This document shows positions 1 to 53,156 of a stretch of DNA of 53,156 nucleotides, piece by piece. Numbering within the stretch: position 1 is the stretch's first letter; the number at the start of each line of letters is the position of its first letter. This DNA is from a virus. Location: positions 1 through 53,156 of IMG/VR virus record IMGVR_UViG_3300044568_003773; one strand, given 5' to 3'. Below the pieces are notes generated by a model. The model was not told the origin of the DNA and did no database searches. It saw only the letters and a list, made by a program, of their open reading frames with translations. A program made the position numbers and the translations under genes.

Positions 1-1
1 T

Positions 2-40
2 ATGTTGGAAACTCCACCGATTGTTCCTTATATTGATTAA
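2..40 (+). CDS. possible 3' end of a truncated gene
   Basis: The first bases hold an open frame of twelve codons (LETPPIVPYID after the first) ending in TAA at 38-40. It would be the tail of a gene entering from the left and converging on the peptidase gene. It is too short to identify and may be chance. Confidence 0.2.
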   Translation: MLETPPIVPYID

Positions 41-1089
41 TACTTTTTAATCAATCTTTCTTTAATAATTTCATAAAGACTTACTAAATCCTCATCGGGG
101 ATAAATAAAAATCCATCGTCATAAGCGTCACTTAATGTGATACCATCTTTTTCTTCATATGCGTCTATACTCCCTAAACGATGAAAAGTTTCTTCAGGGT
201 AATCAAAAACTTCTTCATCTAAATCTTCCACAAGTGAATTCATTATTAATTGAGGAGTATATTTGATAGGAGCATATTCGTATGTGTATTTTTTAAGTCC
301 CAATACTGCAACCATCTTCTTTCCTGCTTCAATCGCATTTTTTACATCGTCTAAGGATACAAACTCTTGAACTGAGTGCATATTGTAATAACCACAAGAC
401 ATGTTAATGCAAGAAACATTGATTTTCTTTTTTAGTTGTGAAATGTCGGTGTAAGGGTGAGATTGAACTAACATTTCATTACCAAAAGATTCCGTAATAA
501 CTTCTAATGTTTTTTCAAAGAACTCACTCTCCCTTTCAAACAAACGAACTCCCGAGCAAATCTCGGTAATTAAGTGATTACCAGGTGCGTCATATTGAGT
601 GATATAACCAACATTCTGTAAAAAGTTTTCATCACATTTTGATGAACCGTGACATCCTGTTTCTTCTGAAACAAAAAAACCAATTTTTACTTTGTCTAAT
701 TGTTTTAGTAACTCTAAACAAATAAAAATACCACACTTGTCATCACCACCAATACCTGTTGGGTTACCGTTAGTGTCATAAGCCTTTAATACATCAACTG
801 GTGTGTTGTCAAAGGATTTACCAAAAGTGTAAGGTCGAGCAAGTTTTTCTTCTTTAACTACTATTTTTTCAATCTTACTGTGTACTGTATCTGTGTGAGC
901 AATAAACATAGGGTAAAATTCACCTTCCTCTAACACACCTTTTGTCGCGTAGATGTTCATCATTACATCACGATAGAAAGTAACCCCTTCCATATCCCCC
1001 AACTCGTCACAAATAAACTCTACCATATCTTCTTCTTGATATGTCTTGCTTGGGACTGAAAGGAGCTCTTTAAATTTTTCTATGTTCAT
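37..1089 (-). CDS. M20/peptidase T-like zinc exopeptidase
   Basis: Likely a di-zinc aminopeptidase that trims short peptides in the cytoplasm. In the longest frame, which opens at 1113, the metal-binding pattern of the M20/M42-type clan is visible: HTD at about residues 73-75, GGDDKCG near 124, the catalytic pair EETG at 150-151, an Asp in YDAPG near 175 and a late His in YNMHS near 246. I prefer the internal ATG at 1089 (MNIEKFKELL), because the upstream eight residues are unlike the family and the family normally begins with this helix. It lies 45 bases downstream of the ClpC-like gene on the same strand, so the two are probably co-transcribed; an unfoldase plus a peptidase suggests shared peptide turnover, which is inference. 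Length (350 aa) is a little short for PepT (about 410). The exact substrate cannot be read from the sequence. Confidence 0.8.
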   Translation of the reverse strand: MNIEKFKELLSVPSKTYQEEDMVEFICDELGDMEGVTFYRDVMMNIYATKGVLEEGEFYPMFIAHTDTVHSKIEKIVVKEEKLARPYTFGKSFDNTPVDVLKAYDTNGNPTGIGGDDKCGIFICLELLKQLDKVKIGFFVSEETGCHGSSKCDENFLQNVGYITQYDAPGNHLITEICSGVRLFERESEFFEKTLEVITESFGNEMLVQSHPYTDISQLKKKINVSCINMSCGYYNMHSVQEFVSLDDVKNAIEAGKKMVAVLGLKKYTYEYAPIKYTPQLIMNSLVEDLDEEVFDYPEETFHRLGSIDAYEEKDGITLSDAYDDGFLFIPDEDLVSLYEIIKERLIKKY

Positions 1090-1134
1090 TGCTGTTTTTT
1101 TACAAATGTACAAAAGTTTTTAACATTTGCAAAA

Positions 1135-3171
1135 TTATTTTTTTCTTTTAATTGGTTTTTTTATTTTAACATCAGTTTTCTTTTCCTTCTCGTTATAAGT
1201 AAGAACAAACTTTGATCCTTTTTCTGGGTTATCTGTAAGGATTTTTTCAGTGATTGCATCATCAATCCATTTCTGTACGGTTCTTTTAAGTATTCTAGCC
1301 CCAAAACGAGTATCCATTCCGACTTCTATTAGATGTTTTTTTAGTGTCTCATCGACATCTACAGAAAACTCTAACTTAGAAATTCTTTCGTAGAATTTAT
1401 TAAGTTCTAAATCAACAATTTTTAACAAATCCTCTTTATTAAGGTCTTTGAAATAAACTATATCATCAAATCTATTGATAAACTCAGGCGGGAATTTTTT
1501 GAATAGCTCTTTTTCCAAAAGTGTTTTGATCTCATCGTCTTTTCTTTCAGTTTTTGCCGTTGTTGAAAAACCGACACCCGTCCCAAAATCTTGTACAACC
1601 TTAGTTCCCACATTAGAAGTCATTAGAATAATACAATTTTTAAAATTTATTTTTCTCCCATGACCGTCTGTTAACATACCCTCATCCAACATCTGTAAAA
1701 AAACATTGAATATATCGGAATGTGCCTTTTCTATTTCATCTAATAGAATTACAGAGTATGGCTTGTTTTTGATTTTATTCAAAAATGGTGAGCCCTCTTC
1801 AAACCCCACATAACCTGGTGATGTTCCCGTCAATTTGGATGTTGAAATTTTATCTGAAAACTCACTCATGTCTAAACGGATTAAAGCGTCTTCACTGTTA
1901 AACATATGTTTTGCCAATTGTTTTGCGAGTTCTGTTTTCCCGACTCCCGAATTACCAATTAACAGACCACTGAAAATAGGTTTTTTCGGATCGTTTAAAC
2001 CAACTTTATTTCTCTGAATTGCCCTTGCTATTTTACTTACAGCATCATCCTGACCAATAACTTTTGTGTTCAAATTTTCTTTTAAAGAAATAAGTTGTTG
2101 TGTTTCATCTGTAGATATTTTATTCACAGGAATTTTTGTCATTAAAGAAACTACATCATAAACGACATCTTCAGTCACTTCTCTTTTAAACATGTCACGA
2201 TTCTTTTCGAATTTTTGTTTCTCATTTTCTAATTCGGCAAGAACTTTTCTTTCTTTGTCTCGTAAATTAGCCGCCTCCTCATACTTTTGTTTGTTGATGA
2301 CATCTAACTTTTCTTCTTTGATTTTCAAAGCTTCTTTTTTCAAGTCCTCAATAATTTCAGGAAGTTTTACTTCCACTTGAGATCTTGCCCCAACCTCATC
2401 AATAATATCAAATGCCTTATCTGGAAATTCACGATCAGTAATATATCTATCGGCTAACTCCACACAAAGTTTCATAATATCATCACTATAAATTACTTTG
2501 TGGTAATTTTCATAACTTTCTTTGGATTGTTGAAGAATTAGTAATGTTTCTTCTTTTGTTGATGCGTCAACAATAACTTTTTGGAATCTTCTTTCTAATG
2601 CCCCATCCTTCTCAATATTTTTTCTGTATTCGTCTAAAGTTGTCGCCCCAATACATTGAAGTTCCCCTCTTGAAAGTGCGGGTTTAAATATGTTTGACGC
2701 ATCCATAGAACCTGATGAATTACCAGCACCAATCATAGTATGTATTTCATCAATAAAAATTATAATATCGGGATTTCCATATAATTCTTCCATTATAACC
2801 TTCATCCTCTCTTCAAACTGACCTCTATATTTTGTCCCTGCCACAACTGATGTCATATCTAACGATACTATTCTTTTGTTTGCTAAATTTTGAGGACAAT
2901 CACCTTCAAAAATCTTTTTTGCAAGTCCCTCAACAATTGCAGTTTTACCACAACCCGGTTCCCCTAAAATAATTGGATTGTTTTTCTTTCTCCTTGATAA
3001 AATTTGAGCAATCCTATTGATCTCGTTTTCTCTCCCTATCACAGGGTCCAACTTCCCTTCTTCTGCCGCCTTAATTAGATCTCTTGAGAAATTATCTAAT
3101 ACGGGGGTTTTTGAGGAACTATCTTTAGGTTTGTTTTTTGGTTTTTCGTTTTCGTCTACGGATTCTATCAT
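1135..3171 (-). CDS. clpC-like: ClpC/ClpA-type AAA+ unfoldase lacking the N-domain
   Basis: An ATP-driven protein unfoldase with two AAA+ modules. Module one has Walker A GEPGCGKT (70-77), pore loop KYRG (114-117) and Walker B FIDEIH (139-144). A charged middle region (about 280-325) contains a UVR-like stretch ([14 protein letters not shown]) as in ClpC. Module two has Walker A GNSGVGKT (406-413), pore loop GYVG (453-456), Walker [10 protein letters not shown] and a C-terminal GAR sensor. The VGF tripeptide near 533-535 sits where ClpA/ClpC/ClpX carry the IGF/VGF loop that docks on ClpP. At 678 aa it is about 140 residues shorter than host ClpC: the repeated N-domain that binds adaptors and substrates is replaced by about 25 hydrophilic residues. 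No clpP is visible, so it would have to use host ClpP. Identification as Clp/Hsp100 is very secure; the ClpC subtype rests on the UVR and VGF motifs. Confidence 0.93.
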
Positions 3172-3193
3172 AACTTCTAATTTGACTCAAAAT

Positions 3194-3225
3194 TAAACAT
3201 AAGTTAAATAATAATCAATTGCCAA
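3194..3225 (-). promoter_or_regulatory. candidate Bacteroidota-type promoter for the clp-peptidase pair
   Basis: Reading the minus strand, TTG (3225-3223) is followed after 21 bases by TATGTTTA (3201-3194), one mismatch from the Bacteroidota -7 element TAnnTTTG. It lies in the divergent gap 23 bases upstream of the clp start. AT-richness makes chance matches likely. Confidence 0.35.
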
Positions 3226-3232
3226 TCTGTAG

Positions 3233-3240
3233 TATTTATA
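3233..3240 (+). promoter_or_regulatory. TATTTATA start-proximal motif
   Basis: Sense-oriented TATTTATA ending three bases before the ATG at 3244. One of thirteen such motifs; see the finding on candidate late elements. Confidence 0.4.
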
Positions 3241-3243
3241 GTT

Positions 3244-3558
3244 ATGAAAGCTTGGAGAAAATTCGTGGATACTTTGGAATTGACAAAAGATTTAGAACAG
3301 AATTATTTTGACATGAGAAAAATATTTCAAAGAGAAGGGTGGACACAAGAAGAGTTGGCAAGTCCAAGATACTTCCCCCAAGACTTATTAAAATTGCACT
3401 CCGAATTCCAACCAAAAATGCGTGAGATTTTTCAAACAATTAAGGATTATGGTTTTGATGTTGACAGAGACGAAGTTCATTATTATATTATGGATAAACT
3501 TAGTCATATAGATGACATAACCCCATTAAGAGAACCAGATGGCAATAAAAAGAACTGA
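3244..3558 (+). CDS. hypothetical protein, 104 aa
   Basis: Not recognised. A mostly helical, charged protein with a TQEELASPRYFPQDLL segment in the middle and no membrane segment or cysteine motif. It opens the rightward head transcription unit, and its end overlaps the next gene by 20 bases, so the two are probably translated together. The start is the first ATG in the frame, three bases after a TATTTATA motif. No Shine-Dalgarno sequence is present. Confidence 0.7.
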   Translation: MKAWRKFVDTLELTKDLEQNYFDMRKIFQREGWTQEELASPRYFPQDLLKLHSEFQPKMREIFQTIKDYGFDVDRDEVHYYIMDKLSHIDDITPLREPDGNKKN

Positions 3559-3787
3559 CATAGAAGGCACAAGAATTGTTTGTGAAATCGAATCTTCTAA
3601 CTTGGTAAAAACCGAGTATGATACAGAATCAAAAAAGTTAATAACTACATTTAAAAACGGTTTAAGATATGAATATGAAGATGTTCCGCACAACATCTTT
3701 GCTCAATTTAGATTGTCAGAATCCCAAGGAAAATTTTTCAATTCTCAAATATCAAGAACATTCAAATATAAAAAATTAGATAATTAA
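3539..3787 (+). CDS. KTSC-domain protein
   Basis: An 82-residue protein that is almost entirely a KTSC-like domain, a small beta-rich module named for its occurrence at the C-terminus of some lysyl-tRNA synthetases and common as a stand-alone phage protein. The supporting pattern is the strand with FKNGLRYEYEDVP, then a helix with FRLSESQGKFFNSQIS. The role of the domain is not firmly established; nucleic-acid binding is often assumed. It overlaps the preceding gene by 20 bases and begins inside it, so its translation is probably coupled. There is no sign of catalytic residues. Confidence 0.75.
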   Translation: MAIKRTDIEGTRIVCEIESSNLVKTEYDTESKKLITTFKNGLRYEYEDVPHNIFAQFRLSESQGKFFNSQISRTFKYKKLDN

Positions 3788-3797
3788 TTTTTTATCA

Positions 3798-3805
3798 TAT
3801 TTATA
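3798..3805 (+). promoter_or_regulatory. TATTTATA start-proximal motif
   Basis: Sense-oriented TATTTATA with three bases before the ATG at 3809, the same spacing as at 3233-3240 and 16970-16977. Confidence 0.4.
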
Positions 3806-3808
3806 TGT

Positions 3809-4582
3809 ATGGCATCCGATAAAAAAATTATTGATAGTTTATACCTACAAAATGAGTTAAACCCAAAAATTTGGTATTTCCCAAAAGAAAAATACATGGG
3901 AGATTCTGAGGGACAAGAAGAAAAACTTAAATCTGAAATCAGAGATCGTTTATTAAAAATCGCAAATATTTTTATAGATTATTTGGATGTTGATTTATAT
4001 GTTGAAGATGTAGTCTTAATCGGATCATTAACAGGATATAATTGGTCGGAATTTTCTGATTTCGACTTACACATCATTTACAACATAGATAAATTAGATG
4101 GAGATGTTGAATTATACAAAGAACTTTTTAGACTTAAAAAAACTGTATTCAACGCAAAACACGATATCAAAATAAAAGGATATGAAGTAGAGGTTTATGC
4201 CCAAGCATCTACTGACCCCGAAGAGAGTGCGGGGTCCTACTCTATCTTAAGTGACAGGTGGGTAAGGTACCCCAACAAAGAAGAATTTTCAATAGATGAA
4301 AAGGTCTTAAAGGACAAGGTTGATCAATGGGAAACAATAATTGACGGTGTAATAGAAAATGCCGAAGATGAAAGTTTGGAGGATGGTTTGAATCTTTTGA
4401 AGAAATATCGAGAAAAGTTGAGGAAGTATAGAACTTGCGGACTTAAAAAAGAGGGTGAATTTTCTTATGAGAATTTAGTGTTTAAATACCTAAGAAGAAA
4501 TGGGTACTTATCCAAATTAGAAGATTTCAAAAATACATTATCGGATAAAAAATTGTCCTTAGAGCAAGAAAAATCTGAATAA
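3809..4582 (+). CDS. nucleotidyltransferase-fold protein
   Basis: Predicted member of the DNA polymerase beta-like nucleotidyltransferase fold. The hallmark GS followed by a paired acidic motif is visible: IGSLTGYNWSEFSDFDLH at about 71-88, with GS at 72-73 and Asp at 84 and 86. A third acidic residue in GYEVEVYAQ (near 126-128) is in the right place on a following strand. The C-terminal half is helical and charged (DGLNLLKKYREKLRKYR). Similar proteins sit upstream of the terminase in other large T4-like marine phages (from memory); their substrate is unknown. No antitoxin-like partner is next to it, so a toxin role is not suggested. It stands alone between two TATTTATA motifs. Confidence 0.65.
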   Translation: MASDKKIIDSLYLQNELNPKIWYFPKEKYMGDSEGQEEKLKSEIRDRLLKIANIFIDYLDVDLYVEDVVLIGSLTGYNWSEFSDFDLHIIYNIDKLDGDVELYKELFRLKKTVFNAKHDIKIKGYEVEVYAQASTDPEESAGSYSILSDRWVRYPNKEEFSIDEKVLKDKVDQWETIIDGVIENAEDESLEDGLNLLKKYREKLRKYRTCGLKKEGEFSYENLVFKYLRRNGYLSKLEDFKNTLSDKKLSLEQEKSE

Positions 4583-4606
4583 TGTAAAAATTACCAATTA
4601 ACAATA

Positions 4607-4614
4607 TATTTATA
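4607..4614 (+). promoter_or_regulatory. TATTTATA start-proximal motif
   Basis: Sense-oriented TATTTATA, 13 bases before the ATG at 4628, within a longer run TATATTTATATA. Confidence 0.4.
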
Positions 4615-4627
4615 TAGAAAAATTACT

Positions 4628-4828
4628 ATGTCTACAACTGCATGTACATCTTATTATACTACTACCGTAGTTGGTTATCTTCCGGCTTCTGGAACTACAG
4701 TAGGTACTATTGTGACTTTCAATACTCCGAAACCTGTATGGAACGATACGGTTAAAAATGAGGCGAGTGTTGTTTCTTTACAATGTAATGGAGTTGCCTT
4801 GGGCGGATTTAATGGACTAAACAATTAA
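4628..4828 (+). CDS. small hypothetical protein, 66 aa
   Basis: Not recognised. Rich in Thr, Ser, Val and Gly (STTACTSYYTTTVVGYLP), suggesting a small beta-strand protein, possibly a minor virion component. Base and codon use match the neighbours, and a TATTTATA motif lies upstream. It ends 14 bases before the next gene. Confidence 0.6.
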   Translation: MSTTACTSYYTTTVVGYLPASGTTVGTIVTFNTPKPVWNDTVKNEASVVSLQCNGVALGGFNGLNN

Positions 4829-4842
4829 AAACAAATATAAAA

Positions 4843-6135
4843 ATGGGAGATTTAAGACCTCTTGGTAGTGAGAAATTAGAAGGTGTTGAAAAATTAAGAA
4901 GAATTATGGAGATTGCTCGTTATAACGAAGCACCTAAAACTGAAACTAATCCACTTTCCACAACTAACTATACTATTACTTTGGCTGATGGTATGACTTA
5001 TGGTATTGTTAAAGAAAAAACAGGATACATCCTCAAAAAAGGTTTGAACGAGTCTGAAATGGACTATAACGAACCTATGAAACAAAGGAAATATTATAGA
5101 TCATATTCTGAAGCGATGAAAAAACTTAATCTTGTCGCTGCCGAAGTCAACAGGGTAACTGGAAACGAATTTGAAATTCCTCTTATTGGTGAACAAGAGG
5201 CAAAAAAAAAATATGTTTTAAGAACTCCTAAACCTAAATCTGAAGAAATGCCAGCACCGGAACCTGCAATGGAACCGGCACCAATGCCTTCCCCATCACC
5301 TGAACCACCAGCGGATGCTCCTATGGGATCTGAAATGGGTGGAGAAGAACCAATGGGTATGGAACCTGAAATGGGTGGAGAAGAACCAATGGGTATGGAA
5401 CCGGAAATGGGTGGAGAAGAACCCGTAGATGGTGAAGAGCCAATGGGTATGGAACCTGAAATGGGTGGAGAAGACGATGGTGACGAAGAACCACAAGGAC
5501 CAGCAGGTTTGAAATCAATTCAAAGACTAACAGGTAAATTAAGTCAAAAAATTAGAGCTTTTGATAAAGATCAAGGACTAGATTCTCAAGATATTAAGTA
5601 TGTAATTAATTCTATAATATCTGCAATGGATTTAGATAGTTTAGATGAAGACGATAAAGAAGATATACTTTCTAAATTCGACGAATCTGATGAATATGGT
5701 GCTGAAGGTGAGGGTGAGTTTGACTTGTCAGGAGAAGAAGACTTCGATATGGGAATGGAACCTGAAATGCCAGAACCGATGGACGGCGAAGAGCCGATGG
5801 GAATGGAACCTGAAATGTCTGAACCTGTAGAAACATACACTTTCAAAGAATCTGTAGAAAGTGTTTTATCAAACTATTTTATTATTAATGAAGATGAAAA
5901 AAAAGGTTTAGAAAAAAAATCAAAAAAAGATTTTATAAAATCTAAAATTAATAAAATAGATACATTGAGGGATTTGAGAAAATTAAGTGAAAACAACACT
6001 CAATACAAAGTTAGTTTGGAATTGATAGAGGAAAATAAAGGAACCAAATTCATTGGTAAAACCAATAAGTCCAACTTAGTTTTTATTAAAGAAGGTAAAC
6101 AAATTAAAGTAACACCAACAGGATCGATTATATGA
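4843..6135 (+). CDS. acidic repeat protein of the head gene region
   Basis: Three parts are visible. A conserved-looking N-terminal region (1-125) precedes a central acidic, Pro- and Met-rich segment (about 130-330), followed by a lysine-rich C-terminal domain (about 340-430) containing FIGKTNKSNLVF. The centre contains repeats built on GGEEPMGMEPEM, encoded by a 36-base unit repeated from about 5335. Between the repeats lies a helical segment (QDIKYVINSIISAMDLDSL). Its place two genes upstream of the terminase and its composition, which resembles the scaffold at 13523, suggest a virion or prohead component. That is inference; I recognise no named family. Confidence 0.65.
   Translation: MGDLRPLGSEKLEGVEKLRRIMEIARYNEAPKTETNPLSTTNYTITLADGMTYGIVKEKTGYILKKGLNESEMDYNEPMKQRKYYRSYSEAMKKLNLVAAEVNRVTGNEFEIPLIGEQEAKKKYVLRTPKPKSEEMPAPEPAMEPAPMPSPSPEPPADAPMGSEMGGEEPMGMEPEMGGEEPMGMEPEMGGEEPVDGEEPMGMEPEMGGEDDGDEEPQGPAGLKSIQRLTGKLSQKIRAFDKDQGLDSQDIKYVINSIISAMDLDSLDEDDKEDILSKFDESDEYGAEGEGEFDLSGEEDFDMGMEPEMPEPMDGEEPMGMEPEMSEPVETYTFKESVESVLSNYFIINEDEKKGLEKKSKKDFIKSKINKIDTLRDLRKLSENNTQYKVSLELIEENKGTKFIGKTNKSNLVFIKEGKQIKVTPTGSII
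5335..5474 (+). repeat. in-frame 36-base tandem repeats
   Basis: Units of 36 bases encode E-M-G-G-E-E-P-M-G-M-E-P and are repeated in tandem, one copy interrupted by an insertion encoding VDGEEP. A further partial copy lies near 5780-5820. All remain in frame, so this is coding repeat expansion. Confidence 0.8.
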
Positions 6136-6551
6136 ATTTGATTTATGTAAATGAGCTAGGACCTAATTACAAAGGTGATAACATTTACGAATTTATATTT
6201 TCGGATATTAATGATGTGTGGGGTGAAGATTGGGATGCAACACCATCAGGTGGAAAACCACTCCCCCCTCAAATAGAATTTATAAAAAAGGTTGGGGTTT
6301 TAAGAAACTCAGAAATAGAATTAGAACTGATACAACAGTCTGATTATTTTGGAGTATATGATGCAGTAGATGGTGTTATTGGGTTAGCTTGGGAAAAATC
6401 TGATTCTGACTCAGTTACATTCAACAAGTATAAAAGATTAGTTTTTCACTTTGGTGAAACAGACGAATCTGTAGAAAACAAACTTTACGAAAGAGATGTC
6501 GTATTAAAATGGGAAAAAAATTTAGTCAAAGATGAAACACATGAATCCTAA
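6132..6551 (+). CDS. hypothetical protein, 139 aa
   Basis: Not recognised. It begins in a four-base overlap with the previous stop (ATGA), which points to coupled translation. The protein is acidic and mixed alpha/beta, with WGEDWDATPSGGKPLPP near residue 30 and a C-terminal half that looks like a small globular domain. Its fixed place between the acidic repeat protein and the terminase suggests a head-assembly role, but nothing in the sequence proves it. Confidence 0.65.
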   Translation: MNLIYVNELGPNYKGDNIYEFIFSDINDVWGEDWDATPSGGKPLPPQIEFIKKVGVLRNSEIELELIQQSDYFGVYDAVDGVIGLAWEKSDSDSVTFNKYKRLVFHFGETDESVENKLYERDVVLKWEKNLVKDETHES

Positions 6552-7050
6552 ATTAGTTAAACTTTTACATGAAGGTTTTTCTATGAATACATTAGAAAAA
6601 CTAAACGAAAACCAGTTAAATGTTCTTTTTAAAAGAATAAATGAGCAAAAAGGTAAGGTAACAGTTTCTTCAGATAAGTTGGGGACTGTCGATCTTAAAA
6701 AAATGACAGACTCAGGTGTTGATGTTGAGGTTAAAGAAGAGGAGACTGAAGTAAAGGAGAAGTCAGTTTCCCAACAACAACAAAAAATAATGGGATTGGC
6801 ACTTTCAGTGAAAAAAGGAGATACTGCAAAATCTAAAGTTTCTAAAGAAGTAAAGAAAATGGCTAAAGACATGACTTACAAAGAATTAGAAGACTTTGCA
6901 TCGACTAAAAGAAAAGGGTTACCCAAGAAAAAAGAAACGGACGAAGAAGTTAAAAATCTTGAAGAGGGTATTCTTAGAATATTACAAAATCATTTACCTC
7001 CACATACCACAAAAGGTGAACTTCTCGATGTAATTCGTAGAAGAAATTAA
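6532..7050 (+). CDS. hypothetical protein immediately upstream of terminase
   Basis: A charged, lysine- and glutamate-rich 172-residue protein with helical ends and a low-complexity centre. Two in-frame starts exist, at 6532 and 6541; the second (MNPKLVKLLHEGFS) leaves the smaller overlap with the preceding gene. The last 25 residues (EGILRILQNHLPPHTTKGELL) look like a folded C-terminal motif. In T4 the small terminase gp16 precedes gp17, so this could be a divergent small terminase. However, it lacks a recognisable coiled-coil core, so I do not assign that role. Confidence 0.6.
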   Translation: MKHMNPKLVKLLHEGFSMNTLEKLNENQLNVLFKRINEQKGKVTVSSDKLGTVDLKKMTDSGVDVEVKEEETEVKEKSVSQQQQKIMGLALSVKKGDTAKSKVSKEVKKMAKDMTYKELEDFASTKRKGLPKKKETDEEVKNLEEGILRILQNHLPPHTTKGELLDVIRRRN

Positions 7051-7056
7051 AAATGA

Positions 7057-8832
7057 ATGTCGTTATCGAAAGAACAAATATTATTAGAGTATGCTAAGTG
7101 TGTAAATGATACACCTTACGCCTTAAAAACATATTTACAAACTTACGACAACACACAGTCCAAATATGTTCCATTAGAACTTTTTAATGATCAGGTTACA
7201 CTTGTTAAAGATTATGACGAGTGTGAAGAAAATATCGCACTTAAATACCGACAAGCCGGTGTTTCAACCGTTACATCCGCATGGGCATCTAAAAGGTTAG
7301 TATTTGCTAAAAAATCAAAACCAGAAAAAATATTGATTATTGCAAATAAAATGGACACCGCTGTAGAGATGGCAAATAAAGTGAGAGCTTTTGTTGAACA
7401 GTGGCCAAATTGGTTAGGTGTAACATTCTCTAACGAAAAAAATTCACAAAGACATTTTAAATTAACTAACGGATGTGAAGTAAAGGCAGTTGCAACATCT
7501 AAGGATGCTTTGCGTGGGTATACACCTACGATCTTAATCTTTGATGAGGCAGCATATATTAATGCGGACGAAGATTTCTGGTCAGCGTGTATGGCATCCC
7601 TATCTACAGGAGGTAAAGTTATAGTAATATCAACACCAAATGGATTTGATCCAATATATTATTCAATTTACAGTCAGGCGATAAAAGGAATGAATGACTT
7701 TAAAATAACAGAAATGTATTGGTTTCGAGATCCTAGATATTCTAAGGATCTGAAATTAATTAAGTGTGATGATATTGTTCACTATATGTTGAATAGGGCG
7801 GATTATAATGATTCTGAAATCATACTAGACTATACTGAAGTCAAAGTAATTAATAGAGACTTTGAAGAAATAAAGGAAAAAATTAATAAAGGTTACAAAC
7901 CGTATAGTTCTTGGTTTGAGGCTATGGCCAAAAAGTTAAAGTTTGACAAAAGAAAAATTTCTCAAGAATTAGAATGTAATTTTTTAGGTTCGGGTGACAA
8001 TGTTATCCCACCTGAAACGATGAAAAAAATAAAAGAAAACCACATCCAAGAACCTGTTAATAAATTTATGGGAGGTGCACTTTGGCAATGGAAAGAACCT
8101 ATTGTTGGTCATAAATATATTATGGGTGTCGATGTATCAAGAGGAGATAGTGAAGATTTTAGTACTATATCAATCATTGATTTTGACTCAAGAGAACAAG
8201 TTTTAGAATATATTGGAAAAATCCCACCCGATGTTTTAGCAGAAATTGCTTTCAAGTGGGGAACTATGTATGGTTCCCTTATCGTGACTGATATAACAGG
8301 AGGGATGGGAGTGTCAACATCAAGAAAATTACAAGAACTTGGATATAAAAATTTATATGTTGATGGGGTAAACCCTGCAGATAAATGGAAGTGGGACCCA
8401 AAGGCTAATGATAAAATTCCTGGTATTAATTTTAACGCAAAACGAGTTCTAATTATTCAATCATTTGAGGAAGCTTTAAGGTATGATTTTGTTGTCAGAT
8501 CACAAAGGTTATTTAATGAATTGAATACATTCGTTTATGTAAACGGTAGACCTGATCACCAAAAAGGACAACATGATGACTTGATAATGTCATTTGCAAT
8601 AGCAATTTATGTTGCTGAAACATCTTTTGCCCAATTAGAAAAAGTAACAGAACAAACAAAGGCAATGTTAGATTCTTGGTCAGTAGAAAGTAATACTTAT
8701 CATAAAGAGTATACAAGTTTTAATCCAAGTTTACCAGTATCACAGAGAGATCAAACAGGATATCAGAGAAACACGGTCACTAAAAGTGATTATGAAAAGT
8801 ATTTATGGTTATTCAGTGGTAAAAGGGTTTAG
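7057..8832 (+). CDS. terL: terminase large subunit (gp17-like)
   Basis: ATPase-nuclease that cuts concatemeric DNA and pumps it through the portal into the prohead. The N-terminal ATPase has a deviant Walker A, YRQAGVST at about 64-71, as in many phage terminases where the classical GKT is not kept; Walker B is LIFDEAAY at 160-167; a coupling motif ISTPN lies near 195. The C-terminal RNase H-like nuclease carries acidic residues in GVDVSRGDSEDFST, IVTDITGGMG and the closing HDDLIMSFAIA. Length (591 aa) matches T4 gp17 (610). It follows the previous gene by six bases and precedes the portal gene, without the tail sheath and tube genes that separate them in T4. Confidence 0.95.
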   Translation: MSLSKEQILLEYAKCVNDTPYALKTYLQTYDNTQSKYVPLELFNDQVTLVKDYDECEENIALKYRQAGVSTVTSAWASKRLVFAKKSKPEKILIIANKMDTAVEMANKVRAFVEQWPNWLGVTFSNEKNSQRHFKLTNGCEVKAVATSKDALRGYTPTILIFDEAAYINADEDFWSACMASLSTGGKVIVISTPNGFDPIYYSIYSQAIKGMNDFKITEMYWFRDPRYSKDLKLIKCDDIVHYMLNRADYNDSEIILDYTEVKVINRDFEEIKEKINKGYKPYSSWFEAMAKKLKFDKRKISQELECNFLGSGDNVIPPETMKKIKENHIQEPVNKFMGGALWQWKEPIVGHKYIMGVDVSRGDSEDFSTISIIDFDSREQVLEYIGKIPPDVLAEIAFKWGTMYGSLIVTDITGGMGVSTSRKLQELGYKNLYVDGVNPADKWKWDPKANDKIPGINFNAKRVLIIQSFEEALRYDFVVRSQRLFNELNTFVYVNGRPDHQKGQHDDLIMSFAIAIYVAETSFAQLEKVTEQTKAMLDSWSVESNTYHKEYTSFNPSLPVSQRDQTGYQRNTVTKSDYEKYLWLFSGKRV

Positions 8833-8869
8833 TTTATAACTAACCATATTATTTTTTAAGAAAAAAATT

Positions 8870-10690
8870 ATGTCAGAACAAAAATTAACGGTGTGGCAAA
8901 GATTGAGTAGGACTTTTGGTCCTAATGCAACCCTTGACCAACAATCTCCCGTATTCAAATTTGATAAAAAGGAGCTATTAAAGACAACAGATAAATCTGA
9001 GTTTGAAAAAGAAAAATTACAATCTCAGCAGACAATGTATATCGGCCAACAATGGCAAAAAGTAGAAAATAATTTATACCAACAAGCGGTATATTATGAA
9101 CCAACAAGAATGGCGTCATACTATGATTATGAATCTATGGAATATACACCTGAAATTTCTGCGGCATTAGACATTTATTCTGAAGAATCCACAACACCAG
9201 ATCAAGATGGACTTATATTAAAAGTTTATTCTGAATCAAAAAGAATAAAATCAGTATTAATCGATCTTTTTGTTAATAAATTGGATATTAACACCAACTT
9301 ACCAATGTGGACAAGAAACACATGTAAGTTTGGTGACAACTTTGTATATCTTAAGTTAGATCCTGAAAATGGTATTGTTGGATGTCAACAACTACCAAAC
9401 ATTCAAATCGAAAGATTAGAAAAAGGGATGAGGTTTCAACCTGATAAGTACTCACAAGAAATGGAAAACGACGCTTTGAAGTTTACTTGGAAGGAAAAAA
9501 ACATGGAGTTCAATACTTGGGAAGTAGCACACTTTAGAATTTTAGGTGACGATAGAAAACTACCGTATGGTACATCGATGCTCGAAAAGGCTCGTAGAAT
9601 TTGGAAACAATTATTACTTTCTGAAGATGCGATGTTAATCTATCGTGTATCTAGAGCACCTGAAAGAAGAGTATTTAAAGTATTTGTCGGTAACATGGAC
9701 GACAAAGATGTTGACCCATATGTACAAAGAGTTGCTAATAAATTTAAAAGAGATCAAATTGTTGATCACTCAACAGGTAATGTCGATATGAGGTATAATC
9801 AAATGGCGGTAGACCAAGATTATTTCATTCCTGTTCGTGATCCGGCAGCAACCAACCCTATTGAAACATTACCAGGTGGTACGAACTTAGCTGAAATCGC
9901 AGACATTGAGTATATTCAAAAGAAATTAGTTACAGCTCTTAGAATACCTAAGGCTTATTTAGGATTCGAAGAGGCGGTAGGTGATGGTAAAAATTTATCA
10001 TTATTAGATATTCGTTTTGCGAGAACTATCAATAGAATTCAAAAGTCTATGATTGCAGAATTAAATAAAATTGCAATTATTCATCTTTTTTTATTAGGTT
10101 TTGAAGACGAATTAACAAACTTCACATTAGGTTTACACAATCCATCTAAACAATCTGAATTACTTTCAATCGAACTATGGAAGGAAAAAATACTTCTGTA
10201 TAAAGATGCAGTTACACCTATCGCAGACACAGTAGCCCCTGTTTCAGCGTCTTGGGCTAAAAAACATATCTTAGGGTTCTCAGATGAAGAAATAAGATTA
10301 GATATACAACAACAAAGGGTAGAAAGGGCAGTGGCTGCAGAACTTGTAAAAACTGCTGAGAGTATACCTAAAACCGGACTTTTTGATACTATAGACCAAC
10401 TTTACGGTAAAAAAGATGGTGAAGCAACACCTGAAGGAGGTGCGGCACCTGAAGGAGGTGATATGGATATGGGAGGTGGAGATTTAGGCGGAGGAGCCCC
10501 ACCACCACCTGAAGGCTCACCATCACCTGAACCTGGAGGGGTAACACCTGAAAGTTTTAATAAAGATGGATTAGATTTAATATTGGAAGATTTGTCATTA
10601 TTTAATTCTGCAGATGTTATAGAATTATCTAAAGGAAGAAACTCGTTGATTGAAATAGATGAAAGAGTTAAATCTTTATTGAATAAGTAA
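8870..10690 (+). CDS. portal vertex protein (gp20-like)
   Basis: Dodecameric portal through which DNA enters and leaves the head and to which the neck attaches. The T4 gp20-type core is clear: MASYYDYESMEYTPEISAAL near the N-terminus, the NTCKFGDNFVYLKLD segment, a long central region including ARRIWKQLLLSEDAMLIYR (about 240-260), and the helical SLLDIRFARTINRIQKSM. The last 120 residues include a Gly/Pro/Glu low-complexity stretch (about 515-560) and a short helical end. The start follows an A-rich leader without a Shine-Dalgarno sequence; AGGAGG strings inside this gene are coding and not at any start. Confidence 0.93.
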   Translation: MSEQKLTVWQRLSRTFGPNATLDQQSPVFKFDKKELLKTTDKSEFEKEKLQSQQTMYIGQQWQKVENNLYQQAVYYEPTRMASYYDYESMEYTPEISAALDIYSEESTTPDQDGLILKVYSESKRIKSVLIDLFVNKLDINTNLPMWTRNTCKFGDNFVYLKLDPENGIVGCQQLPNIQIERLEKGMRFQPDKYSQEMENDALKFTWKEKNMEFNTWEVAHFRILGDDRKLPYGTSMLEKARRIWKQLLLSEDAMLIYRVSRAPERRVFKVFVGNMDDKDVDPYVQRVANKFKRDQIVDHSTGNVDMRYNQMAVDQDYFIPVRDPAATNPIETLPGGTNLAEIADIEYIQKKLVTALRIPKAYLGFEEAVGDGKNLSLLDIRFARTINRIQKSMIAELNKIAIIHLFLLGFEDELTNFTLGLHNPSKQSELLSIELWKEKILLYKDAVTPIADTVAPVSASWAKKHILGFSDEEIRLDIQQQRVERAVAAELVKTAESIPKTGLFDTIDQLYGKKDGEATPEGGAAPEGGDMDMGGGDLGGGAPPPPEGSPSPEPGGVTPESFNKDGLDLILEDLSLFNSADVIELSKGRNSLIEIDERVKSLLNK

Positions 10691-10698
10691 TATTTATT
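10691..10698 (+). promoter_or_regulatory. TATTTATT start-proximal motif
   Basis: Sense-oriented TATTTATT beginning right after the portal stop codon and 11 bases before the ATG at 10710. Confidence 0.35.
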
Positions 10699-10709
10699 AA
10701 ATAAAAACT

Positions 10710-11441
10710 ATGAACACTTTTGGCACTATAAAAACAAAAATAGAAAAAGCATCTATCGGTTTATACGGAAAACCTGAATTTAAATCTTTTTTGAAACAAT
10801 TTAAATCAATGGTTTTAGAAAACAAAGACATTGCTGAGTTATATTATATCTACGATGATTTATCTTCTAACAAGGGTATTAATGAATCTATCGCCGAAGA
10901 TTACATAAATGAAACTGTTGAGTATTCTCAAATTTTAGTTGAAGGTAATTCAAAACATATTACAAAGGTAAGTAATTGGATTGATTCTATTGTATTGGAA
11001 CATACTAATGAATACAAGGATATTGATAATACGATATATAAGAAATCAATCAAAGACCTATCCACGGTTTTAGAATCTAAAAGAAAAATTAAGTCTAATA
11101 TTATTTTAGAAGAAAAGAAAGAAGATATAATAGAAAGCGTTAACTTACCAATTTCAACAATGGTTAAGGTTGCTGAAGAAAATATTAAATTAGAATTAAA
11201 AAATATTTCAGAATCAGAAAGAAAAGTTATAGAGGAGTTGTCATCTATGTCGGATGAAGAAATCAAAACCGAAATGGACCAACTTAAAGAAAATGTTATT
11301 TCTAATTTGAAATCTACTTTGAACGAATCGACAGAATCTGATTTAAAATCAACAATAGAAAATACAATCAAAAAAATTAATGAATCACCTTATGATAGAT
11401 TCAATCTTTATAAGTTGAGGGGTTTAAGTCAAGGATTATGA
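10710..11441 (+). CDS. hypothetical helical protein after the portal
   Basis: Not recognised by family. A 243-residue, highly charged, almost wholly helical protein. Ser, Glu and Lys dominate, and the second half (about 140-230) has heptad-like spacing (EEKIKTEMDQLKENV style). Its place between portal and prohead protease matches the position of the small prohead-core proteins gp67/gp68 in T4, so a prohead core role is plausible. This rests only on position and composition. Its stop overlaps the next start by four bases. Confidence 0.65.
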   Translation: MNTFGTIKTKIEKASIGLYGKPEFKSFLKQFKSMVLENKDIAELYYIYDDLSSNKGINESIAEDYINETVEYSQILVEGNSKHITKVSNWIDSIVLEHTNEYKDIDNTIYKKSIKDLSTVLESKRKIKSNIILEEKKEDIIESVNLPISTMVKVAEENIKLELKNISESERKVIEELSSMSDEEIKTEMDQLKENVISNLKSTLNESTESDLKSTIENTIKKINESPYDRFNLYKLRGLSQGL

Positions 11442-11674
11442 TTAGGTTTTTTAAATCAATGATGGAAGGGGCAAATGGGGGGATTTCCTCTAAAAGGTTT
11501 ATTGGTCTTCTTTGTGGATTATCCCTAATTGTAGGATTATTTATATCTATGTTTAGTTGTGGAAAATACGAACCATCATCAACTTTGGTGGATGCTGTAG
11601 GTCTGTTGGCCTTTGGGTGTTTAGGTTTGACTTCAGTCGATTTCTTTACACACAAAAAAGGTGACAACAAATAA
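11438..11674 (+). CDS. small two-helix membrane protein, holin-like
   Basis: A 78-residue protein with two predicted membrane helices: about 24-42 (GLLCGLSLIVGLFISMF) and about 52-67 (AVGLLAFGCLGLTSVDFF), with a basic N-terminus (RFFKSMMEG, SSKR) and a charged tail HKKGDNK. Size and topology fit phage holins or holin-like inner-membrane proteins. It is translationally coupled to the preceding gene through ATGA. No endolysin is nearby, and the family has no diagnostic residues, so holin function is a guess from size and topology. Confidence 0.6.
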   Translation: MIRFFKSMMEGANGGISSKRFIGLLCGLSLIVGLFISMFSCGKYEPSSTLVDAVGLLAFGCLGLTSVDFFTHKKGDNK

Positions 11675-11857
11675 CTAGTTATTCTTTTTTTGTAAATAAG
11701 CTGCCTTTTTCTTCTGGTCTCTTTTTGAAACTGAAGGTTTCGTAAACTCCTGTAATTCCCTCAACCTTTCGATTTGTTTTGTTTTATACACTTTAAATTT
11801 ATATTGTTTAAGTGCTTGCTCAATAGAGTTAGGGTTTTTTACTGGTACTATAATCAT
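11675..11857 (-). CDS. rpsU: ribosomal protein bS21
   Basis: Small-subunit ribosomal protein that sits on the 30S platform next to the 3' end of 16S rRNA. The 60-residue sequence fits bS21 along its length: MIIVPVKNPNSIEQALKQ, the helix with KVYKTKQIERLRELQ, then KPSVSKRDQKKKAAYL. The MIIVPV start and the AAYLQKK end resemble Bacteroidota bS21. Tyr54 lies in the C-terminal tail region that in flavobacterial ribosomes helps hold the anti-Shine-Dalgarno. It is inserted antisense between the portal-linked genes and the prohead protease. Unlike the other genes here it has a full Shine-Dalgarno (AAGGAGG, eight bases before ATG), a feature also described for host rpsU in Bacteroidota. bS21 genes are known in other large and marine phages, so phage carriage itself is not new. 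Confidence 0.92.
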   Translation of the reverse strand: MIIVPVKNPNSIEQALKQYKFKVYKTKQIERLRELQEFTKPSVSKRDQKKKAAYLQKKNN

Positions 11858-11865
11858 ATTTTTTT

Positions 11866-11872
11866 CCTCCTT
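11866..11872 (-). promoter_or_regulatory. strong Shine-Dalgarno of the bS21 gene
   Basis: On the minus strand AAGGAGG ends eight bases before the ATG at 11857, with one more A upstream extending the match. Of the starts I inspected in the window, this is the only one with such a sequence; the others have A/T-rich leaders. Confidence 0.9.
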
Positions 11873-11876
11873 TTGA

Positions 11877-11909
11877 TATAAATATACAAGATTTTTCGAT
11901 TTTTGACAA
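11877..11909 (-). promoter_or_regulatory. candidate promoter of the bS21 gene
   Basis: On the minus strand TTG (11909-11907), a 20-base spacer and TATATTTA (11886-11879) resemble the Bacteroidota TTTG/TAnnTTTG promoter with one mismatch in the -7 box. The same bases also contain TATTTATA (11884-11877), the start-proximal motif. Either element would place transcription start just before the Shine-Dalgarno. Confidence 0.5.
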
Positions 11910-11933
11910 CGATGTTTATTTTTATTATAATTG
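11902..11933 (+). promoter_or_regulatory. candidate promoter for the head genes from 11965
   Basis: The plus strand reads TTTG (11902-11905), 20 bases, TATAATTG (11926-11933), one mismatch from the Bacteroidota consensus. The same stretch is also a perfect TTGACA (11903-11908), 17 bases, TATAAT (11926-11931) of the classical sigma-70 type. It shares its upstream element with the divergent bS21 promoter. Confidence 0.6.
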
Positions 11934-11964
11934 TATAAAACAAATAAACTTTAAGTTATGAAGA

Positions 11965-12414
11965 ATGAAAAAAGGAAAAACATCGAAATTAAATGTTTTT
12001 GATGATGCTAAATGTTACTATGGTACGGTAGATTCAAAAGAAATGAAATCCATATACATAGTACTACAGACATGGATCCAACCATCAGATGATTATGATA
12101 ATTGGGAAAAAATAACAGGTCATATTAAAAGACAAATACAACACACATTATTAGAAGTATTAGACTTCACATTCTTCGAAAAGAAACAAATAGTCGACTT
12201 AGACTTGAGAACAAGTGGGATACAAAAAGGTAAAAAGAGTTTTTTAAATTTAGAGATTACACTTTTCATTCATAATAAATTTGTAGAATTCAAATCACTT
12301 ATTTTAAGAAATAAAATCAAAACACTATTAACTGCAATATACACTGACGATTTAAAAAATTGTAAGTTTTTTACACTTAATAAAACAAAAAATCCAGAAA
12401 TGGTTATTTCCTAA
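11965..12414 (+). CDS. hypothetical protein between bS21 and prohead protease
   Basis: Not recognised. A 149-residue mixed alpha/beta protein with a lysine-rich start and end. An earlier ATG at 11958 is in another frame, so 11965 is the start. It is the first gene after the strong plus-strand promoter and is followed 23 bases later by the prohead protease, so it probably belongs to head assembly. It shows no cysteine motif and no membrane segment. Confidence 0.65.
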   Translation: MKKGKTSKLNVFDDAKCYYGTVDSKEMKSIYIVLQTWIQPSDDYDNWEKITGHIKRQIQHTLLEVLDFTFFEKKQIVDLDLRTSGIQKGKKSFLNLEITLFIHNKFVEFKSLILRNKIKTLLTAIYTDDLKNCKFFTLNKTKNPEMVIS

Positions 12415-12422
12415 TATTTATT
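12415..12422 (+). promoter_or_regulatory. TATTTATT start-proximal motif
   Basis: Sense-oriented TATTTATT directly after the preceding stop and 15 bases before the protease ATG at 12438. Confidence 0.35.
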
Positions 12423-12437
12423 TATTAAAAATAGATT

Positions 12438-13145
12438 ATGAAAATTTTAGGACCGAATGATAGTGGTAAAGGAATACTTGTAGAATGGGATGCTGGATTC
12501 ATCAATCCAAATGATGAGAGAAATACCGATATAATAAAAGAATCTTACGGACAGTTAGAACACTCAAAACCTTTTGTGTTCTATGCGACATTACAAAAAC
12601 ACGGAGTACCTAACAGAAACGGTAGGGTTTATCCTGAAAACATATTAAGAAGAGAGGCTGATAAGTATAAAGAACTTATTAATAAAGGGATGTCGATTTC
12701 TGAATTAAACCATCCTGAGTCTTCATTAATTGACTTAGATAGAGTATCACATCTTATTACTGACATATGGTGGGAAAACAATGTTTTAATGGGTAAGATT
12801 AAATTATTAACCACTCCAGGTTTTCACGAAAGAGGTATAGTGTCATCCAAAGGAGATGTTGCAGCAAACATGATGAGACAGGGTGTTACTATGGGTGTAT
12901 CTTCTCGTGGTGTTGGTTCTTTGGTAAAAAAAGGTGAGCAAAATGAAGTACAGGATGATTTTGAATTAATTTGTTTTGATCTTGTTTCTTCACCGTCAAC
13001 GCCAGGAGCTTACCTTTACTTAAACAAGGAAGACCGACCAAAGTATGAAGAAAAACTTGCCGAACATGATAAAAGTAATTTTTCAGGTAGTGGTTTAGAG
13101 AAATCTGTTGACTTAATGAAAAGATTGACCGATTATTTAAAATAA
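12438..13145 (+). CDS. prohead core protease (gp21-like)
   Basis: Serine protease of the herpesvirus-assemblin/T4 gp21 group that cleaves scaffold and capsid during head maturation. Key signatures are GRVYPENIL (62-70), ELNHPES with the catalytic His at 92, GVSSRGVGS with the catalytic Ser at 155 or 156, and CFDLVSSPSTPGA. The length (235 aa) is close to T4 gp21 (212). It lies just before the scaffold and major capsid genes, as in T4. Cleavage sites in those partners were not assigned. Confidence 0.92.
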   Translation: MKILGPNDSGKGILVEWDAGFINPNDERNTDIIKESYGQLEHSKPFVFYATLQKHGVPNRNGRVYPENILRREADKYKELINKGMSISELNHPESSLIDLDRVSHLITDIWWENNVLMGKIKLLTTPGFHERGIVSSKGDVAANMMRQGVTMGVSSRGVGSLVKKGEQNEVQDDFELICFDLVSSPSTPGAYLYLNKEDRPKYEEKLAEHDKSNFSGSGLEKSVDLMKRLTDYLK

Positions 13146-13156
13146 AAAAACACATT

Positions 13157-13366
13157 ATGGAAGAAAAATATTTTATTGCAAAAATTACAACAGACATGCC
13201 TGATGAGAACACAGGAAAGATTAAAAAAATTAGAGAAGAAAAATTAGTAAAAGGATATTCACCAACTGATGTTGAGGCAAAAGTTACTAAAGTATATGAA
13301 TCATATACAATGGATTGGAGAATTACGGCAATAGTTGAATCAAAAATTGATGAAGTTATTGAATAA
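13157..13366 (+). CDS. small DUF4494-like protein
   Basis: A 69-residue protein with the layout of the small Bacteroidota family DUF4494, as I recall it: an N-terminal YFIAKI strand, a KIKKIREEKLVKGYS segment, the TDVEAKV helix and a closing strand ITAIVES. The biochemical role of the family is unknown. It sits between protease and scaffold, where T4-like phages carry small head genes, and is followed by a strong terminator. The family match is from memory and moderate. Confidence 0.6.
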   Translation: MEEKYFIAKITTDMPDENTGKIKKIREEKLVKGYSPTDVEAKVTKVYESYTMDWRITAIVESKIDEVIE

Positions 13367-13391
13367 TTATTAATTATTACTACAAAAATTT

Positions 13392-13420
13392 AAGGGACGC
13401 CAACAGGTGTCCCTTTTTAT
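13392..13420 (+). terminator. rho-independent terminator
   Basis: A ten-base-pair stem (AAGGGACGCC with GGTGTCCCTT, one G-T pair), AACA loop and a TTTTTATTTAT tail, 25 bases after the stop at 13366. It separates the protease unit from the scaffold-capsid unit. Confidence 0.9.
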
Positions 13421-13480
13421 TTATATCTATTTTTTTTTATCTGAAAACCTTAATATAATGATTTTTTTATAATAAGGATA

Positions 13481-13488
13481 TATTTATC
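13481..13488 (+). promoter_or_regulatory. TATTTATC motif upstream of scaffold gene
   Basis: Sense-oriented TATTTATC within TATATTTATC, 34 bases before the scaffold ATG at 13523. Following a terminator, it is a good candidate for the promoter of the scaffold and capsid genes. Confidence 0.5.
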
Positions 13489-13522
13489 TGTAAAATAAAC
13501 GCGTAACGCATTGCTTAAAATA

Positions 13523-15052
13523 ATGAGTACAGAAAAAACAGGATCGATAGTTGAACAAACCTTATTACAAATTAAGGCTGTTGAAAATGCTATCAGTGAA
13601 AATGCAAAAGGAATACTTGCTTCTACAATGAAACAAGAAATCAGCGAATTAGTTAGAGAGTCTTTAGTAGATTCAAAACAAACAAAAAAACCCCTAAACG
13701 AACAAGAAGAGCCTGAAATGGAAGAACCTGTAGTTGCGACTGCAGATGACGAAGAAGAAGAGGCTGTAATTGATGTTGAAGACGAGGGGGGAGAACCTGA
13801 ATCAGAATATGTCTTTGGTATGGATTCCGAAGATGGTGAAGAAGAAGGTGATAATGAAATGGAAATGCCTCCACTTGACATGACTTCGGCATCACCTGAC
13901 GAAGTTTTGAAAGTTTTCAAAGCTATGGGTGATGAAGATGGAATTATAGTTAAGAAGGATGATGATTATATTCACTTGATCGATGATGAAGATGAGTATT
14001 TGATTCAAACTGGAGACATGGACGATAATACAGAAGAACCAATGTTGGATTTAGAAGAAAGTGTTATCTACGAAATTGAAATGGAAGAAGGTGATTATCA
14101 CATGGAAGAACAAGAATTTGAAGAAGGTGATTATCACATGGAAGAACAAGAATTTGAAGAAGGTGATTATCACATGGAAGAAATGTACATGGAAGAAGGA
14201 GACTATATGGTTGACTTGGATAATGTACAATTCGGACAAGATGATTTTTCAAATGTTGAAGAAGAATCCATTTATGAAATCGATGAAGAAGATCTTCACT
14301 CAGTAGTAGAAGCATTTAAAGCAGTAGGAATGGGAATGGGTAAAGTAGGAACAGGAATGGCTAAAACTTCAGTTAATAACAAAGGGTTCAAAGAAGACCA
14401 ACCACAAGGCACAAAAGGTGTTGGAATGGGTAAAGCAAGTAAATTTAAATATCCTAAAATTAAACATGGAGTTACTGAAACCGAAACTGAAGAGGCATTC
14501 GAAGGTTGGGATATGGAAGAAGATGTTGATTTGGTAGATATTGAAGCTACTGGAGGTATGATGGAACCTGAAACAACTGAAGCGTCAAGAACTATGACAT
14601 ATAGAAGAAGAGCTGAAAGAGACAGAGTGGCAGCACCAAGTCAGTTAAGAAAAGAATCTGTAGAAAGAGAACTTGATTTAATTAAAGAGAAAAACGAAGA
14701 ATACAAAAAAGCTTTGAATTTCTTTAGATCTAAGTTAAATGAAGTTGCAGTATTCAATTCAAACTTGGCATATGCTACAAGATTGTTCACTGAACATTCC
14801 ACTACAAAACAAGAAAAAATAAATATTCTAAGAAGATTTGATAATGTAGAATCTATCAAGGAATCTAAAACACTTTACAAGTCAATTAAAAATGAATTAG
14901 ATGGTAAAGGTGGTGAGATGGTAACTGAGTCAGTTCAGACAAAAGTTAATAGAACACCAGCTAACGGATCATCAACAAACTTAATTGAAAGTAAAACTTA
15001 TGAGAATCCTCAATTCATGAGAATGAGAGATTTGATGTCAAAAATTAAATAA
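13523..15052 (+). CDS. prohead scaffold/core protein (gp22-like)
   Basis: Acidic internal scaffold expected to fill the prohead and be degraded by the protease. The protein has a helical N-terminus (about 1-60), a very acidic centre (about 65-275) and a helical C-terminal region (about 375-460, RERELDLIKEKNEEYKKAL type) that resembles the gp22 core fold. The centre contains a 12-residue repeat EGDYHMEEQEFE. I take the ATG at 13523 (MSTEKTGSIVEQ) rather than the TTG four codons earlier. It lies immediately upstream of the major capsid gene, which is the main support for the assignment. Confidence 0.78.
   Translation: MSTEKTGSIVEQTLLQIKAVENAISENAKGILASTMKQEISELVRESLVDSKQTKKPLNEQEEPEMEEPVVATADDEEEEAVIDVEDEGGEPESEYVFGMDSEDGEEEGDNEMEMPPLDMTSASPDEVLKVFKAMGDEDGIIVKKDDDYIHLIDDEDEYLIQTGDMDDNTEEPMLDLEESVIYEIEMEEGDYHMEEQEFEEGDYHMEEQEFEEGDYHMEEMYMEEGDYMVDLDNVQFGQDDFSNVEEESIYEIDEEDLHSVVEAFKAVGMGMGKVGTGMAKTSVNNKGFKEDQPQGTKGVGMGKASKFKYPKIKHGVTETETEEAFEGWDMEEDVDLVDIEATGGMMEPETTEASRTMTYRRRAERDRVAAPSQLRKESVERELDLIKEKNEEYKKALNFFRSKLNEVAVFNSNLAYATRLFTEHSTTKQEKINILRRFDNVESIKESKTLYKSIKNELDGKGGEMVTESVQTKVNRTPANGSSTNLIESKTYENPQFMRMRDLMSKIK
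14087..14182 (+). repeat. in-frame 36-base tandem repeat in scaffold gene
   Basis: Two full 36-base units (14087-14122 and 14123-14158) and a partial third encode EGDYHMEEQEFE. The copies are nearly identical at DNA level, implying recent duplication. Confidence 0.85.
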
Positions 15053-15083
15053 ATAAATAAACTCTAAATTAAAAAAAAATAAA

Positions 15084-16910
15084 ATGGGAGCATTATTAGA
15101 ATCAGGTCTTGTTGGTAACATCGGGTTGAAACACCTTAAAGTTATCAAAGAAGATACAATTAACAAATGGGATAAATTAGGATTCCTAGATGGTCTTAAA
15201 GGACACATTAAAGAGAACATGGCTCAATTATATGAGAACCAAGCATCTCACCTTATTAACGAAGCGGCTTCAACTGATAGCTCAGGTTCATTCGAAACTG
15301 TAGTTTTCCCTATCGTAAGACGCGTATTCTCTAAATTGTTAGCTAATGATTTAGTATCTGTACAAGCAATGAACTTACCTATCGGTAAATTGTTCTACTT
15401 TGTACCTAAAATCCAAGGTTACCAAGCGGCAGCTAATAACCAAATACAACACTTTCCACCACTTGGTTCACCCGCTACTTTAGTAGGTGATGCTACTGCA
15501 ACTCAAGGACAAGGTTACGGATCAACTAGTACATACGGTGGTACTAACTTGTATGACTTATTCTATGAAGGAAATGAGCCAGGATTAGATCCTGCAGGTT
15601 TATTTGACTATTCAAAAGGAGCTTATACGGCAATTACTTCAAGTGCTGTTGGCACTGTAGTTTGGAATGGTTACAATTTAGTGTCTTCTGGTTATTCAGC
15701 AGGTGAGTACAGAAAAGTATTAATCGGTTTATCAGGTTTCTCTAATGCGGGTGCTGGTAAATTAATTGGACCTGATGGTCAGGAAATGGATAATGAAGCA
15801 TTCTTATCTGACTTACAAGTAAATGCTGTACAAGCGGGTGTTAATGGTTTCTCAGGTTTAGGTACTAGTGATATTCTTTTCAGAGTTGTTACTCAAAAAT
15901 ATGGTAAAGGTATTGTACAATATGGTACACAAGCAAATACAACTTGGTCATCTACAGGTAACGGAGGTTCTTATGATAACCTTTGTTCACAAGATGGTAT
16001 CATCTATTTAGAGTTGGATCTACAAGTTCCTGCAACTATCGGTACAGGTTCAATTGACGGATATTCAGGGTTCACTTTACCAATTACTGGTCTTGCCACT
16101 GCAGGAGCTGCGTTTACATGTACATTCAGAAGATACAAAGAATTGGAATTCGAAGATGAGATCGGTGAAGTATCTTTTGACCTTGAGTCAGTTACTGTAT
16201 CTGTTACAGAAAGAAAACTAAGAGCACAATGGTCTCCTGAATTAGCTCAAGATGTATCTGCATTCCACAATATCGATGCTGAAGCTGAATTAACAGCTTT
16301 ATTATCTGAGCAAGTGGCGGCAGAAATTGATCGTGAAATTCTTCGTGATTTGAGAAAAGGCGCAGCTTGGACACTTCGTTGGGATTACAACGGATGGAAA
16401 AGAGGTACTACTGCAAATCCATTAACTCAGTACACTCAAAAAGACTGGAACCAAACATTAATCACTGCGATTAACCAAATTTCGGCACAAATCCACAAAT
16501 CTACTTTGAGAGGTGGAGCTAACTGGATCGTAGTTTCTTCTGAAATTTCAGCTATTTTTGATGACTTAGAATACTTCCATGTATCTAACGCTTCACCGGA
16601 GCAAGATCAATACAACATGGGTATTGAAAGAGTTGGTACATTAGCTGGTCGTTACCAAGTTTACCGTGATCCTTACTTCCCACCAAACACAGTATTGTTG
16701 GGTCACAAAGGAACATCATTGTTAGACACTGGTTATGTTTACGCACCGTATGTACCTCTACAATTAACACCTACAATGTATAACCCATTCAACTTTACAC
16801 CAATCAAAGGTATCATGACAAGATACGCTAAGAAAATGGTTAACAACCGTTTCTATGGTAGAATCACAGTTGATGGAGTTAGAACATTTGACTTAAGAGA
16901 ATTGAGATAA
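15084..16910 (+). CDS. major capsid protein (gp23-like)
   Basis: Main HK97-fold shell protein of a T4-like head. The N-terminal part (NENMAQLYENQASHLINEA style, about 35-60) and the following ETVVFPIVRRVFSKLLANDLVSVQAMN are typical of gp23, as are the central YKELEFEDEIGEVSFDLESV and the C-terminal MTRYAKKMVNNRFYGRI. The 608-residue length exceeds T4 gp23 (521); the extra length lies mainly in the region about 130-330, rich in Gly, Ser and Thr, probably a surface insertion domain. The usual N-terminal prohead cleavage by the gp21-like protease is expected but the site was not located. Its leader is A-rich without a Shine-Dalgarno sequence. Confidence 0.95.
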   Translation: MGALLESGLVGNIGLKHLKVIKEDTINKWDKLGFLDGLKGHIKENMAQLYENQASHLINEAASTDSSGSFETVVFPIVRRVFSKLLANDLVSVQAMNLPIGKLFYFVPKIQGYQAAANNQIQHFPPLGSPATLVGDATATQGQGYGSTSTYGGTNLYDLFYEGNEPGLDPAGLFDYSKGAYTAITSSAVGTVVWNGYNLVSSGYSAGEYRKVLIGLSGFSNAGAGKLIGPDGQEMDNEAFLSDLQVNAVQAGVNGFSGLGTSDILFRVVTQKYGKGIVQYGTQANTTWSSTGNGGSYDNLCSQDGIIYLELDLQVPATIGTGSIDGYSGFTLPITGLATAGAAFTCTFRRYKELEFEDEIGEVSFDLESVTVSVTERKLRAQWSPELAQDVSAFHNIDAEAELTALLSEQVAAEIDREILRDLRKGAAWTLRWDYNGWKRGTTANPLTQYTQKDWNQTLITAINQISAQIHKSTLRGGANWIVVSSEISAIFDDLEYFHVSNASPEQDQYNMGIERVGTLAGRYQVYRDPYFPPNTVLLGHKGTSLLDTGYVYAPYVPLQLTPTMYNPFNFTPIKGIMTRYAKKMVNNRFYGRITVDGVRTFDLRELR

Positions 16911-16930
16911 TCAATTAAATAATGAATAAG

Positions 16931-16962
16931 AAAAAGGTCAGAGAAATCTGACCTTTTTTATT
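16931..16962 (+). terminator. rho-independent terminator after the capsid gene
   Basis: A perfect twelve-base-pair stem (AAAAAGGTCAGA with TCTGACCTTTTT) closed by a GAAA tetraloop and followed by a T-rich tail, 20 bases after the capsid stop. Confidence 0.95.
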
Positions 16963-16969
16963 TTAAAGA

Positions 16970-16977
16970 TATTTATT
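16970..16977 (+). promoter_or_regulatory. TATTTATT start-proximal motif
   Basis: Sense-oriented TATTTATT directly after the capsid terminator and three bases before the ATG at 16981. Because a terminator precedes it, the following gene needs its own promoter, which favours a promoter role for the motif. Confidence 0.5.
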
Positions 16978-16980
16978 GTT

Positions 16981-17706
16981 ATGAACCAACAAGAAAAGTT
17001 TTTTTTATTAAACGAAGTTACCTCAACAAATACAGGGTCAAGAGGAAGTTATGTCGGTCGTTTACAATCAGGAATTAGATATTTTAAAAAGAAAGATTTA
17101 GGTCCGTTTACCGAAAATGTTTCGGACTATAAAAGTCCTGATTTAGAATATGATTCATATGATGGAAAAATGGAAAGAAGTAAAAAACAAATAGGTAAGA
17201 AAGAAAAAATTGCAAAAAAAATCTATAACTATATTAAAAATAACCCCCAATCAACTTTTAGTGATACCGAAGGTAACCCAATAAATCGGTTTCCTGGAAA
17301 AAATACAAATATAGTACCGATTAAAGAATGGGTGGAATTAGATAAAATTAATTTAAATGAAGATTTGGCGGTTTGGTTTGGAACAAAGAAAAAACCTAAA
17401 GGATCAAAACAACCAAAAGGACCATGGGTTAACATATGTAGAAAAGTAGATGGTAAACACCCACCATGTGGAAGACCTGACACATCTAAAGGTGCTTATC
17501 CTAAGTGTAGGGCAGCTGGTGTTGCTGGTAAAATGAGTGATTCGGCTAAAAAGGCCGCTTGCCAACAAAAAAGAAAGGCCGAGAAAAAAGACACCCAAAC
17601 AGGTAAAGGTCAAAAACCAATTATGACATCATACAAACCAAAAAACAAAAGGACCCAAAATGAGTCCTTAGAAAAAATTATTAAAAATATTTTAAGTTCA
17701 CTTTAA
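16981..17706 (+). CDS. basic protein with C-terminal cysteine motif
   Basis: A 241-residue lysine-rich protein. The segment about 140-205 contains WVNICRKVDGKHPPCGRPD, CRAAGVAGKMSDSAKKAAC and a basic tail. This spaced Cys pattern recurs in small phage and giant-virus proteins and may bind metal or nucleic acid; a link to the DUF5872-type group is from memory. The N-terminal part (LLNEVTSTNTGSRGSYVGRLQ) resembles virion-associated phage proteins. It converges on, and overlaps by four bases, another protein with a related C-terminal motif (17703-18170). Function is unknown. Confidence 0.65.
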   Translation: MNQQEKFFLLNEVTSTNTGSRGSYVGRLQSGIRYFKKKDLGPFTENVSDYKSPDLEYDSYDGKMERSKKQIGKKEKIAKKIYNYIKNNPQSTFSDTEGNPINRFPGKNTNIVPIKEWVELDKINLNEDLAVWFGTKKKPKGSKQPKGPWVNICRKVDGKHPPCGRPDTSKGAYPKCRAAGVAGKMSDSAKKAACQQKRKAEKKDTQTGKGQKPIMTSYKPKNKRTQNESLEKIIKNILSSL

Positions 17707-18170
17707 CAATAAGTTCCTGAACATCTTTTTTGACCATCAAGTCCTTTTATTTTTCCTTTACATACTTGTATTGCGTACCCATTGGCATAAGCTGAAGGAT
17801 ACACATCATATTTTGCTTTAGCTGCCGACTTACCTCTTGCACAAAGTTTAGTCCCTGTTTTTTTTCTACCCTCAATCATCATCATATCCTCGTCATCGAT
17901 ATTCATAGAAAGTTCCATACCATCTTTTTTTGATTCATTCATCAAAAAATCAAAAACTTGATCCATGTTGTTTTTAGCCTCTGCGATATGATCTTGGGCC
18001 CAATCGTGACCATTTTCTAAAATACTCTCCACCATGTTTGGGTCTAAATCTAACAATAGATCACATTGTCTTCTCATCTGTTGTAAATTAGAAAAAAACA
18101 TGTATCTTGAATTGTTCATTCTATGATCTTCATTTAATACTTTTCTTATTATTCTTTCTATGTTGCCCAT
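17703..18170 (-). CDS. DUF5872-like small protein
   Basis: A 155-residue protein with a helical N-terminal half (RIIRKVLNEDHRM, an acidic middle) and a C-terminal module about 105-155: KLCARGKSAAKAKYDVYPSA, then YANGYAIQVCKGKIKG and a final CSGTYC. This YPSAYANGYA module is found in phage and giant-virus proteins and is, from memory, the DUF5872 type; its role is not known. The module resembles the Cys motif of the convergent gene at 16981-17706. It is the last gene of the long leftward unit. Confidence 0.65.
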   Translation of the reverse strand: MGNIERIIRKVLNEDHRMNNSRYMFFSNLQQMRRQCDLLLDLDPNMVESILENGHDWAQDHIAEAKNNMDQVFDFLMNESKKDGMELSMNIDDEDMMMIEGRKKTGTKLCARGKSAAKAKYDVYPSAYANGYAIQVCKGKIKGLDGQKRCSGTYC

Positions 18171-18172
18171 AA

Positions 18173-19651
18173 TTATTTTTTATTTACAATTTGGAACTGA
18201 AGTTCCCTTTTATATGTATCGATATTTCTATCAGAATTTACTTTTATATCCACAAAATATTCATTAGGTATCTTATCGGTTGTATCAAACATGAAATAGT
18301 AACCATCTGTTGTTTGGTTTATTCTTGTCCAATCTTGAACCTGAACCTCAGTGTTTGCTCCCTCTCTTACATATATTCTGTAATATGCTTCTATGTTATC
18401 TAATGGTTGGTTCGATGTGTAAGCCTTCTTGATGGTTATATTTACTTTTCTAACATCCGTGTTTAAAACCTTTTCGTTTTGTTTAATCCCATCAAAAGAG
18501 AACCCATATAACTTAGGGGTTTCAGTGGTAGTTCCTATTTTGATATTACCATATTTCTTCAAAAGAATAAATTCATTTTCGACATCAGGGATTTCAACAT
18601 TGTTCACACTTAATCCACTCCACACATCGTAGAACACACACGGAACTGTATTCGCCGTTAACCCTGAAATAGTTACCTTGTAAACACCTTTCGTTACTAA
18701 ACAGGTAGAAAGTCCTGTGAAACCACTTACAGGTTCACCAGCACCATCTATGATGTTTACAAGTGGGTCTTGGTCTAAGTTAATGTAGTTACCATTTTCA
18801 TAAACATATAAAAATAGATCATTATTATTACCTGAATAGAATTGGTTTCGTTGGTCGATAATTAAATCATCATAAGAAGTCTCTAAATATGGTTCATAAA
18901 ATGTTTGTGTATGAGGGGAGAAAAACCCAACAGAATAGTTTTCAGTTAATCCTGTGATATTTTCTAATTGCGGATAAAATGCAATACCCCAACCTGTAGT
19001 GCCTGTAATTGTACCATGAATAATACCATTGATTTCTTGAGTCATATCAAACTCAATGTTTTCATTTCCAAATTCAAAATGTTGTCTGTCTACTATAGTG
19101 AGACCTGAGAAATTTAAACCTGTTGTACCTGTTAATGAATTAGTATTATTATAGATTCCATTGTATGACCATCCTGAAAGTGTGGTTGTCTGAAACCAAT
19201 TGGACGGTCTATCAGAAAAAGGTCTATCATTTAAATCCGTCACCCCAAAATCATAGTAATCATAACCAACACCACTGTCCCATTGTTGTGGAACACCGGT
19301 AGTTCCTGAATATTTAGGTATTCTAAATAAAACTAAATCAAATGATGTGGCCCTTCTTCTTCCTTGTGATGTTTTACTATTTAATAACTCATTATCAAAA
19401 AATGAAGTATTTGTCATTTTTAATGTATGTGTCATTGCGGAAGTACAACCCGTAGAAATTACCGATGATTGAATATGATTAGTCAAATTAGTAAGATCGA
19501 TATCAAAAATGTATCTACTATAACCAACCGGCACACTAAGATTATCCACTCTACCATAGAATAATTCAACAATCGGATTTCTTGCCGTATTGGTGTATGA
19601 ATTATATATTAGAGTATTAGATTTACTAAAATAAGACTTATATATAGACAT
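18173..19651 (-). CDS. beta-rich structural protein, probably tail or baseplate
   Basis: Not assigned to a named family. The 492 residues are rich in Gly, Thr, Asn and Tyr, with many short strands (TGTTGLNFSGLTIVD, GIIHGTITGTTGWGIAFYP) and no predicted membrane segment, typical of virion beta-sandwich proteins. The C-terminal 150 residues (NVRKVNITIKKAY through YKRELQFQIVNKK) look like an immunoglobulin-like or baseplate-connector domain. It follows the gp5-like gene in the same leftward unit, so a baseplate or tail role is likely. Its start is preceded by a TATTTATA motif. Confidence 0.65.
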   Translation of the reverse strand: MSIYKSYFSKSNTLIYNSYTNTARNPIVELFYGRVDNLSVPVGYSRYIFDIDLTNLTNHIQSSVISTGCTSAMTHTLKMTNTSFFDNELLNSKTSQGRRRATSFDLVLFRIPKYSGTTGVPQQWDSGVGYDYYDFGVTDLNDRPFSDRPSNWFQTTTLSGWSYNGIYNNTNSLTGTTGLNFSGLTIVDRQHFEFGNENIEFDMTQEINGIIHGTITGTTGWGIAFYPQLENITGLTENYSVGFFSPHTQTFYEPYLETSYDDLIIDQRNQFYSGNNNDLFLYVYENGNYINLDQDPLVNIIDGAGEPVSGFTGLSTCLVTKGVYKVTISGLTANTVPCVFYDVWSGLSVNNVEIPDVENEFILLKKYGNIKIGTTTETPKLYGFSFDGIKQNEKVLNTDVRKVNITIKKAYTSNQPLDNIEAYYRIYVREGANTEVQVQDWTRINQTTDGYYFMFDTTDKIPNEYFVDIKVNSDRNIDTYKRELQFQIVNKK

Positions 19652-19663
19652 TTTACTTTTATC

Positions 19664-19671
19664 TATAAATA
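19664..19671 (-). promoter_or_regulatory. TATTTATA start-proximal motif
   Basis: Read on the minus strand, TATTTATA lies 12 bases before the start at 19651, in the 21-base gap between two structural genes. Confidence 0.4.
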
Positions 19672-19672
19672 C

Positions 19673-21262
19673 TTAATTAATTCGAATTTTTTTATTTAAA
19701 ACTTTCTCGTATGCTTCTTCTAATTTAGTTAAGACTTGATTAACTTGTATACCTGAAGCTTTACTAACAGGTGTTGGGGGTAACATTGGGTATGGGTGGT
19801 CATGGGTAACTAAAAACTTTACAATTAATTGTAATAAATCCATGAGCTCGTCACCCCTCACCATGGAGGATGTGTTGGGGTCAATGTTATTAGATACTAA
19901 TTCAGGACCTATACCGTAAAGAGTATTTTCTAAATTTACCTTGTCTTTTCCTGGAATTTTTGTGTCGTGTGAAAGTAAATATAAACTATCGGCACCTATA
20001 AGATTGGTAGTATAATTTATATTTTCTACTGTAACTTCTCTTTGGTTTTCGTTAATCACCTCAGTTGGTAAGTCTTTATCAAGATCTTTATTAATAACTA
20101 AACCATATCCTGTAATAACATCAGATGCAGAAGCATAAACTTTTGACATAAGTGTTGACATATTTGTTATTGACATAACATCAATATTTCCCGTGAAGTT
20201 GCTTACAGTTTCTCGTATTGCAAAATCAGGTCTATAATAAAAAACAAACTGATCACCATCTTTTACACTTGTTAGTGTTTGTGGACTATCTTTGAAATCT
20301 TTTACCACTTGATTTACAGTAAGTGCAAAATTATCCATGGATTGTGCGATAATCTGTCTACTATAAATTAAATTAGTGGTTCCTGTATAGTTTGTGCCTA
20401 CATCAAAAACACCCACTTTAAGTTCGTAAGGTTTTATGTCTTCAGGTATTTGGTATATGTAAACACCACCAGTGAATACATCAATATTCGGTGCAACATT
20501 TGGAGTTATACAATAATACTCAACAATAAATTTAATATATTCGGTTCTTTGATTTATTCTTTGTAATCTTTGCTCTTCACCAAAAGTTATTTTTTTATCA
20601 AACTTAGACATTTGAATAAAAGCCCTTTTATTATTTAATGCGGGAATCTGTCCTTTTTCGAATGGTAAATGTTTGCCGGATCTTAAAAGTAAGTCATTCT
20701 TTTTTAAAATAATATCTGATGTGTCTCTACCCTGTATTGAAATATCTATTGGTTCTGCGAAAATACCACTATTTTGTTCGGGATTTTTGTAAGTACCGTC
20801 AGGATTTTTAATAGGGGGAATACTTTGTTGTGAATTAGCATACCCATCATCTAAATGAGTTCTTGATGATTTACTATTTTCATAACCGATAGTAAGTGGA
20901 GATGAGTAAGTGGCAACCATGTAAAATTTATTTCTACCCGTCCTTCTTCTCCTATCAAAAAAGAATAACATAACTCTCTCATTTTCTTGTGGTATTTGAT
21001 TGATAAAAAATGGTAAAAACGGTAAATAAATGAAAGGATCTTCTTTTGACCAAGGACCGTTAATATCGGATAAACCATCTGGATCAAAGTTTTTCGCAGC
21101 CTTTATTCTTTGGTCATAAGTTTCATCGAGAGCAGAAACTCGTATTCTACCTAACATCAATGGGTCGTTTGTTCCACCAGGTAAAACTTCTCCCCAGTAA
21201 AAATTACGAGTCATCTCGTATTGGTAACTATCTGTTGTTGGTTTGAAATTTTCGTTAGACAT
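19673..21262 (-). CDS. baseplate hub protein with gp5-like OB domain
   Basis: A 529-residue structural protein. The first 130 residues contain NDPLMLGRIRV, WSKEDPFIYLPFLPFF and QENERVMLFFFDRRRRTGRNKFYM, which fit the OB-fold domain of T4 gp5 and related hub/spike proteins. No lysozyme-type active site and no long triple-stranded beta-helix repeat are seen after it, so the cell-puncturing parts of T4 gp5 are missing or carried by other proteins. The C-terminal 60 residues are helical and include a HDHPYPMLPP motif of the kind found in other phage hub proteins. It overlaps the next gene upstream by eight bases. Confidence 0.6.
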   Translation of the reverse strand: MSNENFKPTTDSYQYEMTRNFYWGEVLPGGTNDPLMLGRIRVSALDETYDQRIKAAKNFDPDGLSDINGPWSKEDPFIYLPFLPFFINQIPQENERVMLFFFDRRRRTGRNKFYMVATYSSPLTIGYENSKSSRTHLDDGYANSQQSIPPIKNPDGTYKNPEQNSGIFAEPIDISIQGRDTSDIILKKNDLLLRSGKHLPFEKGQIPALNNKRAFIQMSKFDKKITFGEEQRLQRINQRTEYIKFIVEYYCITPNVAPNIDVFTGGVYIYQIPEDIKPYELKVGVFDVGTNYTGTTNLIYSRQIIAQSMDNFALTVNQVVKDFKDSPQTLTSVKDGDQFVFYYRPDFAIRETVSNFTGNIDVMSITNMSTLMSKVYASASDVITGYGLVINKDLDKDLPTEVINENQREVTVENINYTTNLIGADSLYLLSHDTKIPGKDKVNLENTLYGIGPELVSNNIDPNTSSMVRGDELMDLLQLIVKFLVTHDHPYPMLPPTPVSKASGIQVNQVLTKLEEAYEKVLNKKIRIN

Positions 21263-21476
21263 TATTCATTCTTTTTTTGTACTCTTCTTTTAATTTATTA
21301 TAACTGTTTTCAGAAGAATCTAAATGTTTTGTTAGTTTCACAATTAAATCTCTTGTTTTATAAAAATCTTTTGCAATAAAATCTAAGGCAAATTCTAAAT
21401 CTTTATTTGATGAATTTTTATAATCCATCAGAATTTCTAATATTTTGTCAGAATCTTTTTTAGTATGACTTTCCAT
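21255..21476 (-). CDS. small coiled-coil protein
   Basis: About 73 residues from the ATG at 21476 (MESHTKKDSDKIL); an upstream ATG at 21506 would increase overlap with the preceding gene. The protein is wholly helical and charged with heptad-like spacing (LIVKLTKHLDSSENSYNKLKEEYKKR). It overlaps genes on both sides and is probably a small structural or chaperone protein of tail assembly. No family recognised. Confidence 0.55.
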   Translation of the reverse strand: MESHTKKDSDKILEILMDYKNSSNKDLEFALDFIAKDFYKTRDLIVKLTKHLDSSENSYNKLKEEYKKRMNNV

Positions 21477-23406
21477 ATCCTTTTGCTGGTTTTGTAGTAC
21501 CTGCACCTAGAGATACTACAGTTAATGGTGGAATATAAATTTCAGTTTTTCCATTCTCAGTTTGTTCCTTATTCATACCTTTTACTAACCCCTCTAACAT
21601 TTGATTCATTAGATTTGGTGTTCCGTCGCCATTATCGTCTGTGGGTATACCTGCCTTTTGTAAATTCTCAATCGCATTTGCGTAAGCTCGTGTGTCGGAC
21701 ACACCTCCAAGTAACTTGGATGCCGCTAATGCGAACATGGGTAGACCCAAATTTAATTGTGACAAACCTAAATTTAATAGTTTAAGTATTTCATCTAAAA
21801 TACTTTTACAATTTCTGAAATCAATTACCGCTTGTGCGAGTTGTAATATTACATAAACGATTGTTGAATACATCGCGATTTGTTTGTCCTTGGCTTCATT
21901 TATAATATCCAATAAAAGTGACTCAACAAGTTTTTTAATTTCTTTTTTAATAATTGCAAATAACTCCTCAACAAATATTGAAAAGATTCTTCTCATTGTG
22001 TTAACTACTAATTTCGAGTATTTTTTAATAAATTCAACTAAATTATTCACAGCAGTATCAAAACCATAAAGTATAGATTTGACCATAATTAAAAATCCTA
22101 ACATTACTTTTGGTGATAAAATTGTTTGAAACAGTATGTGTGGTAAATTTAAAATCAATTTTGTAAGCATTTCTGCATTAATGTTCAATGTTGGTATATT
22201 AAACCCCTGCCAATTATTATCATTTGCAATATCACCTAAACCGTTAAGTAACCCGTTAATTTTGTCCGGTACATCATTAAACGATACAATATCATTTAAT
22301 ATGTTAATGGCTGCCTGTTGGTTTACAGGTAAGAGAACTGAATCACAACTTTCAAATTCTATAAGACCTGAAGTGATTAAATTAACACGATTTTCAATAT
22401 TCCTTCTTTGTAAATTACTAACTTCAAAAAAATCTTCATTTATATTATCTAATTCAGGAATTTTTGCAGTACCGGAAACATCTATCTTTTTAGATGGGTC
22501 GGTACATATTCCCATAATCCGTAACAAGAATGAAATGAATGTTTCTAAGTCGGTCACTTCTTCATTAGGGGATTCGATATTGAAACACCCAAGTAAGTAG
22601 TTCAATATATTTGAACTTAAGGTATCTAAATTAAAAATTTCAATACTTGTGAAATAATCAAATAAGAAATTACTTACTGTTTTAGTATTTGTTTGTTGTA
22701 GAAGTGTAATTTTGAAAAAATCTCCAGTTATTGTTTGCTGGTTTGTTACATAAGATGTCACATATTGTATATCAAAAAGTTGTTGTCCAGAAGATCCAAT
22801 AAACCCATTACCATAATCTTGTTGAAAGCTGGTCGAGGACTGCAACCTTTTGTATAGTTCCAAATTCATAGAATATGGTATTGTACCATTTTGAGTTGCT
22901 TCCTTTTCATAAGAAAACTTTACTATAGGGTCTGTAGGGTCTTTTTTTAATATTTTAAATAAGTCTACAGATTTAACCTCAATATAAATTGGTACATTAA
23001 TATATGCATCAAATGTTTGGTTTTCAGAACACCCTAAAGTCGATAACATTTCTTCAACTAGAATTTCTACCATTCTTGATTTTGTGTTTTCTGCGGCCTG
23101 TAAAAAAACCTCCCCTAAAACGCCTAAGGACCCCAACCTGTTATTGATATTTTGAGAACTAGGTAGTACCTCTTTGAATATTTCGAATAGGTCTTGAAGT
23201 ACATTAGATAAATTATCGACAGTATCTTTAACTTTATCTTTTGCTTCGTTTACTGCCTGAGTTCTTTTAGTCTTCTTGTCTTCCCTTTCTTTGATATTGG
23301 CTAATCTCTTTTGATCCCTTTTTCTTTTTTTTTCGGCAGCGACAGTTTTATAAGCGTTTATCTTATCATTAATCTTTTCCTTATCTTTACTGTTGTCTAT
23401 GCCCAT
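21460..23406 (-). CDS. large structural protein, possibly tail or baseplate
   Basis: Not recognised by family. A 648-residue protein with a strongly basic, coiled-coil-like N-terminus (about 1-60), a middle with mixed strands (about 120-260) and a hydrophobic helical region (about 400-580, KVMLGFLIMVKSILYGFD, AIMYSTIVYVILQLAQAVIDF). Long hydrophobic helices in a phage tail region can mark proteins that enter the host envelope during injection, but the length is modest for a tape measure. A baseplate or tail-associated role is inferred from its position next to the gp5-like gene. Confidence 0.6.
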   Translation of the reverse strand: MGIDNSKDKEKINDKINAYKTVAAEKKRKRDQKRLANIKEREDKKTKRTQAVNEAKDKVKDTVDNLSNVLQDLFEIFKEVLPSSQNINNRLGSLGVLGEVFLQAAENTKSRMVEILVEEMLSTLGCSENQTFDAYINVPIYIEVKSVDLFKILKKDPTDPIVKFSYEKEATQNGTIPYSMNLELYKRLQSSTSFQQDYGNGFIGSSGQQLFDIQYVTSYVTNQQTITGDFFKITLLQQTNTKTVSNFLFDYFTSIEIFNLDTLSSNILNYLLGCFNIESPNEEVTDLETFISFLLRIMGICTDPSKKIDVSGTAKIPELDNINEDFFEVSNLQRRNIENRVNLITSGLIEFESCDSVLLPVNQQAAINILNDIVSFNDVPDKINGLLNGLGDIANDNNWQGFNIPTLNINAEMLTKLILNLPHILFQTILSPKVMLGFLIMVKSILYGFDTAVNNLVEFIKKYSKLVVNTMRRIFSIFVEELFAIIKKEIKKLVESLLLDIINEAKDKQIAMYSTIVYVILQLAQAVIDFRNCKSILDEILKLLNLGLSQLNLGLPMFALAASKLLGGVSDTRAYANAIENLQKAGIPTDDNGDGTPNLMNQMLEGLVKGMNKEQTENGKTEIYIPPLTVVSLGAGTTKPAKGYGKSY

Positions 23407-23408
23407 TA

Positions 23409-23774
23409 TTAAAGTTTGTACTTATCAGAATCTTTACTTACATCTTTTGATATAAGAGTTTGTAAAGTGTCTTCATCCATGTCTGATAATGTGAATGAAT
23501 CTTCTTTACTATTGTTTGACTTTTCCCATATAGATGATTGTAATTTTGACAAAGACAATTTCTTTTCTATGGTATCATTAATTATTTTTTGTTGTTCTTT
23601 GATAACCGGTCCAATTACTGTCATGTCTTCGGCGTCTTTCAAAAGACCTAACATTTTATTTTGTATTCTTATCGCTGTAGATCTTTGCTCAACTAATTCG
23701 TTATAGATTTCTTGCATTAACCCCAAAACGGAGTCTTTGTTGAGTAGTATTTCTTTTTTTCTTTGTCTGTTCAT
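23409..23774 (-). CDS. hypothetical helical protein, 121 aa
   Basis: Not recognised. A helical charged protein with QRKKEILLNKDSVLGLMQEI at the start and an acidic end (SDMDEDTLQTLISKD). It is spaced two bases from the large structural gene downstream, so it is probably co-expressed and may be a tail assembly factor. The start lies three bases after a TATTTATT motif. Confidence 0.6.
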   Translation of the reverse strand: MNRQRKKEILLNKDSVLGLMQEIYNELVEQRSTAIRIQNKMLGLLKDAEDMTVIGPVIKEQQKIINDTIEKKLSLSKLQSSIWEKSNNSKEDSFTLSDMDEDTLQTLISKDVSKDSDKYKL

Positions 23775-23777
23775 AAT

Positions 23778-23785
23778 AATAAATA
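23778..23785 (-). promoter_or_regulatory. TATTTATT start-proximal motif
   Basis: On the minus strand TATTTATT sits three bases before the ATG at 23774, in the short gap after the late sigma gene. Confidence 0.4.
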
Positions 23786-23797
23786 TTATTAACTTAA

Positions 23798-24541
23798 TTA
23801 TTCATTATGAATCTTTTTCAGTGTCTCTAAGTATAAAACTTTGAATTTTTTCAAGTAAATTCTAATCTCTTTTGTGTTCAAATTTGTCATTTCTCTTAAC
23901 GACAGCAACACTATATTTTTATTAAATTTATTGTTATCATTACCAATAAAAATATTCCCATAATTATCAAAAAGCTCTATTAGAGCGTACCCTAATTTTA
24001 GTTCGTTCTCATTATCAACATTTGTTGATACATATAATTTGAGGTCTTTTAAAAAGATCGCTATAATTTTTTCGGCGTCTATTTTTTCAAACTCCATGTA
24101 ATAAACCATATCGGGTCTATTTTCTAAAGTTGAGGAAATGTCTTCATATGAAATTTTACGATTGGTTTCTTTTTGGTCTTTTAAAATTTGGCCCATTAGA
24201 TAATTTTTACAAATCGTACCAAAATATGAATATGCTTTTTTATTTTTAGCGGGTTTGAATTTATCCACTTTGGTCATTAAAAATGAATGAGTATCACTAT
24301 GTACATCATTATAATCCATGTCTTTTCTATATAATTTATACCTTCGTATAATAGACTCGATCATTTTGTCGAGTGGTTCACGAAGGTATGTATTATATAT
24401 TTTTTCTTTTTCCTCGTAAGTTTCGGCAACTATATAATTTTTAACCGCTTCTTCTTCACGAACATCAAAATAATTTTTATTTTTTGCTTTCGTCTTTTGC
24501 TTTTCGTCTTGTGGATTGATTGATTCAACACCTAATGACAT
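23798..24541 (-). CDS. late-transcription sigma factor (gp55-like)
   Basis: Likely directs host RNA polymerase to phage late promoters. The region 50-120 has the sigma-70 region 2-like layout of T4 gp55: EPLDKMIESIIRRYKLYRKD (55-74), HSDTHSFLMTKVDKFKP and KKAYSYFGTICKNYLMGQIL (101-120), followed by charged helices. The C-terminal 120 residues are helical and end with a segment (MTNLNTKEIRIYLKKFKVLY) that could act as a DNA-binding helix pair. Its length (247 aa) exceeds T4 gp55 (185). It starts at a TAATG overlap with the glycosyltransferase upstream and precedes the structural genes it may control. The assignment rests on pattern recognition rather than an alignment. Confidence 0.65.
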   Translation of the reverse strand: MSLGVESINPQDEKQKTKAKNKNYFDVREEEAVKNYIVAETYEEKEKIYNTYLREPLDKMIESIIRRYKLYRKDMDYNDVHSDTHSFLMTKVDKFKPAKNKKAYSYFGTICKNYLMGQILKDQKETNRKISYEDISSTLENRPDMVYYMEFEKIDAEKIIAIFLKDLKLYVSTNVDNENELKLGYALIELFDNYGNIFIGNDNNKFNKNIVLLSLREMTNLNTKEIRIYLKKFKVLYLETLKKIHNE

Positions 24542-25353
24542 TAAACCGTTTCTGATACATATTTTATTTCTCTATCAGAAGTGAAAAAATGTTCTTTCTT
24601 TGCCGACTCTAACCAAAATTTAATTTCGTTCTCAGTCAGACTAGGTTGACCATATTTGTAATTCCAAAAAATAGACCCTTCTCTCATGTTCATATGTTTG
24701 TAACCAATTCTTGGAATTGTCATTATTTTAGCTGAGTTGTATGTCAATCTTAAAAGGAACTCATATACAAAAGTTAACTTAATTGAAGGTTTGAAACCAC
24801 CATTTTCATTAAAAGTATTTTTTCTTATAACCATACCACTTGATTGGAAGTTTTGGTATGTCATTAATAAGTCGTTACTAAGGATTCCCATTTCCGAATT
24901 CATGCTTACTGCGAAAGTTGCTTCATTAGTAAACCCTGCGAACACCCCTTTATCGTCAATATCAATAACCAACGGAAGATACGCATCAACCTCATTACCA
25001 TATGATTTTACATATCTATCTACACTTTTAAACCATATTGAGGAATACTCATCATCAAACTCTAAAATAGAAACCCATTCACCGTTCGATTCATTAACTC
25101 CTAAATTTACCTGAGATGCAAAATCAAATGAACCATTGTTCTCTACTAATTTTACATTAATACCATTAAAATCATATGATTGTAAAAACGACTTTAATTT
25201 TTCTTCGGTTGAGTGTACTACGATTAATTCAGTTATACCAATAATTTGGTTTTCTACTGATTTAACTGACTTACTGAATAAGTCTTCAAAATCTTTTGTC
25301 ATAGATGTATTTACTGGTAAGATTACCGAAACATCAAATTTATTTTTTTCCAT
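24541..25353 (-). CDS. family 2 glycosyltransferase
   Basis: GT-A fold transferase for a nucleotide-activated sugar. The N-terminal DVSVILPVN strand, the ESNGEWVSILEFDDEYSS segment with an acidic metal-binding motif (about 90-106) and the following SGMVIRKNTFNENGGF acceptor-domain motif fit GT2. The 270-residue length is usual for a single catalytic domain. No membrane segments are seen, so it acts on a soluble acceptor or peripherally. It ends at the TAATG shared with the sigma factor. Confidence 0.78.
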   Translation of the reverse strand: MEKNKFDVSVILPVNTSMTKDFEDLFSKSVKSVENQIIGITELIVVHSTEEKLKSFLQSYDFNGINVKLVENNGSFDFASQVNLGVNESNGEWVSILEFDDEYSSIWFKSVDRYVKSYGNEVDAYLPLVIDIDDKGVFAGFTNEATFAVSMNSEMGILSNDLLMTYQNFQSSGMVIRKNTFNENGGFKPSIKLTFVYEFLLRLTYNSAKIMTIPRIGYKHMNMREGSIFWNYKYGQPSLTENEIKFWLESAKKEHFFTSDREIKYVSETV

Positions 25354-25355
25354 AA

Positions 25356-26420
25356 TTAATTATTTTCTGATACTTTTATTTTTTCTAATTGTTCTTCAAA
25401 GATTTGAGATCTGGTTTTTAAATACCCATCAAATAATTCAACAACAGATGATTCGAATTTATCTTGGTCTTGGTATTCTTCTCCTGTTAATGACATATTA
25501 ACATGAAGAGTTTCTGATATATTATCCTCTAACCAATTTTGAGTAAAGTTTGCAACAACATCAATAATCTCATTGTAATTATTAACCCATAACCCGTTTT
25601 CTTCAGTCATCCATGTAGGTTTTAAATTAGGGATTTTTCCAATTACAGGGGTTCCTGAAATCATAGACTCTAAAGGGAATGTACCAAACCCACTTTCATT
25701 ATCAACCCAAATGGAAAGATACGATTCTTGTAAAAAGGTTGCGAAATCATCTTGTTTTATTCCTCTCATATCTCTAAATGTGATCCATCTAAATTGTGGA
25801 TATTTAAGGTAAAAACTTTTTATTATTTTTGCAGTGTCTCTTGGTTCTCTGGTGTGGATTGCGATAATTGGTTTTGACGGTCTTTCTTTTTTCTTGAAAA
25901 CTGAAGGAATATTTACATTTAATACATCAAAACTACCTGATCTCATAATTTCTGAAATGTATTTTTTTTGGAAATCTGATGTTGTGATACATTTAGTAAA
26001 CCCGTATTGGGACCATGTCGTACCTGGCGATAATGTCTCTAACATATAGTCATATGCTTGACACAAAACAATTTTAGCACATGGGAAATTTTTTATTTGT
26101 TCCATCACATGTGAGTATAGTTCAGGTATAACAATAAAATCTTCAGGTGAAATTGCTAAGTTTTGACCGTCTATCGGAAGATGTGGAATTTTCATGTATT
26201 CTTCATCTAACCATTCTGATACACCTGTATAATCTGTAGTTTCGTGAATAATTGTAGGGTTGAATCCATTTTTTAATAAAGTTAGTGCTATGTCGTAAAT
26301 ATATCTAACAGATGCCTTTGGATTTCCTTTGGTGTCTTGCACCATAAAGTAGATTCTCGATTTTCTTGATTTAAGGTTCTCAATCGAACCCTCAACCTTT
26401 TGTATTTTTTCTAATTCCAT
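25356..26420 (-). CDS. GT4-like (GT-B fold) glycosyltransferase
   Basis: A 354-residue two-domain GT-B type protein. The N-terminal half has MVQDTKGNPKASVRYIYDIA and a Rossmann-like layout; the C-terminal half contains WVDNESGFGTFPLESMISGT followed by PVIGKIPNL, the pattern where GT4 enzymes bind the nucleotide-sugar diphosphate through a conserved Glu. It lies two bases upstream of the GT2 gene. Donor and acceptor cannot be told from the sequence. Confidence 0.78.
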   Translation of the reverse strand: MELEKIQKVEGSIENLKSRKSRIYFMVQDTKGNPKASVRYIYDIALTLLKNGFNPTIIHETTDYTGVSEWLDEEYMKIPHLPIDGQNLAISPEDFIVIPELYSHVMEQIKNFPCAKIVLCQAYDYMLETLSPGTTWSQYGFTKCITTSDFQKKYISEIMRSGSFDVLNVNIPSVFKKKERPSKPIIAIHTREPRDTAKIIKSFYLKYPQFRWITFRDMRGIKQDDFATFLQESYLSIWVDNESGFGTFPLESMISGTPVIGKIPNLKPTWMTEENGLWVNNYNEIIDVVANFTQNWLEDNISETLHVNMSLTGEEYQDQDKFESSVVELFDGYLKTRSQIFEEQLEKIKVSENN

Positions 26421-26423
26421 GTT

Positions 26424-26732
26424 TTATAAATGTTTTATTATTTTATTCATTAATAATGTATTAAATGCAAATTTAAATGGTAAAGATAAATTTTTAGCAC
26501 TATGAATACCTAAATTCTCATCCATTTCCTCTCTTTCAGTCAAAACGACCTCAATTAAAAATTTGAATGTGTCGTATCTTGTAACACTTATTTGTTGTTC
26601 AGGTTCCTCTGATTTTTCTTCAGTCTCTTTTTTACCTTTTTTAGGTAAAGGTATTTTGGATTTAGTCATACTAACTTGATGTTCTAATTCATCAATGTCT
26701 ATATAGTATTTTTCTCCTAAAAAATCTAACAT
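26424..26732 (-). CDS. hypothetical protein, 102 aa
   Basis: Not recognised. A charged middle (LPKKGKKETEEKSEEPEQQ) separates two short folded segments. It overlaps the HAD-like gene by seven bases and precedes the GT4-like gene by three, so it is expressed with them. No catalytic motif is visible. Confidence 0.6.
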   Translation of the reverse strand: MLDFLGEKYYIDIDELEHQVSMTKSKIPLPKKGKKETEEKSEEPEQQISVTRYDTFKFLIEVVLTEREEMDENLGIHSAKNLSLPFKFAFNTLLMNKIIKHL

Positions 26733-27385
26733 AATTTTAATTTTTTTAGTAATTCGTCAAATTCACCTAAAGACGAAATCTCGTAGTTACACTTAACTGA
26801 TTTATTATATTCTGTAATATATTTTACAACTATTTTATCTGACGGAGCATTTGTTATATTTTCAGGATTTGATGTCAGTAACACATCGACATTATCCCAC
26901 AATCTGTTTTTGGTTGACATGGAATAGAATATTACCGATTCAACTAATGACCCGAATTTTGATAAAAAAAATAATGTCGCTGGTTTAGACCTCCCTATTT
27001 CATCTGAGATTATGATCACATCACATGAATCACGGTGGTCAAGATAAAGATTATTTAACTCATTAAAAGTAAATGTTTCTGATGATCCGGCGTGACCAAA
27101 TATTTGCATTACAAAATCTTCATACATGAAACTATAAAGTTCATCGTTATTTTTAAATTTAAAATGGTCCATTAAATTTAGACTGGTTACATCTGATAAT
27201 ATTTCATACTTAAATTCATTTTCTTCATTATGTTCAAAAGTGTTACCGGACATGTCCAAATCAAAAGTTTTACCTAATGATTCTGAGTCTTGCTCCTCTA
27301 TAAAATGTTTCTCATACAGTTGCGTAAACTTTCCTAAAGTATCTCTTAATACACCGTTAACCTCAATTCCTACTCTCTTCGTCAT
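26726..27385 (-). CDS. HAD-like protein with altered catalytic motif
   Basis: A 219-residue protein with the outline of a HAD-superfamily phosphatase/nucleotidase: the N-terminal strand VGIEVNGVLRDT (5-16), a helical cap region (about 20-110), a strand DVIIISDEIGRSKPATLFFL (motif II Ser with a conserved Lys-like segment) and a late acidic strand (DNVDVLLTSNPEN). The motif I DxD of active HAD enzymes is EVN here (Glu8, Asn10), so the nucleophile Asp is missing. It is therefore either catalytically inactive or not a true HAD enzyme. Its start overlaps the end of the PhoH-like gene by 23 bases. Confidence 0.55.
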   Translation of the reverse strand: MTKRVGIEVNGVLRDTLGKFTQLYEKHFIEEQDSESLGKTFDLDMSGNTFEHNEENEFKYEILSDVTSLNLMDHFKFKNNDELYSFMYEDFVMQIFGHAGSSETFTFNELNNLYLDHRDSCDVIIISDEIGRSKPATLFFLSKFGSLVESVIFYSMSTKNRLWDNVDVLLTSNPENITNAPSDKIVVKYITEYNKSVKCNYEISSLGEFDELLKKLKLC

Positions 27386-28103
27386 ATTTTTCTAATATTT
27401 TACTAATAAGTGGATTTCTCACATTTTTAGCGTTTCTGAAATCATACACGCCGACATCGTTAATATTTTGAAATCGTTGTAATGCGTCGTACAATCCGGA
27501 TTGTTTTTTATCTTTATACCTATCAGTCTGTTCTAAATCTCCCGATATAAAAAATTTACTATTAAACCCGATTCTTGTCAATAGTAGTTTCATTTGATTA
27601 GGTGTTGCGTTTTGGGCCTCTTCAAAAATTAAAATCGAGTTATCGATATTCATTCCCCTCATATATGCTAAAGCGAATACCTCAATAATTTCAGATTCTT
27701 TTAATTTTTCTCTAGCCTCTTTTCCTATGATCTTATTAAGTAGATAGTAGGATGGAAAAATGTACGGGTCTAACTTTTCTTCTAAGTTTCCAGGTAGAGA
27801 ACCTAATTTTTCCTCAGCTTCAACTGCGGGTCTTACAATGATTATCTTTTCATAAGAGTTATTTGGGTCCATAAGTAAGTCAACTGCCGCCCTCATGGAA
27901 ATATAGCTTTTACCAACACCTGCAGGTCCTGAACATATGGTGATTTGGTTATTAATTAAGATATCGTAATACTCTTTTTGGTTATCTGATAAAAATTTAT
28001 TTTTTTGTTTTCTTTTAATGACTGAATTAATAAAATCTTTTTTTGATATAGTTTTTGGAATTAATGATTCCTCAGGTGTTTGGATTGTTCTTTTTCTTGT
28101 CAT
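27363..28103 (-). CDS. phoH: PhoH-like ATPase
   Basis: P-loop ATPase related to the RecD/helicase-like core and very common in marine phages. Walker A GPAGVGKS at 59-66; a second motif IIIVRPAVEAEEKLGSLPGN typical of PhoH; Walker B ILIFEEAQN (Glu in place of the usual Asp); and FISGDLEQTD. Length (246 aa) matches the single-domain phage form. Despite the name, a phosphate-starvation role is unproven; RNA-linked functions have been suggested. It is embedded between gmd and the HAD-like gene. Confidence 0.92.
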   Translation of the reverse strand: MTRKRTIQTPEESLIPKTISKKDFINSVIKRKQKNKFLSDNQKEYYDILINNQITICSGPAGVGKSYISMRAAVDLLMDPNNSYEKIIIVRPAVEAEEKLGSLPGNLEEKLDPYIFPSYYLLNKIIGKEAREKLKESEIIEVFALAYMRGMNIDNSILIFEEAQNATPNQMKLLLTRIGFNSKFFISGDLEQTDRYKDKKQSGLYDALQRFQNINDVGVYDFRNAKNVRNPLISKILEKYDEESRN

Positions 28104-28110
28104 TTATTTA

Positions 28111-29091
28111 TTATTTGTTTTTATAGTAGTTTAACCAATACTCAATCATTTCATCTAACATAGATTCAAAAGTGTATTTTGGTTTCCAACCTAAATCATT
28201 TGTTAATTTTGAAGAGTCCCCCTTAAGATTTTCAAGTTCTTCGGGCCTAAAGTGTTTCTCGTCAATAACAACATAATCTTTATATTCTAAACCTAAAGTA
28301 CTAAAGGTATACTCACATAAATCTTTTACCGTGTGTGAAACTCCTGTCGCACACACATAATCATTAGGGTTGTCCGATTGTAACATTAACCACATAGCTT
28401 CAACATAATCTTTAGCATGACCCCAATCTCTGGATGCTTCTAAATTACCTATGTGTAATTTTTCTTGTAGACCTAAACTGATTCTAACTGCCGCCTTAAC
28501 CACTTTATTTGTTACAAAATTTGTACCTCTTCTTGGTGACTCATGGTTAAATAAAATACCATTCCATATTTTCATGTTATATGCGTTTCTATAATTTCTA
28601 CAAATATTATATGAGAATACTTTGGCACAACCATAAGGTGAAACTGGATTCATCGGTGTTGTTTCTCTTTGAAGTCCATCCTTATCTATTGAATTACCGA
28701 ACATCTCGGATGAAGATGCTTGATAAATTTTAATTTCAGGATTTACAAGTTTAACCGCTTCTAAAATATTCAGAGTACCTAACCCCGTAACATTTGCAGT
28801 GTATATCGGTTGATCGAAAGAAATTCTAACATGCGATTGTGCTGCTAAATTATAAACCTCATCGGGTTTAATTTCACTAATAACTCTTATTAGTGATGAT
28901 AAATCCGTTAAGTCTGCGTAATGCAATATTAATTTGTCAAATACATTATCCAAACGAGAAGTTTGATTTTCAGAAACAGAGTTTCTTTTTAATGTGCCAT
29001 GCACTTCATATCCTTTTTCTAATAATAACTCAGATAAGTAAGATCCGTCCTGACCATTTATACCTGTTATTAATGCAATCTTTTTACTCAT
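28111..29091 (-). CDS. gmd: GDP-mannose 4,6-dehydratase
   Basis: Converts GDP-D-mannose to GDP-4-keto-6-deoxy-D-mannose, the first step to GDP-fucose, GDP-colitose and relatives. Short-chain dehydrogenase fold: NAD(P)-binding ITGINGQDGSYL (8-19) with HGTLKRNS; SSSEMFG catalytic Ser/Thr region; PYGCAKVFSYNICRNY with Tyr-x3-Lys; family-specific NHESPRRGTNFVTNKV, ASRDWGHAKDYVEAMW and RPEELENLKGDSSKL. The 326 aa length is at the short end for the family (about 350-370). Its start overlaps the end of the ColD-like gene by eight bases, consistent with a shared pathway. Confidence 0.93.
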   Translation of the reverse strand: MSKKIALITGINGQDGSYLSELLLEKGYEVHGTLKRNSVSENQTSRLDNVFDKLILHYADLTDLSSLIRVISEIKPDEVYNLAAQSHVRISFDQPIYTANVTGLGTLNILEAVKLVNPEIKIYQASSSEMFGNSIDKDGLQRETTPMNPVSPYGCAKVFSYNICRNYRNAYNMKIWNGILFNHESPRRGTNFVTNKVVKAAVRISLGLQEKLHIGNLEASRDWGHAKDYVEAMWLMLQSDNPNDYVCATGVSHTVKDLCEYTFSTLGLEYKDYVVIDEKHFRPEELENLKGDSSKLTNDLGWKPKYTFESMLDEMIEYWLNYYKNK

Positions 29092-30238
29092 TATTTACTA
29101 TGTTTGAAATTAAATTTATTTGTTCTGATGTTAGATCCTGATGGTTTGGTATATAAAACCCATACTCATTGATCAATTGACAATTAGGTAAATTAACCTC
29201 ACCATAATTTTTAATCCACATAGGTTTTTTTGACATATCACCAGCAATTAAAGGCCTAACTTCAATATTATCCTTAATAAGTTTTTCGATGATTTTTAAT
29301 CTATTTTTATTTACAATGGGATATGCAAAATTAGAAATAAAGTCTGTTGGTCTATCTGTTATATTCAGTTGGTTGACATTTATTGAAGATTTATACAATT
29401 GAAAATTTTTGTTCCTTTTTTCAGTATAGTCATCTAATTTATCTATTGCTCTTAACCCAATAAACGCTTGTAGATCCGTTGATCTTAGATTAAATCCTGG
29501 TAAATAAAATGTATATAGTGAATCAAATTCGCTAATTTTATTTTCGTTTCGTAATTTATTTTGGATTCTTTTTGGTAGGTCTCTATCCCAACCATGACTT
29601 CTCATCATCAATAATGAATAATAAAAATCTTCGTCGTCCGTATTAATAAACCCACCCTCTATTGTACTTAAATGATGTCCAAAATACATCGAAAAAAATG
29701 ATGCAAAGCCAAAAGACCCGAGGTATTTTTCATTATACTTTGATCCCATGCTCTCGCATACATCCTCCAGTAGGATCACATTGTATTTCTCACATAGGTC
29801 AAGAACTTTTTTCATATCAGGAACTAAACCTAATGGTGAGACTAAAATGAATGTAGATGGGTTATGTTGAATAAACAATTTTTCCAAGTGATCTAAATCA
29901 CAAGAAAGATCCTCAAGATTACAATCACATAAAATTGGTTCCATACCTAATATCATAGGTGAACTAACATCGGTTGCCCAACTTAACCCTGGTACAATTA
30001 CTTTATTATTTTTTAATTTGTTGGTGTGTTGTAAAGCCGCTAACGCTAAAAGAATTGCGGAGGAACCTGAATTAAGATAAACCGAATATTTGGTTCCTAT
30101 TTTTTTCGCCCATTTAGATTCTAATTCCCAAGTTAGATCTCCTTTTGTTAGTCTCGGAATCTCGTCTTGTCCTAACCACTCAATTAAAGAATTTATATCT
30201 TCTTTATTGATAGTGTCACTTACTAATTTTATACTCAT
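29084..30238 (-). CDS. colD-like: ColD-like GDP-4-keto-6-deoxymannose 3-dehydratase
   Basis: PLP enzyme of the DegT/DnrJ/EryC1 aminotransferase fold. SGSSA (57-61) binds the cofactor phosphate and Asp159 in LLEDVCESMGS pairs with the ring nitrogen. The cofactor Lys is absent: the motif reads SMYFGHHLSTIEGG, with His188 at the Lys position, as in ColD and the E1 dehydrase, which remove the C3 hydroxyl instead of transaminating. Other ColD-like segments are RSHGWDRDLPK, LPGFNLRSTDLQAFIGL, EVRPLIAGDM and YIPNHQDLT. Flanked by gmd and a GDP-fucose-synthase/ColC-like gene, it probably removes the 3-OH of GDP-4-keto-6-deoxymannose, using glutamate as amino donor. Other His-type DegT dehydratases remain possible. 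Confidence 0.82.
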   Translation of the reverse strand: MSIKLVSDTINKEDINSLIEWLGQDEIPRLTKGDLTWELESKWAKKIGTKYSVYLNSGSSAILLALAALQHTNKLKNNKVIVPGLSWATDVSSPMILGMEPILCDCNLEDLSCDLDHLEKLFIQHNPSTFILVSPLGLVPDMKKVLDLCEKYNVILLEDVCESMGSKYNEKYLGSFGFASFFSMYFGHHLSTIEGGFINTDDEDFYYSLLMMRSHGWDRDLPKRIQNKLRNENKISEFDSLYTFYLPGFNLRSTDLQAFIGLRAIDKLDDYTEKRNKNFQLYKSSINVNQLNITDRPTDFISNFAYPIVNKNRLKIIEKLIKDNIEVRPLIAGDMSKKPMWIKNYGEVNLPNCQLINEYGFYIPNHQDLTSEQINLISNIVNNE

Positions 30239-30244
30239 AATGTC

Positions 30245-31171
30245 TTATTTTCTTAATTTATCGTAGTTTTGAATAAACCAATCTATTGTTGTTTTAATTC
30301 CATCCGATAATGTCGTAAATTCAAAATTCGAAGGTGCGTCCGAAATTGCAGGTTTCCTCAATTGACCCGTCGGTTTTGTGTTATCAAACAGTATATCATC
30401 TTTCGAAATATTGAAGTTTTCACAAATTAAATTAGATATTTCCAAAACTGAGTGCTCATTCGGATTTACCGCCATAAAGGGATAGTCACTTTTCCAATTA
30501 TCTAATGACCATAAAATTAATTTTGCTAAATCATCAGAATGAATTACTTGTCTTAATTGTGAACCATCGCCCCATATTATCATTTTTTCTTTATTTTTTT
30601 TTGATTCATACGCTCTATGGATCATAGCTGGAATCATATGTCCACCAAATAAGTTGAAGTTATCGTGTATTCCGTATACATTCGTAGGTACAACTGAAAC
30701 CCAATTAGATTTAAGAACCTTTTTAATAGTGTTTGTTTCGTATCCTGCTAATCTTTTAGCGTAAGCATAACCTTCGTTTGATGGATGAGGTTTACCCTTG
30801 TCAACATCCTGAGGTTTCATTGGAAACTCTATGTTTTTCTCAGGAAATATACAAGTCGAAAGTAAATTCACAAAGTTGGGAACTTCATTTCTAAATGAAG
30901 TCTCCATCACATTATTGTTTATTACGAAATTATCTATAAAAAATCCTTTATTATCGGATAGGTTTGCTTGAACACCTCCGACTTTTGCGGCACAATGAAT
31001 TATTGTATCCACATTACTATGTTTTACATGATAAGAAAAATAATCATGAGTTTTTTTATAGTCTAAAAGATCCACCTCTTCTTTTGTATGGTACACATGA
31101 TCGTCACCTAGTTGTTTTCTTAATGCCGAACCAACTAACCCATTAGACCCTGTAATTAATATCCTACCCAT
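30245..31171 (-). CDS. GDP-L-fucose synthase / ColC-like epimerase-reductase
   Basis: Short-chain dehydrogenase that epimerises and reduces a GDP-4-keto-6-deoxy sugar. From the ATG at 31171 (MGRILITGSNGLVGS) it carries the cofactor loop, NLLSTCIFPEKN with the conserved Ser and Cys, YAYAKRLAGYE with Tyr-x3-Lys, PTNVYGIHDNF and GGHMIPAMIHR with the active-site His. These match GDP-fucose synthase (WcaG/Fcl) and the homologous ColC. An upstream ATG at 31201 adds ten residues that precede the Rossmann strand, so I prefer the internal start. With a ColD-like gene next door a GDP-colitose synthase role is favoured; GDP-fucose synthesis cannot be excluded. Confidence 0.85.
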   Translation of the reverse strand: MGRILITGSNGLVGSALRKQLGDDHVYHTKEEVDLLDYKKTHDYFSYHVKHSNVDTIIHCAAKVGGVQANLSDNKGFFIDNFVINNNVMETSFRNEVPNFVNLLSTCIFPEKNIEFPMKPQDVDKGKPHPSNEGYAYAKRLAGYETNTIKKVLKSNWVSVVPTNVYGIHDNFNLFGGHMIPAMIHRAYESKKNKEKMIIWGDGSQLRQVIHSDDLAKLILWSLDNWKSDYPFMAVNPNEHSVLEISNLICENFNISKDDILFDNTKPTGQLRKPAISDAPSNFEFTTLSDGIKTTIDWFIQNYDKLRK

Positions 31172-31190
31172 TTTTTGTTTTTTATTAAGT

Positions 31191-31955
31191 TTATATATCA
31201 ATACCGTTAAAATATGTATTGAAGTTATTTTCCCATATTCTTGGTATGGGGGTATTATTTAATTTCATTAATTTAGTATGTGATAAAACCATGTTCTTGT
31301 TTAGAAATCCCGCAGAAATACTAAAAGTACTTGACCCCACTATTAATATATCAGAAGTCACCATCTTTATAAAGTCACCCATAAATTTTCCACCCGAATC
31401 AGAAGTATAATACTCAATTCTTGGGTCACTCAATTGGATTCCCGACTCACCCCAGCTGAAGATTTTTATTTTGCAATCAGATTCTTTTTCCAAAATAAAT
31501 TCTATCAACTTTTGATATGTTTCACTTTCTATCCATCTATAAGGTTTGTCTTCCTCAAAAATATCTTCACCACGCCTGATGTGTATCGATATAGTACGGG
31601 TTTGGTCCCCTCCAAAGTTAAAGGTATGTGAGGATTTAATTTTTTCTAAAAAGTTTTCTGTAAAATAATTTTCAGAACCTTCATTATAAATTAAATCATG
31701 ACAGAATGGTTTAACCGTACAATCTAAATCCTCAGTTTTAGAAATATCAATATTATTAATAATAGAAAATACAAACTCATTAGATCTAATTAAATCTTCG
31801 TTAAGAAAATTTTTTGAACTAAGTAGTTTTATGTTTTGAATAGGGGAGTGTTTATACGGTATTTTGTGTTTGTCGCAGTATGCTAAACCTGATATTATAC
31901 TAAATAGTTGCGATCCGAACCCGTCTTCACCTCTACTAATTGTCAAACATTTCAT
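31191..31955 (-). CDS. GT11-like fucosyltransferase
   Basis: A 254-residue protein with the alpha-1,2-fucosyltransferase signature: GEDGFGSQLF near the N-terminus (donor-binding glycine segment) and HIRRGED at 125-131, the HxRRxD motif that contacts the GDP part of the donor. The C-terminal TSDILIVGSSTFSISAGFLN corresponds to the third GT11 motif. No membrane segment. It probably uses GDP-fucose or a related GDP-deoxysugar, fitting the gmd/ColD/ColC-like genes directly downstream. An 81-base gap separates it from the next upstream gene. Confidence 0.75.
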   Translation of the reverse strand: MKCLTISRGEDGFGSQLFSIISGLAYCDKHKIPYKHSPIQNIKLLSSKNFLNEDLIRSNEFVFSIINNIDISKTEDLDCTVKPFCHDLIYNEGSENYFTENFLEKIKSSHTFNFGGDQTRTISIHIRRGEDIFEEDKPYRWIESETYQKLIEFILEKESDCKIKIFSWGESGIQLSDPRIEYYTSDSGGKFMGDFIKMVTSDILIVGSSTFSISAGFLNKNMVLSHTKLMKLNNTPIPRIWENNFNTYFNGIDI

Positions 31956-32036
31956 ATTTTACTGTATATTTTTTTATTTCAAAATAACATATAAACCCCA
32001 TAAAATAAACACAAGTATTATCTATTTGACTTAGAG

Positions 32037-32867
32037 TTATTGAATTATGTTTACTAACCTTGCGAACGAACTTTTAGGGTTGAAATGTTTAAAGTTACTT
32101 TTTGACAGTAATACCATATCTATGTATGCGTCAATAGTAGCGTCTAAAGGTGTTACAACATTACAAGAATAGTTTGAATTAATATCAGATTTGTAAACAT
32201 TATTTTTTTGGGGTCTCACTTTGATCATTGGGTATTTTACAATTATATTTTTTTCCCAATCGGGGTCGTCGGAACAAAAAAATATATTATTACCATTTCT
32301 TAGTTCTTCATCTATTATAGGAAAGTACGATTCAAGTTTTTCATTTATGAAATCTGTACCTCTTGCGTGGATTCCTACTGTGTCTTTATTTATTTCTAAA
32401 TAACTTTGTAAATCATTTATTTTATCAATTATTTCTTTTTTAGGTTTTAACTTAAAAAAATTTTCTTTGACGGTTTCTTTATCGACATGACCAATAAGAT
32501 CGTTAAAAAAAACAATAGTGTTTTGGTGACTGAGATTATTAATATTAAATAAATGTACGGGTTTAGGAAAACTTCTTTTACTCATATTCAAAAGAGAGTC
32601 TATGGAGTTAATTTTGAATTCATATTCTGACGCAATTAATCCACCCTCACTACCATGAAAATTTTCAACATCAACTAAATTATCTAATTCGGTAAAACTA
32701 AGTGACCCGATATTTTTATTTTCAAAAATATCTTGAAAATCACACATTAATCTCATGGTTTTTGGCCAAACCAACTTAATATTATAATCAAAAATGTTTT
32801 TTATGTTTAAAAACGGGCTTAACCTATTACCCAAACCTCCCGAACAATAAAATATCAGATTACTCAT
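32037..32867 (-). CDS. fucosyltransferase-like protein
   Basis: A 276-residue protein with GGLGNRLSPFL at the start, VGIHARGTDF at 165-173 in the position of the HxRxxD fucosyltransferase motif, NIFFCSDDPDW, and a closing SKSNFKHFNPKSSFARL. It is more distant from classical GT11 than the genes at 31191 and 36429, resembling the wider GT11/GT23-like fold. Probable donor is a GDP-deoxysugar. No secretion signal. Confidence 0.65.
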   Translation of the reverse strand: MSNLIFYCSGGLGNRLSPFLNIKNIFDYNIKLVWPKTMRLMCDFQDIFENKNIGSLSFTELDNLVDVENFHGSEGGLIASEYEFKINSIDSLLNMSKRSFPKPVHLFNINNLSHQNTIVFFNDLIGHVDKETVKENFFKLKPKKEIIDKINDLQSYLEINKDTVGIHARGTDFINEKLESYFPIIDEELRNGNNIFFCSDDPDWEKNIIVKYPMIKVRPQKNNVYKSDINSNYSCNVVTPLDATIDAYIDMVLLSKSNFKHFNPKSSFARLVNIIQ

Positions 32868-32876
32868 TATAAAAAA

Positions 32877-33521
32877 CTATCTAGGGTCGTACCCCCATTT
32901 TGATATAAAATATCTTGTGTTATGTCCCACAATACTGTCTGATCTATCCCCATTGGCGTACATCTCAGTACCATGATTAACCATAGTACCATTTGACCCA
33001 TCAAAAGATACATAGTTCTCCTTATTGAGTCTATTACCTAAATCCTGATCTTCATGACCATAGTGACCATCAAAATTATTATCAAAGAGACCGATTTCGT
33101 CAATAACCTTTTTTCTAATACCTAAATTTGCGGTACTAAACCATCCGGATGCTAAATCACCATTTGGAAATCTAATTTTTCCCTTACAAACATCAGATGT
33201 ATTCAATACATCAACATGAGATTGTACAAAATTACTATCCACAGGAATACAATCGTCGTCTAATAAAATTATGAACGGAGAAACACATAAAGAAACCGAT
33301 TCATTGAATCTGGCGACTCTATGGTACCCATCATCTTTGTTCCAAATATATTTTGTAATGATCGGATGGTCGTTGGGGTTTATAATTGTTTTATTTCCGT
33401 CATCGTTAACTATTAGATTAAAATCCGTGTTGGTTTGTTTGGATAATATATCTAAGGTCTCTATTAACCTATCATTTCTATTGTAGGTTGTAATGCAAAT
33501 ATCGACAGTTTTAATTTTCAT
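32877..33521 (-). CDS. family 2 glycosyltransferase with galactosyltransferase-type C-terminus
   Basis: GT-A transferase of 214 residues. VDICITTYNRNDRLIETLD (6-24) is the nucleotide-binding strand, FIILLDDDCIPVD the metal-binding DxD segment, and NLGIRKKVIDEIGLFD followed by GHEDQDLGNRL is the GT2/GT7 C-terminal acceptor motif with the conserved ED. It overlaps the asparagine-synthase-like gene by one base and is likely translationally coupled. Confidence 0.82.
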   Translation of the reverse strand: MKIKTVDICITTYNRNDRLIETLDILSKQTNTDFNLIVNDDGNKTIINPNDHPIITKYIWNKDDGYHRVARFNESVSLCVSPFIILLDDDCIPVDSNFVQSHVDVLNTSDVCKGKIRFPNGDLASGWFSTANLGIRKKVIDEIGLFDNNFDGHYGHEDQDLGNRLNKENYVSFDGSNGTMVNHGTEMYANGDRSDSIVGHNTRYFISKWGYDPR

Positions 33522-34846
33522 TAGAATCCTATTTTTTCATTTTCCGTAAATGGAAAGTTATATTTTTTTAAATAATAATAAAGAACTGACTTATAATGTG
33601 AATTCTTTAATTCAGGTTTCAACCAAAGAAATTCTTGCACAACCTCTAAGTCTAAAAAGGGGTACCTTGATTCAATTCCATATGAACCAGCAACATACTC
33701 TTCTTTCGCCAAATAAGATTCCATCGAACTATTAAAAAAACTTGGCCAAGGAAAAACGCTTTTTAAATCTTCAGGAAAAAGTCCACCAAAATTACTGTGG
33801 TTATATTTCTTAATACCACCAAAACCATAATCTGAAAAAATTTCATCAGCACCTTGTCCAGACAATAGAATTTTTTTTCCATCTTTAATTGCGTTACTAC
33901 AAACATGTGATAAATGTTTTGCACCATTATCATCAATTAAAGATAACCAATATTCGTTGTAATCACTTGAGTTTGAATAGGTAACAAATTTAAATGTTTC
34001 TGTATTATTTTTTATATAATTGTATGCAACATTGATCTCATCAGTGTTTTTAGTTAGAGATTGTTGCTCATTATTATTTAGTAATGAAAATCTCTGATTA
34101 AGAATATTTGAGTTTTCTGTGCCGATTACGGTATATGATTTGAATTTTACATTTTGGTTTAGTAATTCACAACAAATAGCCCCACTATCATAACCACCAC
34201 TAAGACCTATAAATATTTTTTCTCTAATTCCGTTAGTTCTTTTTTTAATTGATTTCTCAAACGCACTAACCCAATCCTCAAAAGTATCTTTGTTTTGGTT
34301 CGACACATCAAAATTATGAACTAATCTTTTTTCCAATGGAGTCCTTGTTTTTAGGTCGACAATCAAAGTTGTGTTTGGATCCATCTTTAAGATGTTTGTG
34401 TATCCTAATTTTTTTAAAGGGTCACTATATGATGATGTTGCGATACCGTCAGTTAAAGAATAAAAAATTGGTTTAGTTTTAAATGTATCTGTTGATATTA
34501 TTACTATGTTTTTATTGAAATCTACTAAAGTTATAGCAAATTCTCCATCTAGTTTTTTTATGAAGTTGTATCCGTCTTTAATGTATAGAGGTATTAGACA
34601 TTCCCCATCTGAATTGTAATCACCAAATTCTTTATAGTTATATATTTCACCATTATAAAGACAAATTATGTTGTCTTGTACAAATGGCTGTGTTTTAAAT
34701 TCTCCGGTTATACTCAATAAGTTGTGTAGAAATGAATATCCGTTTTTAACAAAAACATTTGTATTGTCAGGACCTCTAAACTTATTAAAGAAATTAACAT
34801 AATCTACATCTGAGATTTCTTTGTTTGTGAAAATAAAACTACACAT
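33521..34846 (-). CDS. asnB-like: asparagine-synthase-like glutamine amidotransferase
   Basis: Two-domain enzyme. The N-terminal Ntn glutaminase has the nucleophile Cys2 right after Met1 and the YNGEIYNY motif (64-71); the C-terminal synthetase has the PP-loop SGGYDSG (216-222) and SGQGADEIFSDYG. It would release ammonia from glutamine and transfer it to an ATP-activated carboxylate. The 441 aa length is shorter than housekeeping AsnB (about 550) and several glutaminase loops are reduced. Asparagine synthase homologues in O-antigen clusters can amidate uronic-acid sugars; its position between glycosyltransferase genes favours that, but free asparagine synthesis is also possible. Confidence 0.85.
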   Translation of the reverse strand: MCSFIFTNKEISDVDYVNFFNKFRGPDNTNVFVKNGYSFLHNLLSITGEFKTQPFVQDNIICLYNGEIYNYKEFGDYNSDGECLIPLYIKDGYNFIKKLDGEFAITLVDFNKNIVIISTDTFKTKPIFYSLTDGIATSSYSDPLKKLGYTNILKMDPNTTLIVDLKTRTPLEKRLVHNFDVSNQNKDTFEDWVSAFEKSIKKRTNGIREKIFIGLSGGYDSGAICCELLNQNVKFKSYTVIGTENSNILNQRFSLLNNNEQQSLTKNTDEINVAYNYIKNNTETFKFVTYSNSSDYNEYWLSLIDDNGAKHLSHVCSNAIKDGKKILLSGQGADEIFSDYGFGGIKKYNHSNFGGLFPEDLKSVFPWPSFFNSSMESYLAKEEYVAGSYGIESRYPFLDLEVVQEFLWLKPELKNSHYKSVLYYYLKKYNFPFTENEKIGF

Positions 34847-34848
34847 AT

Positions 34849-35520
34849 TTATTGACCTTTGATTCTTACTTGAGGCATTATCGGATTTTTTCCTAACCCA
34901 CCATTAGAAAACCCCGGTAAAATTTTAATGTCAACACCTGTTTTCCAAATAACAAATGGCATACTTATCTGATCTCTTGATGAATATCTAGAAATTTGAT
35001 CCCACCATCTCAAATTTAATTTTTGTACATTATGAGTATTTTTTCTAATACTTACAGGTAATTCAAACAATCCGTAATTTTCGGGGAACCCTTGAGATCT
35101 ATAGTAATTTAGTTGATTGTCGACTAAATTAATATGATCATATTTAAGTCTTTTTATTTCTTCTCCTTCTTGATAAGCACAATTTCTAGATGTGTGGACC
35201 CAAAGACCTATTTCTGAATCTCCCATGTAATTTTTTATAACTTCAGAGGGATCCATGATAAGGTCGTGAGTGGTATCCATCCAAAACCAATAATCATAGT
35301 TAGGAAAAAAAAGATTAGGCAGTACCTTATATATTTTAGCATTTCTCCTCGACTTATATTCTTCATCTAAAGAAAAATCAATGTGAGGAATTTGTTTCCA
35401 TATCTTGCAGTCGTGTTGCCTGTCAACAAATGCAAAATAATCAACCCCATCAAACTCGATTTCAGGATCCCTCAATGGGTTAGGTAATCCTATATGTGAT
35501 GTTATAACTGCTATTTTCAT
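34849..35520 (-). CDS. DUF616/TOD1-MUCI70-like glycosyltransferase
   Basis: A 223-residue protein whose layout matches DUF616, now linked to plant TOD1/MUCI70-type transferases: an N-terminal AVITSHIGLPNPLRDP, then DYFAFVDRQ, SRRNAKIYKVLPNLFFPNYD and the acidic WFWMDTTHDLIMDPS, and HTSRNCAYQEGEEIKR. Family members are placed in GT-A-like folds, with the DTT-containing strand where metal-binding acids sit. It is sandwiched between the amidotransferase and epimerase genes. Sugar specificity unknown. Confidence 0.7.
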   Translation of the reverse strand: MKIAVITSHIGLPNPLRDPEIEFDGVDYFAFVDRQHDCKIWKQIPHIDFSLDEEYKSRRNAKIYKVLPNLFFPNYDYWFWMDTTHDLIMDPSEVIKNYMGDSEIGLWVHTSRNCAYQEGEEIKRLKYDHINLVDNQLNYYRSQGFPENYGLFELPVSIRKNTHNVQKLNLRWWDQISRYSSRDQISMPFVIWKTGVDIKILPGFSNGGLGKNPIMPQVRIKGQ

Positions 35521-36416
35521 AAAGTTTTTTTATATTTTTTCACCCAAGATATTACATTACCTTTAGGAATCCACCCCAACTTGTTTTTAATTTTACTGTT
35601 GTCTGCCAAAGTGATATAAGGTTCTAACCTTTGTTCATTGTAAACTTTTTCTGATTCAAATAAATCTGCAATTTCGTTAATACTATAATTGTCACCGTTA
35701 CCGACATTAAATACATCACCGTTGAAAGATTCTTCATATACTCCGGCTAAATAATTTGCTTCGACAACATCCCCAACATATGTAAAGTCTCTTTTTTGCT
35801 CACCATCGTTGGTTATTGTTAAATGTTTAGATTGTTTATATTGATTAGCAAAGATACCAATCACAGTACAATAAGCCCCTTCATCTAACATACCTTCACC
35901 ATAAACATTGAAATATCTAAGAGATACCGTATCTAAATTGTAGACTTCGGAAAAAAGTTTACAGTATTGCTCTCCAATAAATTTTTGTAATCCATAAGGA
36001 CTCATTGGGTTGGGGTTTGCAGTTTCAGGTGTTGGGAATATGTTAGTATCACCATAGACACTACTTGATGCTGAATAAATAACTCGTTTTACTTTTGACC
36101 TATGTGACGCAACTAAAATTCTCAATGTTGAATCTACATTCGCCCTATTAAAAGAAATTGGGTCTACAATCGAAGGTTGTACCCTTGCTTTGGCTGCAGT
36201 GTGGTACACCAAATCAACACCTTCCAAATAATTGACTAAAGTTTCCATATCAATTTCTGAAACATCGGATTTTATAAATTCACAGTTATTTGGGATATTT
36301 TCTAATTTACCCGTGCTCAAGTCATCAATTACCAATACTTGATGACCTAAACTTAAAAACTTTTTTACGATATGGTGACCAATAAATCCTGCACCACCTA
36401 CTACACATACTTTCAT
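35517..36416 (-). CDS. NAD-dependent UDP-sugar epimerase/dehydratase
   Basis: Extended short-chain dehydrogenase of the GalE/WbpP type. VVGGAGFIGHHIVKKF (4-19) binds NAD, VIDDLSTGKLENIP recognises the ribose, SASSSVYGD holds the catalytic Ser, PYGLQKFIGEQYC has Tyr-x3-Lys, and RYFNVYGEGM and RDFTYVGDVV are family segments. It likely interconverts UDP-sugars (for example UDP-Glc/UDP-Gal or N-acetyl forms) for the surrounding transferases. The four-base overlap with the DUF616 gene suggests coupling. Confidence 0.87.
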   Translation of the reverse strand: MKVCVVGGAGFIGHHIVKKFLSLGHQVLVIDDLSTGKLENIPNNCEFIKSDVSEIDMETLVNYLEGVDLVYHTAAKARVQPSIVDPISFNRANVDSTLRILVASHRSKVKRVIYSASSSVYGDTNIFPTPETANPNPMSPYGLQKFIGEQYCKLFSEVYNLDTVSLRYFNVYGEGMLDEGAYCTVIGIFANQYKQSKHLTITNDGEQKRDFTYVGDVVEANYLAGVYEESFNGDVFNVGNGDNYSINEIADLFESEKVYNEQRLEPYITLADNSKIKNKLGWIPKGNVISWVKKYKKTL

Positions 36417-36428
36417 TTTAAAAAATTT

Positions 36429-37211
36429 TTATATTACAATCCATTTTGTGGGATAAATGTCCTTGGTTTGTAAATGTTTATTTATTGGTCCAAACCAATC
36501 GGATGGACATATAACTTTTTTATCTTCATTTTTATTTAACCACGCTCCCCACCAACTGAATGTTGAATTTGCAATTATGTTATGATAACACATTGACATT
36601 AAATATAGATTTTCAAAATCAGTGTCCCCTTCTATGAAATGGGTATTTTTAAGGAAACTAAAATTTTCTTTACACCATTCTATATCATCTGAAAATATCA
36701 AATACTCACAACCCTCACCAATAATATTAGTTGCTTTTTCATAATAGTCAATTGGTTGTACCGTGTGGGAATCGCTCAACCTCACATAATCCCCCCTCCT
36801 TATGTGAATTGAGCAAGTTTTTTTTTGGAGTAAGTGGAAATATTTTGTAGTTAACTTATTTTCAATTTCATTGGTAGCTGAGAACAAATTTAAAATCTCA
36901 TTCCTATAAACATTAAAATATTTTTCAGATTGGAAATATCCGTATAACATGATGTTGTTATGTGCATTAGGTATTTCATTATAATGAAAACGGGGTTCAT
37001 GGTATAACTGAATATCTGAGGGTATTGACCCAAATTCTATTCTGCTAAAAATATTATTAAAATAATTGTTTATTGGTTTATGTGATCCGTGAGATACAAC
37101 TTTTGGACAGATAAACTTTTTAGAATCCCTTAAAGATGTTGCATATGCCGCTGCGATTTGAAATAGACAGTTACCTAATCCCCCCATTAAATTTGTACTA
37201 ATAATATTCAT
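36429..37211 (-). CDS. GT11 alpha-1,2-fucosyltransferase-like protein
   Basis: Clear GT11 member of 260 residues: MGGLGNCLFQIAAAYA (9-24), HIRRGDYV (136-143) and NSTFSWWGAWLN near 218, the three classical motifs. It would transfer L-fucose, or a fucose-like sugar such as colitose, from a GDP donor to a galactose-type acceptor. No membrane anchor. It is the best preserved of three fucosyltransferase-like genes in the island. Confidence 0.88.
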   Translation of the reverse strand: MNIISTNLMGGLGNCLFQIAAAYATSLRDSKKFICPKVVSHGSHKPINNYFNNIFSRIEFGSIPSDIQLYHEPRFHYNEIPNAHNNIMLYGYFQSEKYFNVYRNEILNLFSATNEIENKLTTKYFHLLQKKTCSIHIRRGDYVRLSDSHTVQPIDYYEKATNIIGEGCEYLIFSDDIEWCKENFSFLKNTHFIEGDTDFENLYLMSMCYHNIIANSTFSWWGAWLNKNEDKKVICPSDWFGPINKHLQTKDIYPTKWIVI

Positions 37212-37906
37212 TATATGATATTATATTTTTTTATGACATAGTTTATCTCATCATTAATGTCTAACCTATAGTTGGAACTAATTTGATTTTCATGTAATCT
37301 ATTCGTAATAAGAGTTTCGGGTATTATTGCGGGTAATCCGTATTTAGTGTAAAAATTATAATAAATCTCACAATCCATGAGCATCACTAGATTATCATCA
37401 AAAAGAATGTTAGAATCTTTTCTAAAAGACAAAACGGACGGGGAACTTATTGTGTTTATCCCTCTATATATTGAGTCATTCCAACTTGGGACCATGTAAT
37501 TCCAATACTTACTGTTATTAGAATCTGTGTGATTACACCCATTGACAACCCACATTACATTATCTTCGAATTTAGAAGAGATCATTTCTAATGATTTATT
37601 GTTAAATAAAAAATCGTCTTGGAACATCACCTTAATAATTTTCCCTTTTGAATGTTTGATTGAGTTGTTGGTGTTGGATGGGCTATTACCAATTTTTTCT
37701 TGGTTAGTGACATAAACTATATTAATATCAGAAGAGTACTTTTTAACCACATCCTGTATTAGGTTAGTTGTACTGTGGTCCGAAATCACAACTTCAAAGT
37801 CTTGGAGTGTTTGAGTTTTAATTGTGTCGAGCAATTTAGACAAATAAACCCCCCCAAAACCATTTTGCTCCCATGTGGGTATACAAATTGAAAATAAAGG
37901 ACTCAT
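37211..37906 (-). CDS. family 2 glycosyltransferase
   Basis: GT-A transferase of 231 residues. FSICIPTWEQNGFGGVYLS and EVVISDHSTTN form the nucleotide-binding fold; GKIIKVMFQDDFLFN carries the acidic QDD metal motif. It shares one base with the GT11 gene downstream and overlaps the following upstream gene by four. Specificity cannot be assigned. Confidence 0.82.
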   Translation of the reverse strand: MSPLFSICIPTWEQNGFGGVYLSKLLDTIKTQTLQDFEVVISDHSTTNLIQDVVKKYSSDINIVYVTNQEKIGNSPSNTNNSIKHSKGKIIKVMFQDDFLFNNKSLEMISSKFEDNVMWVVNGCNHTDSNNSKYWNYMVPSWNDSIYRGINTISSPSVLSFRKDSNILFDDNLVMLMDCEIYYNFYTKYGLPAIIPETLITNRLHENQISSNYRLDINDEINYVIKKYNII

Positions 37907-38616
37907 AACAATTTATATGGTTTCATATTTCTAATTTTATCGGCAATTTCGTTTACCAACTTAAGATCGACTTTATGATCATTTATGGGATTTTGTTCGT
38001 TATATACATAATTTACATCAGTCATGAATCTATATCTATTTTCTCCGGACATTTCAAGCATCGGGTACATAAAAGATAAATCACCTGTAACTTTCCAAAA
38101 TTCACCATTCTCATCTTTCAGATCAGATTGATCAATTTTTCTCCATAGGAAAGCTCTCCAAGTTCTGATATGAGATGCAGTAAATCTTACATTCCTAAGA
38201 TTATCAAAATTTGTTTGTTTTGAAGAAAAACCGGGTTGACCTGTAGAGTATTTAAAACTTCCATTAGCTATCCACACATTTGGGTTTGAGTAAACATTAT
38301 ATATTCTTTCCAAGGCTTTTGAATCAGGTAACCAATCATCTCCGTCTACTTCTACAATTATTTCGTTGTCTTGAATGTTTGGGTTGTTTCTAATTACTTG
38401 GTCGTAGTTTCCTGGCTGATACATCTTTTTTTCATTTTTAATTAAAAGGAATCTATCGTCACCTTTAATCATGTTTTCAACTTTAGAGACACTGTTGTCT
38501 GTAGAGATGTCATCTGTTATATAACATTTAAAATCTGTATGTGTTTGACCCATAATCGAACCAATACACCTTTCAATATAATTTTCAGCATTAAATAAAG
38601 TAGTTACAATTACCAT
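37903..38616 (-). CDS. family 2 glycosyltransferase
   Basis: GT-A transferase of 237 residues. MVIVTTLFNAENYIERCIGS is the canonical start, CYITDDISTDNS the second motif and IIVEVDGDDWLPDSKALERI the DGDD metal-binding segment. The C-terminal portion with WRKIDQSDLKDENGEFWKV looks like an acceptor domain. It may add one residue of a linear glycan with its GT2 neighbours. Confidence 0.85.
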   Translation of the reverse strand: MVIVTTLFNAENYIERCIGSIMGQTHTDFKCYITDDISTDNSVSKVENMIKGDDRFLLIKNEKKMYQPGNYDQVIRNNPNIQDNEIIVEVDGDDWLPDSKALERIYNVYSNPNVWIANGSFKYSTGQPGFSSKQTNFDNLRNVRFTASHIRTWRAFLWRKIDQSDLKDENGEFWKVTGDLSFMYPMLEMSGENRYRFMTDVNYVYNEQNPINDHKVDLKLVNEIADKIRNMKPYKLL

Positions 38617-38620
38617 AAGT

Positions 38621-39412
38621 TTAGTTCATTAATAATTTTATCCATTTTTCTATGATTTCAGAATTAGTAATTGACTCTGAATCGTTGTTTGTTGCGAAGT
38701 TTCCTTTAAAAATTGTTCCAGTGGATTCGCATTCATCTTTAACAAGTGATGCAACTTCACTTTTTGAAGAAAGGTAAGCATAATTGATCATGTCGTAAAT
38801 TTTTTGTTTATCCGAAACAAAACCATATTCAACAACCTTATCATTATCGATAAGAGGTTTTACTTTTTTTTCATAATAATTTTGGTCACTAATATTTCCA
38901 AACAAATATATTTTCTCCATACCATCTTCAATTGCTCTCTCGATTGAGACATGGGTTTGTTTGTTCTCATCTATAGATCCCACAATACCCGCAACATTTT
39001 TTACAGATTCATCCTTTTCTTTTTTTTCCAAAACTTCTTTTATGTTTGGTATTATTTCAAAAGGACCATTGTACTGATTATGATATTCTCTCTGTTTATT
39101 ATTTACAAATACAACCGTATCCCAATACTTTTTAATTTTACCAACCTCAAATAAATTTTTTTCGTGACATGATAAAATAATCTTTTTTACATTTGGTCTA
39201 TCACCTAAATTTAAAAAATGAGTTATTACAATATCATTTTCGTATAATCTAAATTTTTCATCTAAAAGTCCTGATTTGCATTTATCTAAATGCCAAGGGT
39301 GTGGACCATAAAAGGTTGTATCTATACCGCTTTCATTAAGTTTATTAGTTAAGTTGATAAATGCGAAAGTTGATCCACCTCGGTCACTCCATCCTGAAAT
39401 TATTTTAACCAT
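38621..39412 (-). CDS. GT4-like glycosyltransferase
   Basis: A 263-residue GT-B type protein, reduced in size. MVKIISGWSDRGGSTFAFINL forms the N-terminal Rossmann start; NVAGIVGSIDENKQTHVSIE and KIYLFGNISDQNYYEKK the second-domain nucleotide-binding strands; and AYLSSKSEVASLVKDECESTG sits where GT4 enzymes have the donor-binding ExE-like motif. The short length (usual 350-400) suggests a minimal or partly degraded enzyme. Confidence 0.65.
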   Translation of the reverse strand: MVKIISGWSDRGGSTFAFINLTNKLNESGIDTTFYGPHPWHLDKCKSGLLDEKFRLYENDIVITHFLNLGDRPNVKKIILSCHEKNLFEVGKIKKYWDTVVFVNNKQREYHNQYNGPFEIIPNIKEVLEKKEKDESVKNVAGIVGSIDENKQTHVSIERAIEDGMEKIYLFGNISDQNYYEKKVKPLIDNDKVVEYGFVSDKQKIYDMINYAYLSSKSEVASLVKDECESTGTIFKGNFATNNDSESITNSEIIEKWIKLLMN

Positions 39413-40496
39413 TTATTATTTTATTGTAACAATTTATTAAATCTCCAACATTTTCAAATTTTGACTCTCTGTACATAACATTACATAACGGGTACAAGTT
39501 AGTGGCTTCTTTTTTAGACACATCGTCAAAAACATGTATAATGTCATAGTATATTTCTTTTATTTTATATAACTTATTAGGTTCAGCAAGAACAAAACCA
39601 TTAGGTGTGTTTGACCCCCATTTACCGTCACCGATTTTAAAACCATTTGGTTCGGTTATTGGGTATAAATTAATTGATTTCCCTTTGAAATGATTAATTG
39701 TTTTTTGGTCCAAGATACCACAGAAACTAACATTATATTTTGTTTGGTTTAAAATATCAAGTAGGGGTTTTGACGACTCATAGTTTTTAGTATAAATTAG
39801 AACCTTTAACCTTGAATTTTTATCTAAATCCATTTTAACTTTCAACGGAAGATTTTCTTTATTATTTTCTGCAAAAATAATTCTGTTTTGTTCCCATTGG
39901 TCATTTGTTGCTCCGATTGATTTGTGAGTTACTCTTACATCATACATAACTCCAATTTTAACACCTCTAATGAAATTTCTAAATGAAAAATCAACATCAT
40001 AAAAGTGAAACCCTTTTATGTTCTCGTTAAATTTTTCTTTGATATTTTTTTTATTTAATGCGATTAAAAGTCCGTCCACCAAAACCACATTTTCAATTTG
40101 ATTCCCTAAACTCTCTGAGTATTTTGACTCCCATTTTTTTCCTCCGTGTTCGTGATTAACAATACCTTTCATTTTAGAAAAGTCTTCCCACCATTTAGCA
40201 GATGAGGGTAGTTGAGTTGACCCGGCAAGACCTAAAATACCATAGTCAGTATTTCTTTTAAAATGTTTAATAATTTTTGTACCCCAATTTTTACTATCAA
40301 AATAAATGTCATCATGACACAATACGACGATATCATTTGTCGATTGTTCCAATATCATATTATATGCTTCAGGTAGTGAATACTTACCTTCATTTTCAAT
40401 TGGTATAATCTGCGGATTTGGTACTCCACATGATTTTTTTAATAGTTCAATAAAACCATCATTAATCTTTCTCGTTGAAAATCCTATAGTAATCAT
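39405..40496 (-). CDS. GT2-like glycosyltransferase
   Basis: A 363-residue protein. The first 215 residues are GT-A-like: MITIGFSTRKINDGFIELLK, SLPEAYNMILEQSTNDIVVL with the acidic CHDDIYFD, then LVDGLLIALNKK and GFHFYDVDFSFRNF, as in the Glyco_tranf_2_5-like group (from memory). The last 140 residues (VLIYTKNYESSKPLLDIL onward) form a second alpha/beta domain of unknown function, possibly a sugar-binding or second transferase domain. Confidence 0.7.
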   Translation of the reverse strand: MITIGFSTRKINDGFIELLKKSCGVPNPQIIPIENEGKYSLPEAYNMILEQSTNDIVVLCHDDIYFDSKNWGTKIIKHFKRNTDYGILGLAGSTQLPSSAKWWEDFSKMKGIVNHEHGGKKWESKYSESLGNQIENVVLVDGLLIALNKKNIKEKFNENIKGFHFYDVDFSFRNFIRGVKIGVMYDVRVTHKSIGATNDQWEQNRIIFAENNKENLPLKVKMDLDKNSRLKVLIYTKNYESSKPLLDILNQTKYNVSFCGILDQKTINHFKGKSINLYPITEPNGFKIGDGKWGSNTPNGFVLAEPNKLYKIKEIYYDIIHVFDDVSKKEATNLYPLCNVMYRESKFENVGDLINCYNKIING

Positions 40497-41095
40497 TTTA
40501 AACCTGTTGACCCAAACCCATTATCATTTCTGTCTTTTTTTCCAATCTCAGAAATTTTCGTTAAATTAACCCACTTACCATTTACTACCGGACAGAAAAC
40601 TGCTTGTGCGACTTTTTGACCTTTTTCTATTTTTACCACTTCGTTTGTTGTGTTAAAAATAATAACCTTAACTTCTCCTTGGTAACCACTGTCTACAGTT
40701 CCTGGTGAGTTTAAAACCATTAATCCTTGATTAAGGGCTAAACCACTTTTAGACCTTACTTGTATTTCGTAACCATCAGGGATGTCAAATCTTATTCCCG
40801 TCGGTATTAGATTTCTACCTAATGGTTGTATCTCAATTTCTTGAGAAGCTCTTAAATCAAATCCCGAATCAGATTCATAAGCATATTCAGGATCTTTGTT
40901 GTCGGTACTGTTAGTATATTTTAAATTAACTTTTTTTGTTAAGGAATCTTCAAAATACGAATTTAAATCGTCTTCACTAACACCCATTGATGATAACATT
41001 TGTTCAGGGCTGCTCATATCAATTCCATTGAATTTTCCTTGCAACTCTTTCATTATCTTAACACTCTCTCTTAAATTTTTAATATTATCAAACAT
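40493..41095 (-). CDS. dut: dUTPase with N-terminal extension
   Basis: Hydrolyses dUTP to dUMP, keeping uracil out of phage DNA and feeding dTMP synthesis. The five trimeric-dUTPase motifs are present: SDSGFDLRA, RSKSGLAL, NSPGTVDSGYQGEV, GQKVAQAVF and the C-terminal RNDNGFGSTG. A helical extension of about 55 residues (MFDNIKNLRESVKIMKELQ) precedes the usual domain and could mediate partner binding. It overlaps the upstream end of the glycosyltransferase gene by four bases, so a nucleotide-metabolism gene is co-transcribed with the sugar island. Confidence 0.93.
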   Translation of the reverse strand: MFDNIKNLRESVKIMKELQGKFNGIDMSSPEQMLSSMGVSEDDLNSYFEDSLTKKVNLKYTNSTDNKDPEYAYESDSGFDLRASQEIEIQPLGRNLIPTGIRFDIPDGYEIQVRSKSGLALNQGLMVLNSPGTVDSGYQGEVKVIIFNTTNEVVKIEKGQKVAQAVFCPVVNGKWVNLTKISEIGKKDRNDNGFGSTGLK

Positions 41096-41096
41096 T

Positions 41097-41822
41097 TTAT
41101 TTTAAAGATTTTAATTTCATTATTGCTTCAATTAAAACATCAACATCCTTTTCACAATATTCTGATATTTCATTTAACATGTTATTGCTCCAATATGCCT
41201 CGTGAACCATCCCACCATTCACAGGTCCATCTTTAGGTGTTGGGATATCTAAACACGCGCACATTAAATCTAGTGATCCAATTGCTGTGTAAGCACCATA
41301 TTGCCATACTTCTTTAGTATCAATTGCTTTGACTTCCCACGGTTTAGTGTCGTATGAAGGAAGAATTTTAGATGGCTCCAAACCATTTATGATCATTCTT
41401 TTTGCCAACATTGGGATATCAAAGTTCTTTAGGTTATGACCACAAAGATAGAAATCTAATTTGTGGGTTCTATTTAACAAGTTTCTAACCTCAGATAAAA
41501 GTTTCTGTTCATCATCACCTGAAAAAGTTTGTTTTTTTACTTCACCATTGTCTAAAACAAATGCCATAGAAACACAAACTATTTTTGCGAACTCAGGAAC
41601 AAGAGCCGCTCGTTTTTTAAATACTATATCCATGTGTTCCTCTGTGGTCCTACCCTCTCCGAATTCTTTGTCTTCGGGAAATCTTTTTAAAAACCAATCA
41701 AAGTATTTGTCAAACTGATGTGCGACAGTAGGATTGGTTTTTATACATGATTGGTAATCAGGGCAACCACCAACAGTTTCAATATCTAAAAATAAAATTT
41801 TGGTTAAAGGTACATTTATCAT
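41097..41822 (-). CDS. 3'-5' exonuclease (DnaQ/PolB-exo-like)
   Basis: DEDDy-type exonuclease of 241 residues. Exo I is KILFLDIETVGG (8-19), Exo II GHNLKNFDIPML and Exo III EYCEKDVDVLIEA (Tyr-x3-Asp). The overall layout matches the predicted PolB-like 3'-5' exonuclease family common in Bacteroidota. DNA polymerase in this window has its own exonuclease domain, so this is a separate repair or degradation nuclease. Overlaps its neighbour by four bases. Confidence 0.87.
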   Translation of the reverse strand: MINVPLTKILFLDIETVGGCPDYQSCIKTNPTVAHQFDKYFDWFLKRFPEDKEFGEGRTTEEHMDIVFKKRAALVPEFAKIVCVSMAFVLDNGEVKKQTFSGDDEQKLLSEVRNLLNRTHKLDFYLCGHNLKNFDIPMLAKRMIINGLEPSKILPSYDTKPWEVKAIDTKEVWQYGAYTAIGSLDLMCACLDIPTPKDGPVNGGMVHEAYWSNNMLNEISEYCEKDVDVLIEAIMKLKSLK

Positions 41823-43027
41823 TTTACAAGTGTTTTATATAGTTCAGCTCTGTCTCTTGTCACTTTATTAAGATCGTATGTGTCCTTTACGGTCTCATAT
41901 AATTTTTGACCTAAATCATAAGCCCAATTAGGGTTATCTATTAGTTTCTTCATATATTTTTGCCAATCACTATGATTTCTAACTTCATCAACCAATAACG
42001 CATTACCATCTGTAAATTCACCATTCTTCAATGCATGTTTTAAATCAATACTATAAGGACCAATGTTAGATGCGATAATTGCCTTTTTGTAAAAACCCGC
42101 CTCAATTACCTTTAATTGTGATTTAACTCTGTTAAAAATGTGATTTTTAATTGGTGCTAACGATACATCGAATAATCTGTAATTAGAAGCATAACTAGTG
42201 ACAGGTTTAGTCCATACTCTATGATAAAAAGATTCTTCATCATATGGTTTATCTTCAAATTTCATTAGGAAGTCTTTGTGGGTAGGGTCAACAAACTGAT
42301 AGTTGTTTGTAAAAATTTCTTCGTACCGAGCCCAAACAGTTTCTTCAGGTCTAATAGGTCTTTGTTTTTGTTCTTTAGTTTGTTGGTTAATTTCTGTAAC
42401 TGTCCCTCTGATATCAAACCCACAAAGATACATTTCAAATTTATCTTGTTGAGGTTTTAGTTTACTAATAGTTCCGTCAAGTAATTTCAAATCGTGTAAG
42501 TGAGATGACCCACCTAACCAACCAAATCTAAGTTTGTCACAAGGTTTTGTTTCGTGTTGGAATTGTGGTTCTTTTGGGTTAATTGCGTTAGGTAGCACAT
42601 AAACATTTTTATTTAACTTGCTAATTTCTGCGGCAAAAACAGAAGTTGTTGTTGTCACATGTTGAGCAACTTTTAAGTTGTTCATAATTTTTTGGTGCAA
42701 CTTATTTTCGATAACTAATTGGTGAACTGGATGTTCTTTTGTTGGTAACCAATAATCGTCAATATCGGCAATAGTAACAATACCCAATAAATTTAACTTT
42801 TGAATGAGGTTCACAGAATTATCATAGTCGTGACCTATTGTTCTATGAAAATGAACTATATCGTATTGTTTCCAATAATTTAGATCATTTACTTTAGGTT
42901 CGTAATCAATATCAACATGAAATTCATCTGAATGATTATTTTGTAGACATACATGTGGATCCACACTTCTAAATTTACCAACACCTGTCTTATCTGATGG
43001 TAATACCAATACCTTAATTTTACTCAT
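41819..43027 (-). CDS. GT4-family glycosyltransferase
   Basis: GT-B transferase of about 403 residues from the ATG at 43027 (MSKIKVLVLPSDKTGVGKFR); an ATG 51 bases further upstream would add hydrophobic residues not typical of the family. The centre reads VYVLPNAINPKEPQF, LRFGWLGGSSHLHDL and the C-terminal half ends with VIEAGFYKKAIIASNIGPY, the donor-binding glutamate motif. It is the first gene of the island after a terminator, though no clear promoter was identified. Confidence 0.85.
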   Translation of the reverse strand: MSKIKVLVLPSDKTGVGKFRSVDPHVCLQNNHSDEFHVDIDYEPKVNDLNYWKQYDIVHFHRTIGHDYDNSVNLIQKLNLLGIVTIADIDDYWLPTKEHPVHQLVIENKLHQKIMNNLKVAQHVTTTTSVFAAEISKLNKNVYVLPNAINPKEPQFQHETKPCDKLRFGWLGGSSHLHDLKLLDGTISKLKPQQDKFEMYLCGFDIRGTVTEINQQTKEQKQRPIRPEETVWARYEEIFTNNYQFVDPTHKDFLMKFEDKPYDEESFYHRVWTKPVTSYASNYRLFDVSLAPIKNHIFNRVKSQLKVIEAGFYKKAIIASNIGPYSIDLKHALKNGEFTDGNALLVDEVRNHSDWQKYMKKLIDNPNWAYDLGQKLYETVKDTYDLNKVTRDRAELYKTLVK

Positions 43028-43067
43028 AAATGAAATTATTTTAAGTAAAAAGTAGGTATTATAAATC

Positions 43068-43094
43068 AAAAAATCCACCCTTGTGAGGTGGATT
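43068..43094 (-). terminator. rho-independent terminator
   Basis: On the minus strand AATCCACC pairs with GGTGGATT across a seven-base loop, followed by a run of six T. It lies just after the stop at 43100 and before the glycan island. Confidence 0.88.
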
Positions 43095-43099
43095 ATTTA

Positions 43100-43723
43100 T
43101 TATTGTACTAATTTCTTAACTTTCGTGACCCTACCAATAAAAAGGTGATTTCCTACTTTGAATTGTATGGTATCATTTGAGTTAGTTGTTGACTCAACTA
43201 ACATACCTGATTGTCGTAATTCTTCTTGGACAACATCTTTTACGGTATCTCTAACAACATCCCTAATCATAGATTTCATTTCATTCATATTGAAATTAGA
43301 TGGTGATGGTTGTTGTTGTGGATTGGTTGTTAAATTCTTAACTGACTGAGGTTGTTGATCTGATGAACTTCTGTTTAAATTCATCAGCCTTTGTGCTCCC
43401 TCAATGACATCATCACTAATTACTGATCCACCATTCATAGAACTAGGTTGAACAATTGGTTGTTCGATCATTAATTTTTTTATTTCGTCTGGTAATTTTG
43501 AATTTTTAATTCTACTCTCCTCGATAGGTTGTGATGGATCAAAACTTGACCTTTGTGGTGTTGATATTTCACTGGCAAACTCTTGAGGGATATTGTAAGA
43601 CGCTTGTGGAGTTTGGAAGTTCTCTACCATTGGGGTTGATGGGGTCGCGTTACCCCTTTGGATATTACTATGAGCATCCATTATTTTTTTTGACATTGCT
43701 AATTTCTGCATTAAATCTGACAT
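43100..43723 (-). CDS. low-complexity protein with C-terminal helix and beta domain
   Basis: Not recognised. Residues 20-145 are rich in Pro, Gln, Ser and Asn and look disordered. A helix EMKSMIRDVVRDTVKDVVQEELRQ follows (about 148-171), then a short beta segment (TIQFKVGNHLFIGRVTKV). The organisation suggests a linker-bearing structural or scaffolding protein. It is the last gene of the leftward unit starting at 45611. Confidence 0.6.
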   Translation of the reverse strand: MSDLMQKLAMSKKIMDAHSNIQRGNATPSTPMVENFQTPQASYNIPQEFASEISTPQRSSFDPSQPIEESRIKNSKLPDEIKKLMIEQPIVQPSSMNGGSVISDDVIEGAQRLMNLNRSSSDQQPQSVKNLTTNPQQQPSPSNFNMNEMKSMIRDVVRDTVKDVVQEELRQSGMLVESTTNSNDTIQFKVGNHLFIGRVTKVKKLVQ

Positions 43724-43724
43724 A

Positions 43725-44126
43725 CTATGCTATATTTTCTTCGTTATTAAATTTTGCGTTAACCAAAACTTGTATCATAGACCTATCACCATTAGGGTTA
43801 TATAAAGGTCTAACTTCAGTAAAATTATCCATTGTAGGCTTAAATGTAAATATTTTATCTACTCTGAACAACCTCCATCCTGGTAAAATATTACCTTCAT
43901 TGTTTGCTGAGTATGAAGAACCTTCTCTTTCCCAAGCCCTTAAAACTAAATTGTTTTTTTTACTAAAACCTAAACATACGGGTTCTATGGTGCGATAACC
44001 CTTACCTCCGTTATCTTTACCATTATAATATATTGTAATAACTTTCTTATTTTTTACCGCATCAGTAATATCACTGATCGCAGCAATTTCTGTTATTAGA
44101 CCCTTAAGGTTATTTAGAAGTTTCAT
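43725..44126 (-). CDS. stand-alone WYL-like protein
   Basis: A 133-residue protein whose residues about 18-90 resemble the WYL domain, an SH3-like barrel that senses ligands or binds nucleic acid: AVKNKKVITIYYNGK, then GYRTIEPVCLGFSKKNNLVLRAW and WRLFRVDKIFTF. Neither a helix-turn-helix nor a nuclease is fused to it, unlike bacterial WYL regulators. It overlaps its neighbour by four bases. The role could be a sensor or transcription co-factor; that is inference. Confidence 0.65.
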   Translation of the reverse strand: MKLLNNLKGLITEIAAISDITDAVKNKKVITIYYNGKDNGGKGYRTIEPVCLGFSKKNNLVLRAWEREGSSYSANNEGNILPGWRLFRVDKIFTFKPTMDNFTEVRPLYNPNGDRSMIQVLVNAKFNNEENIA

Positions 44127-44416
44127 TGAACAATGTAGTATGGGTTGAAAGAATTATATTTATTAACCTTTATGTCATCTTTTCTTTCTGCGACATCGGT
44201 ACTCGTACCAATATTTTGGTTGTATATATCTAATTCTACACCAGTACCTCTACCAATTTTATCTCCGTTTGCTAACGCATCAGGATGGACTGGAGAATAT
44301 TGATCTTCAGTGTTGAAGTCATTTCTTGCAAACAATTTTCTTCTTTGTTCGTCAGCAACTGATGACATTGCATTGCTAGGTTGACTGAAATCTAATTTAT
44401 CTGATTGTACTGCCAT
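44123..44416 (-). CDS. hypothetical protein, 97 aa
   Basis: Not recognised. Hydrophilic, probably mostly disordered (SDKLDFSQPSNAMSSVADEQ), with a C-terminal TDVAERKDDIKVNKYNSFNP. It is coupled to the WYL-like gene by a four-base overlap. It may be a small virion or scaffold protein. Confidence 0.6.
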   Translation of the reverse strand: MAVQSDKLDFSQPSNAMSSVADEQRRKLFARNDFNTEDQYSPVHPDALANGDKIGRGTGVELDIYNQNIGTSTDVAERKDDIKVNKYNSFNPYYIVQ

Positions 44417-44419
44417 TTT

Positions 44420-44869
44420 TTAAAATCCCTTTATTAGTTTATTTATTCGTCTGATTTGATTTTCAACCTTCAATTCGTCGGATGTTGATCCGTGTTTATC
44501 GTTAAGATTAAAAGAATTCTTTTCGTGTGAATCAAGGTATTGATTGGCCATACCAGCATCAGACTTAATTTTTTTTGCTGAATTATCACCATCTCGCCAC
44601 ACTCTTAAAACTTCGTCACACCAAGTTTTCATTCGATCACCCCCATTCAATATGAATGGAGCGTCTTTTTTATCACCACTATAAGAATCAAACCAATTTT
44701 TAATTCTTTTTATTTGTTGGTATGTTGCAACTTTACTTTTTTGAAACTCTTGGTTTCTATTATAACCTTCTGTATTTGAATCGGCAGACACAGAATCAAA
44801 ACAAACCTTTAAGTGTTTGATTAAAGTGTCTGGCAATTTTGCAGTTTTATTATATAAGTTACTGTTCAT
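44420..44869 (-). CDS. hypothetical protein, 149 aa
   Basis: Not recognised. A helical, charged protein with LPDTLIKHLKVCFDSV at the start and a Trp-containing centre (KTWCDEVLRVWRDGDNSAKK). It overlaps the upstream gene by 11 bases. Similar organisation is seen in small head- or tail-associated proteins of T4-like phages, but no family is assigned. Confidence 0.6.
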   Translation of the reverse strand: MNSNLYNKTAKLPDTLIKHLKVCFDSVSADSNTEGYNRNQEFQKSKVATYQQIKRIKNWFDSYSGDKKDAPFILNGGDRMKTWCDEVLRVWRDGDNSAKKIKSDAGMANQYLDSHEKNSFNLNDKHGSTSDELKVENQIRRINKLIKGF

Positions 44870-45611
44870 TTTTAATTAGTTCAATTAACTCTTTTACACT
44901 TATGTTATTATCCTTAGCGACTCTCTTCAAAGATTTAATATTCCTCAAAAGCAAATGGTTAATTTCCTTGCTTTTATTTTTCAAATCATCGTCATTTGAT
45001 TTGTTTACTAATGTGTCTTCTATAATGTCTTTTGATTCATCAATTTCTTTTTCTTTAAGAATAAGTCTATCTATGAAATTTTTTAACTTGGATATTTTCT
45101 TAGGTGCTTTTTTGTCTCTACCTTTTTCTTTTCCTTGGTCTAATGTTCTTTGTGTTGCAGCATCTTTGTCTAAACCTAATTCTTTTTCAAAATACTTTTC
45201 AGTTTCCTTAGCGTCCATAAACTTGGTTTTTTTATAACCAAAGGCTTTCGACATATCTTCTTCTTTTACATGACCTTCACCATAGTAACCATACCACCCC
45301 CTCAAAAGTGGATCTCTTGGGTTTCTAGCTGCTGGCACTATTTGGTCAGTTGTTTTTGTACCGACTCCTGTACTTGCAGGATCCAAAATAGGAATACTTG
45401 ACGATAACCAAGTTCCATCCGCATCGATTAATTCGGTAACTTCTTCCTCCTTAGAATCTTCTTTCTCAACCTTAGATTTGAATATGTCATGACTTTTACA
45501 AGGCATATATTTTCTCTCACCATCTTCGTTATGATAATGAAAGCCTGAGCACCCTAAAGTTTTTGCAACTCTCTCGGCTCTTTCTTTTGTTGAGTATTTA
45601 TAACTTTTCAT
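44859..45611 (-). CDS. hypothetical protein with N-terminal Cys/His motif
   Basis: A 250-residue protein. Residues 1-45 contain AERVAKTLGCSGFHYHNEDG and YMPCKSHD, a Cys/His-rich segment that recurs in phage proteins and could bind metal. The rest is lysine- and glutamate-rich helix with a WYGYYGEGHVKEEDM segment near 100. It is the first gene of the leftward unit and diverges from the adhesin gene across 51 bases. Confidence 0.6.
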   Translation of the reverse strand: MKSYKYSTKERAERVAKTLGCSGFHYHNEDGERKYMPCKSHDIFKSKVEKEDSKEEEVTELIDADGTWLSSSIPILDPASTGVGTKTTDQIVPAARNPRDPLLRGWYGYYGEGHVKEEDMSKAFGYKKTKFMDAKETEKYFEKELGLDKDAATQRTLDQGKEKGRDKKAPKKISKLKNFIDRLILKEKEIDESKDIIEDTLVNKSNDDDLKNKSKEINHLLLRNIKSLKRVAKDNNISVKELIELIKNEQ

Positions 45612-45624
45612 TGCAGCTTTTACC

Positions 45625-45632
45625 TATAAATA
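45625..45632 (-). promoter_or_regulatory. TATTTATA start-proximal motif
   Basis: On the minus strand TATTTATA lies 13 bases before the start at 45611, within the divergent gap. Confidence 0.45.
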
Positions 45633-45644
45633 CTTCAGTTAAAG

Positions 45645-45652
45645 TATTTATC
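45645..45652 (+). promoter_or_regulatory. TATTTATC start-proximal motif
   Basis: Sense-oriented TATTTATC ten bases before the ATG at 45663. With the motif at 45625-45632 it gives each divergent gene its own copy, each pointing towards its gene. Confidence 0.45.
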
Positions 45653-45662
45653 ATAAAAAAGT

Positions 45663-47960
45663 ATGCCAACTCAGAATCTTAATTCATATTATTACCCAAG
45701 GTATAGATCAGTTTTGAACTTTGGTCAGTATTTTGACCTTACACTAGCGTCGGATGAAAGGAACTATAATGAGGAGGCGGTATTTTCAAACCTATTGATT
45801 GGTGAAAATGATGGTAATAGATTGCCAATCAATATTGACCTTTCTAAGTCTGATTGTAGTAGCCAACTAATTATAAATTTTGGTCAATATCTTTCAGGTA
45901 ATACCTTATTATCTAAAAATTATTACAACCCAAACGGTGTTGATATAAATTGTTTTTCTGCGTTTACAGGGGTATGTGATGTTGGTTTGGTCGCAACAGA
46001 TAATGGATTGTTTACTGAGATGTCAGGAGAGACTTTGTATTACTCGATGGGTATCAGAAATGATTACAAGTTTCACCCACATTACTACGATAGAAGATTC
46101 AAAATGCATCCTGTGACAGGGTATACATCTTCACCAAATCAAGTATTTTCAGGTAGACCTAAAAATACAATTTATAACATAGTATCTAGATACAGTAACT
46201 TTGTGGGATATTACCAAGATTTGTACGGTGGATTCTACCAAGGATTTTATAAACTTTTTGGATTTGATTATGAAGTTTTCCCAGAAAGGGTAAATCAAGG
46301 ATGGACGGTAGAAATGTTATTAAGACCAAGAAATAATGAGGCATATTCCATTACCACAGGACAAACTTATTTGAATGGAATCTACAGTGGGAATGCTGGA
46401 ACTTTTTTTCATTTTGGCACAAGAGCGGAAAATAAATATTATCATTTTGCTTCAGGTAGTCCAGAATCTGATTCGGGGTATACTAGAACATTTACATCAG
46501 GGTTAACTGAAATGAAAACTTGCTCGTGTTCCGATACAGGAGTCACTAATTCTGAATGTCACTACATTTACCCAAAAAGTGCAACAACTGCGTACCATAA
46601 CATTGGGTGTGGGTGTGGGGCTTGTACTGAACAACTTCCCGTACCACCTTTAGATCCTATGTTTGATGTGGTATCCAACGGACTTTCATTGAGGTTCAGT
46701 GGTTGTCCCGCAAACCCAAGAATATGTGTTAAATACATTAAAATCACGGGAGACTGTGTGACTACAGGAACATGTGAAACAACTGGTGTAACTTTTCAAA
46801 CGGGATACACAATTACTGAAGTTTGCACAGAACCTATTTATGATGTCTGTGATTATGTATGTACAGCAATTACTCAGGACCGATGGGTTATGGTAAGTGC
46901 CGTTTTTGAACGATATACAGCAATTGAGGATTGTGACCTATTGAACTTAGGTGGATTGAATGATGTTAGGGTTGAAACATACCAATCAAGTATAAATGGA
47001 ACAACTTATAACTTGATAATGCCTCCAGAAACACATTCAGGTGATACGAAAGAAAATAAAGTTTACCAAGTTAAATTTGATCACAAATGGTTCGATGATG
47101 CATGGTACCGAATGGGAAGACTTAAAATTTATGCTAACGGATATCTATTTTTGGTTATTGAAAATTTTGAAGAGATAATACCAAGAGAATTAAACACCGA
47201 AAAGGAAAAACAAATTGGAGTACCATTTAATATTTCATTTGGGGGAGGGTCTCAAGGATTACACGACCATTTAATATTTTCATCTTCAACTTTACCATAC
47301 GGACCTTATCAACAGGATCCGGAACTATTTCCCAATAACATACTTTCTGCAACAACTTTTAGTGCGTTATCGACAAACATTTTAGTAGAACAAACTTTTG
47401 GTGGATCATTTATGGGAGGTATTTCACAATTTAGAATGTATACCGAACCTTTACAATCTCCTTCTATACAACATAACTTTAGAATATTAGAACAACAATA
47501 TCAACTTTTCAATTATTGGTGTCCTAACTGTTTGAATCCATCTACACCGACACCAACACCAGGAGCGACCCCTACACCGACACCAACACCAACAATGACT
47601 CCTACCCCAACACCAACCCCTACGCTTAATATTCAACCAACTTTTTGGGCAAGTTACAGAATGTCAGATAATGATAATACACCATGGAACTCATTTATTT
47701 ATGTTGCAAACGCTCAAGCAGCCCAAGTAATAGTATGTAATAATAATTCGTATGCCGGAATGATAGGAACTATCACAGGCCCCCTATCTGTTGGTTCATT
47801 TGTTGGTGGGTTTTATGATTCTAGTAGTCCGTTTGGTGAGGGTAATTATATAGTAAGTAACAATGGTGTAATTGCGTATGGCCTTTATCAATTATATTGG
47901 GTTGTAATAAATGCTAGCGGCATAGTTACTGAATATGTACCATTAAATCCACCTTGTTAA
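45663..47960 (+). CDS. large adhesin-like virion protein with Thr-Pro linker
   Basis: A 765-residue beta-rich protein, probably a host-binding tail component. A lectin-like (concanavalin A-type) region is suggested by GWTVEMLLRPRNN (about 215) and LKIYANGYLFLVIENFEE with GVPFNISFGGGSQG (about 490-530). The centre (about 275-405) is rich in Cys (CSCSDTGVTNSEC, CGCGACTEQ), unusual for a cytoplasm-assembled virion protein. A Thr-Pro linker (about 630-657) leads to a C-terminal globular domain of about 105 residues ending in NPPC. Linker plus terminal domain is a typical layout for a swappable receptor-binding tip. No signal peptide. Confidence 0.65.
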   Translation: MPTQNLNSYYYPRYRSVLNFGQYFDLTLASDERNYNEEAVFSNLLIGENDGNRLPINIDLSKSDCSSQLIINFGQYLSGNTLLSKNYYNPNGVDINCFSAFTGVCDVGLVATDNGLFTEMSGETLYYSMGIRNDYKFHPHYYDRRFKMHPVTGYTSSPNQVFSGRPKNTIYNIVSRYSNFVGYYQDLYGGFYQGFYKLFGFDYEVFPERVNQGWTVEMLLRPRNNEAYSITTGQTYLNGIYSGNAGTFFHFGTRAENKYYHFASGSPESDSGYTRTFTSGLTEMKTCSCSDTGVTNSECHYIYPKSATTAYHNIGCGCGACTEQLPVPPLDPMFDVVSNGLSLRFSGCPANPRICVKYIKITGDCVTTGTCETTGVTFQTGYTITEVCTEPIYDVCDYVCTAITQDRWVMVSAVFERYTAIEDCDLLNLGGLNDVRVETYQSSINGTTYNLIMPPETHSGDTKENKVYQVKFDHKWFDDAWYRMGRLKIYANGYLFLVIENFEEIIPRELNTEKEKQIGVPFNISFGGGSQGLHDHLIFSSSTLPYGPYQQDPELFPNNILSATTFSALSTNILVEQTFGGSFMGGISQFRMYTEPLQSPSIQHNFRILEQQYQLFNYWCPNCLNPSTPTPTPGATPTPTPTPTMTPTPTPTPTLNIQPTFWASYRMSDNDNTPWNSFIYVANAQAAQVIVCNNNSYAGMIGTITGPLSVGSFVGGFYDSSSPFGEGNYIVSNNGVIAYGLYQLYWVVINASGIVTEYVPLNPPC
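47549..47629 (+). repeat. Thr-Pro coding repeat
   Basis: A simple repeat of ACA/ACC/CCA/CCT codons encoding alternating Thr and Pro, interrupted by GA and M. It forms an extended linker in the adhesin-like protein. Confidence 0.85.
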
Positions 47961-47973
47961 TTTAATATAATAT

Positions 47974-48327
47974 ATGGAATTTTTTATAAATCAAAACTCA
48001 ACATTACCAATTCTAAAAATGGATGTCGTATTCGATGGAAGAACTGACGCATACAAAGAATTTTATTCAATTTTAGATAATGCGAATATTAGATTTTCAA
48101 TGACTTTAGAAAGTAACGGGGCCGAAAAAATATCAATGCAACCCGCGTATTTAGTGGAAAAAGATAAAACATCTGCAGAATCAACTCAAGAATATTACAT
48201 TTATTACAAATGGAAAACTAAGGACACCAATAGACCAGGTAGATACAAAGGTGAATTTTCCATAACCTTAGATAATGGAGAATTGATAGTACCAATAAGA
48301 GAAAATCTTTACATCAATATTATTTGA
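47974..48327 (+). CDS. small beta-sandwich structural protein
   Basis: A 117-residue protein with the outline of small phage baseplate/fibre N-terminal domains (BppU-like, from memory): STLPILKMDVVFDGR, NANIRFSMTLES, YYIYYKWKTKDTNRPGRYKG and LIVPIRENLYINI. Probably an adaptor of the tail-fibre or baseplate. It follows the adhesin gene by 13 bases and could be its assembly partner. Confidence 0.65.
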   Translation: MEFFINQNSTLPILKMDVVFDGRTDAYKEFYSILDNANIRFSMTLESNGAEKISMQPAYLVEKDKTSAESTQEYYIYYKWKTKDTNRPGRYKGEFSITLDNGELIVPIRENLYINII

Positions 48328-48354
48328 CAAGGGTAAATTTTACACTTATATTTT
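48323..48354 (+). promoter_or_regulatory. candidate promoter of the DNA polymerase gene
   Basis: TTTG (48323-48326), 20 bases, TATATTTT (48347-48354): one mismatch from the Bacteroidota consensus with the same 20-base spacing as the two promoters at 11877-11933. The first operator-like repeat fills its spacer. Confidence 0.55.
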
Positions 48355-48379
48355 AGACAAAGGTAAATGTTACACTCAT
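48326..48379 (+). repeat. tandem operator-like direct repeat
   Basis: Two 24-base copies (48326-48349 and 48356-48379) start 30 bases apart and agree at 21 of 24 positions. Each contains the palindrome GTAA-N3-TTAC. The second copy ends right before the DNA polymerase start codon. Confidence 0.85.
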
Positions 48380-51244
48380 GTGACAGCTAATACGCCAAAC
48401 TTAAATATAAAAATTATGGTTCCACAAGAAGAAATTGAACGCTTTTTATTAGGCGAAGACGAAGAAAAATATATCGTTTCACTCGAGTACGATTACAAAA
48501 CATCAAAAATTTATAAAGTAATTCAAGACCCAATTAAAGGTAAATTATTACGCCCTGATACATTTATTCCGTTTGCATGGGTCGGTGATTTAAAAGGTAA
48601 AAACTTTTATAAAAGTGATAAACATTCTCAAAAAAGAGCAATGAGTGAAAATGGAATTATTATTGAAAAATTAGACACTCATGGAGACGAAAGACTCGAA
48701 AATGGATTAAAGTATATCGTAAAGACAACAAAGTCATATTCAAACCTCGTAAACTTTTTTAAGGGTGGTGGATTAGATCCATGGGGTAGAGATAACACGG
48801 ACAGTATACAAATCCTATCACCCGTAGAACAATACCTAATTCAAAAAAACAAACGACTTTTTAAAGGTTTCGAAGAATACGATGAAATCCACAGGTTTGT
48901 ATTCGATATCGAGACCACAGGACTTGACCCCAAAACAAGTAAAATATTCTTGATTGGGATGAAAGACAATCGTGGTTTCTTGAAATTATTATCAGCACAA
49001 AATGAAGATGAGGAAAGACAAATGATTGTCGATTTCTTTAAAACTATTGATGAACTAAAACCTTCTTTGGTTGGTGGTTATAACTCAGCCTTCTTTGACT
49101 TCCCATTTATTTTAAAAAGAGCCGAGATATTAAAACTTAATATCAAAAAAATCTGTAAAACCTTACACCCCGATTATACTCTGAAACAAAAAGATGGTAT
49201 CTTGAAGTTAGCAAATGAAATGGAACCTTATGTCCAAACTCAGATGTGGGGATATAACATTGTGGATATTGCACATGCCGTTCGTAGAGCACAAGCAATC
49301 AATTCAGATATCAAGAGTTGGTCTTTGAAGTATATTACTAAGTTTATTGAGGCTGAAAAACCTAATCGTGTTTATGTTGAGGGGGATAAAATTGGTAAAA
49401 TCTATTTCGATAACGAAGAGTTTTGGATGAACAAAGAAAATGGGGCATACAAAAAAGTTGGGTTTGATTCTAAAATAGATGAGATATGTAAAAGACGAGA
49501 TGATGTTTATCATTTAATTACCGGATCAAAGATTATTGAAGATTACTTGGACGATGACCTTTATGAAACTATGATTGTTGACGAGCAGTTTAACCAAGCA
49601 AACTTCCTACTTTCTAAACTTGTACCAACAACATATGAAAGACTTTCAACAATGGGAACTGCAACATTATGGAAAATGATTATGTCCTCATGGTCTTATA
49701 AACATAACTTAGCATTACCAAGAAAATTGGAAAAAAGAAAGTTTACGGGAGGTCTTTCTCGTTTGGTACAAGTTGGGTTCTCTAAAAATGTATTAAAACT
49801 TGACTACTCTTCACTATACCCATCTATTCAGTTGGTTCATGATGTCTTTCCCGCTTGTGATGTTACAGGTGCGATGAAGAGTATGTTAAAGTATTTCCGT
49901 GATACTCGTATCAAATACAAGAACTTGGCAAGTGAATTTAAAACAATAGACCCAAAACTTGCAATTTCATATGATAGAAAGCAGTTACCAATTAAAATCT
50001 TCATCAACGCTTTCTTTGGTTCATTATCAGCACCACAAGTGTTTCCGTGGGGGGATATTGATATGGGTGAACAGATTACTTGTACAGGTAGACAATATCT
50101 TCGTCAGATGATTATGTTTTTTATGAAACGAGGTTATGTTCCACTTGTAATGGACACGGATGGTGTGAACTTTGAAACTCCGTCAGACCGTGATGAATAC
50201 AAATACATAGGTAAAGGTCTTAACGGATTGGTTAAAGAAGGAAAAGAATATGTCGGCGCTGAAGCGGATGTTGCGGAATACAATGATTTGTTTTTGAGGG
50301 GTGAAATGGGATTGGATATTGACGGTGTTTGGCCATCTACAATTAATGTTGCTCGTAAAAACTACGCACTTCTTACCGATAAAGGAAAAGTAAAACTTAC
50401 GGGTAATACAATTAAGTCTAAAAAACTTCAAACATATGTTGCTGAGTTCTTGGATAAAGGTCTTCGAATGTTATTAGATGGTAAGGGCGGTGAGTTTTTA
50501 GATTTCTATTACGAGTATGTGGATAAGTTGTATAACCGACAAATTCCTTTGGCTAAAATCGCAAATAAGGCTCGTGTTAAACAGTCTATTGATGATTATA
50601 AAGTTCACATCACAAAAACCACAAAGGCAGGTAACATGATGTCTCGTCAAGCTCACATGGAACTTTTGATTAAGGAGGGTAAGAACCCTGGTCTTGGTGA
50701 TACAATTTTTTATGTTAATAACGGTGAAAAGAAATCACACGGAGATGTTCAAAAGAAAAAAGACGAATTAGTTTTAAATTGTTATTTGATTGATGAAAAA
50801 GAAATAGAAAGGAACCCCGATTTATTAGGTGAGTATAACATTGCAAGATATATGGCGGCGTTTAATAAAAGGATTGAACCACTATTGGTTGTATACAAAC
50901 CTGAAATCAGAGAAGATATTTTAATTGAGGACCCTAAGGACAGACCTATATTCACAAAGACACAAACAGAACTTGTGAGAGGCTACCCAATGAAAGAAGC
51001 GCACCAAGATACATTAGAGGAAGTTTTATCACTGTCAGACATGGAATTAACATTTTGGAAAAATGTTGGGATAGATCCGTATTACATGTATATTGATGAC
51101 ACTTTAAATTTAGTTGATGTAGAGTGGGTTGAAAAAAATAGAGTTATGATGGAGGAATATGTGAAACAAAACAAAAAAATTGACCAAGAAGAATTCTATG
51201 AGTTTGATGTGGACGGTGATCTTATGTCGTTATCGTTTGATTAG
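48380..51244 (+). CDS. family B DNA polymerase (gp43-like)
   Basis: Replicative polymerase with proofreading exonuclease. Exonuclease motif I FVFDIETTGLD at about 174-184 and motif II GGYNSAFFDFPFIL; polymerase motif A LDYSSLYPSI (about 474-483), motif B KIFINAFFGS (539-548) and motif C MDTDGV (591-596) with the catalytic Asp pair. Length (954 aa) is near T4 gp43 (898). The frame opens with GTG at 48380; the first ATG in frame is at 48416 (MVPQEEIERFLLG) with A at -3 and -6, as favoured by Bacteroidota ribosomes, and may be the real start. If so, the operator-like repeats lie in the leader. Confidence 0.95.
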   Translation: MTANTPNLNIKIMVPQEEIERFLLGEDEEKYIVSLEYDYKTSKIYKVIQDPIKGKLLRPDTFIPFAWVGDLKGKNFYKSDKHSQKRAMSENGIIIEKLDTHGDERLENGLKYIVKTTKSYSNLVNFFKGGGLDPWGRDNTDSIQILSPVEQYLIQKNKRLFKGFEEYDEIHRFVFDIETTGLDPKTSKIFLIGMKDNRGFLKLLSAQNEDEERQMIVDFFKTIDELKPSLVGGYNSAFFDFPFILKRAEILKLNIKKICKTLHPDYTLKQKDGILKLANEMEPYVQTQMWGYNIVDIAHAVRRAQAINSDIKSWSLKYITKFIEAEKPNRVYVEGDKIGKIYFDNEEFWMNKENGAYKKVGFDSKIDEICKRRDDVYHLITGSKIIEDYLDDDLYETMIVDEQFNQANFLLSKLVPTTYERLSTMGTATLWKMIMSSWSYKHNLALPRKLEKRKFTGGLSRLVQVGFSKNVLKLDYSSLYPSIQLVHDVFPACDVTGAMKSMLKYFRDTRIKYKNLASEFKTIDPKLAISYDRKQLPIKIFINAFFGSLSAPQVFPWGDIDMGEQITCTGRQYLRQMIMFFMKRGYVPLVMDTDGVNFETPSDRDEYKYIGKGLNGLVKEGKEYVGAEADVAEYNDLFLRGEMGLDIDGVWPSTINVARKNYALLTDKGKVKLTGNTIKSKKLQTYVAEFLDKGLRMLLDGKGGEFLDFYYEYVDKLYNRQIPLAKIANKARVKQSIDDYKVHITKTTKAGNMMSRQAHMELLIKEGKNPGLGDTIFYVNNGEKKSHGDVQKKKDELVLNCYLIDEKEIERNPDLLGEYNIARYMAAFNKRIEPLLVVYKPEIREDILIEDPKDRPIFTKTQTELVRGYPMKEAHQDTLEEVLSLSDMELTFWKNVGIDPYYMYIDDTLNLVDVEWVEKNRVMMEEYVKQNKKIDQEEFYEFDVDGDLMSLSFD

Positions 51245-51573
51245 GAATTTTTTAAACCGTCAGATGAAAGTATATACCAAAAACCATTTATATATTTAAA
51301 TTCAACACATGACCCTTTATCAAGTTCCACTTCATTAAACTCTTCATCAATTAAACTTTCAGTTTTTACTAAAACTTTGGTTAATGATTTAACAACTACA
51401 TGGTCAGTGTTGTTATGATTTAAATATAATTCGTGATTTTCTTCACCTTTATAAACAATCACATATTCACCATTTGTAGTATAGTCTTGACTAATTACTA
51501 CTGCGGAGTCCGATGTCTCAATTTGATTTCCATTAATAATTCTTAATGAAGGTATGGATCTAAAAACTGGCAT
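51241..51573 (-). CDS. small beta-rich structural protein
   Basis: A 110-residue protein made of short strands, ending with KGSCVEFKYINGFWYILSSD, a pattern (strand, NGxWYILSSDG) common at the end of phage tail or fibre beta-domains. It converges on DNA polymerase, with the two stop codons overlapping, and lies just after the neck-like gene on the same strand. Specific role unknown. Confidence 0.62.
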   Translation of the reverse strand: MPVFRSIPSLRIINGNQIETSDSAVVISQDYTTNGEYVIVYKGEENHELYLNHNNTDHVVVKSLTKVLVKTESLIDEEFNEVELDKGSCVEFKYINGFWYILSSDGLKNS

Positions 51574-51580
51574 ATTTTAA

Positions 51581-52699
51581 TTATATGACGGTATATGGAC
51601 TTGTAAATGGTCTAAACTTAAGGGTTTTGTTCATATTTTCAGCCTGTAACCCTTTAATTTCCCATTGTTTTTCCGGTCTTAGTCTTTCTAAACGAGTTTT
51701 TAATTCTTCCCATAACATAGCTTTTTCATCTTTTGCTTCTGTTTGTAAACTCTGATATTCTAGTGTAAGTTCTGAATCTGGTGTTTTTAAGTTTCCACTA
51801 TATTTTCCTCTTACTCTTGCCAATGTTTCTTTACAATACGCTGTAAACCATCTTCTTACCCAAGTTTGTGCCGGTGAGTTCAATTCGTCCCATCTCATTT
51901 CATCGATAGGAACATCTGAAGGAAGTTTTACAACATCCTTATTTGCTGCTAAACAACCATCCCTATCAAATGTATCGTAGTACCAATACCATACTCTATA
52001 TTTTTGGAAATTAATATTCCCAAAGTCAAATTTTCCACCAGGTACATTCATTAAATGTAATGCCTTTTTACCTTCAGGTAATGCTGTAATTCGATATGTA
52101 AGTTCACCTGTAATTATTCTTCTTTTAATATTGATGTCCGACATTCTCAAAAGGATGTCAAAGGCAGGTGTAATAAAATAATTACCTGTCGTACCCATTT
52201 GAGAAAATCCAGCTCCCCCACCCAATCCAATACCACCGAATCCACCAAATCCACCCATGAATGGATCAAAGTAAGCTGCGTCTAATTCTGATCTTGAAAA
52301 CCAAAGTAATTCATTTACTTCTCTACCTGCCGGTATTTCATATATCTGTTGGTGAGGTACTAACTCAATATAGTCTTTTTTCAATACCCAATCACCACCA
52401 GCTTGGAGACCCACGATTTTAGAATAAGCGTATGTATATTGAGTTTCCCAATCTAATGATCTTGTTGTAAAGGCTCTCGTTAGCGATTGTTCATCTAAGT
52501 TCATTCCGTAAAGTGAGGACCACTGACTTTCAATCAACCAATCATTAACATGTTGTGCGTAATCTTGTACTGATAATTCTAAAAGTGAGTCCAACATTTC
52601 ATCTTCGAGTTCGACTGAACGCAATGGTGCCCCCAAAAGATTTTTAATTCTTTTGTAAAGTTTACTTCTTTCTGGTTCTGTAATTATTGCTGTGGACAT
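51581..52699 (-). CDS. probable neck protein (gp13-like)
   Basis: A 372-residue structural protein. The start is ERSKLYKRIKNLLGAPLRSV then ELEDEMLDSLLELSVQDYAQ, followed by NDWLIESQWSSLYGMN. The middle holds a Gly-rich loop (MGGFGGFGGIGLGGGAG, about 143-160). The C-terminal half contains SPAQTWVRRWFTAYCKETLARVRGKYSG, a long helix typical of head-completion proteins. This layout resembles the gp13 neck protein of T4-like marine phages, as I recall it, which closes filled heads and binds the tail. The family call needs an HMM search. Confidence 0.55.
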   Translation of the reverse strand: MSTAIITEPERSKLYKRIKNLLGAPLRSVELEDEMLDSLLELSVQDYAQHVNDWLIESQWSSLYGMNLDEQSLTRAFTTRSLDWETQYTYAYSKIVGLQAGGDWVLKKDYIELVPHQQIYEIPAGREVNELLWFSRSELDAAYFDPFMGGFGGFGGIGLGGGAGFSQMGTTGNYFITPAFDILLRMSDINIKRRIITGELTYRITALPEGKKALHLMNVPGGKFDFGNINFQKYRVWYWYYDTFDRDGCLAANKDVVKLPSDVPIDEMRWDELNSPAQTWVRRWFTAYCKETLARVRGKYSGNLKTPDSELTLEYQSLQTEAKDEKAMLWEELKTRLERLRPEKQWEIKGLQAENMNKTLKFRPFTSPYTVI

Positions 52700-52713
52700 A
52701 AGAATATTTTCTA

Positions 52714-52721
52714 TATAAATA
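52714..52721 (-). promoter_or_regulatory. TATTTATA start-proximal motif (two copies)
   Basis: On the minus strand TATTTATA lies 14 bases before the start at 52699; a second copy overlaps the region at 52725-52732. The doubled motif fills the 41-base gap after the superoxide dismutase gene. Confidence 0.45.
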
Positions 52722-52740
52722 TCTTATAAATAAAAAGACA

Positions 52741-53112
52741 TTAAAATTTCCTTTTGGTTTGTGTGGTGTAGAGATCATTTACGAACCCCCAATTTACAAC
52801 TTTCCAAAAATTACTAATATATTTGTCTCTTTCATTTTTGTACTTGAGGTAATATGCGTGTTCCCATAAATCTAATCCTAATAGTGGATACCCCCCGTTT
52901 TTTTCAATATCCATTAATGGGTTATCTTGGTTTGCTGTAGTGACAATTTTAAGACCATTTGTTTTGGTTAAAACCAACCAAACCCATCCTGAACCAAATC
53001 TACTTTTGGCTTCCGATTCAAATTTTTCTTTAAATTTTTCAAAAGACCCAAAGTGTTTGTCAATTTTAGTTTTAATAGGATCTATTAATTCTTGTTTTTT
53101 GGGTGAAAGCAT
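52741..53112 (-). CDS. sod: Fe/Mn superoxide dismutase, C-terminal part
   Basis: Converts superoxide to oxygen and hydrogen peroxide in the cytoplasm. The visible part is the C-terminal alpha/beta domain: [36 protein letters not shown], then [20 protein letters not shown], with the metal ligands Asp and His of DxWEH, and [10 protein letters not shown]. Reading beyond the ATG continues in frame as FWK before the fold-back junction, so the ATG at 53112 is internal: the N-terminal hairpin with the other two His ligands is missing because the window breaks here. Whether a complete gene exists on the real genome is therefore unknown. Confidence 0.85.
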
Positions 53113-53156
53113 TTTCCAAAAAAGAAGAATTAATAGATCCTATTAAAACTAAAATT
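53062..53156. repeat. 41-base inverted repeat at the window end (fold-back)
   Basis: Bases 53062-53102 and 53116-53156 are reverse complements with one mismatch around a 13-base spacer, and the window stops exactly at the outer end of the arm. One arm is superoxide dismutase coding sequence; the other breaks its reading frame with a TAG. This looks like an artefactual fold-back at a contig end. Confidence 0.9.

Follow-up and report, generated by a model that had tools for sequence, protein, structure and literature searches.

A strong Shine-Dalgarno site precedes the bS21 gene of a phage and may couple its translation to bS21-free ribosomes

The bS21 (rpsU) gene of an IMG/VR phage record of 53,156 bases, the whole of which was analysed and is referred to here as the window, is preceded by a strong Shine-Dalgarno (SD) site, AAAAGGAGG, that pairs with the 3′ tail of Bacteroidota 16S rRNA at -12.2 kcal/mol. 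Its SD ranks first among the 59 called genes of the window, the next gene reaching -7.7 kcal/mol with an interrupted helix; the site is shared by two diverged sub-lineages, and one gain suffices to account for it on a portal-protein tree. An earlier note on this DNA had proposed a self-sensing switch of translation copied from the host, of which the switch itself is plausible as a mechanism in the light of published work on host rpsU (PMC9976891, in the parts covered), whereas the copying of the host leader is not supported by the comparisons below; the idea in that note that the protein then locks ribosomes onto phage messages is conjectural. Our preferred reading, held tentatively and as somewhat short of probable, is a convergent SD-dependent control in which 30S subunits free of bS21 would preferentially make phage bS21. 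The features concerned are listed in Table 1.

Table 1. Features of the bS21 locus and its surroundings in the window
Feature	Coordinates	Strand	Remarks
Large terminase	7057..8832	+	Context matching published bS21 phages
Portal protein	8870..10690	+	Also used for tree
bS21 (rpsU) gene	11675..11857	-	60 aa, ATG start, Tyr54 in C-terminal tail
A-rich spacer AAAAAAAT, SD to ATG	11858..11865	-	
Shine-Dalgarno AAAAGGAGG	11866..11874	-	8 nt before ATG; 8-bp core AAAGGAGG complementary to 16S tail
TATTTATA box	11877..11884	-	19 nt before ATG; promoter-like motif, putative role
Prohead (head maturation) protease	12438..13145	+	
Major head protein	15084..16910	+	

The gene product matches PF01165 at 38.2 bits against a cut-off of 27 (37 bits in another search) and aligns over its full length, Tyr54 included, with the host-type protein of PDB chain 7jil, which we take to be that of F. 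johnsoniae, in agreement with its description in the earlier note as a Bacteroidota-type phage bS21. The same note had named Tyr54 as one contact residue; this residue stacks on A1534 (PMC9723584), and the output of an SD reporter rises in a Y54A mutant (PMC9976891). The gene forms a single-gene unit whose neighbours on both sides lie on the opposite strand. Like the Bacteroidetes phages of Chen et al. 2022 (PMC9723584), the window has a reverse-strand bS21 gene within a block of terminase, portal, prohead protease and major capsid genes, an aromatic residue at position 54 and hypothetical genes flanking bS21 on both sides; most of the relatives found, by contrast with the window, are without an SD. 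Rfam gave no matches at gathering scores within the window, no tRNAs were found in the window or in nine pieces of a related 166-kb record (G002), and a megablast of window positions 3000-18200 against the phage collection returned no matches.

Further features were observed elsewhere in the window. An M42/M20-type peptidase gene (37-1113) and a gene for a two-AAA ClpA/ClpB-like ATPase (phrog 'ATP-dependent protease'; 1135-3171) adjoin on the minus strand, ~8.5 kb from bS21; separately, McNutt et al. have speculated about a phage-encoded protease directed against host bS21 (PMC9976891). A long run of minus-strand genes occupies 24-43 kb, some of them sugar-nucleotide- or glycosyltransferase-like by eye, and the one gene of this run that was searched (41819-43078) matches a glycosyltransferase family. 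Self-comparison also revealed imperfect direct repeats in steps of ~36 bp at ~14048-14206, inside the ORF at 13511-15052.

Pairing energies were calculated with RNAduplex against ACACCUCCUUUCU, the 16S 3′ tail of Bacteroidota, which occurs exactly in 7 of the 16 Bacteroidota genomes searched, with no exact match in the other 9. With this tail the leader SD, whose GGAGG lies at 11866-11870, forms an uninterrupted 8-bp helix; the bare SD core yields -11.0 kcal/mol as compared with -12.2 kcal/mol in its leader, and the AGGAGGU reporter SD used in the host work yields -10.7 kcal/mol in the same calculation. The leader itself has little tendency to fold (-0.3 and -3.9 kcal/mol), less than shuffled sequences have on average. 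The strong SD noted earlier eight bases before the ATG is confirmed by these values, and it is the strongest in the window.

It is very improbable that AAAAGGAGG is instead a DNA operator, a promoter spacer or a protein-binding RNA site that has nothing to do with the ribosome, even though it lies between the ATG and a TATTTATA box that is common to related bS21 leaders. The exact 8-bp match to the 16S tail falls at ordinary SD spacing, many sister phages have the TATTTATA box without an SD, and no such box is found in the four SD leaders of a second clade described below. The motif TATTTAT (coding strand), of which 11877-11884 is an example, shows an enrichment of ~13-fold within 50 nt upstream of genes in the window and in the G002 and G008 records, its end mostly lying 4-6 or 11-18 nt before the ATG, and is possibly a phage late promoter that gives very short leaders.

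The first rank of bS21 extends to the records most closely related to the window. In G002, which is identical to the window across the 11.8 kb compared, the bS21 SD is first of 158 genes, the next reaching -9.6 kcal/mol, and it also heads the 72 genes in the 69.8 kb covered of G001 and the 43 genes of G004. Gene calls were a simple greedy ORF set in which some starts will be wrong, and with alternative ATGs allowed (and a 16S tail differing at its first base) bS21 still comes first in the window, G002, G001 and G004. Where bS21 has no SD, its rank ranges from 4 of 74 to 112 of 161 (G006, G008, G010, G014, G015, G016, G018 and LR756502). One candidate for another regularly SD-led gene, the MKIIITENQ... 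genes that come top in G006 and G008, was discarded, its matches being by eye codons of the overlapping preceding gene.

Phages with bS21 tend to avoid SDs, as do Bacteroidota. Across 1419 non-bS21 genes pooled from 12 bS21-phage records, a pool that omits the window, G001 and G004 (same lineage as G002) and LR756501 (coding-like matches), sites at or below -7 kcal/mol occur in 34 SD regions as against 88 mock regions situated further upstream of genes, and sites at or below -11 kcal/mol in 6 SD and 8 mock regions. A site of -11 kcal/mol or stronger is found on a gene other than bS21 in 4 of the 8 records where bS21 has no SD; a genome with one site of this strength is thus nothing unusual, and what is remarkable is its location on bS21 here and in few others. 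These counts bear on a view that we consider unlikely though credible, namely that drift in a single ancestor turned an A/G-rich, promoter-linked leader into AAAAGGAGG, which has since been kept solely by general leader conservation and without any regulatory role: the occurrence of strong sites on other genes speaks for such a compositional accident, whereas the depletion at the -7 kcal/mol level speaks against it.

The depletion is also relevant to a plain strong ribosome-binding site, whereby infection would open the anti-SD on many ribosomes, e.g. by loss of host bS21, and the SD would raise output with no loop. This we judge improbable, as open ribosomes might favour SDs on other late genes too, and as phage bS21, having kept Tyr54 and aligning with the host-type protein, should close the site. 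Both the spacing and the strength of the window leader are nevertheless within the usual range for an SD. Also in favour of a plain binding site, related phages judged to be in late replication transcribed bS21 together with structural genes (PMC9723584).

The relatives of the window gene were collected with and without regard to the SD. In an SD-blind scan, of which the best 80 of 171 loci were taken, the 11 loci with at least 86% bS21 identity (L002-L012) all carry the SD and the remaining 69 (67-79%) all lack it; a pattern scan for AGGAGG before MII[IVM]PVK starts gave exactly the contigs of L002-L012. Additional leaders were contributed by two more scans, a profile scan (at least 80 loci in one part) and a phage-collection search, five of whose six records were used. 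The resulting 253 loci, in which contigs often recur, were reduced, after removal of a 21-residue fragment (L150), to 98 distinct leader-protein pairs, of which 8 reach -10 kcal/mol or lower: four are variants from the window clade, and the others are LR756501 (L227), L338, L339 and L340. A strong SD is thus the exception among homologous phage rpsU genes, 90 of the 98 lacking one, an outcome that the earlier note had itself listed as refuting its reading. Intermediate sites were also seen before bS21, aaaagga at -6.2 kcal/mol in L178-L181 and aaaaaggg at -5.1 kcal/mol in L381/L383, and these may represent transitional stages in the gain or loss of an SD.

Clustering at 80% identity gives 40 clusters, 5 of them with an SD, a count that includes L338, L339 and L340, which were fetched by a pattern demanding AGGAGG and are no unbiased sample. 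Without these three, 2 of 37 clusters have an SD (p = 0.011 against the background of 6 in 1419, at a threshold set after the data were seen), which argues against an accidental origin; when the window clade, itself picked for its SD, is also left out, the figure falls to 1 of 36 (p = 0.14), and the cluster count is therefore compatible with chance, as the accidental origin would have it.

The second SD-bearing clade comprises LR756501, L338, L339 and L340, in all four of which bS21 is SD-led. A second such clade with the SD on the same gene is a further point against accident, although a search that required an SD supplied three of the four. In the record of L338 (G011) bS21 is first of 99 genes at -11.2 kcal/mol, with the next at -6.2, and in that of L340 (G013) first of 61 at -13.5 kcal/mol, with the next at -10.0; in that of L339 (G012) it is second of 69, and in the 735-kb record LR756501, of which 49 kb was covered, its SD ranks sixth among 88. 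SD-like sites at or below -7 kcal/mol are not depleted in the latter two records (6 versus 2 mock in G012; 13 versus 5 mock in LR756501). Wider SD use in LR756501 was considered and set aside, its other strongest sites falling in one small-gene run with a YGEE[DN]W coding motif shared, by eye, in the upstream sequence; this motif mimics strong SDs, and the run lies at ~32-40 kb of the locus (L312) on the minus strand. Virus markers comprise a tail sheath gene in G012 and a phage-type helicase in G013; of four proteins tested in G011 one gave an SbcC-like match, and the viral status of this record rests on IMG/VR.

In a portal-protein tree of 38 rows, in which identical portals are entered once and partial ones omitted, the SD-bearing phages form one clade (SH-aLRT 99) adjoining SD-less phages, so that one change suffices. 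The bS21 tree requires two changes for the phage SDs; it is weakly resolved (112 rows, 64 columns), every third host locus having been kept (25 rows), and its host SD labels derive from a tail differing at the first base (57 of 80 hosts at or below -10 kcal/mol, as against 66 of 80) and may change, the phage labels remaining the same. Here the group of LR756501, L338, L339 and L340 (support 95) is sister to a 77-row phage group (81) to which the window clade belongs, and six SD-less phage bS21 sequences fall either at the root or between host sequences. With the window clade surrounded by SD-less phages, the tree topology favours a gain of its SD. Retention of a host leader was rejected for this clade, whose nearest relatives by both portal and bS21 are SD-less; for the second clade, which branches beside the 77-row group at a fork with support of 81-95, it is possible.

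Conservation of the site was examined between the window and L011, whose bS21 proteins are 87% identical and whose pS over 13 genes is 0.44-0.70. Of the 20 nt before the bS21 ATG, 19 positions are identical between the two and the SD is unchanged, which at such divergence counts against a site of no function. Leader identity for this pair nevertheless averages 0.76 over 20 gene pairs, with four others at 0.95-1.0; the bS21 leader is therefore no outlier, since leaders in general are conserved, and this general conservation is what the accidental origin would draw upon. In favour of an accidental origin too, the nearest sister leaders have A/G-rich stretches of the same length as the window SD, and some sister leaders are near-SD (L013 aaaaagag, L178 aaaagga).

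On indirect evidence, to which the SD depletion belongs, the host phylum is probably Bacteroidota. All of the best 80 bacterial-genome bS21 matches listed are from Bacteroidota except one MAG labelled Limnohabitans, for a profile that held two host-type PDB bS21 chains, and the better matches of the terminase include Flavobacterium phages (30.6% identity). Two phages show an enrichment of A near -3 and between -10 and -13, without a clear one at -6, F. johnsoniae favouring A at -3, -6, -12 and -13 (PMC9976891). The MAG labelled Limnohabitans (L287) has a Flavobacterium-like rpsU with an SD leader and is possibly mis-binned. Among the 80 host rpsU genes, which are the best profile matches listed rather than a random sample and whose search region exceeded that of the phages by 2 nt, pairing is at or below -10 kcal/mol in 66 and reaches -13 kcal/mol in 43.

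The window gene has much in common with the Flavobacteriales rpsU of McNutt et al. 2023 (PMC9976891): it is a stand-alone bS21 gene with a short leader (25 nt for the native rpsU of F. johnsoniae) and a conserved Tyr54, and rpsU carries the strongest SD of an SD-poor genome in the host and of an SD-poor genome record in the phage, at rank 1 of 158 in the 166-kb record. The host helices, however, are of 9-13 bp at below -13 kcal/mol (free_scan, PMC9976891), as against 8 bp and -12.2 kcal/mol (RNAduplex) in the phage, which falls short of that range. Flavobacteriales host leaders also read GARAGGAGGTG, and the window site is without the GGTG 3′ part. A widespread strong SD is moreover a trait of host rpsU (PMC9976891), compared with 8 of 98 among phage leaders. 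Taken with the position of the window clade among SD-less phages, these differences weigh against a leader 'copied' or 'retained' from the host, and the phage SD was apparently gained separately from that of host rpsU.

Phage bS21 and the feedback on host rpsU are already known; for an SD on a phage bS21 gene, whose retained autoregulatory leader had appeared undescribed to the earlier note, no report was found in the literature searched, which included PMC9976891, PMC9723584, PMC7162821, PMC10783764 and PMC6375957 as far as each was covered, most subscription papers, bioRxiv preprints and supplements being outside its scope. The parts of Chen et al. covered contain no leader or Shine-Dalgarno analysis of phage bS21 genes, and the terms promoter, start codon, RBS and ribosome binding are all absent from the main text as covered (PMC9723584). 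Al-Shayeb et al. 2020 (PMC7162821) proposed for the rpS21 of huge phages, as would apply to the window, that phage bS21 redirects host ribosomes; the sections covered treat SD usage in relation to rpS1 and do not mention one before the gene for bS21. According to McNutt et al., autoregulation in the host may serve as a counter-defence against phages that displace bS21, and the discussion, as covered, mentions phage bS21 with no word of an SD on the phage gene (PMC9976891).

In the mechanism that we tentatively prefer, i.e. convergent SD-dependent control, a phage of the published Bacteroidetes bS21 type carries bS21 as a single-gene unit that, by analogy, would be expressed late, and the A/G-rich leader of the window lineage would have evolved into a strong SD. 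As bS21, bS18 and bS6 mask the anti-Shine-Dalgarno in Bacteroidota ribosomes, the most efficient users of this site should be 30S subunits without bS21, whether newly made or stripped during infection. The phage bS21 that such subunits produce would in turn become part of them and shut the site once more, acting like the host rpsU feedback with a separate origin; phage bS21 would also compete with the SD-led host rpsU for the same bS21-free subunits, and SD-less phages may have escaped the feedback. The effect is expected to be modest because the helix is short. In the host, a reporter with the 7-bp SD AGGAGGU rises 1.4 to >2-fold when bS21 is mutated or depleted, and AGGA has virtually no effect (PMC9976891).

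A wider proposition, which we regard as possible and somewhat doubtful, is that phages capturing bS21 mostly dropped the host SD feedback so that replete ribosomes make the protein freely, and that at least two separate lineages, one of them by re-gain, have a bS21 SD tuned to capturing bS21-free 30S subunits ahead of their replenishment through the host rpsU feedback. If this is true, the ribosome-repair circuit of the host would be a point of phage-host conflict. SD-bearing and SD-less phage bS21 genes provide a natural contrast, in which the leader predicts whether production is tied to bS21-free ribosomes, and the finding may bear on specialised ribosomes, on the entry of a phage into a host feedback loop and on the reason why phages carry bS21.
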